Virus record (IMG/VR): IMGVR_UViG_3300025099_003085 | Span: 1 to 39,064 of that record | Strand: one strand, 5' to 3' | DNA length: 39,064 nucleotides | DNA from: a virus | In this document: positions 1 to 39,064 of the stretch, piece by piece | Position numbering within the stretch: position 1 is the first letter of the stretch | Layout: each line of letters begins with the position of its first letter | Notes under the pieces: model-generated | Told to the model about the DNA's origin: nothing | The model's input: only the letters and a program-made list of their open reading frames with translations | The model's database searches: none | Program-made: the position numbers and the translations under genes

Positions 1-1
1 T

Positions 2-460
2 ATTACGAGATATATACACCATAATTTATACTTACATAGCTTTCTAAAGAATTTAAAAGTCAATCATTTATTTTTTGATGCATTTTATCATCAAACACCA
101 AAAGAACATCAACTAAAACAAAACACCTTTGGAGATTATTTTAGTAAGGACTTATACAAAAAATTAGAAAAACAAAATAAATATTTACATTACGATTTAG
201 ATACAAATATGAAAGAAACAACTAAAAAATATTTTGAGATAAGAGATACAAATTTTTACAATATTTCTTTTAAAAACTTTTTATTTGGTAGAATCTCTCC
301 TGTTGAAAATATTGGAACAAATATATCTTCTGATTACGATGAACTATCAGGAACTAAAAAAAATTTATTTCAAGATAGAGGTGGACATCCAAGTGAATTA
401 GGACACGAACTTTGGGCCAAAGAAATGAGTAAGGTGTTGGAGAATAGATTAAATGGCTAG
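2..460 (+). CDS. SGNH-hydrolase-like protein, C-terminal part (5' end outside window)
   Basis: The reading frame is open from base 2 to the TAG at 458-460, so the gene starts before the window. A methionine at 209 is internal to the open frame and has no convincing ribosome site, so I treat it as not the start. Near the C-terminus is a D-R-G-G-H-P-S-E-L-G-H-x-L-W-A stretch. It resembles the last block (Asp..His followed by an alpha helix) of SGNH/GDSL-type hydrolases seen in phage glycan clusters. The N-terminal GCS block cannot be seen because the gene is truncated. Two other SGNH-like genes occur downstream (7432 and 11782), which supports the reading. Members act as esterases or O-acyltransferases on carbohydrates; the substrate here is unknown. 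Confidence 0.5.
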   Translation: MTRYIHHNLYLHSFLKNLKVNHLFFDAFYHQTPKEHQLKQNTFGDYFSKDLYKKLEKQNKYLHYDLDTNMKETTKKYFEIRDTNFYNISFKNFLFGRISPVENIGTNISSDYDELSGTKKNLFQDRGGHPSELGHELWAKEMSKVLENRLNG

Positions 461-1883
461 AATTTTTTACGATAGGATGATAGACAATAACTTTGTTTGT
501 AATGGAATATCTGAAGATTGGATAGAATATTTTTATCCAGAATTTAATCCAACTGGATTTAGAAGTCGGTTTGGGTTTGAACCTCCAGTTTATCCAAGTG
601 ATATTAATACACCTGTTGATAATGTTGAACGATATAGTATTGATGAAATACCAATCAAGTTTAAAGATACTAAAGGTTGTTTGGGAATATTTCCAATAGA
701 AGGATTTGGTAATCCAGATAGGTCACTCGGTACAGATGTAGTGTGGAATAAATCTTATGGTAGTTCAATGTCTTATTTTAGTGATACTGCAGTCAAGTAC
801 ATACGTGAGGGAAGATTAAAACTTTTTTATGGTTTAATACAAGAGGCATTTTTAACTGATGACGAAATGATTGGACTACATAAAGAGATGGTTCGTTTTG
901 ATTTTTATAACGGACTTGTTGCTGTTAATGATTTTTTACTGAAACAACGATATGAACAATGGTGTATAGATAATGACGAAGTTTCTCGTTATGATGTCAT
1001 AGTGTATAATCATTCTTTATTTGAAAAGGCACATGAAGTTTTTTGTATATTAAATGGAATGGATAGTGGTGTGTTTGGTATTGGTGCACAATATAGTGAA
1101 CATAAAAATTCTGCTATGACACTATCAGATTTTAAAGATTCAAAACGTAAAGAAAGAAAAAGTAATTTTTTGAGTTTGAATAGAAGAATGAGGTCTTATC
1201 GACAGGCTGTATTATGTGTATTACAATATAATAATTTAATAGAAAATAATTTAGTCAGTTTCACTTTTAAGTTAGATCCATCATTTTATGAGTTAAATAA
1301 ATTGGTTTCTAAAGAAAAATACAAAATGTATAGGCCTTCATTTCAAGAATTAAAAGATATGAAAACTAAAATTGTAGATTATCCACTTGCAATGGATAGT
1401 AGAGACGGGTTAAATCATGGATATGGTTTTGAAAATTGTAAACCTTATATGGATAGTTATTGTAGTATTGTTACGGAAACAAGGTTTGAGGCACCAACTG
1501 GTTATGTTTCAGAAAAATCTTGGAAACCAATTGCATATTTTCAACCATTTATTTTAGTTGGGAGTGCAAATTCTTTACAATATATGAGAGAATTTGGATT
1601 TAAAACATTTCATCCCTTTATAGATGAAAGTTATGATAATCACAAAAATCCAAAAAAACGATTTAGTTTAATTGAAAATGAAATTATTAGAATTGGTAAA
1701 ATGACGAAGAAAGAAATACATGAGTGGTATTGGTCTATGGAGGACATATTAGTTCACAATCATAAATTATTTTTAGAATATGCAAAGGAACATAATAATA
1801 GAAGTTTTATTACTGAATTATTTGATTCAGTTGATTCAAATGAATTAGGAACATTAATTCCAAATTTTAGGAAAGAAAAATGA
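453..1883 (+). CDS. Glycosyltransferase-like protein (DESYD family, copy 1)
   Basis: This is a 476-residue soluble protein whose ATG overlaps the preceding stop by 8 bases (ATGGCTAG). In the C-terminal third there is an S-E-K-S-W-K-P-I motif at about residues 353-360. It is followed by a hydrophobic QPFILVG segment and F-G-F-K-T-F...D-E-S-Y-D, with DESYD at 391-395. The EK-W-K-P/A arrangement recalls the nucleotide-sugar binding part of GT10-like fucosyltransferases, and proteins of this look are common in T4-like phages next to sugar genes. The gene at 4416 is a diverged paralogue. I infer a glycosyltransferase or glycan-processing enzyme. The acceptor and donor cannot be read from sequence, and the N-terminal two thirds carry no motif I recognise. 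Confidence 0.5.
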   Translation: MARIFYDRMIDNNFVCNGISEDWIEYFYPEFNPTGFRSRFGFEPPVYPSDINTPVDNVERYSIDEIPIKFKDTKGCLGIFPIEGFGNPDRSLGTDVVWNKSYGSSMSYFSDTAVKYIREGRLKLFYGLIQEAFLTDDEMIGLHKEMVRFDFYNGLVAVNDFLLKQRYEQWCIDNDEVSRYDVIVYNHSLFEKAHEVFCILNGMDSGVFGIGAQYSEHKNSAMTLSDFKDSKRKERKSNFLSLNRRMRSYRQAVLCVLQYNNLIENNLVSFTFKLDPSFYELNKLVSKEKYKMYRPSFQELKDMKTKIVDYPLAMDSRDGLNHGYGFENCKPYMDSYCSIVTETRFEAPTGYVSEKSWKPIAYFQPFILVGSANSLQYMREFGFKTFHPFIDESYDNHKNPKKRFSLIENEIIRIGKMTKKEIHEWYWSMEDILVHNHKLFLEYAKEHNNRSFITELFDSVDSNELGTLIPNFRKEK

Positions 1884-2842
1884 ATATTTTAATTACAGGT
1901 GGTGCAGGATATTTGGGTTCTGTCATTGTCAGAAGATTATTAAAAAATCACAATGTAACGGTTGTGGATAATTTAATGTATAATCAAACCTCGTTACTTG
2001 ACGTGTGTGGAGATAAAAGATTTAATTTTATATATGGAGATGTACGTGATTACAAACTATTAGTTCAACAAGTTAGTAGACACGATGTGATTATACCATT
2101 GGCCGCATTAGTTGGGTTCCCTAGCTGTGAAAATGATAAAAAGTTGGCAACAGATGTAAATTATCATCAAATTAAGGATGTGGTGGATAATATTTCTAAT
2201 AACCAAATGATACTATTTCCAAATACGAATAGTGGTTATGGAAGTAGAGTAGATGGTATGGTAGATGAAACAAATTCATTAACACCAATTACACATTATG
2301 GAGTAACTAAATGTGATGCAGAGGATTATATTAAACGTCATACGAATGGAATTATATTTAGACTGGCTACGGTGTTTGGAGTATCAAGTCGTATGAGATT
2401 AGACTTATTGGTAAATGAATTTGTATATAAATTATTAACCGATAGATACATTACATTATTTGAACATGAATTTGTTAGAAATTTTATTCACATTCAAGAT
2501 GTTAGTTCTGTATTTGAATTTATGATTGAAAATTATGATAAACATCAAGGTGAGATATTTAATGTTGGTTTATCAGATACGAATATAAATAAACAAGAAT
2601 TAGTTGAAAGAATACAAAAACATATACCAAATATATCTATAACTCATTCAGATTATTTTGTTGATCCAGATAAAAGAAATTATGTTGTAAGTAATAAAAA
2701 AGTAGAGTCAACTGGTTGGAAACCAAATTATAGTTTGGATTATGGTGTAAGAGAATTAATACAGGCATATAAAATGATTGTACCACAAGAAAGTTCAAGG
2801 TATAGAAATGCATTTCCATTAAGTTACGGAATAGATACATAA
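1880..2842 (+). CDS. NAD(P)-dependent sugar epimerase/dehydratase (extended SDR)
   Basis: This 320-residue protein has the full signature of extended short-chain dehydrogenases acting on nucleotide sugars. The N-terminal Rossmann motif G-G-A-G-Y-L-G is at residues 7-13, an acidic residue (D30) ends beta-2, a T/S-x-S-G-Y-G active-site segment lies at 116-121, and the catalytic Y140-x-x-x-K144 follows. The length matches UDP-glucose 4-epimerase and dTDP-glucose dehydratase relatives. The start overlaps the upstream stop as ATGA. The next two genes are a 3,5-epimerase and a cupin isomerase, so it probably supplies a 4-keto or epimerised NDP-sugar intermediate. Whether it is an epimerase, dehydratase or reductase cannot be settled by eye. 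Confidence 0.85.
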   Translation: MNILITGGAGYLGSVIVRRLLKNHNVTVVDNLMYNQTSLLDVCGDKRFNFIYGDVRDYKLLVQQVSRHDVIIPLAALVGFPSCENDKKLATDVNYHQIKDVVDNISNNQMILFPNTNSGYGSRVDGMVDETNSLTPITHYGVTKCDAEDYIKRHTNGIIFRLATVFGVSSRMRLDLLVNEFVYKLLTDRYITLFEHEFVRNFIHIQDVSSVFEFMIENYDKHQGEIFNVGLSDTNINKQELVERIQKHIPNISITHSDYFVDPDKRNYVVSNKKVESTGWKPNYSLDYGVRELIQAYKMIVPQESSRYRNAFPLSYGIDT

Positions 2843-3372
2843 TGAAGTTTGATTTAGATAAAATACAATCTGAAAAGTTTAATGAAATAAAAATATTTCA
2901 ATCAAAACCATTTACTGATTATCGTGGTGATATTTGGACTATTTGGGAAAAGGAAAATGTTTTACCAAAAGATATGGAGTTTAGATTATCTAAGTTTGCC
3001 AAATCAACAAAGAATGTTTTAAGGGGATTACATGGTGATACAAAAACTTGGAAGTATCTTAGTTGTCCTTATGGTGAAGTTTATTTTGTTATTGCAGATG
3101 TAAGAGAAGATTCTAAAACATATTTACAGACTGAAACTTATTTATTAAATGATAAAAATCATTTCGGTGTTTTAGTACCACCTGGTTTTGTCAATGGTCA
3201 TTTGTGTTTAACTGATGAATGTTTATTTCATTACATGATGGCCTATGATGGTAAGTATGTAGAACCACATGAACAAATTGTTTTACATTGGGATGATGAT
3301 AGATTAAATATTGATTGGCCAGTAAAAAATCCAATCTTAGCAAAAAGGGATACAAATGAAACACGCAGTTGA
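2842..3372 (+). CDS. dTDP-4-dehydrorhamnose 3,5-epimerase-like (RmlC family)
   Basis: This is a 176-residue cupin enzyme of normal RmlC length. The conserved R-G-L-H is at residues 61-64, and its histidine aligns with the catalytic base. A V-P-P-G-F-x-N-G-H segment at 112-120 matches the family's VPxGFxHGF. The C-terminal D-D-R-L-N-I-D-W-P...P-I-L-A-K-R-D matches the typical RmlC ending. The second base is G rather than Y/F after RGLH, and the following glycine spacing differs from housekeeping RmlC, so the substrate may be another NDP-4-keto-sugar. The start forms TAATG with the upstream stop, and the gene sits between an SDR and another cupin gene, fitting a deoxysugar route. Confidence 0.85.
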   Translation: MKFDLDKIQSEKFNEIKIFQSKPFTDYRGDIWTIWEKENVLPKDMEFRLSKFAKSTKNVLRGLHGDTKTWKYLSCPYGEVYFVIADVREDSKTYLQTETYLLNDKNHFGVLVPPGFVNGHLCLTDECLFHYMMAYDGKYVEPHEQIVLHWDDDRLNIDWPVKNPILAKRDTNETRS

Positions 3373-3736
3373 ATTAGAACCAAGAATTTATGAAGATACT
3401 TTAAAAGATGGGCGTGGTGGTATTTTTAATTGGGTGCCTGAACATACATTAAAGGAATTTAATTTTATGTTTTATAATAAAGGTATTAAAAGAGGAAATC
3501 ACTATCATCCTCATTTTCATGAGTATATGTTATTGACATCTGGAGAGGGAGTATCAGTATCAGGTACTCAAGATGATAAAAAGAGTATTTATATGGCCAA
3601 AGGAACGTGTATTTATGTACCACAAGGAGTTTCGCATGTATTTCATGCAATAACAGATTGTACAGGAGTAAGTTTTTTAAGTGAATTGTGGGATGAAAGT
3701 GTTCCACCAATTATACATGAGGAATTATTAAAGTGA
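3356..3736 (+). CDS. Cupin-fold sugar isomerase/epimerase-like protein
   Basis: This 126-residue single-domain cupin has a metal-binding pattern R-G-N-H-Y-H-P-H-F-H-E-Y followed by L-x-S-G-E-G, and a second block with V-P-x-G-V-S-H-V-F. RGNHYH followed by LxSGxG is typical of FdtA/WxcM-type 3,4-ketoisomerases and of the C-terminal cupin domain of CapF. The next gene is a short SDR reductase, the other half of a CapF-like pair, so the two could act in sequence on a keto-sugar. The ATG is 17 bases inside the RmlC-like gene, with an AAGGGA ribosome site a few bases upstream. The exact reaction is inferred. Confidence 0.7.
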   Translation: MKHAVELEPRIYEDTLKDGRGGIFNWVPEHTLKEFNFMFYNKGIKRGNHYHPHFHEYMLLTSGEGVSVSGTQDDKKSIYMAKGTCIYVPQGVSHVFHAITDCTGVSFLSELWDESVPPIIHEELLK

Positions 3737-4419
3737 AAATTGCTATAATTGGTTCAAACGGTTTTGTTGGAAAGGCACTTTGTAGAAATTTTAAAAATTA
3801 TGACTATGAAGTGTTTGAGGTTACAAGAGAAAATTATGATAAATACAAATCATTAGAATATGATGTTTTGATAAATACTGCAATGCCATCTAAAAGGTTT
3901 TGGGCTTTTAATAATCCTGTCGATGATGTAAAAGAAACAATTACCAAAACTGCGAAATTATTATATGAATGGAATTATAAAAAATTTATTCATATTAGTT
4001 CTTTGTCTGCAAAAATTCAATTGGATATTCCATATGGTGTACATAAAAGAGCTTCTGAAGTTTTAGTTGAAAATAAAGATAATACTTTGATAGTGAGGTT
4101 GGGTGCTTTATATGGTGATGGATTAGATAAAAGTGCTTTATTTGATTTAATTAATCATAATAAAATATATGTAGATATTAATAGTGAATATAATTATATA
4201 GATATTGATGTGGCTACAGAATGGATTGTAAATAATATGAATGAAGTAGGTACAAAAGAAATAGGGGCATGTGATACTATTTCACTTTTAGATATTTCAA
4301 AAAATACTTGGGATAACCCTATTTATACGGGAAAAAAAGAAATTGTATATTCTGAAGATATTGAAAAGGGAATGCCGAGTTCACGTGAAGTTTTAAAATA
4401 CGTAAGGAGATTTTTATGA
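3733..4419 (+). CDS. NAD(P)-dependent sugar reductase/epimerase (short SDR)
   Basis: This 228-residue Rossmann protein has G-S-N-G-F-V-G at residues 7-13, an active-site H-I-S-S at 87-90, and Y101-x-x-x-K105. It is shorter than typical extended SDRs (about 300 residues), so the substrate-binding C-terminal part is reduced, as in RmlD-like reductases and the N-terminal domain of CapF. The start is GTG at 3733, overlapping the previous stop by four bases (GTGA); no ATG lies nearby in frame. Together with the preceding cupin gene it could reduce a 4-keto-sugar produced by the epimerase. Substrate and product are not known. Confidence 0.8.
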   Translation: MKIAIIGSNGFVGKALCRNFKNYDYEVFEVTRENYDKYKSLEYDVLINTAMPSKRFWAFNNPVDDVKETITKTAKLLYEWNYKKFIHISSLSAKIQLDIPYGVHKRASEVLVENKDNTLIVRLGALYGDGLDKSALFDLINHNKIYVDINSEYNYIDIDVATEWIVNNMNEVGTKEIGACDTISLLDISKNTWDNPIYTGKKEIVYSEDIEKGMPSSREVLKYVRRFL

Positions 4420-5900
4420 ATTATATTGATATGACAAAAAAAATAATTGATGAGTGTTGTTTTACAACCTACACAAGAGATTTTTCTAACGAGGGTGGAG
4501 AACGACATGATGGTGGTAAATTATCAGGTGATCCTGCACACGTTTGTCATAGAGGTAATTTCTTTTCTTCACAATTGTTAAATTCTCAATTTTATAAAAT
4601 ACAAGGTGTACGGAGTAGGAGAAATTATTTTCATGATTTAGAGTTTATTAAATTTTTGAGGAATTATAAAGAAGTCATACAAGTTCCATTTGAAGATGCA
4701 ATGAAGAGTGATAAAAAGGTCATCCTTGAAATGGAGATGCATGCATGTACAGAGAGTCCTCGTCCATTAGAGAGTATAAAAGAAAAGTTTTTTGATGATT
4801 TATTTCAAGATAAAAACATTTTAGAAAAAATGAGAAATGGTACTTTTTTTATATTTTTGTACTATGGATATGAAGCTGATGATTTTTCAAAAAGACTTTT
4901 CGAACACGATAAATTTAATTCTCATTATGAGATGTTTGAAACGGTTTTAACAGAATATGACTTACCAAGTAATTCTTTAATAATTTTAAGTAGTAATTTA
5001 AATGGATATTCATATTTAGAAAATTATTCTTTTAAAAATAAATTTGTAAATGTAATTTATGATAATGCTACAGAATTTCAGGCATTTAAACACATACCTC
5101 GTGGTGGATTTCAAGATTATACTTTTGATGAATATATTGAAAATATAAAAAAGGCTGACAAAAAATTATTACGTATAAGTAGAACAACACATCCATACAG
5201 AGATTGTATGTTGTATTTTTTGGCACAAAATAATTATATTGATGATTCGTTAATAGACCATACTTTTTTTCAAAGTGATTATATAAATGAATTTTATAGA
5301 GGTAAAACTGAATGGATTAAAAGTCAGGCCAGAATTAATAATAATGAGATTACAAATGGTTCTGATATATTGGAAATTGAAGGACTTAAAGATGATGAAA
5401 TTATAGAAAATATTCAGAAACAAGTACCTTTTATTGCAAGTGAGTATGAAAGAAAGTATGGTGTAAGAGAGGGAGCACATCCACCAAATGAGGCTATTCC
5501 ATTTGATGTATATAAGAAAACATTTTTCTCTTGGGTTTCTACATCAGCATCAGATCAAATAACCAAAACTTTTATAAATATGTCTACATTTAATCCTGTT
5601 TTACATTTTCATCCTCTTGTATGGTTTGGTGAACCAAAAACTATTCAGAGATTTAAAGAATATGGTTATAAATCGTATGATTGGTTAGTTGATGAGAGTT
5701 ATGATGCAGAAACTCATATGCTAAAAAAATGGAATATGAATATTCAGCAAATTCATAAGATAATGAAAACACCAACGGAAACTTTAATAAATTTAATAAT
5801 TGAAAATAGAGATGTATTAGAACATAATCAAAATCTTTTATACAAATGTGAGAGTATTAACAGGATGTTAACTAAATTTTATGGAATTATCAATGAGTAA
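4416..5900 (+). CDS. Glycosyltransferase-like protein (DESYD family, copy 2)
   Basis: A 494-residue protein paralogous to the gene at 453. The shared C-terminal part reads T-K-T-F-I-N...H-P-L-V-W-F-G, then F-x-E-Y-G-Y-K-S-Y-D, then D-E-S-Y-D at residues 426-430, followed by a helical tail. In place of the EK-W-K-P motif of copy 1 there is only T-K-T-F, so the binding site has diverged. The N-terminal region carries several His/Cys residues (HVCHRG at about residues 43-48, MHACTE near 108) of unknown meaning. It starts as ATGA on the previous stop, with AAGGAG just upstream. I infer a glycosyltransferase or a non-catalytic partner. Confidence 0.45.
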   Translation: MNYIDMTKKIIDECCFTTYTRDFSNEGGERHDGGKLSGDPAHVCHRGNFFSSQLLNSQFYKIQGVRSRRNYFHDLEFIKFLRNYKEVIQVPFEDAMKSDKKVILEMEMHACTESPRPLESIKEKFFDDLFQDKNILEKMRNGTFFIFLYYGYEADDFSKRLFEHDKFNSHYEMFETVLTEYDLPSNSLIILSSNLNGYSYLENYSFKNKFVNVIYDNATEFQAFKHIPRGGFQDYTFDEYIENIKKADKKLLRISRTTHPYRDCMLYFLAQNNYIDDSLIDHTFFQSDYINEFYRGKTEWIKSQARINNNEITNGSDILEIEGLKDDEIIENIQKQVPFIASEYERKYGVREGAHPPNEAIPFDVYKKTFFSWVSTSASDQITKTFINMSTFNPVLHFHPLVWFGEPKTIQRFKEYGYKSYDWLVDESYDAETHMLKKWNMNIQQIHKIMKTPTETLINLIIENRDVLEHNQNLLYKCESINRMLTKFYGIINE

Positions 5901-6705
5901 GAATAATAAATACGAAAAGTTAGATTTTAATATATCTACAAAAGTTCTTAGAAGTAAGGATTCTAATATAGGAATAGTCTATGCAATGAAACAAGGAAGT
6001 TGTTCATTAAATACTATTATAGACAACCATCCTGAAACATTTGAAGTGGTTACACAAAATATTCTAAATACTGATTTTACATTTATCATCCCACTTAGGT
6101 CTCCTTATGAAAAGTGGGTGTCTGGAAATTTACAAGATTTAGAATCTTTGAAGTTAGATTCTAATATATATGAACAAATGCACTATGAATCACCAGATAA
6201 GGTGATACATAAATATTTTGAAAGCTTTGATTTAAAACACATCAGCCGGCATGCACGTTTAAGTAGGTGGACATCTAATTTTACTTTTAATTTAGTTAAA
6301 TTATATGAATTGGAAAATGTTTATTTTATAAATGTAAAAGATTTATCTAAACCTTCTCTCATTGAGTGGATGAGTAAAAGGGATAAAAATTGGTCTGTAG
6401 TGAAAGAGATTTATAAAACTAATGTTTCAAGTGAAAGTAATGAAAAGATAATGTATTCGGATTATATCAAACAAATAAGTAGCAGAAGATTTGATGAAGT
6501 TGAAGGGGATGTTCATTTGAATGCAAATGACGATGAAATCTTTAATATATTTTATGGAAAGTTCCAAAAATATCCTAATAATCCAAAACAATTTCATAGC
6601 AAAAAAGACTTTCAAGCAATTGAAAGTTTATTAGAATCATTTTTTGATTTAGAAACATCCGTAATAGAGATGATTAGAAAAAGTGATAAGTTTATAAAGT
6701 TATAA
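5893..6705 (+). CDS. Sulfotransferase-like protein
   Basis: A protein of about 270 residues. Near the N-terminus is I-V-Y-A-M-K-Q-G-S-C-S-L-N-T-I, placed like the 5'-phosphosulfate (PAPS) loop. About 50 residues later comes I-I-P-L-R-S-P-Y-E-K-W-V-S-G, which resembles the 3'-phosphate motif R-x-P-x-x-R/K-x-x-S of sulfotransferases. This is a pattern match by eye, so the family is tentative. I chose the ATG at 5893 because its 8-base overlap with the upstream stop (ATGAGTAA) repeats a junction type seen several times in this cassette. An ATG at 5881 would add four residues. If correct, the protein would sulfate a glycan made by the neighbours. Confidence 0.45.
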   Translation: MSKNNKYEKLDFNISTKVLRSKDSNIGIVYAMKQGSCSLNTIIDNHPETFEVVTQNILNTDFTFIIPLRSPYEKWVSGNLQDLESLKLDSNIYEQMHYESPDKVIHKYFESFDLKHISRHARLSRWTSNFTFNLVKLYELENVYFINVKDLSKPSLIEWMSKRDKNWSVVKEIYKTNVSSESNEKIMYSDYIKQISSRRFDEVEGDVHLNANDDEIFNIFYGKFQKYPNNPKQFHSKKDFQAIESLLESFFDLETSVIEMIRKSDKFIKL

Positions 6706-7439
6706 TGAAAAAGACAAGACAACAATTTAATATAGTGATTCCAATGGCAGGTCGTGGTTCACGATTTGAAGAACAAGGATATATAGACAAAAAACCATTT
6801 ATTGATGTGAATGGAAAACCAATGGTACATAGAGTGATTGAGAACTTAGGTATAGAGTTTAATACAGATTATTTGTTTGTTTTGATTTGTTTACAAGAAG
6901 ATTTTGATAAGTATGATTTTACAGAATTTGAAAACGTCATTGGTCATAGTGCATATGATGTTGTGATATTAGATGATGTTACTGAGGGAGCAGCACAAAC
7001 AATACTGACAGCAAAAGACTTAATCAATAACGATACACCAATGTTAAGTTTAAACACCGACCAAATGATAGACTATAATTCAGAAAAAATGTGGGGATTG
7101 GCAAAACATTGTGATGGATTTATTCCTTGTTTTTATGGGGATAGTACAGATTGGAGTTACGCTAGATGTGGTCAAGATGGCTATGTAGAAGAAGTTGCAG
7201 AAAAGAAAGTCATTTCAAACAACGCAACAGCAGGATATTACTATTGGAGTAAAGGTAGTGATTTCGTAAAATATGCAGAACAAATGATTGAACAGAATAG
7301 TAGAACTAACGGAGAGTTTTATGTGGCACCAGTTTACAATTGGGCAATCAAAGATGGAAAGAAAATAGGTATCGGTATGGTTGATGAAATATATGAATTA
7401 GGAACACCAGAATATTTAGAGGAATATCTTAATGTATAG
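6705..7439 (+). CDS. Sugar-phosphate nucleotidyltransferase
   Basis: This is a 244-residue NTP-transferase of GT-A fold. The N-terminus carries the family signature: I-V-I-P-M-A-G-R-G-S-R-F at residues 10-21, then K30-P-F-I-D-V-N-G-K-P-M. The glycine/arginine loop binds the NTP phosphates and the KP lysine contacts the sugar phosphate. A later L-N-T-D-Q-M is in the place of the metal-binding acidic residue. The size fits single-domain nucleotidyltransferases of capsule and LPS clusters, without the C-terminal hexapeptide domain of GlmU. It starts as TAATG on the previous stop. It activates a sugar phosphate for the downstream or upstream enzymes; which nucleotide is used is not evident. Confidence 0.85.
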   Translation: MKKTRQQFNIVIPMAGRGSRFEEQGYIDKKPFIDVNGKPMVHRVIENLGIEFNTDYLFVLICLQEDFDKYDFTEFENVIGHSAYDVVILDDVTEGAAQTILTAKDLINNDTPMLSLNTDQMIDYNSEKMWGLAKHCDGFIPCFYGDSTDWSYARCGQDGYVEEVAEKKVISNNATAGYYYWSKGSDFVKYAEQMIEQNSRTNGEFYVAPVYNWAIKDGKKIGIGMVDEIYELGTPEYLEEYLNV

Positions 7440-8085
7440 TAAAGTTGTTAGCATTGGTTGTAGTTTTTCAAATGAAATGGAAGAATATAGTGGAGTTAAA
7501 TTAACCTATGGTGATTTTATTGCAAAACATTATAATGTAGAACATATTAATCTTGCAGAAAATGGGTTTTCAAATTATGGGATTTATAGAAAATCAATAC
7601 AATGGTGTTTAGATAACATTGAGAACAGAAAAGATGCTTTATTTATTGTTGGGTTAACCTCTCATCTTAGATTTGAAATGTGGACAAATAGATATGGGTT
7701 ACTTACAAAGTTTAATTGGGGTCACTTAACCGAACATCCACACTTAAAAGAATTAGGGTGGAAGAAAAAAGAAATTGAAAAATTTCAATTTGATTTTTTT
7801 GATACTATAGGAGATCATCGGCAAGATCAATCCAAACTGTTGATAATAGGATTGAGTTCTTTTTTTAAAAGTATGAATATTGATTATTTGATGTTTCCGG
7901 CTTTGTATGCGCCAAGTGTAAAAAACATTGGTACTTTTCAAGAATGTAATATTCATTATTACAATGAACAATTTGAATCATTTATAATAGATAACAAATT
8001 AGCTTGTGATAAAGATAATTGGCACCCCAATCAAAAAGCACATAAACTATGGAGTAAAAAACTACTACAATGTTTAAACCAATAA
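7432..8085 (+). CDS. SGNH-hydrolase-like protein
   Basis: A 217-residue protein with the blocks of an SGNH hydrolase: S-I-G-C-S-F-S at residues 7-13 with the nucleophile candidate S11, a second block L-A-E-N-G-F-S-N at 41-48, a third V-G-L-T-S-H at 73-78, and D195-N-W-H198-P as the Asp-His pair. There is no signal peptide, so it acts in the cytoplasm. The start overlaps the nucleotidyltransferase stop by 8 bases (ATGTATAG). SGNH proteins in sugar clusters usually add or remove acyl groups. Its place between a nucleotidyltransferase and a radical SAM gene suggests action on the same product, but the substrate is unknown. Confidence 0.7.
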   Translation: MYSKVVSIGCSFSNEMEEYSGVKLTYGDFIAKHYNVEHINLAENGFSNYGIYRKSIQWCLDNIENRKDALFIVGLTSHLRFEMWTNRYGLLTKFNWGHLTEHPHLKELGWKKKEIEKFQFDFFDTIGDHRQDQSKLLIIGLSSFFKSMNIDYLMFPALYAPSVKNIGTFQECNIHYYNEQFESFIIDNKLACDKDNWHPNQKAHKLWSKKLLQCLNQ

Positions 8086-9005
8086 CATACGCATATTTAG
8101 AAACCACTAACTATTGTAATTTAGATTGTAGTTTTTGCAACCGAATGGATGTAATCGGCCCACTTAAACACATGAGTTTAGAAGATTGGGGTAAGTTACT
8201 TGATGGTATAAAACATCATCCAATAGAAGAAGCAAAACTTATGGGGATGGGAGAACCAATGTTACATCCACAATTCGATGAAGTGTGTAGAATATTTAAA
8301 GAAGTATTTCCAAATTGTAAATTAATTGTTGCAACAAATTGTCAATATAATATTAAAGAGGGGTTAGAGTTTAGAAGGAAGTTTCAAGAATGTTTGAAGT
8401 ATATTGATGTGTTGTATTTCAGTATTGATGGTTGGGGTGAAAGTTATGAGAGAGACAGAGCACCAGCAAAATGGAAAAAACTAATTAAGTTTTTAAAAGA
8501 TTTTGAAACAATAAATCGTTATGATTGTGATTGTGTTGTAAATTATGTTGTAAATGCTTATAATGTTGATGATATAGAAAAGGTAGATAACCTCAGAAAA
8601 GAAAATAATTTAGGAATGTTAAGATTAAACATTGCTCAGATTTGGGATGAAGATATAAAGATGAGCGATGATTTAGCAACATCAGGTTATACGACAGAAC
8701 AATTAGATTATTTGAAAATTAATTGGAGTGATAACATTATGGGTAAATCCAAATGGGACTTTAAAGATTGTTTTTGGGTAAATAATGGTATTTATACTAC
8801 CGTAGAGGGTGATGTAAAAATGTGTTGTATGAATACAGGTGCTAAACCATTTGGTAATTTATTTGAAAACTCTATTGATGAAATAAGACTTATGGAAGAT
8901 TATCAGAATGTTAAGAAAGGTTGTAACACAAACAATCCTACATTACATTGTAAAAATTGTTCATATAAAGAATTAGTTCCAATATTGGATTACGTAGGAG
9001 TGTGA
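8070..9005 (+). CDS. Radical SAM/SPASM-type protein
   Basis: This 311-residue protein starts with T-T-N-Y-C16-N-L-D-C20-S-F-C23, the CxxxCxxC that holds the SAM-binding 4Fe-4S cluster. A G-M-G-E-P motif about 35 residues later is the usual SAM-contacting segment. Near the C-terminus are further cysteines (C-F-W at about 230, K-M-C-C-M, and C-N-T...H-C-K-N-C) arranged like a SPASM/twitch auxiliary-cluster domain. SPASM enzymes include peptide maturases and sugar or alcohol dehydrogenases. No precursor peptide gene is visible nearby, so a radical modification or dehydrogenation of the sugar or amino intermediate is more likely. The start overlaps the previous gene by 16 bases. Confidence 0.85.
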   Translation: MFKPITYAYLETTNYCNLDCSFCNRMDVIGPLKHMSLEDWGKLLDGIKHHPIEEAKLMGMGEPMLHPQFDEVCRIFKEVFPNCKLIVATNCQYNIKEGLEFRRKFQECLKYIDVLYFSIDGWGESYERDRAPAKWKKLIKFLKDFETINRYDCDCVVNYVVNAYNVDDIEKVDNLRKENNLGMLRLNIAQIWDEDIKMSDDLATSGYTTEQLDYLKINWSDNIMGKSKWDFKDCFWVNNGIYTTVEGDVKMCCMNTGAKPFGNLFENSIDEIRLMEDYQNVKKGCNTNNPTLHCKNCSYKELVPILDYVGV

Positions 9006-10021
9006 TGAAGCACTATTTAAAAAATATAAAAAGAAAATTTGATACAGATGATAAATCTAAGTATGATTTTGTATTGAATCAAAGTGAAAGAACACAACCG
9101 ATACCCGATTTTGCAAAGTTTTTACAGACTATTACTCAAGAAGATTTTTTTTATTATCCAAATACTGAAGAATTTAAATTTAAACTGGGAATGTGGTATG
9201 GTGTACAAACTAATCAGATTTTTTTAAGTGCTGGTTCTGATATAGGAATAAAGTCTGTTTTTGAAACGTTTACAGATGGTGGTAGAGTTGTAACTTCAAA
9301 TCCATCATTTCCAATGTACAAAGTGTATAGTGAATTGTATCAATGTGAATACTTTGGAATACCACACGAAAAGGATTACACGATATCTATGGAAAAGATA
9401 TTGTCCAATATTACACACGATACAGATTTAGTTATTTTGGCAAATCCAAATAGTCCAATGGGAGAGTATAAATCTTTCGATGAAATACGAATATTATTAG
9501 AACAAGATGTACCTGTATTAATTGATGAGGCATACATAGAATTTACCGATAAAGATAGTGTGTTAAAATACATTCACGAATATCCTAATTTAATTGTTAC
9601 AAGAACTTTCTCAAAAGGATTTGGAGCAGCAGGATGTAGAGTTGGTTGTGTGATTTCACATGAAAATAATATTGAGTTGATAAGTAAATTTAGGCATATG
9701 TATGAGATTACAGGAGTGTCTATGAAGTATTGTGAATTTTTATTGAATAACCACAATTTGGTTGATATTTATATAGAGAGTGTAAAGAAAGAAAAGAAAA
9801 AATTAGTTTCAATGTTAAATGGTTATGATGTCATAGATTCTAATTGTAATTGGATACATTTTAATACAAAAGATGATAATTTAAAAACTAAACAAATATT
9901 TGATAAACATAAAGTTTTGGTTAAGTATTGTAAACTTCCACACGATGATAGAAAAAATTGGTGCAGATTAACAATACAACCAAATTTAACAAAAGAAAAA
10001 TTTATAAAGGAATTGTTATGA
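9005..10021 (+). CDS. PLP-dependent aminotransferase (HisC-like, class I/II)
   Basis: A fold-type I aminotransferase of about 338 residues. Visible motifs are A-N-P-N-S-P-M-G (substrate/PLP asparagine), I-D-E-A-Y-I-E-F (Asp and Tyr contacting PLP), R-T-F-S-K-G-F-G with the Schiff-base lysine near residue 204, and a C-terminal C-R-L-T-I with the substrate arginine. These are closest to histidinol-phosphate aminotransferase and CobD-like enzymes. I start it at the ATG at 9005 because AGGAG at 8996-9000 is well spaced; the GTG at 9002 would be too close to it. It probably makes an amino-sugar or amino-alcohol in this cassette rather than histidine, since no other his genes are present. Confidence 0.9.
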   Translation: MKHYLKNIKRKFDTDDKSKYDFVLNQSERTQPIPDFAKFLQTITQEDFFYYPNTEEFKFKLGMWYGVQTNQIFLSAGSDIGIKSVFETFTDGGRVVTSNPSFPMYKVYSELYQCEYFGIPHEKDYTISMEKILSNITHDTDLVILANPNSPMGEYKSFDEIRILLEQDVPVLIDEAYIEFTDKDSVLKYIHEYPNLIVTRTFSKGFGAAGCRVGCVISHENNIELISKFRHMYEITGVSMKYCEFLLNNHNLVDIYIESVKKEKKKLVSMLNGYDVIDSNCNWIHFNTKDDNLKTKQIFDKHKVLVKYCKLPHDDRKNWCRLTIQPNLTKEKFIKELL

Positions 10022-10851
10022 ATAAGAAATTTCTAAAGAAAAAACGAAATCAAATCATAGAAGATATGTTTGAAATGTGTATTAAGGCAGGTGATGGTCA
10101 CGTTACTTCGTGTCTTTCTTGTGCAGATATAATGACCTTATTGTTTTATGGTGGATATGTTAATCATAATCCTAAAAATCCACAATGGAATAAAAGGGAC
10201 AGATTTATATTGAGTAAGGCTCAGGCAAGTCCTATTTTTTATACTATTTTAGCAGACAGAGGTTATTTTGATAAAAAAGAAATGGATAAGTTTGCACAAC
10301 AAGATGGAATATTTGGAGTTCATTTACAAAGTGATGTACCAGGTGCAGAAATATCTGCAGGTTCACTTGGACACGGATTTGGATTGGCCTCTGGTATTGC
10401 GTTAAGTGCAAAACTTAATACAGAATTGTATTTGACTTATTGTTTGTTGGGTGATGGGGAACTATATGAGGGTTCTGTATGGGAAACTGCAATGTTTGCA
10501 TCACATCATAGATTAAATAATTTAGTTGCTATTGTAGATAGGAACTCACAATGTACTCTTGACTTTACAGAAAATATTGTTAAGTTGGAACCAATTGAAG
10601 ATAAATGGAAATCATTTGGTTGGGAAGTTAAACGAGTTGATGGACACAATTTGAAAGAATTACAACGTGTATTCAAGTATGTAAGGGCTAGAAGAAGTGA
10701 TAAACCTTTAGTGATTATAGCAGATACTGTAAAAGGAAAAGGTATTGATTATTTATCATATAAACCATTATGGCATGGTGGAACACCAATTAAAGATGAA
10801 GATGTGAACGCATCAAGAAAAGATTTACAAAGGAGTGTTCAAAATGGGTAA
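10018..10851 (+). CDS. Transketolase, N-terminal (TPP-binding) subunit
   Basis: A protein of about 277 residues equal to the TPP-pyrophosphate domain of transketolase. It has G-H-V-T-S-C-L-S near the N-terminus (equivalent of the GHPG region), A-G-S-L-G-H-G-F-G at about 114-122, and the TPP motif G145-D-G-E-L-Y-E-G...N-N-L-V-A-I-V-D-R-N. I start it at the ATG at 10018, which forms ATGA with the aminotransferase stop and has AAAGG upstream; an upstream in-frame extension to 9958 lies inside the aminotransferase gene. The partner subunit follows directly. Split transketolases in polysaccharide clusters move two-carbon units between sugars; the substrate here is unknown. Confidence 0.9.
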   Translation: MNKKFLKKKRNQIIEDMFEMCIKAGDGHVTSCLSCADIMTLLFYGGYVNHNPKNPQWNKRDRFILSKAQASPIFYTILADRGYFDKKEMDKFAQQDGIFGVHLQSDVPGAEISAGSLGHGFGLASGIALSAKLNTELYLTYCLLGDGELYEGSVWETAMFASHHRLNNLVAIVDRNSQCTLDFTENIVKLEPIEDKWKSFGWEVKRVDGHNLKELQRVFKYVRARRSDKPLVIIADTVKGKGIDYLSYKPLWHGGTPIKDEDVNASRKDLQRSVQNG

Positions 10852-11785
10852 AAATACCAAAAGTACTATTTTAAATCAAAAATATAGTCAAAGAGATGCA
10901 TTTTTTACAAAAGTGTATGAAATGATGAAAGACGATAGTGATATTGTTATAGTTGTAGCAGATCAAGGAGCACCAATATTTGATAAGGTAAGACGAGATT
11001 TTCCTCATAGATTTTTTAATGTAGGAATTGCAGAACAACAAGCCGTTCTACTTGCATCTGGATTGGCCAAAGAAGGTAAAAAAGTTTTTGTTTATGCAAT
11101 TTCAACATTTATGATAATGAGATGTTATGAACAAATAAGAGTTTCTCAAGGTGTGATGAAATTACCAATCACGATAGTTGGAGTTGGTAGTGGATATAGT
11201 TATGATGATTCAGGCCCAACACATCATATGTTAGAGGATATTTCTATTATGAGAGTTTTACCACATATGACAATTAATAGTATTACAGATAATGTAATGG
11301 CAAAAATGATAGCAGAAGAATCTGTAAATATGAATACACCAAATTATGTTAGATTGGATAGACATATAAGACCAGATATTTATAAAGATGATGACGATCT
11401 TTCATTTGGTTATAATGTTTTAGAAGAAGGTACAGATGGTTATTTTATTTCAACGGGCATAATGACTGATGTGGCAATACAACATTATGATGGAAAATTA
11501 GGTATAATTGATTTACATACCATTCCTTGTCACGAAAGTTCCCTTTCAGAAATTATACAGGATAAAAAAGTAATTACACTTGAAGAACACTTTTTGCCTG
11601 GTGGTTTAGGAAGTTATGTTTTAGAGATTATTTCAGATAACGATTTAAATACAAGAGTAAGACGAATAGGATTAAAACAGGCATACATTTATCGTTATGG
11701 TGGTAGACAAGATAATTGGGATTATCATGGATTAAAATCCTCAAATATTATTAAAATAAAGGATGAGTTTCTTGAGAGAATATGA
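10844..11785 (+). CDS. Transketolase, C-terminal (pyrimidine-binding) subunit
   Basis: A protein of about 313 residues with the pyrimidine-binding and C-terminal domains of transketolase/DXS-like enzymes. R-F-F-N-V-G-I-A-E64-Q-Q carries the glutamate that activates TPP. Then come F-V-Y-A-I-S-T-F, a G-x-G-S-G-Y segment, D-D-S-G-P-T-H-H, and the C-terminal L-E-E-H-F...G-G-L-G-S. The ATG at 10844 is 8 bases after AGGAG (10831-10835) and overlaps the partner's stop by 8 bases (ATGGGTAA), so translation is probably coupled and the two chains made in equal amounts. A GTG at 10835 lies within the ribosome site and is unlikely. It works with the upstream subunit as one heteromeric enzyme. Confidence 0.9.
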   Translation: MGKNTKSTILNQKYSQRDAFFTKVYEMMKDDSDIVIVVADQGAPIFDKVRRDFPHRFFNVGIAEQQAVLLASGLAKEGKKVFVYAISTFMIMRCYEQIRVSQGVMKLPITIVGVGSGYSYDDSGPTHHMLEDISIMRVLPHMTINSITDNVMAKMIAEESVNMNTPNYVRLDRHIRPDIYKDDDDLSFGYNVLEEGTDGYFISTGIMTDVAIQHYDGKLGIIDLHTIPCHESSLSEIIQDKKVITLEEHFLPGGLGSYVLEIISDNDLNTRVRRIGLKQAYIYRYGGRQDNWDYHGLKSSNIIKIKDEFLERI

Positions 11786-12720
11786 ATAAGCAAAAAACGT
11801 TAATTGGGGTTGGTTGCTCACATACACAAGGAAGTGCGTTTATAGTTGGGCCAGAAACTCCAGATGAAAATGGTATGTATGAATTGGCCTCATCACAATT
11901 AAAGGAAAAATATAAAACAGATAAGGTTGATGAAAAGTTTATAACTAATCTGTCTTGGGTTGGTAAGTTAAATAAATATTTAAAGTATGACAGAGTTCTA
12001 AACTTTGGACTTGGTGGTAGAGGATTAGAGCCAAATATCAGAAGTCTAAGAAGTTATGCATATAAAGTTAAAGATTTATCAAATCATTTAATTGTAATTA
12101 TGCCGGCACCCGCGACAAGAAAAGAAGTTTTACATTTAAATCCTAAAAAAGAATATACAGGTGACTTTTTTAATGATACAAGTGACCATGAAACTATACA
12201 AAGACAGAGTAATTATGTATTAGATGGACATTTAACAAATGGGATTGAAGATATACATCCAAACGCTAATTTAAAGAAAAGTTATTTTGAAAACTATTAT
12301 CATGAAGAATATTTTGAGTATATATCTATAATGGACTTGTATTATTTACAAGACTATTTAGAATTAAAGGGTGCAAAAGTTTTCATTTGTGTGACTCTTG
12401 CTGGATATGGGGCTCCAGAAATATCCGTTGAATATTATTATGAGAAATTAATTAGTAATTCAAATAAATGGTATGAGTTTTTTACACCAGAACATTCATT
12501 TCATACAGAATTACAAACTCCACCTAATATTAAAGAGGTTATAAAAAAGATTAATTGGTTATTTTCAATCAGTACAGATGAATCTCTTTATTTATCAGCA
12601 AAAAAAGAGGGATTTAATTTACATGAAGCTGGATTAGTTCATGATGATAGACATTTAACAGAACTTGGTAATGAAATATTGGCTCAAGGGTTGTATAGTG
12701 AGTTGAAAAAATATGAATAA
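11782..12720 (+). CDS. SGNH-hydrolase-like protein, longer type
   Basis: A 312-residue protein with SGNH-like blocks: G-V-G-C-S-H-T-Q-G at residues 9-17 (S13 as nucleophile candidate), L-N-F-G-L-G-G-R-G for block II, and a C-terminal D288-D-R-H291-L-T-E-L-G-N-E-I-L for the Asp-His pair followed by the usual helix. Between blocks II and V it has an insert rich in Tyr/Asp/Glu that the gene at 7432 lacks. It starts as ATGA on the transketolase stop. No signal peptide is present. A carbohydrate esterase or O-acyltransferase role fits the neighbours but is inferred. Confidence 0.6.
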   Translation: MNKQKTLIGVGCSHTQGSAFIVGPETPDENGMYELASSQLKEKYKTDKVDEKFITNLSWVGKLNKYLKYDRVLNFGLGGRGLEPNIRSLRSYAYKVKDLSNHLIVIMPAPATRKEVLHLNPKKEYTGDFFNDTSDHETIQRQSNYVLDGHLTNGIEDIHPNANLKKSYFENYYHEEYFEYISIMDLYYLQDYLELKGAKVFICVTLAGYGAPEISVEYYYEKLISNSNKWYEFFTPEHSFHTELQTPPNIKEVIKKINWLFSISTDESLYLSAKKEGFNLHEAGLVHDDRHLTELGNEILAQGLYSELKKYE

Positions 12721-13468
12721 ATTACACTTTTCTGATGAAGATACAAATTTATTAAGAACCGAAAAATATTTAAAAAAGTTTGATAGAAAAAAGACGTTAC
12801 GATATTTAATTGATATTGATAATCCAACAATATTTGATTTAGGTGCAAATAACGGTAAAAGTACAGTTGATTTTAAAAATATTTGGTCTAATTCAGTAAT
12901 TCATAGTTTTGAACCACAACAAGAATGTTGGAATGAATTTAATAAAAATTTGAAACATTGCAATGATGATAGTGTTATTTTAAATAAGGTTGCGGTAGGT
13001 AATGTTTCTGACAATAGTAAAAGATTTTATACACACGATATAAGCACTGGTTTGGCTGGATTCAATAAAATAAATACTAAAAGTGGTGATTCCATTGATA
13101 TAAATAAATTGAAACAGGGTGGTGTCAATCACGAAAGAAATGTACAGGTTATCAGACTTGATAATTATATGAATGATAATAATATTGAAATGGTAAATTT
13201 AGTTAAAATAGATTGTCAAGGATTTGAACCAGAAATACTTGAAGGATTTGGAAATAGATTATCAGACGTTGAGGTGGTGGTTACCGAACTTATGTTATAT
13301 GATTTATACGAACGTAGTTTATCCTTTAGTGAGATTGAAAAATTTTTAATACCAAATGGGTTTCAACTATATGATATTACTCATATAGCTAAAAATCCAA
13401 TGAATGGTAGAACTGATTGGGTTGATGTGTTATATTTAAATACTACAAGGAGAAAATATCATGATTAA
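12713..13468 (+). CDS. FkbM-family SAM-dependent methyltransferase
   Basis: A 251-residue protein with a SAM-binding motif I of F-D-L-G-A-N-N-G-K-S-T at residues 41-51, an acidic end of beta-2 in H-S-F-E-P (64-68), and the family-typical L-V-K-I-D-C-Q-G-F-E-P-E-I-L followed by V-V-V-T-E-L. This pattern is diagnostic of the FkbM family, which O-methylates sugars and natural products. The ATG overlaps the previous stop by 8 bases (ATGAATAA). It probably methylates a glycan or its precursor; the position of methylation cannot be told. Confidence 0.85.
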   Translation: MNKLHFSDEDTNLLRTEKYLKKFDRKKTLRYLIDIDNPTIFDLGANNGKSTVDFKNIWSNSVIHSFEPQQECWNEFNKNLKHCNDDSVILNKVAVGNVSDNSKRFYTHDISTGLAGFNKINTKSGDSIDINKLKQGGVNHERNVQVIRLDNYMNDNNIEMVNLVKIDCQGFEPEILEGFGNRLSDVEVVVTELMLYDLYERSLSFSEIEKFLIPNGFQLYDITHIAKNPMNGRTDWVDVLYLNTTRRKYHD

Positions 13469-13565
13469 ATGGATTAAAAATTTTTATTTAAAAATAAAAT
13501 TAAATTATCGGTATAAAAAGAAATTAAAAGAACTTAGAAAACGAGATCCGTTTATTTATAAATAG
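13461..13565 (+). CDS. Small basic protein, 34 residues
   Basis: This short frame runs from the ATG at 13461 to the TAG at 13563-13565. It has a strong AAGGAG ribosome site 7 bases upstream and an 8-base overlap with the methyltransferase stop (ATGATTAA), the same junction type as its neighbours. The product is highly basic and aromatic, beginning M-I-K-W-I-K-N-F-Y and ending L-R-K-R-D-P-F-I-Y-K. Very small Lys/Arg-rich proteins with an RKRDPFIY-like end are familiar from T4-like phage genomes, but I know no function. An amphipathic membrane- or nucleic-acid-binding role would be a guess. Confidence 0.65.
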   Translation: MIKWIKNFYLKIKLNYRYKKKLKELRKRDPFIYK

Positions 13566-13573
13566 GAGATATT

Positions 13574-13981
13574 ATGAAACGAAAATGGTTACCAACATTA
13601 GGTGAACTAATAGATAGACTTAGTATACATCAGTTAAAAGAAGTTTTCATACCAGAGAACAAGAAGAATTATGCTAAAGAGATGGGTGATATGGTTCATG
13701 ATATTGATTTAATTATCAAAGAAAACGATGGAAAGATAGATGGTGAATTTATCAGAGCAGTCATTGTTCTTGCACAAATGAACGCACACATTTGGTATAA
13801 TGAATCACAAGTTCGTAAAGGTGAAAAGGGTAGTGATAATCTTATGTTAACTCATGGATTAAATGGAATTAGAAATACTGCTATCAATAAAATTATGGAA
13901 GTGGTTGGTGGTAGAAAAGACTACAAAATAGATTGTATTGCAGCAGATTTTAAAGATTGGGAAGTCAGTTGGGAAGACTAA
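13574..13981 (+). CDS. Helical protein of unknown function with LGELIDRLSI motif
   Basis: A 135-residue protein preceded by a good AGGAG ribosome site. It opens with L-P-T-L-G-E-L-I-D-R-L-S-I and contains amphipathic helices (K-E-M-x-D-M-V-H-D-I-D-L-I-I) and a M-N-A-H-I-W-Y-N-E segment. The L-G-E-L-I-D-R-L-S-I opening resembles short helical proteins found beside glycosyltransferases (DUF4254/DUF6165-like), a weak resemblance. Proteins of this kind also occur singly in T4-like phages. No catalytic motif is evident and no function can be assigned. Confidence 0.7.
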   Translation: MKRKWLPTLGELIDRLSIHQLKEVFIPENKKNYAKEMGDMVHDIDLIIKENDGKIDGEFIRAVIVLAQMNAHIWYNESQVRKGEKGSDNLMLTHGLNGIRNTAINKIMEVVGGRKDYKIDCIAADFKDWEVSWED

Positions 13982-14544
13982 ACCTAATTAAAAACAACAA
14001 ACTTACAAAATTATCTGGTAAATCATTAGAGGTTTTAAATCACGAAAAAAATAAACTTGAATTAAAAAACAATGAATTGTTTGATGTTTGTTACTTTAGT
14101 ATTGATGATTATGATTTACAATTACCGACTACCTTTCAAAAAATTCCATCGAAAACTATTAAAGTATTCAAGAAAAAAATAATCAAAGTTAGAAATGATG
14201 ATGAACAATGGAATGATGTTCAAGGTATAAAAGATACGGGTGGTAATAAAGATAAAGATATGAGTACAATTGTCTCAAGTTATGATGCACAAAAAACTAA
14301 GAAAATTATCAATAACAATTTGACATTTCAAACACTTACTATATTTACACCTAATTATTGGTATTGTAATTCAGTTGAATTTACTGCCATCTCACAATAT
14401 TACAAAAGTGGATATGATACTTTTGCAAAAAAATATTGGGAACTTTGGTATGAATTACAAGGACAATATTTGATTACACAAAAAGAAAAAAAATATTTAC
14501 CATTTGTAAATTATATAAAAAGATTAGGATTTAATTATGAGTAA
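13969..14544 (+). CDS. Hypothetical protein with uncertain non-ATG start
   Basis: The frame is open from upstream of the previous stop to the TAA at 14542-14544 and encodes about 190 residues. No ATG occurs until about residue 100, so it must start at a non-ATG codon or be read through coupling. TTG codons at 13957 and 13969, both within the end of the previous gene, are the candidates; 13969 has a GGGAAG upstream. The protein is Lys/Asn-rich, with a central charged stretch and a C-terminal aromatic region (Y-W-E-L-W-Y-E-L-Q-G-Q-Y). I do not recognise the family. Its place between a helical unknown and a glycosyltransferase-like gene gives no firm clue. Confidence 0.5.
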   Translation: MGRLNLIKNNKLTKLSGKSLEVLNHEKNKLELKNNELFDVCYFSIDDYDLQLPTTFQKIPSKTIKVFKKKIIKVRNDDEQWNDVQGIKDTGGNKDKDMSTIVSSYDAQKTKKIINNNLTFQTLTIFTPNYWYCNSVEFTAISQYYKSGYDTFAKKYWELWYELQGQYLITQKEKKYLPFVNYIKRLGFNYE

Positions 14545-15220
14545 AGTGGCGGTTTGTTTGGCAGGTGAAATGAGATATTGGGAAGTTATGAATCCCATTT
14601 ACAAATCTTGGGATGTTGATTTTTTTGTATCTACTTGGGACACTACTAATCGTAAAGAAGACAATTATCCATACAAGTTTCACGGAAATACAGATATAAA
14701 TGATGATATATTAAAAACTTTGAGTCCAAAAGGATATGAATTTTTATCAAAAGAGGTAGAGAATAAATTTGAATTTAATATGCCAAAATATTATTATTTA
14801 GTTTACAGAAGTAATTTATTAAAAACACAATATGAATTAGATAATAATTTTAAATACGATTGTGTATTAATGACAAGGCCCGATGTTTATTATAGTAAAA
14901 ATTTAATCAGACAACTCCAATCAAAAAAACTTGATGAATTAGTTTTATATTCTGGACCAGTAAATTACCAAGAGGAATTTTTTGGAATAGGGATGAATGA
15001 TCTTGCAGCATATGGAACATCGGCCACAATGGATATATTTTCATCACTCTACAAACATCAGTATTTAAGTGGTAATCACAATATGTTACCAATTGGACAC
15101 TCAATAATTCCACACTATTTAAAATATGTTGGTTTGGATTTAGGTAGAAGAGAAGTATATCAAAATGTCATCAATAAAATTAGAAGACCAGACGAGTATG
15201 AACGACTTAAACGAAATTGA
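14537..15220 (+). CDS. Glycosyltransferase-like protein (GT-A type)
   Basis: A 227-residue protein starting V-A-V-C-L-A-G-E-M-R-Y, then D-V-D-F-F-V-S-T-W, and later Y-D-C-V-L-M-T-R-P-D-V-Y-Y. The combination of an N-terminal (S/A)G-x-x-R, a DxFxxTW strand and a tRPD motif is typical of a family of GT-A-like proteins in phages, algae and bacterial surface-glycan clusters, where the D of RPD corresponds to a metal/sugar-binding position. The ATG overlaps the previous stop by 8 bases (ATGAGTAA). I infer a glycosyltransferase that finishes the cassette; donor and acceptor are unknown. Confidence 0.6.
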   Translation: MSKVAVCLAGEMRYWEVMNPIYKSWDVDFFVSTWDTTNRKEDNYPYKFHGNTDINDDILKTLSPKGYEFLSKEVENKFEFNMPKYYYLVYRSNLLKTQYELDNNFKYDCVLMTRPDVYYSKNLIRQLQSKKLDELVLYSGPVNYQEEFFGIGMNDLAAYGTSATMDIFSSLYKHQYLSGNHNMLPIGHSIIPHYLKYVGLDLGRREVYQNVINKIRRPDEYERLKRN

Positions 15221-15614
15221 ATTTTTTCTAAAATTATTTCCACAAGACTATGATTTAATTAAAAAAGAAGATTTGGTAGATTTTGTCGGAAACCCATTTA
15301 CTTTTATTAAGAGTTTAGAGGAACTAAATACACCAAGAACAGAAGATGAAGGACCAGTTTGTGAGTGTGTGGGTGAGAATACAAATAAATCATTAGTATT
15401 GTATTTTCAATCAATTATTACTCAAGGTATTGAAATACCTGTATATATAAACAATAAAAATCAAATTATGGATGGTTACCATAGAGTTCAGGCATATCAT
15501 TTACTTGGTAGAGAGAAAATACCATATTATCGTAATAAATTATGGAGAAATCATGGTTTTTGTTGGAAAAAAGGTATAGAAGGTAGAAGAAGATTACGTT
15601 TAAAATCTTGGTAA
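15198..15614 (+). CDS. ParB/sulfiredoxin-like domain protein
   Basis: A protein of about 138 residues if started at the ATG at 15198, which overlaps the previous gene by 23 bases; an ATG at 15165 would add 11 residues. The middle carries I-E-I-P-V-Y-I-N-N-K-N-Q-I-M-D-G-Y-H-R-V-Q-A-Y-H-L-L-G, split here as the IPVYI strand, the DGYHR active-site-like segment and the following helix. This is the ParB/Srx fold motif (D-G-x-H-R). Such domains bind nucleotides (CTP/ATP) and may nick DNA or phosphorylate. The C-terminus is strongly basic (R-R-R-L-R-L-K-S-W). The role is unknown. A promoter-like AT box follows. Confidence 0.6.
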   Translation: MNDLNEIEFFLKLFPQDYDLIKKEDLVDFVGNPFTFIKSLEELNTPRTEDEGPVCECVGENTNKSLVLYFQSIITQGIEIPVYINNKNQIMDGYHRVQAYHLLGREKIPYYRNKLWRNHGFCWKKGIEGRRRLRLKSW

Positions 15615-15628
15615 ATTTTATTATTATA

Positions 15629-15636
15629 TATTTATA
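15629..15636 (+). promoter_or_regulatory. TATTTATA box, possible late promoter
   Basis: TATATTTATA lies in the 49-base gap before the kinase gene at 15664. The same box recurs in the gaps before four other head genes. It resembles, in reverse complement, the T4 late promoter TATAAATA. Function is inferred from recurrence only. Confidence 0.35.
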
Positions 15637-15663
15637 ATTGTAACAATCTACTCGGAAAGTATT

Positions 15664-16521
15664 ATGATTAAACTAAAAGATTTACTTGAAGCCAGTAAAA
15701 CTGGTACAACATCCTCATCTGAATCACTTGGTGGGTATAAAGGATTTATAAAACCCGAAGATTTTGACGCTTATAAAAAAGATTTAGCAAAAAAACTAAA
15801 ACTAATATTAGCAGAGGGTGTTAATGATCCTGGTATATTCAAGGCCGTATTTCTTGCAGGTGGGCCTGGTAGTGGAAAAACCTATGTAGTGAAACAAATC
15901 TTTGGAATACCTGATAGATTTAATATCAGTATGAGTGGTATGAAGATGGTTAACTCAGATAAAGAGTTAAAATATTTGTTAAGAAAATACGGATTCGGTA
16001 CAGATTTAGATAAGATGCCAGATGAGGTATTTGATGATTTGACTACACCTGGTAAGAGTGGATTAAGAAAGTTTTCAAAAGAACTTACTAAACAAAGAAT
16101 GAAACTATATCAACAAGGTAAGTTGGGAATGATTATAGATGGTACAGGCCATGACTTTCGTAAGATACAAACCATGAAAAAAATGTTAGAAGATGATGGA
16201 TACGACACTTACATGGTATTTGTAAATACATCATTAGAGGTGGCACAAAAAAGAAATCAAGAAAGAGATAGAATATTACCACCAAACTTATTAGAAAAGA
16301 GTTGGAAAGATGTTCAGAAGAATCTTGGAAGTTTCCAAGCATTATTTAATAATAATTTCGTGATAGTTGATAATTCAAAACATTTATCCGAAGAAGAAGC
16401 GGAGGCAAAATTTGTTCCATTGGTTACTAAAGTTATTAGAAAATTTGTGGCAAAACCCATCAAGAACAAACTTGGAAAAATGTGGGTTACAAAACAAAAA
16501 CGTCTTAATAGGAGAAAATAA
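15664..16521 (+). CDS. Zeta-toxin/polynucleotide-kinase-like P-loop kinase with capsid-targeting-type N-terminus
   Basis: A 285-residue protein. The Walker A loop G-G-P-G-S-G-K-T is at residues 66-73. M-I-I-D-G-T-G-H-D at 156-164 matches the Walker-B/catalytic strand of zeta-toxin and PNK-like kinases, and R-N-Q-E-R-D-R near 197-203 suits a lid with phosphate-binding arginines. The first residues, M-I-K-L-K-D-L-L-E-A, are nearly the same as the starts of five other proteins here and end in an L-x-E site like that cut by T4-type prohead proteases, so the enzyme may be packaged in the capsid. It is the first gene after a promoter-like box and is followed by an endolysin. The substrate (RNA/DNA 5' end, nucleotide or UDP-sugar) is unknown. 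Confidence 0.75.
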   Translation: MIKLKDLLEASKTGTTSSSESLGGYKGFIKPEDFDAYKKDLAKKLKLILAEGVNDPGIFKAVFLAGGPGSGKTYVVKQIFGIPDRFNISMSGMKMVNSDKELKYLLRKYGFGTDLDKMPDEVFDDLTTPGKSGLRKFSKELTKQRMKLYQQGKLGMIIDGTGHDFRKIQTMKKMLEDDGYDTYMVFVNTSLEVAQKRNQERDRILPPNLLEKSWKDVQKNLGSFQALFNNNFVIVDNSKHLSEEEAEAKFVPLVTKVIRKFVAKPIKNKLGKMWVTKQKRLNRRK

Positions 16522-16522
16522 A

Positions 16523-17005
16523 ATGCTTACAACATTTGATGAAATAATAGAAGTTACTCTACACCACGAAGGTGGATATGTTCACGATCCAAAAGATTTA
16601 GGTGGTGAAACTAATTTTGGTATAGCTAAAAGATTCTATCCTGATGTAGATATCAAGAATCTCACAAAAGAGGGTGCAAAAGAAATTTATAAAAAAGATT
16701 ATTGGGATAGAAATAAAGTGGATGATTTATCTGAAGATTTAAAACACATCTTTTTTGATATGTGTGTGAATCAAGGTAGAGGTACAGCAGTAAAAATTTT
16801 ACAACGAGCATGTAACGCAAAAGGTGCTGATTTAGCAGTTGATGGTGGATTCGGGCCAGGTACAAGAGCAGCAGTAGAAACTTACAAACCATCATTGGAA
16901 AGAGTTCGTTGTTATAGAATGAAACATTATTATGATTTAGTGAACAAGAAACCTGAACAAGAAAGATTTTTGTTTGGGTGGTATCGTAGAGCTTTATCAG
17001 TTTAA
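16523..17005 (+). CDS. GH108-type N-acetylmuramidase (endolysin candidate)
   Basis: A protein of about 160 residues begun at the ATG at 16523, which has TAGGAG a few bases upstream; a longer in-frame extension back to 16367 overlaps the kinase gene and is rejected. It has the GH108 signature H-E-G-G-Y-V-H-D-P-K-D-L-G-G-E-T-N-F-G-I, whose glutamate is the catalytic acid. The second half (L-Q-R-A-C-N... D-G-G-F-G-P-G-T-R-A-A-V) matches the peptidoglycan-binding domain normally fused to it. There is no signal peptide, so it would need a holin. It probably cleaves host peptidoglycan at lysis, or acts as a virion-associated lysin. Confidence 0.9.
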   Translation: MLTTFDEIIEVTLHHEGGYVHDPKDLGGETNFGIAKRFYPDVDIKNLTKEGAKEIYKKDYWDRNKVDDLSEDLKHIFFDMCVNQGRGTAVKILQRACNAKGADLAVDGGFGPGTRAAVETYKPSLERVRCYRMKHYYDLVNKKPEQERFLFGWYRRALSV

Positions 17006-17022
17006 TAAAATAGGAGAAAATA

Positions 17023-17301
17023 ATGGCAACAGCAACAGACGGTTCATTCGTTGGAAGAACACGAGCTACAGTAAGTAATGATGCTAAATTCACTAAAATA
17101 AAAACAACTACGGCAGAAGATTTTTATGCAACAAGTTCATTTATGGGTTCAAGTGGATTTATCATACAATCTGCTGGTAATTCTGTAATTACACCTACGG
17201 AGGGTGATTCAGTTTCAGCTTCAAATTTGACCGCAAAAACACTATATGAAATAGGTGTACGAAGAGTAAGTGGTAGCGGTGTAGTTCACGTGGTATTCTA
17301 A
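17023..17301 (+). CDS. Small Ser/Thr/Gly-rich protein, probably structural
   Basis: A 92-residue protein preceded by TAGGAGAAAATA. It is rich in Ser, Thr, Gly and Val with beta-strand alternation (G-S-S-G-F-I-I-Q-S, S-G-S-G-V-V-H-V-V-F at the end) and has no Cys, no membrane segment and no enzymatic motif. The composition suggests a small virion or decoration protein. I recognise no family. It lies just before the giant multidomain protein, without a clear promoter of its own. Confidence 0.65.
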   Translation: MATATDGSFVGRTRATVSNDAKFTKIKTTTAEDFYATSSFMGSSGFIIQSAGNSVITPTEGDSVSASNLTAKTLYEIGVRRVSGSGVVHVVF

Positions 17302-17305
17302 ACGA

Positions 17306-20300
17306 ATGAATAAATTAACAGAATGGTTAATTAAAGATTTAATTGATGAGGGAGTTGAATTACCAATTAAAGTGGGTGATACCGTTTTGATGGGTAGATT
17401 CAAAAATAAACGAGTCAAAATAAAATCAATTAATTTTAATGAAAAGGGTGATTTGTTAATCAACAATCGTCCTGCCTTAAAATTCAGAGTGGTTAGTTCC
17501 CAAACTACAGAGGCTGCTAGAATACCTCGTAAAAAAGGACAACATAGAGGTTCTTCATCTCATTCAGATTTATACACCGATGAGAATCCAAAGGGTACAA
17601 TCAAAGGATTAAAGTTTGCAACCGTAAAGGATGCACAGGCCTCTGTATCTAAAATAAAAGGTAGTGGTAAGAAACACGCTCATAAAATACAGGCGGCGGT
17701 TGCTATGGAACAACGAGCAAAAGAAATGGGTAAAAAATCCGCTGCAGCTGTTTATAGAAAATTCATCAACCAAATGAAAAAGAAAACCAAAGCAAAGAAT
17801 GAAGTAGGGTTAGGTTCAACTAAAAAAGTTGTAGGTAGTAATGTTTATACCTTTGGGCCAGATTGGATACCAACAAGTTTAGCTCAAAGAAAGAAAATGA
17901 AAAGACTACACAATAAATTAAATAAGTCTATACGAGAAGATGTTAATTATTTGGTAAATGAATTTGATTGTGGTTGTCAAGAACTCTACGAGATAGAAAA
18001 AATTAATGAAAAGTGGAGTGCAAAATACAAAAAAAGTATTAATTGTAACAACCCTAAAGGATTCAGTCAACGAGCACATTGTCAAGGTAGAAAGAAAAAT
18101 GAAGAGTTTGGTGCACCAGCAGGTGTAATTCCATCACCAAGTCGTAAGATGGTTAAAAAAATGAAGAAAAAGGGAAATACTTCAGTTCCTTATGGTAGTG
18201 GATATGAAAAGATTGAAGAACGATTTGCAGTCAGAGGTAATAAAGTAGAAAAGTTTATCACTGGTAAAAATCTTACACATAAAGGTAAGAAATATAAAGA
18301 GATAGATTTTGAATTAGTAAAAGTAGATAATCCTAAAAAATTAGTTACACTTAGAATCTTAGCACCAAAAAAATTATTTGGTCAAGAAGTACCTGTGAGA
18401 TTCCAAACACTTAGAAGAGGCCCTTTTCTCAAAACCGATACAAGTAAAGTTCGTGAGGGACTACCAACTAAAACAACTGATAAATTTAAAAAATTAAAAA
18501 ATAAACCAGAAACAGATGCTGGAAAGGATTTTTCTGTACATCATGGTTATTCTATGAGTGCTCCTATGGGTAGTCTTTCTGAACCAGACACTTATGATTG
18601 GGATGATGATGACAGAGAAATCGGTGGAACTCAAAAAGAAAAAGATAAAAGGAAAAAAGGTTACGAACCAGTAAAAGAAGACAGAACAAAAATCAAAAAA
18701 GTAGTTGGTATTTATGGTGGTAGATTTCAACCATTTGGCCCACATCACAAAAAAACATATGATTGGTTAAAATCAAGAGTTGATGATGCATATATCACAA
18801 CATCTGATATCAAGAAACCACCAAGACACCCAATGAACTTCAATGAAAAAGTTCGTCATATGGTCAAGATGGGTATTCCTAAAAATCGAATTGTGAAAGA
18901 AAAATCACCATATATCGCTAAAAACGTATTAAAAAAGTATGATGAGAAAACAACTGCTGTTATTTATATTTTTGGTAAAAAAGACGCTGGTAGATTATCA
19001 GGTGGAAAGTATTTTAAAGATTATGACAAGAACAGAGGTAACATTTTAGGATATGGTGAACATGGTTATATTCTCACAGCACCTCACGTATCAATCAAAG
19101 TCGGTGGTAAAGAAGTAAGTGGAACTGTAATGAGAGATTTACTCGGTTCACCAGAAAATGAAAAGGGTAGAGAAAAATTATTCAAGCAGGCATTTGGATA
19201 CTTTGATAAGGGTATCTATAATATGATGACAAATAAATTTAAAAAATTATACGAATTTTATCAACAAGATTCTGTAAAAGAAATAATCAAAGAAGTTAGT
19301 GCTTTAGGGGCTACGATAACTGCAGGTGATTTAGATGATGAGGGATTGTATGATTTCTTTAATTCATTCGCTGATTACAAAAGAGTATCACCAAAACATG
19401 CACAAATTTTAGGTTGGGACGTAATAGATGATATTATTGATTTTGAGAATGCAACAGATCCTGGTCTTGATTATTCAACCTCAACCGTAGATAGAATATC
19501 AACCGTAACATATGGTAGAACTATAAATCAAAACACAAAGAATACAGATAGTGTGGATAATCCATTTCCTAAATATAAACAACATATGAATCAAATGATT
19601 GATAAACTTGGTTGGGAAATCGTAAAATTCTTTGGTGAAAAGGAAATAAAGGCAAAGAAAATTAAAGATTCTGATACACACGATATGGGAACTGCAACTG
19701 CAGGTAGTGGTAATACAAATAAACCAGCAACTCCAGATAAACTTAAAAAGATACAAGAGAATTTTCAAAGAGATGTGGGGTTACTGATTGAGGGTGGTGC
19801 TTATGGACATATGTCACATCCATTTGATGATAATAATCTGACGTTTTCAGATTTGAAACAGATAATTATTAATGGTATAGGTGGAAAGTTAGACAGAGAA
19901 GATGGGGTTACAGAGAAACTCGATGGACAAAATCTAATGGTAAGTTGGGTTGATGGTAAATTAAAGGCAGCTAGAAACAAAGGTCATCTCAAAAATCGTG
20001 GTAAAACAGCTCCAACCACAAGTGGAGTAAAGAGTATGTTTAGTGGTAGAGGTGATATACAAAAGGCCTTTGTAGGTGCGATGAAAGATTTAGAAAAGGC
20101 AATTGGTAAATTATCAGATAAACAAAAAGAAAAAGTATTTGGTAATGGAACCAAGTGGATGAATTTAGAGGTTATGTATCCAGCAACAGCAAATGTAGTA
20201 GATTATGATGTGGCAGAAATAGTGTTTCACGGCACGATAGAATATGATGATAGTGGAAGGGCAGTAGGTCAACCTAAAGATAGTGCTCGTATGTTAGCTG

Positions 20301-21019
20301 GTATGATAAAACAAGTAAACCAAAGCGTTCAAAAAATGTTTAGGATTGGAAAACCAAACTTTTTACAAGTTCCCAAATCTCAAAACTTTGGTAAATTAAA
20401 AGGTAAATTTTTACAACAAATAAATAAATTACAATCTACATATTCATTAAAAGATACAGATAAGTTGGGTGAATATCATCAGGCATATTGGAGAGAGTAT
20501 GTATTTAATGCATCTAAACAATTTAAAGTTAGTTTGAAACCAAATCAATTTGTTAGTTTGGTTAATCGTTGGGCATATTTTGATAAGTCATATAAGATAG
20601 CGGATATTAAAAAAGATTATAAAGATAGTCCAAAATTTTTAGATTGGATATTATCTACAGATAAGAATGATGTTCAAAAGATTTTTAAAGATAATATAAA
20701 ACCATTTGAAGTTTTATTCTTTTCAGTTGGTGCTGAAATATTGAAAAATATAAGTGGGTATATGGCAGCCTCACCAAATAAAACGGTACAAAAAATGAGA
20801 AAAGAAGTCATTCAGGCATTAAGGGATTTGAAAAGTGGTGGTAAGGTTGATAAATTAAAAAAGTTAAAAATACAAATTGAAAAATTAGAAGCAATTGGTG
20901 GATTAGATGCAATTGTTCCAAGTGAGGGAGTGGTGTTTAAGTATAAGGGTAAGACTTATAAGTTTACAGGAGCATTTGCACCAATCAATCAGATACTTGG
21001 TAGTTTGAAATTTGGATAG
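17306..21019 (+). CDS. Giant multidomain protein: capsid-targeting-type N-terminus, SH3-like segment, NMN-adenylyltransferase-like and polynucleotide-ligase-like domains
   Basis: A 1237-residue protein. Residues 1-16 (M-N-K-L-T-E-W-L-I-K-D-L-I-D-E-G) end in I-D-E|G, the same site as in the capsid protein. Residues 20-62 look like a small beta domain (V-G-D-T-V-L-M-G-R-F-K-N-K). A conserved basic module around 95-160 and a Cys-containing basic segment (233-266) follow. Residues 464-645 form a nucleotidyltransferase: V-V-G-I-Y-G-G-R-F-Q-P-F-G-P-H-H at 466-481 is a HIGH-type motif as in NadM/NMNAT, and a later S-G-T-V-M-R-D-L is in the ISSTxxR position. Residues 825-1237 resemble an ATP/NAD-dependent ligase: E870-K871-L-D-G, R890-N, N-L-E955 and E1207-G-V-V with Y-K-F-T. 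No other function can be read from residues 665-820. Confidence 0.75.
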   Translation: MNKLTEWLIKDLIDEGVELPIKVGDTVLMGRFKNKRVKIKSINFNEKGDLLINNRPALKFRVVSSQTTEAARIPRKKGQHRGSSSHSDLYTDENPKGTIKGLKFATVKDAQASVSKIKGSGKKHAHKIQAAVAMEQRAKEMGKKSAAAVYRKFINQMKKKTKAKNEVGLGSTKKVVGSNVYTFGPDWIPTSLAQRKKMKRLHNKLNKSIREDVNYLVNEFDCGCQELYEIEKINEKWSAKYKKSINCNNPKGFSQRAHCQGRKKNEEFGAPAGVIPSPSRKMVKKMKKKGNTSVPYGSGYEKIEERFAVRGNKVEKFITGKNLTHKGKKYKEIDFELVKVDNPKKLVTLRILAPKKLFGQEVPVRFQTLRRGPFLKTDTSKVREGLPTKTTDKFKKLKNKPETDAGKDFSVHHGYSMSAPMGSLSEPDTYDWDDDDREIGGTQKEKDKRKKGYEPVKEDRTKIKKVVGIYGGRFQPFGPHHKKTYDWLKSRVDDAYITTSDIKKPPRHPMNFNEKVRHMVKMGIPKNRIVKEKSPYIAKNVLKKYDEKTTAVIYIFGKKDAGRLSGGKYFKDYDKNRGNILGYGEHGYILTAPHVSIKVGGKEVSGTVMRDLLGSPENEKGREKLFKQAFGYFDKGIYNMMTNKFKKLYEFYQQDSVKEIIKEVSALGATITAGDLDDEGLYDFFNSFADYKRVSPKHAQILGWDVIDDIIDFENATDPGLDYSTSTVDRISTVTYGRTINQNTKNTDSVDNPFPKYKQHMNQMIDKLGWEIVKFFGEKEIKAKKIKDSDTHDMGTATAGSGNTNKPATPDKLKKIQENFQRDVGLLIEGGAYGHMSHPFDDNNLTFSDLKQIIINGIGGKLDREDGVTEKLDGQNLMVSWVDGKLKAARNKGHLKNRGKTAPTTSGVKSMFSGRGDIQKAFVGAMKDLEKAIGKLSDKQKEKVFGNGTKWMNLEVMYPATANVVDYDVAEIVFHGTIEYDDSGRAVGQPKDSARMLAGMIKQVNQSVQKMFRIGKPNFLQVPKSQNFGKLKGKFLQQINKLQSTYSLKDTDKLGEYHQAYWREYVFNASKQFKVSLKPNQFVSLVNRWAYFDKSYKIADIKKDYKDSPKFLDWILSTDKNDVQKIFKDNIKPFEVLFFSVGAEILKNISGYMAASPNKTVQKMRKEVIQALRDLKSGGKVDKLKKLKIQIEKLEAIGGLDAIVPSEGVVFKYKGKTYKFTGAFAPINQILGSLKFG

Positions 21020-21029
21020 GAATAAATAG

Positions 21030-22361
21030 ATGCCCTCTATAGAAGAAATAAAATTAGCATTAGGTACAATGGATAAATCATCCAATGCATCGAGTATTAA
21101 TGAAAATGTAAATCCAACTTCATTTTCTCAAGAATTATTTGCTCCTATTGAAAAATTAGAAGATCACATTCACGATAGAGATGGTATTATTGAAAATTTA
21201 GAGGAAGAAATATTTGAATTAAAAAATCAAATTTCTATATTAGAAAAAGAGAAATCTAATATTTTAGAAGAATTAAAGAAATCGGGTTGGTTAGAAAATA
21301 AAGTTACATTTTCATCAAAATATAAAGGTAACATGAAAACAATTCTTGGTGAAGTAAAGGTTGTAGATACAAAGATAATATCTCTGTTAACAACCGTTGG
21401 AAGAAAAAAACAAGGTAATGAAAAATTAACTTGGAAAGGTTGGTTAACCATACCAGAGAATAGATATCTATATGAAATAAATGAAAGTATAGCTAAAGAT
21501 GTTTACAACGCCACTACTGAATATATACGAAAAAATTGGGAAGATAGAAAAATATCACGAGGTGGTGGAAAAAAAGAACAAGAATCTGTAAATTACTCAT
21601 TAACATTTAGTGGGAATGCTGGTGCTGGTAGTCTAAATAATCATGTAACAACTGATTTTAACCCCGATACTTATAACCTTAATTTAGGATTTACTGTTTC
21701 TTATTGGGTTAGACCAGATGAAGTAGGAAATACTATGTTTGCATTCGGTAGAAAGCATGCCAATAACCAACGATTTACATTTGGTATTAATAGAAAACGT
21801 CAATCATTCTTCGGCATTGGAGCAAATACAGGAATAAAAGCATGGGTTAACATGGATACACCAGTAGAAGAATCATTGTTAGTTCAGGATGGTAGTTACT
21901 TTAATCTAAAAACAGATGGTACTTGGTATCATTTTGCAGTAACGTATGATGACCGCTCAGATACATCTTCTGGTGCTGACCGTAAGGTATATGTAAACGG
22001 AGTACTTCGTCAGACAGATAGTTTCAATTGGAGTAACACAGGCGGTGATACTGGTGGTATGATTTTTGGGGGGCGCAGAACATCAGGCAACCAATATGAC
22101 AACGGATGGGCTTGTGGTCTTGACGAAGTGGCTATATATGACACAGCAAAAGATTCTGATTGGGTTGCAAGTGTATATAATAATAAAACTGATTACAATC
22201 ATAAAGAGTCAGGTGGAAGTAGTCTTGTAGGATATTGGAGATTTAATGAAGGTGGTGGAACACGTGTAGAAGATTTATCAGGAAATGGTAATCACGGAAC
22301 TTTGACCGCTGCATCTGGAGATATTACAGATTATCCAACTTGGTCAACAGATAAACCATAA
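21030..22361 (+). CDS. Coiled-coil protein with C-terminal LamG-like (concanavalin) domain
   Basis: A 443-residue protein. Residues about 35-85 (L-E-D-H-I-H-D-R-D, E-N-L-E-E-E-I, I-S-I-L-E-K-E-K) form a coiled coil. A middle region about 90-180 is mixed charged. Residues about 185-440 are a LamG/jellyroll domain: F-T-V-S-Y-W-V-R-P-D, G-T-W-Y-H-F-A-V-T-Y-D-D, K-V-Y-V-N-G-V-L, G-L-D-E-V-A-I-Y-D-T and S-L-V-G-Y-W-R-F-N-E. Such domains bind carbohydrate and sit on fibres or decoration proteins. The part of the gene coding for this domain (about 21.9-22.3 kb) is more G+C-rich than its surroundings, which suggests a later acquisition. Probable virion surface adhesin. Confidence 0.8.
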   Translation: MPSIEEIKLALGTMDKSSNASSINENVNPTSFSQELFAPIEKLEDHIHDRDGIIENLEEEIFELKNQISILEKEKSNILEELKKSGWLENKVTFSSKYKGNMKTILGEVKVVDTKIISLLTTVGRKKQGNEKLTWKGWLTIPENRYLYEINESIAKDVYNATTEYIRKNWEDRKISRGGGKKEQESVNYSLTFSGNAGAGSLNNHVTTDFNPDTYNLNLGFTVSYWVRPDEVGNTMFAFGRKHANNQRFTFGINRKRQSFFGIGANTGIKAWVNMDTPVEESLLVQDGSYFNLKTDGTWYHFAVTYDDRSDTSSGADRKVYVNGVLRQTDSFNWSNTGGDTGGMIFGGRRTSGNQYDNGWACGLDEVAIYDTAKDSDWVASVYNNKTDYNHKESGGSSLVGYWRFNEGGGTRVEDLSGNGNHGTLTAASGDITDYPTWSTDKP

Positions 22362-22379
22362 TATAATATAGGAGTAATT

Positions 22380-22928
22380 ATGGCAAGTTATAGTAAAGAA
22401 GCAGAACGACAAAATAAAGTTTTAGGTGACCTTTTAGCGGGCAGAGAACCTGAAAAACGAATAATGGTCGGATACGATAGTGGAAACGAACCACAAAAAC
22501 ATGGTGATAAAATAGATAGACTCTCAGATATAATGAAAGAAGTAAGGATGCCTTACTTTTGTCCATCTTGTGAAAAGGTAATGAAGAAAAGACTTGATGA
22601 TAAGTTTTGGAGAATAATGGGACATTGTTTTGATTGTCAAATTAAAATAGAAAATAAACTTCGTATTGAGGGTAAGTGGGAAGAATATGAAAAGAAAAAA
22701 ATATTAGAAAATAAAAGAGCGTATTTAAAAGATTTAAAACAAAGTATTGATGAGTTCGAAGCTTCAGGAGGTAAGACTACGTTTTTTAATGAAGTTGGAG
22801 TTGATGAGAAAAGTGTGGAAAAAGAGGAATGGTCAATGGGACAAGAGAATTTTGATAAACTTGTCACGGAGGCTAGAGAATATATTGAAAAACTTGAGTT
22901 GGAGTTAGAAAATGAAATCATCGAATAA
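22380..22928 (+). CDS. Zinc-ribbon protein of unknown function
   Basis: A 182-residue protein with a TAGGAG ribosome site. The middle has a four-cysteine zinc ribbon, P-Y-F-C-P-S-C-E followed about 26 residues later by G-H-C-F-D-C. The rest is helical and strongly charged, with a C-terminal acidic coiled coil (Y-I-E-K-L-E-L-E-L-E-N-E). It lies upstream of the terminase and near the lysis candidates. Zinc-ribbon proteins occur at this place in T4-like phages, but I know no function. A DNA-binding or packaging-accessory role is possible and unproven. Confidence 0.75.
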   Translation: MASYSKEAERQNKVLGDLLAGREPEKRIMVGYDSGNEPQKHGDKIDRLSDIMKEVRMPYFCPSCEKVMKKRLDDKFWRIMGHCFDCQIKIENKLRIEGKWEEYEKKKILENKRAYLKDLKQSIDEFEASGGKTTFFNEVGVDEKSVEKEEWSMGQENFDKLVTEAREYIEKLELELENEIIE

Positions 22929-23187
22929 AAGAAAACTAATACTACCTGAGGATATTATATTTGAATTAATGGATATGACTGCAACTCTTGGAGAAGTTGC
23001 AGAAGAGTATCATCGTAAGATTGGACACGATGAGGAAATTGAAAACATTTTAGAAGTTTATCATAGAATCATAGATAAGTTAATGAATTTAAACAAATAT
23101 GAATCAATTGATGAAAATGGTAGTAAAACAGTTAATCTTGAAGAACTTGTTCATGGAGCAGGGCTTTCATTTTTAGGAGAAAATTAA
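22912..23187 (+). CDS. Small helical protein of unknown function
   Basis: A 91-residue, mostly helical, acidic protein that overlaps the zinc-ribbon gene by 17 bases, so translation is likely coupled. It has no Cys, no membrane segment and no recognisable motif; M-T-A-T-L-G-E-V-A-E-E-Y-H-R-K-I-G-H looks amphipathic. Because it lies a few genes upstream of the terminase large subunit it could be considered for a small terminase (gp16-like), but nothing in its sequence supports a DNA-binding domain, so I leave it unassigned. Confidence 0.7.
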   Translation: MKSSNKRKLILPEDIIFELMDMTATLGEVAEEYHRKIGHDEEIENILEVYHRIIDKLMNLNKYESIDENGSKTVNLEELVHGAGLSFLGEN

Positions 23188-23508
23188 ATGAAAAAGGTGT
23201 GGAAAGTATTATTAGGTATTATTGGTGGTCTTTTAGCCATTTTAGGACTTGGTGCAAAAGCTTCTGGTAAGAAGAAAGAAGAAATCAAAAAACTTGATAA
23301 CGCAATCAAACAAAAGGACAAAGAAGTTAAACAAACCGAGAAAAAGGTTAAAGAACTTGAGTCAAAAAAACGAGTAAACAAAAAACAAGTTGAAAAACTG
23401 AAAAAAGAAGTTAAATCTACAAAGGCAGAGATAAAAAAGGCTCAAAAGGCAGTTGAAATTGATGATGTAGATGAAGCAGTAAACTTTTTGAAGAAGTTTT
23501 CCAAATAA
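23188..23508 (+). CDS. Inner-membrane-anchored coiled-coil protein (possible i-spanin-like)
   Basis: A 106-residue protein with AGGAG at 23176-23180 and the ATG directly after the previous stop. Residues 4-24 form a single N-terminal hydrophobic segment (V-W-K-V-L-L-G-I-I-G-G-L-L-A-I-L-G-L-G). The rest is a Lys/Glu-rich coiled coil to the end (K-K-E-E-I-K-K-L-D..., K-K-V-K-E-L-E-S-K-K). This topology, an N-in membrane anchor plus periplasmic coiled coil, is that of Rz-type inner-membrane spanins, though many other phage proteins look similar. The next gene has a signal-peptide-like start, so a spanin pair is a fair hypothesis. Confidence 0.6.
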   Translation: MKKVWKVLLGIIGGLLAILGLGAKASGKKKEEIKKLDNAIKQKDKEVKQTEKKVKELESKKRVNKKQVEKLKKEVKSTKAEIKKAQKAVEIDDVDEAVNFLKKFSK

Positions 23509-23526
23509 ACTGATATATATGTATAT

Positions 23527-23904
23527 ATGAAGAATTTAATTAAAATATTATTATTCACGGGAATAGTTTTTTCACAAGAAAAGACGTATACTTTTACTGA
23601 ATCTGAAATTTTGGGTTTTACCAAACAGATTACTGATTTACAGGTAAAAGATAGTTTAAACACTAAAACTATTAAAGACTTGGAATCGATTATCAAATTG
23701 TTGGAACAAAATGCACAAACAGATTCACTAATAATTACGAATAAAGACCTTTCGATTGAAGTATTGAAAGAACGTTCAGAAATATTAGAAAAAAAGGTAA
23801 AACTTGTGAAACCGAGTTGGTATGAGAATAAATGGTTATATTTCACTTATGGAGTGATTATGACCGCGACTTCTGTAAAGCTTGCTGGTGAGATAGTACA
23901 ATAA
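23527..23904 (+). CDS. Signal-peptide and coiled-coil protein with C-terminal hydrophobic segment (possible spanin partner)
   Basis: A 125-residue protein beginning with a signal-peptide-like segment M-K-N-L-I-K-I-L-L-F-T-G-I-V-F-S, followed by Gln-Glu-rich helices forming a coiled coil (about residues 25-95). A C-terminal hydrophobic helix (W-L-Y-F-T-Y-G-V-I-M-T-A-T-S-V) follows. No lipobox Cys is present, so it is not a classic lipoprotein o-spanin. The stop overlaps the terminase start as TAATG. It may be exported and membrane-linked, and its partner may be the preceding gene; this is inference. Confidence 0.6.
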   Translation: MKNLIKILLFTGIVFSQEKTYTFTESEILGFTKQITDLQVKDSLNTKTIKDLESIIKLLEQNAQTDSLIITNKDLSIEVLKERSEILEKKVKLVKPSWYENKWLYFTYGVIMTATSVKLAGEIVQ

Positions 23905-25481
23905 TGTCTACTAATCCAACACCACTAAAAGAAGTAATCAAAACTGAATATGTGAAGTGTGCAAAAGATCCTGCATATTTTATGAAAAAGTATTGTATGA
24001 TTCAACATCCAATTAAAGGTAAAATACCATTTAGTCTATATGATTTCCAAGAATCTACTGTAAATGAATTTCAAGATAATCGTTTTAATATAATATTAAA
24101 GGCAAGACAACTTGGTATATCGACTGTTACTGCTGGATATAGTTTGTGGATGATGACATTCTATCAAGATAAAAATGTTCTTGTGATTGCCACAAAACAA
24201 GATGTTGCAAAGAATTTAGTAACAAAAATTCGTGTGATGCATGCAAACTTACCGAGTTGGTTGAAACAAAAATGTGTTGAGGATAATAAGTTGAATCTTC
24301 GGTATGTTAATGGTTCTCAAGTTAAGGCAGTATCATCAGGACCAGAAGCAGCTCGTTCAGAAGCTCTATCATTGTTGATATTGGATGAGGCAGCATTTAT
24401 TGATAAGATTGATGATATATGGACTGCAGCTCAACAAACATTAACGACTGGTGGTAGTTGTATTGCACTTTCTACACCAAATGGTGTTGGTAATTGGTTT
24501 CACAAAACTTGGGTAGAGGCCGAAGAAGGACGAGGATTATTTAACTTTATCAAACTTCATTGGACGGTTCATCCTGAAAGAGACCAAACTTGGAGAGACG
24601 AACAAGATAACTTATTGGGTATGCAGAGTGCAGCACAAGAATGTGATTGTGACTTTATCACTTCTGGTACTTCAGTTATTGATGCACAAATTTTAGAAGA
24701 ATGTAAAACCAAAACGGTTAAGGATCCTGTAGAAAAACGAGGAGTGGATAGTAACTTGTGGATTTGGAAACCACCAAACTATACTAAAAATTATGTGGTA
24801 TGTGCTGATGTTGGACGTGGTGACTCAGCAGACTATTCTGCATTCCATGTAATTGATGTAGAGAATGTAGAACAAGTTGCAGAATATAAAGGTAGAATAC
24901 CTACAAAAGATTTTGGTAATATGTTAGTGAGTATTTCAACAGAATATAATGATGCCTTACTAATTATAGAAAACAATAATATTGGTTGGGCAACGATACA
25001 ACAAGTAATAGATAGGGAATATCCTAATCTATTTTATACAAGTAAAGATTTACAATATGTCGATATTGCTCATCAGATGACAAATCGATATAGAAGTAGT
25101 GATAAAAGTATGGTGGCTGGATTCAGTACAACGATGAAAACCAGGCCATTAATTATTGCTAAACTTGAAGAATATTTTAGAGATGAATCTGTAGTGGTTC
25201 GTTCAAATAGATTGGTGGACGAATTATTCACATTCATTTATTTAAATAATAGAGCAGAAGCGATGAGGGGATACAATGATGACCTCGTGATGTCTTTTGC
25301 AATTGGACTTTGGGTTCGTGATACTGCATTAAGATTACGAACTGAGGGAATTGAATTAACAAAAAAGACTCTTGATAGGATGATGGATGTTGATGGTGTT
25401 TATAAACCTGAAGAAAATAAATCTGATTATTGGGATATGGAAGTTAACAAAGAAAGAGAGTCCTTAGAGTGGCTCTTATAA
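23904..25481 (+). CDS. gp17: Terminase large subunit (gp17-like)
   Basis: A 525-residue DNA-packaging motor. The Walker A-like segment A-R-Q-L-G-I-S-T is at residues 67-74, and Walker B plus catalytic glutamate L-L-I-L-D161-E162-A-A-F follows. Further on, A-L-S-T-P-N-G is the coupling motif. The nuclease domain starts near V-C-A-D302-V-G-R-G-D-S-A-D-Y-S, with the metal-binding aspartate, and later L-V-I-E-N-N-N-like and E-F/T-I motifs. Length and motifs fit T4 gp17 (about 610) and its shorter marine relatives. It is followed at 12 bases by the portal gene, without the sheath and tube genes that sit between them in T4. Confidence 0.95.
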   Translation: MSTNPTPLKEVIKTEYVKCAKDPAYFMKKYCMIQHPIKGKIPFSLYDFQESTVNEFQDNRFNIILKARQLGISTVTAGYSLWMMTFYQDKNVLVIATKQDVAKNLVTKIRVMHANLPSWLKQKCVEDNKLNLRYVNGSQVKAVSSGPEAARSEALSLLILDEAAFIDKIDDIWTAAQQTLTTGGSCIALSTPNGVGNWFHKTWVEAEEGRGLFNFIKLHWTVHPERDQTWRDEQDNLLGMQSAAQECDCDFITSGTSVIDAQILEECKTKTVKDPVEKRGVDSNLWIWKPPNYTKNYVVCADVGRGDSADYSAFHVIDVENVEQVAEYKGRIPTKDFGNMLVSISTEYNDALLIIENNNIGWATIQQVIDREYPNLFYTSKDLQYVDIAHQMTNRYRSSDKSMVAGFSTTMKTRPLIIAKLEEYFRDESVVVRSNRLVDELFTFIYLNNRAEAMRGYNDDLVMSFAIGLWVRDTALRLRTEGIELTKKTLDRMMDVDGVYKPEENKSDYWDMEVNKERESLEWLL

Positions 25482-25493
25482 GTGAGGTAAAAA

Positions 25494-27311
25494 ATGGCTG
25501 ATAAAACATTATTTGGTCGGTTAAGTCGATTGTTTAGTACTAACGTTATAGTTAGAAACGTTGGTGGTAAAAAATTAAAAATTGCTGATACAGATAAATT
25601 ACAACATGGTGTGAGAAGTCACCTTGTGGATAGATATTCAAAAATGCATAGTGGATTGGACTTAATAAGTTCAGGATATTCTACTGTACATCAAGTTATG
25701 GCTGCAAGACTTGGGTTATTTAAGGATTACGAAACAATGGATTCTGATTCTATTATATCAAGTGCTCTTGACATTTATTCAGATGAATCTACTATGAAAA
25801 ATCCATACGGACAAGTTTTGGAAATTCAAAGTGATAATGATAACATCAAATCAATATTACATAATTTATTTTATGATATTATGAATATTGAATTCAATCT
25901 CTGGCCTTGGGTAAGGAATTTAACTAAGTATGGTGATTTCTTTTTACATTTAGATATAAGTGATAAGTATGGAGTTACAAACGTCATACCTCTTTCTCCA
26001 TACGAAGTCATTCGAGCTGAGGGAGAAGATCCTGAAAATCCATACTATACTAAATTTTATTTAGAAACGATGGAATCAACACATCCATATTTACATAAGG
26101 CTCAATCTGGTGTAGGTAAAGTTGAGTTTGAAAACTTTCAAATTGCACATTTTAGATTATCGAGTGACAGTAATCTTTTACCTTATGGTAAATCAATGTT
26201 AGAGGGAGCTAGAAAAGTTTGGAAACAAGTTACATTGATGGAAGACGCTATGTTAATACATCGTGTAATGAGAGCACCAGAAAAGAGAGTGTTTAAAGTT
26301 GATATTGGAAACATACCACCAAACGAAGTTGATAATTACATGCAAAGAATCATCAACAAGATGAAGAAGACACCATTCATTGATGATAAAACAGGTGACT
26401 ATAACTTGAAGTTCAACATACAGAACTTAACAGAAGATTTCTTTATGCCAGTTCGAGGTGGAGATAGTGGAACGTCAGTTGAGTCATTACCAGGAATGCA
26501 ATATGAAACTACAGATGACTTAGAGTATTTGAAAAATAGATTGTTGGCAGCACTTCGTGTCCCAAAGGCATTTCTTGGATATGAAGAAAGTCTTGGTAGT
26601 AAAGCAACATTGGCAGCTGAAGATGTTAGATTTGCTCGTACAATTGAAAGAATACAGAGAATTATAACAAGTGAATTAACAAAGATTGCAGTTGTTCATT
26701 TATATTCACAAGGATTTACTGATGAAGAGTTGGTCAATTTTGAATTAAATCTAACTAACCCATCTACAATCTATGAACAAGAGAAGATTGAATTGTGGAG
26801 TAATAAGGTTAATTTAGCTCGTGATGTAAAAGATAATACTTTAATGTCTGCAGATTGGATTTATAAAAATGTTTTTAATTTTACAAACGACCAAGTTAAA
26901 GATATTGAAGATGGAATTATAAAAGACCAAAAACAAAAGTTTAGATATTCTCAGATTGAACAAGAGGGTAATGATCCTGTTAAGAGTGGGGATGTAGTTG
27001 GTACACCAAGTGATTTGGCAGCAATTGGTACTTCTGGTGACGAGGGGGCTCCTGATTCACCAGATGCAGTTGGTTCTGTATTCGACCAAGAGAATATGGG
27101 AAGACCTGAAGAAGTACCAAGTTATTCCAAAGATGGAAGTGCTAGAGGTAGAGATCCTTTAGGTAAGGTTAAACCACAACTAGCATTGTCTCACTATGAT
27201 TCTTTGAAACAATCAGGATTAAAGTCTAATTCTGTCAAAGAGATACTTAAAGAAACAAATGAATCAGAAGAAATATCAAATGAATATGATGAATTTGTTA
27301 AAAAAGATTAA
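25494..27311 (+). CDS. gp20: Portal protein (gp20-like)
   Basis: A 605-residue protein of the T4 gp20 portal family. Recognisable parts are an N-terminal D-S-I-I-S-S-A-L-D-I-Y-S-D-E-S segment, A-P-E-K-R-V-F-K-V-D-I-G-N in the clip region, and L-K-N-R-L-L-A-A-L-R-V-P-K-A-F-L-G-Y-E with the long stem helices. The C-terminus ends with a low-complexity stretch and V-K-E-I-L-K-E-T, which contains an I/L-x-E-type site. It forms the dodecameric ring at the head vertex and binds the terminase. An AGGTAAAAA ribosome site precedes the ATG. Confidence 0.93.
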   Translation: MADKTLFGRLSRLFSTNVIVRNVGGKKLKIADTDKLQHGVRSHLVDRYSKMHSGLDLISSGYSTVHQVMAARLGLFKDYETMDSDSIISSALDIYSDESTMKNPYGQVLEIQSDNDNIKSILHNLFYDIMNIEFNLWPWVRNLTKYGDFFLHLDISDKYGVTNVIPLSPYEVIRAEGEDPENPYYTKFYLETMESTHPYLHKAQSGVGKVEFENFQIAHFRLSSDSNLLPYGKSMLEGARKVWKQVTLMEDAMLIHRVMRAPEKRVFKVDIGNIPPNEVDNYMQRIINKMKKTPFIDDKTGDYNLKFNIQNLTEDFFMPVRGGDSGTSVESLPGMQYETTDDLEYLKNRLLAALRVPKAFLGYEESLGSKATLAAEDVRFARTIERIQRIITSELTKIAVVHLYSQGFTDEELVNFELNLTNPSTIYEQEKIELWSNKVNLARDVKDNTLMSADWIYKNVFNFTNDQVKDIEDGIIKDQKQKFRYSQIEQEGNDPVKSGDVVGTPSDLAAIGTSGDEGAPDSPDAVGSVFDQENMGRPEEVPSYSKDGSARGRDPLGKVKPQLALSHYDSLKQSGLKSNSVKEILKETNESEEISNEYDEFVKKD

Positions 27312-27343
27312 CATAATAAATGTATAATTATTTGAAGTTTTTA

Positions 27344-27351
27344 TATTTATA
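27344..27351 (+). promoter_or_regulatory. TATTTATA box, possible late promoter
   Basis: The gap 27312-27387 between portal and the next gene contains TTATATTTATATATG, with TATTTATA at 27344-27351. It lies about 37 bases before the next start. It is one of five such boxes; promoter function is inferred only. Confidence 0.35.
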
Positions 27352-27387
27352 TATGTACGAAAAATATACAGATTAATGGAGCGATTG

Positions 27388-28266
27388 ATGTCCTATAATA
27401 AAAAGCATAACAAAATAAAGAATACGGGTATTCTTTTTGAATTACTTACTCGACAAATCACCGTAGATGTGTTGAACAACGAAAAAGATAGTTCTTCTAT
27501 AAAAATTTTAAAAGAATTTTTCAATGCAAATACAGAATTGGGTAAGGAAAATGAACTTTATAAGATTTTAACAGAAAAGAAATATAAAAGTGCTAAACAC
27601 TCAGAGATATTGATTGAAGCTGTCATTAAAAATCGTAGAAAATTATCAAATCGTAGACTAAGAAACGAAAAATATAATTTAATCAAAGAAATTAAACGTA
27701 GTTACGATACAAAAGATTTTTTCAATACTAAATTACCAAACTATAAAGTCTTGGCATCAATTTATAATATATTTGAAGGTGAATCTGCACGTGAAAGTTA
27801 CGGGCCAGTAATTGAGACCGATAGTAAAGTAGTTGTAATGGAAAATATCACAAATCAATCGTCAAACAAGTCAAAAAATCTATCAGAAAAGTCTTACAAA
27901 TCGTACGAAACACAAGAGGAAGACATTAGACTTTTGACATATCAACTATTAGTTGATAAATTCAATAAAAAATATAGTAATCTAAGTGAATCACAAAGAA
28001 ATTTGTTAAGAGAATACATTAACAATTTATCAAACACTAATTCTTTGAGAGAATTCATAGATGCTGAAGTTATTAAAATTAGAAAAGTTTTATCACAACA
28101 CTTAAATAGAGTGGATGATAAAATAACGAAAATTAAACTGACCGAAGCAATTGCTCATACAGATAATGCTACGAGTGGGAAACGTGTAAAAGATTCTCAC
28201 GTTGTATCTTTAATGAGATATTATGAATTAGTGAAGGAATTAGAAAATGTCCACGAAAATAAGTAA
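27388..28266 (+). CDS. Prohead-core-region protein, unknown function
   Basis: A protein of about 292 residues if started at the ATG at 27388, which has GGAG 6 bases upstream; an ATG at 27376 lies over that ribosome site. It is Lys/Asn/Ser-rich, with a helical N-terminal part (I-L-F-E-L-L-T-R-Q-I-T) and a helical C-terminal part. It lies between portal and the core/protease genes, the place of small core proteins gp67/gp68 in T4, but it is far larger. No motif is recognised. A role in the prohead core is suggested by position alone. Confidence 0.75.
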   Translation: MSYNKKHNKIKNTGILFELLTRQITVDVLNNEKDSSSIKILKEFFNANTELGKENELYKILTEKKYKSAKHSEILIEAVIKNRRKLSNRRLRNEKYNLIKEIKRSYDTKDFFNTKLPNYKVLASIYNIFEGESARESYGPVIETDSKVVVMENITNQSSNKSKNLSEKSYKSYETQEEDIRLLTYQLLVDKFNKKYSNLSESQRNLLREYINNLSNTNSLREFIDAEVIKIRKVLSQHLNRVDDKITKIKLTEAIAHTDNATSGKRVKDSHVVSLMRYYELVKELENVHENK

Positions 28267-28900
28267 AAAAACATTTAAAGAGTTATTACGAAAACTCATC
28301 CAGCGTGAAATAGAGGAAGCATCAACCACTGCTAATGTACCTGGATACGATACACCGAGGGCATTTGCAGGTAAGGGTACTAAGATGGGTGTACCATTGG
28401 ATAGAAGAGATTCTATTGCAAGTGGTAGTGGATATGAAAAGATAGATGAGGCAGATGATCACGAAGGAAAGATGGCAAAGGCTCAGTTAGAAAGAAGTAT
28501 GGAATATGCTGGGATGATTTACAAAATGATTGGTAATGTTGACACCGATGGTGATGGTGAAGTTAATTTTCCATCATGGGTACAATCATATTTGACAAAA
28601 TCTCAAGATTATTTACAAAGTGTATATAATTACTTAGATGGTAAAGATGGATTAGATGATAAATTTCAAAAAGAAGAATCAGTAAATGAAGATGCTAAAG
28701 ACGTAACTAAAGCAAAAAAAATTACACGTGATTTAGAAAAAATTGAAGGTAAATATCGTAAATCTATGTATGATTTATCCGATAGATTACAGGCAGATCC
28801 TAAAAATCACAAGTTACAAGATGAATTAGTAAGATCATATACAAAGAATGTAACATCTTTCATGAGAGATATGATTAAAATAACTAAAAGGATGAAATAA
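28247..28900 (+). CDS. Prohead-core-type protein with EF-hand-like loop
   Basis: A 217-residue protein whose ATG is 20 bases inside the previous gene, with AAGGAA upstream. Its N-terminus has a basic amphipathic helix ending I-E-E-A. Then come T-A-N-V-P-G-Y-D-T-P-R-A-F-A-G-K-G, seen in T4-like phages between portal and protease, and G-S-G-Y-E-K-I-D-E, shared with the giant protein. D-T-D-G-D-G-E-V-N-F looks like an EF-hand/dockerin calcium loop. K-E-E-S-V-N-E is a repeated module. These features suggest a core protein cut by the prohead protease; the next gene is that protease. Confidence 0.7.
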   Translation: MSTKISKKTFKELLRKLIQREIEEASTTANVPGYDTPRAFAGKGTKMGVPLDRRDSIASGSGYEKIDEADDHEGKMAKAQLERSMEYAGMIYKMIGNVDTDGDGEVNFPSWVQSYLTKSQDYLQSVYNYLDGKDGLDDKFQKEESVNEDAKDVTKAKKITRDLEKIEGKYRKSMYDLSDRLQADPKNHKLQDELVRSYTKNVTSFMRDMIKITKRMK

Positions 28901-29520
28901 TGAAAGAGCTTATAGTCGATTATATTCCATTTGAAGTATCACCACAACAAATAACCGAGGCCATGAAAGAAAACAATGGTAAGTTAGTTGTTAAGGGTGT
29001 ATTACAAAGAGCAGATGCGAAGAATCAAAATGGAAGAGTATATCCAATGGAGATTCTACAAAGAGAAGCAAAGAATTATGATGAGGGATTCATCAAACAA
29101 TCCCGTGCTATGGGTGAACTTGACCATCCAGATTCATCAGTTGTGAATTTACAAAATGTATCACATAATGTAACTGAAATGCACTTTGAGGGTGATAACC
29201 TATTAGGTACAGTTGAAATCTTAACTACACCAAGTGGTAACATTTTAAGAGAATTATTTAAGAATGGAATTAAACTTGGTATCTCTTCTCGTGGTATGGG
29301 TTCAGTAGAAACCGTAAATGAAGATAATGGTGGACAAGTAATGAAAGTTGGAGATGATTTTGAACTTATAGCGTTTGATTTTGTAAGTAATCCATCTACA
29401 CACGGAGCTTTTATGCATCCACTACAAGAAAATGTTGATAAGTCTCAAACACAAGGTAGAACTTGTGGTACGTATTGTAAGGCAGAAGATATAATTAACA
29501 AAATCATACGAGGAGAGTAA
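28900..29520 (+). CDS. gp21: Prohead core protease (gp21-like)
   Basis: A 206-residue serine protease of the T4 gp21 (U9/S77) family. The catalytic His is in M-G-E-L-D-H76-P, and the nucleophile Ser is in L-G-I-S-S130-R-G-M-G-S (S129 or S130). F-D-F-V-S-N-P-S-T-H-G near residue 160 is a conserved C-terminal block. T4 gp21 has the same spacing (His85, Ser140). It cleaves after I/L-x-E in core and capsid proteins during head maturation, and sites of this form are frequent in this window. TAATG joins it to the previous stop; the C-terminus has a Cys-containing tail (R-T-C-G-T-Y-C). Confidence 0.93.
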   Translation: MKELIVDYIPFEVSPQQITEAMKENNGKLVVKGVLQRADAKNQNGRVYPMEILQREAKNYDEGFIKQSRAMGELDHPDSSVVNLQNVSHNVTEMHFEGDNLLGTVEILTTPSGNILRELFKNGIKLGISSRGMGSVETVNEDNGGQVMKVGDDFELIAFDFVSNPSTHGAFMHPLQENVDKSQTQGRTCGTYCKAEDIINKIIRGE

Positions 29521-29521
29521 A

Positions 29522-30703
29522 TTGCCCTCACGTTCTAAAGCACAACAAAAATTTATGGGAATGGTTCATGCTCTTAAAAAAGGAGAAATGAAACCAAGCG
29601 ATGCCTCACCCGAAGTTAAGAAAGCTGCAGATTCTATGACGAAAAAATCCACAAAAAAGTACGCTTCAACTAAACATAAGGGTAAACCAGAACGTGTTTC
29701 AAAGGAAGTGGTTAAAAAACTCGGTGAAATGATTAAACAAGAGGTCGCCAAACGAGATTATAAGGCAGAATATAAAAAATTTCAATCATCTACAAAGATG
29801 AAAAAGTATAGGGCAGAATTAAATAAGTATAATAGACAAAAAGGTACTTATGGTAATGGTGATGGTAAAGACGCATCACATAAAGGTGGGAAGATTGTAG
29901 GTTTTGAATCACAATCTAAAAATCGTGGAAGAGCAGAGAAAAGCCGTTTGAAGAAAGAAAATCTTGGTAAAAGATGTACGGTAAAAGAAGTATCAAAGTG
30001 GTTAAAAACACTTGAAGAATTTAGATATAGAAAAGTTCGTCCAGTTGATGCGAGAAGAGTTGCATCATTTGTGAATAATGGAATGAATGAAGAAGAATTA
30101 CCAATGAGTTTACAAAAAAAGTGGGAACATAAAAAATATGGTAGAGAAAAACATTTAGCAGGAAAATTTATTGAGACTTTTTTAAAAAAAGAATCCGTAA
30201 ATGAAATCTTTCCAAAAGGAGCAGGTAGAAAAATAAGTAAAGCTATGCAAAAAGGAAAGTATAAACCTGAAAAAAGAAGGAAACCAAGATACGGTGAAGT
30301 TGAGGTAATGAAAGGTAAAGGAAGTAGACAAAGTTGGTTTTATTTAAAAACTCAAAATGATGTTAAACAATTGATAAGACTTGGTAGAAATAGTGCTTTC
30401 CCAACTGGAATTACTAAAAATAATTCAAAATTAAAGTTTGATAAGGGTTTACATATAAAAGAATCCGTAAATGAAGCCGTAGAACCAAGAGGTAATATAA
30501 AAAAAGTTCTTGATGTAGCTAAAAACAAACAAGCTAAAAAGATTGGTGGTACTCTTGTAGATGGAACTACTGCAAATATGATGACTCAAGTTTGGAATAA
30601 GGTAAACGACTCAAGTAAAGAAAAAATGAATAAGATGAATACAAAACAACTTATCAATTTAATTCTAAGAATGTGGAAAGCAATGGGGACACCAAGAGTA
30701 TGA
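29522..30703 (+). CDS. DUF3008-like fusion protein with ESVNE modules
   Basis: A 393-residue, very basic protein with a TTG start at 29522 that has AGGAG (29511-29515) at the right distance. Residues 1-57 are a DUF3008-like domain: P-S-R-S-K-A-Q-Q-K-F-M-G-M-V-H-A-L-K-K-G. Then follow a tract resembling a degraded HNH-like phage sequence (D-A-S-H-K-G-G-K-I-V-G-F-E), a W-E-H-K-K-Y-G segment and two copies of K-E-S-V-N-E, coded by an identical 18-base stretch. The C-terminal part is unknown. The position next to the protease and the modules suggest a core/packaged protein; function is unknown. Confidence 0.65.
   Translation: MPSRSKAQQKFMGMVHALKKGEMKPSDASPEVKKAADSMTKKSTKKYASTKHKGKPERVSKEVVKKLGEMIKQEVAKRDYKAEYKKFQSSTKMKKYRAELNKYNRQKGTYGNGDGKDASHKGGKIVGFESQSKNRGRAEKSRLKKENLGKRCTVKEVSKWLKTLEEFRYRKVRPVDARRVASFVNNGMNEEELPMSLQKKWEHKKYGREKHLAGKFIETFLKKESVNEIFPKGAGRKISKAMQKGKYKPEKRRKPRYGEVEVMKGKGSRQSWFYLKTQNDVKQLIRLGRNSAFPTGITKNNSKLKFDKGLHIKESVNEAVEPRGNIKKVLDVAKNKQAKKIGGTLVDGTTANMMTQVWNKVNDSSKEKMNKMNTKQLINLILRMWKAMGTPRV
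30188..30205 (+). repeat. 18-base repeat, copy 1 (K-E-S-V-N-E coding)
   Basis: AAAGAATCCGTAAATGAA occurs here and again at 30458-30475 within the same gene. It codes for the K-E-S-V-N-E module also present at protein level in the gene at 28247. Confidence 0.8.
30458..30475 (+). repeat. 18-base repeat, copy 2 (K-E-S-V-N-E coding)
   Basis: Identical at the DNA level to 30188-30205, in frame, inside the DUF3008-like gene. Either recent internal duplication or strong constraint on the module explains the identity. Confidence 0.8.
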
Positions 30704-30993
30704 TTAAGTTAAAACATATATTAACAGAGAAAAGAGAATTTCCTGCAGATGGGATTACTGTTATGAGTTTGCAAACTGATAGAAATGAACATACCAAAGC
30801 TAGACTTACTTTAGCTCAAGTAATGAAAAATAAAAAATTTATAGGTATCTACAAAGCTATAGAAAATATACAAGATATTGAAAGATTCTTCCCATCAGAG
30901 TTAAGAAAATATCGTGATAGTGTGGATAAAGAACTATTCAAAACTGCTAAAAAGATGTATAGTAACTTCAAAGACATAAACGGAGCATTTTAA
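30700..30993 (+). CDS. Capsid-targeting-type small protein, paralogue A
   Basis: A 97-residue protein started at the ATG at 30700, which forms ATGA with the previous stop. It opens with M-I-K-L-K-H-I-L-T-E|K: the shared N-terminus plus an L-x-E site. The rest is helical and basic with F-F-P-S-E-L-R-K-Y-R-D-S-V-D-K-E-L-F-K-T-A-K-K-M. The next gene is a paralogue with the same pattern (L-R-K-V-R-D-L-A-D-K-N-L-F-K-L-A-K-G-M). The fold and function are unknown. By analogy with T4 internal proteins (IPI-IPIII), it may be packaged and injected. Confidence 0.75.
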   Translation: MIKLKHILTEKREFPADGITVMSLQTDRNEHTKARLTLAQVMKNKKFIGIYKAIENIQDIERFFPSELRKYRDSVDKELFKTAKKMYSNFKDINGAF

Positions 30994-31337
30994 TGATTAA
31001 GTTAAAAAGTTTAATAAAAGAAAATTGTGAATGTGGTAATAGTTGTTGTTCTACGAAAGAACAAATAAACGAGAAAAAAGAATTTAAAGGTAATCTACAA
31101 ATGATTGCATCAATGAATAAAAAGAAACATGACTCAACGGTAGCAAGAATAGAAGTTGCAGACAGATTACCCCACAAATCTATGTCAGAGGTTTATACAC
31201 ATATTTACAAGTTAGAATTAAATCTGAACTATCCACCAGCTTTGAGAAAGGTTCGTGATTTAGCAGATAAAAATTTATTTAAACTTGCTAAGGGAATGGT
31301 AAGTAATTCCGATGAAGTAATTAAAGCATTAAAATGA
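30993..31337 (+). CDS. Capsid-targeting-type small protein, paralogue B, with Cys cluster
   Basis: A 114-residue protein joined to its paralogue by TAATG. It opens M-I-K-L-K-S-L-I-K-E|N, then has C-E-C-G-N-S-C-C, a cluster of four cysteines that paralogue A lacks and that could bind a metal or form disulfides. From about residue 30 it aligns with paralogue A up to the end (V-Y-T-H-I-Y-K-L-E... R-D-L-A-D-K-N-L-F-K-L-A-K). The first 15 bases are identical to those of the gene at 30700, which supports tandem duplication. The function is unknown. Confidence 0.75.
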   Translation: MIKLKSLIKENCECGNSCCSTKEQINEKKEFKGNLQMIASMNKKKHDSTVARIEVADRLPHKSMSEVYTHIYKLELNLNYPPALRKVRDLADKNLFKLAKGMVSNSDEVIKALK

Positions 31338-31687
31338 TTAAGTTAAACGAAATACTCAAAGAATCATTACAACTACCAAATGGAAAAAAAATCCAAATGG
31401 GTAAAATTTTTACTGGTCAAGGAAAGGCATTTGTAAAAGAAGAAGATTTAAATGAGGAAATAATACCATTATCAAAGTCAGATATAAAAAAGATGGAACG
31501 GGCCTCTCAAAAATTAATTAAAGATTTAGAAACGTTTTTAAAAGTATGGAAGAAAAAACATAAAGTTTCTGTAAGTGATTCCGTTTTGTATGATACCTCT
31601 AAAGAGTGGGAAGGTCTTATACGAGATTTAAAAATGAAATTTGGTGGTTGGTTTGGTTTTGTTTACGATAGTGATTATGTAAAGTGA
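31334..31687 (+). CDS. Capsid-targeting-type small protein
   Basis: A 117-residue basic protein started as ATGA on the previous stop. It begins M-I-K-L-N-E-I-L-K-E|S, again the shared start and an L-x-E site. The middle has a helical Lys-rich segment (D-L-E-T-F-L-K-V-W-K-K-K-H-K) and the end is aromatic (G-G-W-F-G-F-V-Y-D). It is not recognisably related to its neighbours after the first ten residues, so the N-terminus looks like an exchangeable tag on an unrelated body. Function unknown. Confidence 0.7.
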   Translation: MIKLNEILKESLQLPNGKKIQMGKIFTGQGKAFVKEEDLNEEIIPLSKSDIKKMERASQKLIKDLETFLKVWKKKHKVSVSDSVLYDTSKEWEGLIRDLKMKFGGWFGFVYDSDYVK

Positions 31688-31695
31688 GGTATTAG

Positions 31696-32091
31696 ATGAA
31701 TTATACAAAAAATATGTGGGACAATTGGAAAGACTTTAGATTAGACGAAGAATCTGATGATTTAACCAAATTATTTGAAGAATTTCAAAAAAAAGGTATT
31801 GAAGAGTTTTCTGCATATGGAACGACATTTTCAAATCCCGAAGCTCAAAAATTTGTAGAAAATGATATTAAAGAAATGGGTAAAATTTTTAACAAATCTT
31901 CACAAAGGGCAATTGCAATAATGCTAAGTGGAGTAAAAAATGGTAAGTATGATGCTATGGATTTGATTCGTGGTATTAAACAAGGAAATGTTCGTGATAC
32001 AAGTATGGGTGTTAGAGAGATGTTACAAGTATTGTGGAATAAAGTAGAAAAAAGATTTAGAAAATATTTAGGTGGTAAAAAACGTAAGTAG
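31696..32091 (+). CDS. Small protein with N-terminal W-D-N-W-K and L-D-E site
   Basis: A 131-residue protein with a GAGGT ribosome site. The start M-N-Y-T-K-N-M-W-D-N-W-K-D-F-R-L-D-E differs from the MIKLK type but also ends in an L-x-E site at about residue 18, like alternative capsid-targeting sequences in T4-like phages. The rest is helical with a basic C-terminus (R-K-Y-L-G-G-K-K-R-K) suited to DNA contact. Unknown family. It lies in the block of small genes between protease and scaffold. Confidence 0.7.
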   Translation: MNYTKNMWDNWKDFRLDEESDDLTKLFEEFQKKGIEEFSAYGTTFSNPEAQKFVENDIKEMGKIFNKSSQRAIAIMLSGVKNGKYDAMDLIRGIKQGNVRDTSMGVREMLQVLWNKVEKRFRKYLGGKKRK

Positions 32092-32095
32092 TTTA

Positions 32096-32103
32096 TATTT
32101 ATT
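32096..32103 (+). promoter_or_regulatory. TATTTATT box, variant of the late-promoter-like motif
   Basis: GTTTATATTTATTACC in the 32-base gap before the gene at 32124 differs by one base from the TATTTATA box seen in four other gaps. The start of transcription, if any, would lie about 20 bases before the ATG. Confidence 0.3.
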
Positions 32104-32123
32104 ACCGAATTAGGAGAACAAAA

Positions 32124-32945
32124 ATGGCAAAGTTAAAAGATATAATCAAAGAAAATTTTTCACTTGTGGGTGGAGTTGTTAGTGTACCTGCAATTGGTGG
32201 TGCACCAAGTAAGGGTTTAACCGATATCGTAGAAGATATTTACGGAACAAACTCTGAAAAGGTTTCTGCTAAAGAAATAAAAGAATCAATGAAAACTTTT
32301 TCTCAAATGGGTAAACTTTTACAAACAGAAAAGAATTTAAAAGAAATTGCAAATTCTCTATCTACTATTGCAACAAAGGCAAAAACCTACACATTAAGTG
32401 AGACAGAAGATTGGTTTGATAAAGTTACTGTAAATCGTAATATGAAGGAACTTACTACATTATCAAAATCTTTTAACAAAATTGCAACAGAAGCTCAGTC
32501 TCTACAAGAAAGAATGAGTGCACTATATGAAGATATGGGACACGTTATTGGTCGTTACTATGAAATAAGTGATGAAGAAGAAGGACATGGAGAAGAAAAT
32601 ATCGAAGAGGGAGATTACGAAGAGTTCTTCCAAAAGGCAATGGATAAGTTTGGTATTAAATCACCAGCAGAACTTGATGATGATAAAAAGAAAGAGTTCT
32701 TCAATTATGTAGATAAAAATTACAAAGCAAAGTCTGAAGGTAACTTATCTGAAGCAAAATTTGCAGTAAGTTTTGAACTTGGTCAAGGTGGAGATGGAAC
32801 TATTATTGTAGATGCATCAGGATCAGGACAAGCAAAGGCAATAGTAGCAAAACAATTAAAAAAAGGTCTAAAGGCAGTTAAAGGTGTAAAGAGAGTTCAG
32901 TCAGGATTTGGAAAACAAATGGACAAGAAACTCGGAGACGACTAA
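32124..32945 (+). CDS. Capsid-targeting-type core protein
   Basis: A 273-residue protein with TAGGAG upstream and a promoter-like TATATTTATT at 32094-32103. It opens M-A-K-L-K-D-I-I-K-E|N. It has a long helical middle and a K-S-P-A-E-L-D-D-D-K-K-K-E-F-F-N-Y-V-D-K-N-Y-K segment at about residues 177-199 that recurs in T4-like phage structural proteins. It ends with a glycine-rich beta-alpha domain (V-S-F-E-L-G-Q-G-G-D-G-T-I-I-V-D-A) that could bind nucleic acid. Its position before bS21 and scaffold suggests a core component. Confidence 0.75.
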   Translation: MAKLKDIIKENFSLVGGVVSVPAIGGAPSKGLTDIVEDIYGTNSEKVSAKEIKESMKTFSQMGKLLQTEKNLKEIANSLSTIATKAKTYTLSETEDWFDKVTVNRNMKELTTLSKSFNKIATEAQSLQERMSALYEDMGHVIGRYYEISDEEEGHGEENIEEGDYEEFFQKAMDKFGIKSPAELDDDKKKEFFNYVDKNYKAKSEGNLSEAKFAVSFELGQGGDGTIIVDASGSGQAKAIVAKQLKKGLKAVKGVKRVQSGFGKQMDKKLGDD

Positions 32946-32962
32946 ACGAAAAGAGGTTATAA

Positions 32963-33166
32963 TTGATTGAAGTAAGATTGAAAAGAAACGAATCTATTGA
33001 GAGAGCAATTTCAAGATTCAAGAAGAAAGTTAAAGAGAGTGGTTTTTTGTTTGAGTTAAAAGAAAGACAATACTACACTAAACCATCCGAAGAACGAAGA
33101 GAAAAGAAAAATAGAGCTAAAAGACGTAATTATTATCAACGATTACGTGACGAAAAAAGTTTCTAA
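32963..33166 (+). CDS. rpsU: Ribosomal protein bS21 homologue
   Basis: A 67-residue basic protein that matches bS21 across its whole length: V-R-L-K-R-N-E-S-I-E-R-A-I-S-R-F-K-K-K-V near the N-terminus, F-L-F-E-L-K-E-R-Q-Y-Y-T-K-P-S-E in the middle, and an Arg/Lys-rich tail. The start is TTG at 32963, with AGAGG upstream. bS21 sits on the 30S platform near the Shine-Dalgarno/anti-SD helix and affects initiation. Phage-encoded bS21 is known from other marine phages, where it is thought to replace or supplement the host protein. It is flanked by core and scaffold genes. Confidence 0.9.
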   Translation: MIEVRLKRNESIERAISRFKKKVKESGFLFELKERQYYTKPSEERREKKNRAKRRNYYQRLRDEKSF

Positions 33167-33193
33167 TTTTCATAGTTTTTTAATATAAGTATA

Positions 33194-33201
33194 TATTTAT
33201 A
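33194..33201 (+). promoter_or_regulatory. TATTTATA box upstream of scaffold leader, possible late promoter
   Basis: ATATATTTATATAAAA lies in the 148-base gap between bS21 and the scaffold gene. If this is the promoter, the transcript would carry a leader of about 100 bases, with two hairpins, before the scaffold start at 33315. Confidence 0.4.
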
Positions 33202-33211
33202 TAAAACGAAA

Positions 33212-33247
33212 TACACTATCGTATATTCCTATACATCATATAGTGTA
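33212..33247 (+). other. Two-tier inverted repeat in scaffold mRNA leader
   Basis: TACACTAT (33212-33219) pairs with ATAGTGTA (33240-33247). Inside, GTATA (33221-33225) pairs with TATAC (33230-33234) across a TTCC loop. No run of T follows, so a Rho-independent terminator is unlikely; it could shape or protect the mRNA, or be an operator. Confidence 0.6.
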
Positions 33248-33270
33248 CCTGATTAAGTAATTAATTTAAT

Positions 33271-33290
33271 TATAGTTCCCAATAACTATA
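33271..33290 (+). other. Seven-base-pair hairpin upstream of scaffold ribosome site
   Basis: TATAGTT (33271-33277) pairs perfectly with AACTATA (33284-33290) around a six-base loop CCCAAT. It ends 24 bases before the scaffold ATG and just before the GGAG ribosome site, so it could affect translation initiation. Confidence 0.5.
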
Positions 33291-33314
33291 CTGAAATCCA
33301 AATGGAGAAACATA

Positions 33315-34463
33315 ATGGATGACTTATTAAAAGAAGCCATCGCAGATGCAAAAGCAGTTCGTGAAACAGCTCTTGCTAATGCTAAAATGGCACTTGAAGA
33401 AGCATTTACTCCACGTTTAAAGTCAATGTTAGCTCAAAAAATCCAAGCTGAAATCGAAGATGAAGGCGAAGATGAAGAAGAAGTTTCTGAAGTCGAAGAT
33501 GAAGAAATGGATGATGAAGTTGAGGACGAAGGCTACGGCGAAGAAGGTGAACATTCTGACGAAATAGAAGATGAAGAAGAAGTCGAAGAAGGTGGACATT
33601 CTGACGAAGAAGAAGATGAAGAAGAATCTATGGATGAAATCGAAGACGAAGATGAAGATGCTGAAGTTTCAGAAATCGAAGACGAAGATGAAGATGCCGA
33701 AGAAGTATCTGAAATTGAAGATGAAGATGATGAAATGGAAGAAGAACTCGACCTCGAATCAATTCTTGCTGAGTTAGAAGCAGAAATCAATGAAGAAGAT
33801 GAAGAAGACGGAGACGAAGAAAAAGTTGACGAAAATGATGTATCATCTGATATCGGTAAAGCTGATAACAAAGTTGCTGACGATGCAGCAGACTCATCTG
33901 AAACAGGAGCACAAGGTCCTGAAGGCGAAGGTTCTGATGAACCAGCTGGTAAAGAAGATGATGAAGCTGAAGTTGTTGATGACTTGACAGAAGTTGAAGA
34001 CGAAGACGAGGGTGAAGAAGTTGAAGAAGATGTCGATTTAGACGAAGTTCTTAAAGCTTTATCCGAAGTTGAAGACGAAGACGAAGACGTGGAAGAAGTT
34101 GCTAAACTTAAAAAAGAAGTTTCAGAACATAGAGATGTTGTAAAATATCTACGTTCTAAACTTAATGAAGTTAACTTATTGAACGCTAAATTATTATTCT
34201 CAAATAAACTATTTAGAGCGTTTGGTTTAAGTAACGAACAGAAAATGAAAGTTGTTGAGACTTTTGATAGAACTAAGAGTATCAGAGAGATTAAGCTTGT
34301 GTACACTACATTAGCAGAGTCTTTCCAAGGCACTCGTGCACCTATCAAAGAATCAAAAGGTTCATCTTCTAAAGCAGTTGCTTCAACTAAACCAGTTAAA
34401 GAAGTAATTACTGAGTCTGATGATATTAAGAACAGATTCAAGAAGTTAGCAAACATAATTTAA
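33315..34463 (+). CDS. gp22: Prohead core scaffold protein (gp22-like), highly acidic
   Basis: A 382-residue scaffold directly before the major capsid gene. The N-terminus (M-D-D-L-L-K-E-A) has an L-x-E site. Residues about 50-260 are mostly Asp and Glu with tandem S-E-I-E-D-E-D-E-D-A repeats. The C-terminal helices carry the family pattern L-N-E-V-N-L-L-N-A-K-L-L-F-S-N-K-L-F-R, then K-V-V-E-T-F-D-R, and L-A-E-S-F. It is much more acidic and longer than T4 gp22 (269 residues). It fills the prohead core and is degraded by the protease. The gene uses more GAC and GAA codons than the AT-rich neighbours. GGAG precedes the ATG. Confidence 0.85.
   Translation: MDDLLKEAIADAKAVRETALANAKMALEEAFTPRLKSMLAQKIQAEIEDEGEDEEEVSEVEDEEMDDEVEDEGYGEEGEHSDEIEDEEEVEEGGHSDEEEDEEESMDEIEDEDEDAEVSEIEDEDEDAEEVSEIEDEDDEMEEELDLESILAELEAEINEEDEEDGDEEKVDENDVSSDIGKADNKVADDAADSSETGAQGPEGEGSDEPAGKEDDEAEVVDDLTEVEDEDEGEEVEEDVDLDEVLKALSEVEDEDEDVEEVAKLKKEVSEHRDVVKYLRSKLNEVNLLNAKLLFSNKLFRAFGLSNEQKMKVVETFDRTKSIREIKLVYTTLAESFQGTRAPIKESKGSSSKAVASTKPVKEVITESDDIKNRFKKLANII
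33636..33734 (+). repeat. Imperfect tandem repeat in acidic scaffold region
   Basis: In-frame units of 36 and 39 bases (33636-33671, 33672-33710), followed by a shorter third unit, all begin GAAATYGAAGAYGAAGAT. They code for E-I-E-D-E-D-E-D-A-E-V-S-type units. Slipped-strand copying probably changes unit number between relatives. Confidence 0.75.
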
Positions 34464-34488
34464 AACTACTCTTATTGGGAGAAATGTA

Positions 34489-36147
34489 ATGAGTAAAAAT
34501 ACAAACACAATTGAACAGTTGATGGATGGATATAATCCACAACGTCAGTTGATGGAACAGACCCGTAAGTTAGTTAAGAAGTGGGAGCCAACAGGCCTTT
34601 TAGAAGGTATGGGTAAAGACCACGAAGTAAACGGAATGGCAGTTCTACTTGAAAACCAAGCTCGTCAGTTAATTGACGAAGCTTCAAGAACTGGTACATC
34701 AGCAAACTCTGAAGAGTGGAGCGGTGTAGCACTTCCTTTAGTTCGTAGAATCTTTGGTGAATTAGCAGCACAGGAATTCGTTTCTGTTCAGCCTATGAAC
34801 CTACCTTCAGGACTGATCTTCTATCTTGACTTTAAATACGGAACTAACCAAACAGCTAACCATACTGAGAACTCAGATGTTCATGGTAACACATCTGGTT
34901 CAAACACAGACGCTACAGGCGGTCTATATGGTGCTGGTAAATTTGGTTACTCAATCAACGACCAGACCTCAGACGCACTAACTATTGGTGCAGCAGTTGC
35001 AAATGATGCATTTACAACTGGTTCTGTAGTTTGGCAAGATGTTGATTTTGAACCAGACCTATCTGCTTCTGTTGCTCTTGGCTCAGACGCTGATAACGGT
35101 CTTGTTAAGATTACCGTTGATGGAACAAACGATTTAGCTAACCACGATGTTGAAGGCTTTAGAGCATTCACAATTAGTGGTTCTGGTATCGACGCGTTCT
35201 ATCCAGCACACACTACAAGGGATGAGTCTAGCACAGACGTAACCTTTATCGCATTGAAATCACAAGCTGCTGTACCAAGTGGAATCGTTGTGAAGTATCA
35301 CAAAGAAGCCGCTAATAACTACACTCGTGGTGATTTTGAAGCAACATCAACTCAAATTGATGGAAATCCTGAATCAGATATCGACATTCCTGAATTAGAT
35401 ATTGCAATGAAGAGTATTCCGATAATCGCGAAAACTCGTAAGTTAAAAGCAGTCTGGACTCCAGAACTTGCTCAAGACTTGAATGCATATCATTCAGTTG
35501 ATGCTGAAGCAGAATTGACAGCACTTCTTTCTGAATACATCTCAATGGAAATCGACCTTGAAATCCTTGATATGTTGTTTGCAAACACAAACGCAAAGAA
35601 AGAAAAGTGGTCAGCAAGAGTTGGATATGAGTACAACACAGCAACTTCGTTGTTTGCAGAGTCCTCAGCTAACTCAAACGCTTACACAAAAGGTGAGTGG
35701 TTCCAAACACTTGGAAACAAGATACAAGCTGTATCAAACGCAATCCATCAGAAAACTCTTAGAGGTGGTGCTAACTTCTTGGTCGTAAGTCCAGAAACAG
35801 CAACAATCATCGAGAGTATTCCTGGATACGCTGCAGATACTTCTGGTGAAGCAACTGAGAAATCATTTGCTATGGGTGTACAAAGAGTAGGTGCTCTTAA
35901 TAACAGATATACGGTTTACAAAAACCCATATATGTTAGAGAACAAAATCCTCGTAGGTTTCCGTGGAAGTAACTTCCTCGAAACTGGAGCGGTTTACGCA
36001 CCTTACGTACCGTTGATAATGACACCTCTTGTTTACGATCCTAAGAACTTTACTCCAAGAAAAGGCGTCATGACCAGATACGCTAAGAAGATGGTCAGAC
36101 CTGAATTCTATGGTGAAGTTGTCGTAGCAGATGTAAACTACGTTTAA
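34489..36147 (+). CDS. gp23: Major capsid protein (gp23-like)
   Basis: A 552-residue capsid protein. The N-terminal propeptide ends at Q-L-I-D-E64|A65, an I-x-E site at the same place as the T4 gp23 cut (after residue 65). After it comes the family block W-S-G-V-A-L-P-L-V-R-R-I-F-G-E-L, followed by V-S-V-Q-P-M-N-L-P-S-G and L-D-F-K-Y-G. The C-terminal part has V-S-P-E-T-A-T-I-I-E and a P-L-I-M-T-P-L-V-Y-D-P motif. It forms the head lattice after cleavage. The gene is less AT-rich than its neighbours, as expected for a highly expressed gene. A GGGAG ribosome site precedes it, and a terminator follows. Confidence 0.97.
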   Translation: MSKNTNTIEQLMDGYNPQRQLMEQTRKLVKKWEPTGLLEGMGKDHEVNGMAVLLENQARQLIDEASRTGTSANSEEWSGVALPLVRRIFGELAAQEFVSVQPMNLPSGLIFYLDFKYGTNQTANHTENSDVHGNTSGSNTDATGGLYGAGKFGYSINDQTSDALTIGAAVANDAFTTGSVVWQDVDFEPDLSASVALGSDADNGLVKITVDGTNDLANHDVEGFRAFTISGSGIDAFYPAHTTRDESSTDVTFIALKSQAAVPSGIVVKYHKEAANNYTRGDFEATSTQIDGNPESDIDIPELDIAMKSIPIIAKTRKLKAVWTPELAQDLNAYHSVDAEAELTALLSEYISMEIDLEILDMLFANTNAKKEKWSARVGYEYNTATSLFAESSANSNAYTKGEWFQTLGNKIQAVSNAIHQKTLRGGANFLVVSPETATIIESIPGYAADTSGEATEKSFAMGVQRVGALNNRYTVYKNPYMLENKILVGFRGSNFLETGAVYAPYVPLIMTPLVYDPKNFTPRKGVMTRYAKKMVRPEFYGEVVVADVNYV

Positions 36148-36198
36148 TTAATTTAAACTTAGTTGTCATTTAGAGGTGATCTTTGTCATCTCGAATTT

Positions 36199-36230
36199 AA
36201 AAAGGGTGGGAGTTTTTCTCACCCTTTTTT
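36199..36230 (+). terminator. Rho-independent terminator after major capsid gene
   Basis: AAAAAGGGTGGGAG, a TTTTT-centred loop, then CTCACCCTTTTTT form a stem of about ten pairs followed by a T tract, 50 bases after the capsid stop. It would end or weaken transcription from the head operon before the neck genes. Confidence 0.8.
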
Positions 36231-36240
36231 ATTGCTTTGA

Positions 36241-36248
36241 TATTTATA
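36241..36248 (+). promoter_or_regulatory. TATTTATA box after terminator, possible late promoter
   Basis: GATATTTATATTTAG lies just after the terminator and 43 bases before the gp13-like start. The terminator-then-box order supports a new transcription unit; the promoter role is still inferred. Confidence 0.45.
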
Positions 36249-36290
36249 TTTAGATATATCTAATTAATTTCTTAATATTAGGAGAAAAAT

Positions 36291-37466
36291 ATGGCAATCG
36301 CACTATGGGCAGGTAGTTCCAGTTTCTCTACAGGTGATACGCCTTGGGGATTGTACGATTCAGACGGAGAATTTACAGAATCCGCTGAAAAATTTGCAAG
36401 TTGGGCAGCCAAAAGAATGGGTTACCCTATAACTGCCGTAGAATTGACATCAGGTTCTTTTTATGCGTGTTTTGAAGAATCAGTTACGGAATACTCAGCA
36501 CAAGTAAATCAATTCAATATAAAGGATAATTTATTGAGTTTGAAGGGACAATCTACAGGTTCATCTAATAATTTAACACATAAAAGACTTTCAAATACAA
36601 TGGGAGAACAGATATTTTTGTCTGAAACCTATGGAACTGAGGCTCAAGTAGGTGGACAAGTCGAAACCTATACAAATAAAATTACTCTTTCTCAGTCTGT
36701 ACAAGAATATGATTTGAATGAATTAATTGCAGACCTTAGTGGTAGTGGAGCAGGTACAGGTGGAGCTATAGAGGTAAAGAGAGTATTTTATGAAGCAAGT
36801 CCTGCTATCACGAGATACTTTGATCCGTATGCAGGTACAGGTCAACAAACAAACAATATGTTGGATGCATTTGGATTCGGTGGTTCTTCACCAGCAATAA
36901 CATTTATGTTACAACCAGTATATGCAGACTTGTTAAGAGTTCAAGCAATAGAATTTAATGACCAAGTTAGAAAATCTGCATATTCTTTTGAGCTTCGTAA
37001 TAATAAGTTAAAAATATTTCCAACTTGGACAAGTGATTCTACTGGTAGTATGTTTATAGAGTGGTCAAGAGTAGATGATAGAGATAAAGTATTGAGAACT
37101 CGTTATAGTGGTTCTAACGATACAATATCAGATATCAGTAATGCTCCATATGATAACATGAAGTATCAATATATTAACGATGTTGGTAAACAATGGATTC
37201 GTAAGTATGGATTGGCATTATCAAAAGAATTATTGGGTATGGTTCGTAGTAAATATGGAACCATTCCTATTCCTAATTCAGAGGTTTCCCTTGATGGTGA
37301 AACATTAAGAGCGGAAGCAACTGCCGAAAAAGAAACATTAATAGAACAATTAAGAGAAATGTTGGAAGGAACAAGTCAAAAGGCACTCTTAGAGGCTGAT
37401 AGAGAGTCATCAGAACACTTACAAGAGAAACTTAAAAAAGTTCCATATCCAATTTACATAGGATAA
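36291..37466 (+). CDS. gp13: Neck protein, gp13-like
   Basis: A 391-residue protein with AGGAG upstream, first gene after the terminator. Visible blocks are A-K-R-M-G-Y-P-I-T-A-V-E-L near residue 40, E-E-S-V-T-E-Y-S, and G-K-Q-W-I-R-K-Y-G-L-A-L-S-K-E-L-L-G with P-I-P-N-S-E-V-S-L-D-G in the C-terminal third. These are typical of the gp13 neck/head-completion proteins of T4-like phages. The end is a charged helix (E-Q-L-R-E-M-L-E-G). It joins head and tail after packaging. The next gene looks like gp14, its usual partner. Confidence 0.65.
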   Translation: MAIALWAGSSSFSTGDTPWGLYDSDGEFTESAEKFASWAAKRMGYPITAVELTSGSFYACFEESVTEYSAQVNQFNIKDNLLSLKGQSTGSSNNLTHKRLSNTMGEQIFLSETYGTEAQVGGQVETYTNKITLSQSVQEYDLNELIADLSGSGAGTGGAIEVKRVFYEASPAITRYFDPYAGTGQQTNNMLDAFGFGGSSPAITFMLQPVYADLLRVQAIEFNDQVRKSAYSFELRNNKLKIFPTWTSDSTGSMFIEWSRVDDRDKVLRTRYSGSNDTISDISNAPYDNMKYQYINDVGKQWIRKYGLALSKELLGMVRSKYGTIPIPNSEVSLDGETLRAEATAEKETLIEQLREMLEGTSQKALLEADRESSEHLQEKLKKVPYPIYIG

Positions 37467-37470
37467 TAAA

Positions 37471-37959
37471 ATGGCAAGTAGATTTTGGCCTGTAAAGGAT
37501 ACAGACTTAGCTAAACATTTTAATGATGAGCTTGTAGGTAATTTAACTAAAGATGATTGTAGTATTATCGGACAAGAAGTTATTCTATATCGTATTGCTC
37601 CATATGATACACAAACAAATATGTATGGTGAGGCAGGTGAAACTGGTAAAGTATACAAGGCAGGAGTTAAGTTATTTTGTATTGTAGATGCAGGTGATTT
37701 TGATTGGAATATGGATGAGTTTGGGCCAGATACAAGACAAGAAGTTACATTTGCATTTCAAAGAGATATGTTGATTGATGTAAACTTTAGACCAGACATC
37801 GGTGATATAGTGAGTTGGAATGATGGGTATTTCGAACTCAATGGAACAAATGAAAATCAGTTAATCGGTGGTCAAACTGGTAATAACTGGACTATTAGTT
37901 GTACCGCACACTTATCAAGAATTAATACACTTAATATTGAGAGAACAAGGGCGTTTTAA
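37471..37959 (+). CDS. gp14: Neck protein, gp14-like
   Basis: A 162-residue protein directly after the gp13-like gene. M-Y-G-E-A-G-E-T-G, followed by D-E-F-G-P-D-T-R-Q-E-V-T-F-A-F, then G-D-I-V-S-W-N-D-G-Y-F-E-L-N, resembles the order of blocks in T4 gp14 (F-G-E-D..., F-G-M-Q-V-Q-D-E-V-T-L, G-D-L-I-Y-F...L-F-E-I-N). It is shorter than T4 gp14 (256 residues), lacking the long C-terminal part. It would complete the neck. The TAATG junction couples it to the next gene. Confidence 0.7.
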   Translation: MASRFWPVKDTDLAKHFNDELVGNLTKDDCSIIGQEVILYRIAPYDTQTNMYGEAGETGKVYKAGVKLFCIVDAGDFDWNMDEFGPDTRQEVTFAFQRDMLIDVNFRPDIGDIVSWNDGYFELNGTNENQLIGGQTGNNWTISCTAHLSRINTLNIERTRAF

Positions 37960-39064
37960 TGGCAAGAAGTAAACCAATATCACGTAGGGCAAGACGAGAT
38001 TTACATTCAGTAGCATTACGTGAAGATTTTAATAGAGCTCGAGAACTTAGACGAGATAAAGACGACCAAAAGAATTTATCAGTTTCTCTTTTGGATATGG
38101 ATAGTGCTATCATGTACTATTTTAATGAAGTTATAAGACCGACTGTAAAGGAAAATAAAGAAACTGTCAAAGTTCCTGTTTTGTATGCTTCACCAGAACG
38201 TTGGGTGAGTATCCAAAAACGTGGATTCATGAGGGACAAAAAACAACAATTAATTGTTCCAGCGATTGTGTTTAAAAGAACAAGTATAGAAAAAAATGAA
38301 AATATACCAATTGATAAATTAGATGCAAATCGTCCTAATAATTTTATGACATTCCAACAAAAGTATTCTCAAAGTAATCGATATGACCAATTCAGTAGAA
38401 CAGTTGGAATTTCACCTAATAAAGAATTTTATAACGTTGTTATTCCTGACTATGTTAATTTAAATTATGAGTTTACGATTTGGACAAGTTATATTGATCA
38501 AATGAACAAATTGGTTGAACGAATAAATTATACGGATGGTGCATATTGGGGTGAACCCGGTAAGATGAGATTTAGAACAGCGATTCAGAATTTTACTGAT
38601 GCAAGTGAATTAGAGGCACAAGAAAGATTAGTAAAGACAACGTTTGAAGTTCAGATGATGGGGTATATCATACCTGAGGAATTTAACAATTATGTAACAA
38701 CAAAAAGACAACTCACACCAAAACGATTGATTTTCAACGTGGATGCTGAGAAAACAAGAGACCAATTGGTTGATAGTAAAGAGGAAGGTCAGTCTGTTAG
38801 TATACAAGAAACACAAGATTTATTCTCTATAAGTGTTTCTAATCCATTTACTATGACGGCTGGAACTGGTGTCACATTATCAAGTAATGGTGCGTCTTTT
38901 GATGGTTCTTCGGCTTTAACACAAACCTTTTCTATCGGACAAGATGTTGCAACCACAGCAGATGTTACCTTTGCAGAAGTTAGTGCCAGTACAATAGTAC
39001 TCGGTAATCCAACCACTTGGAGTTCTGCAGGAATTAGTGGGAGTATGTCAATAACGGGCTCATT
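37959..39064 (+). CDS. Large virion structural protein with beta-repeat C-terminus (3' end outside window)
   Basis: The ATG at 37959 overlaps the previous stop (TAATG) and the frame stays open to the window end, at least 368 residues. The N-terminus is Arg-rich (R-S-K-P-I-S-R-R-A-R-R). Then come V-P-V-L-Y-A-S-P-E-R-W, F-Q-Q-K-Y-S-Q-S-N-R-Y-D-Q-F-S and P-D-Y-V-N-L-N-Y-E-F-T-I-W-T, conserved in virion proteins of marine T4-like phages. From about residue 290 the sequence turns into Ser/Thr/Gly beta repeats with D-V-T-F-A-E-V-S-A-S, typical of fibres. Its exact place (neck, tail tip or fibre) is unknown. Confidence 0.75.
   Translation, partial: MARSKPISRRARRDLHSVALREDFNRARELRRDKDDQKNLSVSLLDMDSAIMYYFNEVIRPTVKENKETVKVPVLYASPERWVSIQKRGFMRDKKQQLIVPAIVFKRTSIEKNENIPIDKLDANRPNNFMTFQQKYSQSNRYDQFSRTVGISPNKEFYNVVIPDYVNLNYEFTIWTSYIDQMNKLVERINYTDGAYWGEPGKMRFRTAIQNFTDASELEAQERLVKTTFEVQMMGYIIPEEFNNYVTTKRQLTPKRLIFNVDAEKTRDQLVDSKEEGQSVSIQETQDLFSISVSNPFTMTAGTGVTLSSNGASFDGSSALTQTFSIGQDVATTADVTFAEVSASTIVLGNPTTWSSAGISGSMSITGS

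Follow-up and report, generated by a model that had tools for sequence, protein, structure and literature searches.

A probable tagged modular polyprotein among head genes

We describe a modular phage protein that is probably packaged in the head as a polyprotein, cut while the capsid matures and brought into the cell along with the genome against RNA-cleaving, and perhaps NAD-depleting, defences. It is encoded in a 39-kb record open at both ends (hereafter the window, i.e. the whole stretch of 39,064 nucleotides analysed), and the following features of the window bear on its packaging:

17306..21019, + strand: modular polyprotein gene of 1237 aa, reading frame open between ATG 17306 and the stop at 21019 (supported by relatives)
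17306..17350, + strand: putative capsid-targeting propeptide of residues 1-15, with the cut predicted at LIDE|G (from sequence and a like form in relatives)
28900..29520, + strand: prohead protease of the T4 gp21 family (Peptidase_S77), candidate processing enzyme (Pfam E 8e-26)

Stop codons are abundant on the reverse strand of 17306-21019 (one frame read). Whole-protein single-sequence searches of Pfam, PHROG and PDB returned just a sub-threshold CTP_transf_like match and chance-level Pfam rows, and profiles and fold prediction were required for the domains. The motifs named in the original prediction were found within the regions it gave (G-G-R-F-Q-P-F-G-P-H-H at 471-481, K-L-D-G at 871-874, R-N at 890-891, N-L-E at 953-955 and E-G-V-V at 1207-1210), and conservation across aligned copies shows that the motifs of both enzyme domains are not due to chance.

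The N-terminal tag reads MNKLTEWLIKDLIDE|G, a form that recurs among relatives. A pattern resembling the capsid-targeting sequence (CTS), written post hoc after the sequences were seen, fitted 69 of the 94 complete family proteins, compared with 121 among 982 other ORFs. In PMC9026906, the T4 CTS is described as an N-terminal propeptide of 10-19 residues that sends proteins into the core before gp21 cleaves it off, the cargo being ejected into the host, with residues 8 and 10 controlling the processing. LIDE|G resembles a T4-type CTS, a short propeptide that ends at a Glu site read via two positions one residue apart. The prohead protease gene also matched the PHROG head maturation protease (E 1e-52), terminase, portal, protease and capsid genes lie downstream of the polyprotein gene, and the first 80 residues of the window's major head protein hold four [LIV]xE sites, among which LIDE|ASRT is one candidate for cleavage. 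The capsid-targeting tag of the original prediction stands as a CTS-like N-terminus with a prohead protease in the same window, and packaging into the head is plausible, the more so as cytidylyltransferase/NMNAT-like proteins occur in cyanophage virions (see below). One genome-contig scan yielded eight MAG contigs; of the three whose ORFs were examined, two had ORFs resembling terminase and portal genes, and the third encoded tagged proteins.

The nucleotidyltransferase domain

18695..19270, + strand: HIGH-type nucleotidyltransferase (NTase), residues 464-655, H481 at 18746-18748
19271..19774, + strand: poorly conserved linker region, residues 656-823 (from the alignment)

Structure prediction of the NTase (residues 464-655; AF2 pLDDT 91.9) and fold search returned a NadM/CoaD-type nucleotidyltransferase fold, as had been predicted, closest to NadM (2r5w, Z 12.9) but with CoaD near behind (Z 11.7). 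The closest solved structures are NMN adenylyltransferases, the match to the NMNAT profile reached E 1.3e-7, and the most likely reaction of the domain would be the conversion of NMN to NAD+. PF01467 scored 21.4 bits with the NTase region alone and 18 bits with the whole protein, against a cut-off of 21, and was matched at E 0.1 or better by 36 of 36 members.

In an alignment of 137 copies of 165 aa or more, all but one had His at position 481, the exception having a gap there, while S605, G606 and R610 were invariant in all 137, so the SxTxxR motif of PF01467 is present. The proposed HIGH motif does exist, at 471-481, but in altered form: canonical HxGH reads G-P-H-H, and the PF01467 signature with both histidines is absent from the window NTase. 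Position 478 is Gly in 103 of the 137 copies and His in 30. With the first HIGH histidine lacking from this clade, the domain may have altered adenylyltransferase activity or none.

The ligase-like domain

19781..21016, + strand: RNA-ligase-like covalent nucleotidyltransferase, residues 826-1237, K871 at 19916-19918

For the C-terminal region (residues 826-1237; AF2 pLDDT 89.8), predicted to be a ligase, the same approach returned RNA ligases with Z up to 9.1. Rows 1-34 of the fold list were all nucleic-acid ligases and rows 1-26 RNA or tRNA ligases (Z 6.9-9.1); with Foldseek alone, RNA ligases were matched at E above 0.01 only. The fold match is moderate and would by itself leave the choice between RNA and DNA as substrate undecided. 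A virion DNA ligase repairing ends or nicks of the incoming genome would draw on the covalent nucleotidyltransferase fold that DNA ligases have in common with this domain (Z 5.0-6.9 in the list); we regard it as quite improbable, given that ranks 1-26 are RNA or tRNA ligases and that the CCA-adding partner found in relatives (see below) has no role on DNA.

Motifs I (KxDG), III (E), IV (EG) and V (K) follow in nucleic-acid ligase order, and K871 is the predicted AMP acceptor. None of the eight residues scored (K871, D873, G874, R890, E955, E1207, G1208 and K1219) varies among the 182 full-length copies (at least 390 aa). Such invariance argues against a head-core protein with dead enzyme domains that act as mere bulk or DNA-condensing material; the many small basic modules and the position among head genes would suit that reading, which we find hardly credible.

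At the level of sequence families the domain reached no curated cut-off. The window copy scored 15 bits against the 27 required by Pfam RNA_ligase (PF09414), which 25 of 37 members matched only weakly (best E 0.0049), and a PDB sequence-profile search with the domain gave no ligase among its matches. The ligase closes the chain, with more than 20 aa following it in none of 180 full-length copies, and the HIGH-type NTase lies upstream of it in 92 of 94 complete relatives. The length filter excluded 30 shorter hits, one cut by a contig edge and 29 split-ligase pieces (16 C-terminal, 13 N-terminal). All 13 N-terminal pieces stop just after EKLDGQNLM[IV]SW, and in the 16 loci with a split ligase the motif-I segment is in a separate ORF or beyond the locus.

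Shuffled modules and companion enzymes

Shuffled modules in series make up the N-terminal half, and 38 architectures were found among 94 complete proteins. The modules of the window copy and a tagged neighbouring gene are:

17351..17503, + strand: small module 'IPIKVGDTVLMGRFKNKR' (working name SH3), residues about 16-66, in 55 of 94 complete relatives
17516..17803, + strand: small basic module 'RKKGQHR...' (KGQ), residues about 71-166, in 19 of 94 relatives
17963..18103, + strand: module 'NCNNPKGFSQRAHCQG' (NCN), residues about 220-266, tblastn matches to cyanophages, in 4 of 94 relatives
18104..18220, + strand: small module 'IPSPSRK...SVPYGSGYEKIE' (SPS), residues about 267-305, in 46 of 94 relatives
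18221..18457, + strand: module 'AVRGNKVEKFITGKNLTHKGKKYKEIDFE' (AVR), residues about 306-384, in 24 of 94 relatives
15664..16521, + strand: separate CTS-tagged P-loop kinase gene (AAA_33, E 2.7e-9)

The KGQ module gave tblastn matches in cyanophages and Pelagibacter phages. The working labels 'ART' and 'NTN', given to two modules, were guesses that Pfam did not back.

Relatives of the kinase are fused inside the polyprotein in other phages. Its profile weakly matched L-seryl-tRNA kinase (E 0.0014) and 4mde (E 0.006), which we take to be the Clostridium thermocellum Pnkp kinase. Among 34 cases the kinase was fused only in 6, separate only in 9, absent in both forms in 19 and present in both in none; the last count has a chance of about 0.13 (hand calculation), and mutual exclusion was therefore not taken as proof.

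Relatives also carry a CCA-adding enzyme module (PDB phmmer E down to 1.3e-33, with Pfam support) and an HD module (Pfam; against PDB it weakly matched poly(A) polymerase, E 0.008). These occur in 10 and 6 of the 94 complete relatives, respectively, most having neither, and one relative (L211) holds kinase, CCA, HD, NTase and ligase in a single chain. Neither module was found in the 39-kb window, a record open at both ends. Together, kinase, CCA-adding enzyme, HD module and ligase resemble an RNA/tRNA-repair set.

A different function was considered, in which the NTase remakes NAD+ against an NAD-depleting defence, the ligase-like domain uses or senses NAD or ATP for non-ligating adenylylation, and RNA repair is beside the point. 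NMN adenylyltransferases as the best solved matches of the NTase, the recurrence of NMNAT-like or cytidylyltransferase proteins in cyanophage virions (literature) and the NAD-based counter-defence covered in PMC9503650 are in line with it. Against these stand the RNA ligases heading the fold list, the RNA enzymes among the companion modules and the altered HIGH motif, and we judge this function unlikely. That NTase and RNA repair need not form one pathway counts against the preferred reading.

A possible cleavage signature between modules

The motif [LIV]xE, with the spacing of prohead-protease sites, occurs at module borders. In 137 inter-module linkers it was observed 226 times versus 130.4 +- 9.5 in 200 shuffles, and spacings of 0, 2, 3, 4 and 5 residues showed no comparable excess. 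Directly before the kinase, [LIVM]xE|G was found in 26 of 26 distinct fused contexts and in 21 of 22 solo ones (the 22nd was not readable and 10 further ORFs were not scorable), while residues farther upstream differ between contexts. When look-alike sites were collapsed, 110 distinct [LIV]xE contexts remained versus 45, 87, 80 and 80 for spacings 0, 2, 3 and 4; the 110 were not above shuffles (mean 124, 108-142), although shuffled homologues collapse less than real ones. This control is less favourable than the raw linker test and weakens the cleavage statistic. The motif also occurs within domains (532, 870, 971, 1056), and its depletion there was not used as evidence, as it may reflect helix periodicity.

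The collapsed-site control lends some weight to an uncut multidomain effector, i.e. a chain packaged and injected whole as a polyvalent protein, with only the N-terminal tag removed and [LIV]xE being ordinary linker; phage proteins of this polyvalent kind, with 2-15 domains and with genes lying close to late genes, are known (PMC5512222). The excess is, however, spacing-specific, [LIVM]xE|G precedes the kinase whether fused or solo, and a gp21-family protease is encoded in the window, so that we consider the uncut chain improbable. We continue to favour the cut polyprotein. The 'giant protein' of the original prediction is confirmed as one ORF, but it may never act as a single enzyme in view of the shuffled module strings and the probable protease sites between modules.

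Relation to known systems

The claim that no described system has this make-up was overstated, polyvalent proteins and virion-associated NMNAT-like proteins being in print; the known relatives are T4 CTS proteins, polyvalent proteins and virion-found cyanophage cytidylyltransferases. Among the literature matches listed, with subscription literature mostly outside their scope, such a polyprotein was not described.

In Iyer et al. 2017 (PMC5512222), polyvalent proteins are likewise large chains of disparate enzymes, predicted to be packaged and injected. By the module census and the genes of the window, the present protein fits the polyvalent pattern of 2-15 disparate domains in a late-gene context. 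Zincin-type processing is predicted for polyvalent proteins there, whereas in the window family the signature fits a prohead protease and the enzymes are RNA-repair-like; where RNA ligases are discussed in that account, they are phage enzymes never seen associated with its 2H domains. General Pfam scans of 11 relatives, some cut by contig edges, detected no zincin peptidase, ART, DarA or similar domains at E 0.01 or better. An N-terminal capsid-targeting propeptide like the putative one here is also carried by T4 internal proteins and Alt (PMC9026906); the internal proteins of T4 are, however, short single proteins, unlike the many modules strung together here.

Cytidylyltransferase/NMNAT-like proteins have been detected in cyanophage virions by mass spectrometry, including the T4-GC190 cytidylyltransferase in the S-SM1 virion (literature). 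T4-GC190 is a HIGH nucleotidyltransferase homologous to our NTase (hhalign E 5e-9), and in its neighbour T4-GC71 (DUF6267) the motifs K-W-D-G and E-G-x-V...K do not vary across the 9 sequences aligned. Unlike the fused window protein, GC190 and GC71 are separate genes in the loci examined; the phrog_455 profile spans both, so fused forms may exist. In the cultured Pelagibacter phage HTVC008M, separate DUF6267, kinase and NTase genes lie in one cluster, and the cultured Microcystis phage Mel-JY01 has a fused NTase-ligase. A profile comparison of the ligase with DUF6267/T4-GC71 did not reach significance (hhalign E 0.33), and the DUF6267 profile gave nothing relevant against PDB. Separately, the HxxH and KxDG motifs of the two align, which we keep as a lead.

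In T4, the kinase and RNA ligase of the Pnkp/Rnl1 system act on cleaved tRNA, a pairing similar to the one described here. To our knowledge, Pnkp/Rnl1 is not known as virion cargo. Phage RNA repair is reviewed in PMC7824862, which also covers phage NAD+ synthesis enzymes with NMN adenylyltransferases fused to Nudix or kinase; these are NadM-like as well, while the window copy is instead fused to a ligase behind a head-packaging tag.

Proposed mechanism and significance

We propose that the first ~15 residues direct the polyprotein into the prohead core and would then be removed by the gp21-type protease, which probably also cuts [LIV]xE between modules to leave separate small proteins and enzymes inside the capsid. 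These would enter the cell with the DNA at infection. The C-terminal enzyme, judging by fold and motifs, would be an RNA-ligase-like nucleotidyltransferase, paired with a NadM-like adenylyltransferase of presumed NMN substrate, and kinase, CCA-adding and HD modules, fused or as separate tagged genes in relatives, would complete the set. Such a set could clean, phosphorylate, re-tail and reseal cleaved tRNA. From the first minute of infection it would counteract defences of the anticodon-nuclease type and perhaps NAD depletion as well.

A broader proposal, to which we give slightly less than even credence, is that T4-like phages have a swappable head polyprotein, cut by the prohead protease, which supplies, just as infection begins, a tRNA-repair line (HD end-processing, kinase, CCA-adding enzyme and RNA ligase) and an NMN-type adenylyltransferase, with modular insertion and a ligase that can itself be divided between two separate genes. 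As the head protease would double as cargo processor, new defences could be met by inserting a module between two cleavage sites.

The data suggest, short of proof, that a bacterial virus carries an RNA-repair kit, ready for use, into the cell together with its DNA. If true, tRNA-cleaving defences would be met by a head-borne polyprotein before any phage gene expression, and the cytidylyltransferase in cyanophage virions would gain both a partner and a role. A CTS followed by [LIV]xE borders offers a testable signature for finding more cargo, and the arrangement would be a natural way to fit several enzymes into a single capsid.

Genomic setting

The polyprotein, a string of predicted capsid-targeting tag, small modules, nucleotidyltransferase (residues 464-655) and ligase (residues 826-1237), is encoded in a virus record of 39,064 bases, at either end of which frames run open. 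Genes for terminase, portal, prohead protease and major head protein were identified downstream, and the source is therefore a T4-like phage:

17306-21019, polyprotein, open frame of 1237 aa
23904-25481, large terminase, T4-type
25494-27311, portal, gp20-type
28900-29520, prohead protease, gp21-family
34489-36147, major head protein, gp23-type

A sugar or small-molecule biosynthesis block of ~13 kb (453-13468) codes for NAD-dependent epimerase, dTDP-sugar isomerase, radical SAM/SPASM protein, aminotransferase, FkbM methyltransferase and, over two ORFs, transketolase. Several small proteins with a MIKLKxLLxE-type start (30993, 31334 and 32124, plus an internal ATG at about 30700), encoded at 28247-32945 near the protease and capsid genes, are probably further head cargo. 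A DUF3008 protein (29522-30703) carries a 'RDYKAEYKKFQSS' module, which was also present inside the polyprotein of the relative L035.

Fold assignment of the two enzyme domains

The folds of both enzyme domains in the original prediction, ligase-like and HIGH-type nucleotidyltransferase, were borne out by AF2 modelling and fold search. The ligase model (residues 826-1237; 41 aligned sequences, alignment A4) had pLDDT of 89.8 and pTM of 0.86, and re-alignment against 954 chains placed RNA or tRNA ligases at all of ranks 1-26 (Z 6.9-9.1), including Naegleria RNA ligase (9.1), T4 Rnl1 (8.8), fungal tRNA ligase (8.6) and T4 Rnl2 (8.0); ranks 27-34 were DNA ligases and more RNA ligases, and human DNA ligase and capping enzymes scored about 5. 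Foldseek alone also returned RNA ligases first, yet with E above 0.01. In the model, a long helical stretch leads from the motif III strands to motif IV, and eight ligase motif positions were invariant in 182/182 copies of at least 390 aa.

The nucleotidyltransferase model (residues 464-655; 29 aligned sequences, alignment A5) had mean pLDDT of 91.9 and pTM of 0.86. Its top structural matches were NadM-type NMN adenylyltransferases (2r5w, Z 12.9, 3.0 Å over 161 residues), with phosphopantetheine adenylyltransferase near behind (3pxu, Z 11.7); Foldseek likewise ranked NadM first, with 89 chains at E ≤ 0.001. Comparison of its profile with archaeal NMNAT 1f9a (E 1.3e-7) aligned both the GRFQPF and SGTxxR regions. 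In the clade of the window, HxGH is changed to GPHH; the first His was kept in 30/137 nucleotidyltransferase copies.

A family of shuffled modules

Relatives were present in 198/201, then in at least 563/600, 578/600 and 579/600 candidate stretches in four scans of IMG/VR, from each of which 80 loci were kept. Merging of identical ligase sequences gave 180 full-length copies, 94 of them in ORFs with the 5' end inside the locus (complete relatives); among these copies are that of the window itself, three from named records (L082-L084) and some near-identical relatives. The ligase was never followed by more than 20 aa (0/180), and the modules between tag and nucleotidyltransferase vary freely, with 38 architectures among the 94 complete relatives as scored with twelve own HMMs. 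Kinase was found in 27 of these, CCA-adding enzyme in 10 and HD domain in 6. Bacterial CCA enzymes use their HD domain to hydrolyse 2',3'-cyclic phosphates. The relative L211 (2463 residues between stops) unites kinase (AAA_33, 8.4e-5, sub-threshold), CCA (PolyA_pol, E 5.4e-31; PolyA_pol_RNAbd, 7.6e-9), HD (3.9e-8), nucleotidyltransferase and ligase in one chain, and the CCA module of L032 matched solved poly(A) polymerases/CCA-adding enzymes with E down to 1.3e-33.

The nucleotidyltransferase was detected by HMM in 82/94 complete relatives; 10 of the remaining 12 have a HIGH-type motif, GGFKPPHxGH, close to the N-terminus, L262 has a similar start without pattern match, and L084 is a ligase on its own. 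The GGFKPPHxGH nucleotidyltransferase precedes the ligase in a second lineage (L229, L230, L234, L240, L245, L251, L257, L259, L261 and L275), the middle modules of which differ from those named in the window lineage. A 27%-identical protein with GRFQPMTQGH and ligase (L298, 5230-7180) adjoins proteins beginning MKSLKEYMINE or alike, on a 400-kb contig in an Erysipelotrichaceae MAG; the contig may be a large phage.

Of thirty ligase hits below the length filter, one is truncated where its contig ends. At 16 loci, the ORF with the nucleotidyltransferase holds the ligase only from about ...GKLIAARNKG onward and thus lacks motif I; 13 of the 16 have an extra ORF that supplies the missing start and ends just past ...EKLDGQNLM[IV]SW, with an identical break point in 13/13 (L067, L171, L173, L175, L177, L181, L183, L187, L190, L196, L199, L216 and L224), and L188, L189 and L203 showed the C-terminal piece only. 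The motif-I ORF lies downstream, past other genes, in all four loci examined (L067, L171, L181 and L190). The catalytic lysine of this sub-lineage is therefore on a separate polypeptide, with the pieces in swapped order. If both were packaged, the enzyme could reassemble.

Tag and candidate cleavage sites

Internal proteins of T4 have propeptides of 10-19 residues, processing being governed by residues 8 and 10 (PMC9026906), and the SPN3US protease is reported to cleave after A-X-E (PMC5694885). The polyprotein has a tag-like N-terminus ending in L-I-D-E|G; L-I-D-E|A is one of four [LIV]xE sites that fall within residues 1-80 of the major head protein of the window.

The [LIV]xE count covered 137 inter-module linkers, each extended by four residues into the module on either side; near-identical copies had been removed, and linkers from nucleotidyltransferase to ligase or SH3 were omitted. 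There were 226 sites versus 130.4 ± 9.5 in 200 shuffles, none of which reached 226, and 107/137 linkers had at least one, versus 70.4 in shuffles. No comparable excess was seen at spacings of 0, 2, 3, 4 and 5 residues. The raw excess is inflated by homologous sites: after collapsing similar contexts, 110 sites remained, against 45, 87, 80 and 80 at spacings 0, 2, 3 and 4, and 110 was not above shuffles (108-142).

The cleanest evidence for cut sites comes from the kinase borders. The first conserved residues of the kinase (GVNDPG-like) are preceded by [LIVM]xE in 26/26 distinct fused contexts and in 21/22 solo ones, the remaining context running off its contig and so not readable; nine fused ORFs and one solo ORF that could not be scored were left out. 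The Glu could belong to the kinase itself and not to a protease site; the residues ahead of it are often the tag (MIKLxDLLNE) in solo kinases and unrelated linker in fused ones, a pattern to be expected of interchangeable cassettes between protease sites. We infer cleavage at these [LIV]xE borders.

Cultured relatives and virion proteins

Named-phage matches to the polyprotein (tblastn) comprised 23 records. Microcystis phage Mel-JY01 and uncultured phage LR756508 match the core (464-1236), LR756500 matches only the ligase part, and the remaining 20, mostly cyanophages and two pelagiphages, match parts of the N-terminal half.

In Pelagibacter phage HTVC008M, a single cluster encodes a protein that matches DUF6267 of Pfam (E 3.4e-135) and has the motifs K-W-D-G and E-G-Y-V. 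The cluster also encodes a protein with a small SH3-like module recognised by eye, the kinase (E 3.1e-13 to Zeta_toxin and 3.8e-11 to AAA_33) and a HIGH nucleotidyltransferase, which matches the PHROG cytidyltransferase at E 3.3e-252 and falls slightly short of the Pfam cut-off. At E ≤ 1e-5, 469 phage records had DUF6267 relatives and 530 the nucleotidyltransferase, mostly cyanophages. Cytidyltransferase was annotated directly after DUF6267 in 5/8 further loci (S-CAM9, S-MbCM7, ACG-2014e, S-H9-2 and Syn19) and was not found there in the stretch examined of S-CRM01, Melnitz and XaC1. Profile comparison showed these nucleotidyltransferases to be homologous to that of the window (E 5e-9). Across nine aligned DUF6267 (T4-GC71) sequences, from L278 (5236-6468) and cyanophages, K-W-D-G-A-P and E-G-x-V...K were invariant; judging by these motifs, DUF6267 may represent a ligase-type nucleotidyltransferase that has gone unrecognised in cyanophages.

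T4-GC190, the cytidylyltransferase of these cyanophage loci, is reported from purified S-SM1 virions (PMC3037559). Reports on virions of S-CREM2, S-SZBM1, S-SCSM1 and S-CBWM1 list NMNAT-like or cytidylyltransferase proteins, which may each belong to the same family (PMC10665884, PMC9602691, PMC9146016).

Relation to known systems and possible role

The nearest class to the polyprotein is that of polyvalent proteins, in the description of which one passage gives RNA ligases as phage enzymes never associated with its 2H domains (PMC5512222). Among the matches listed in a mainly open-access literature, we found no description of a cargo string cut by prohead protease and ending in an RNA ligase. 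The phage RNA-repair set is reported to include polynucleotide kinase, CCA-adding enzyme and RNA ligase (PMC7824862). Folds, conserved motifs, shuffled modules, tag-like N-termini and a gp21-type protease were observed; the polyprotein would be packaged in the head, cut, ejected and functional in the host. The nucleotidyltransferase may serve NAD+ supply. With such delivery, RNA repair could begin before reading of the phage genes.
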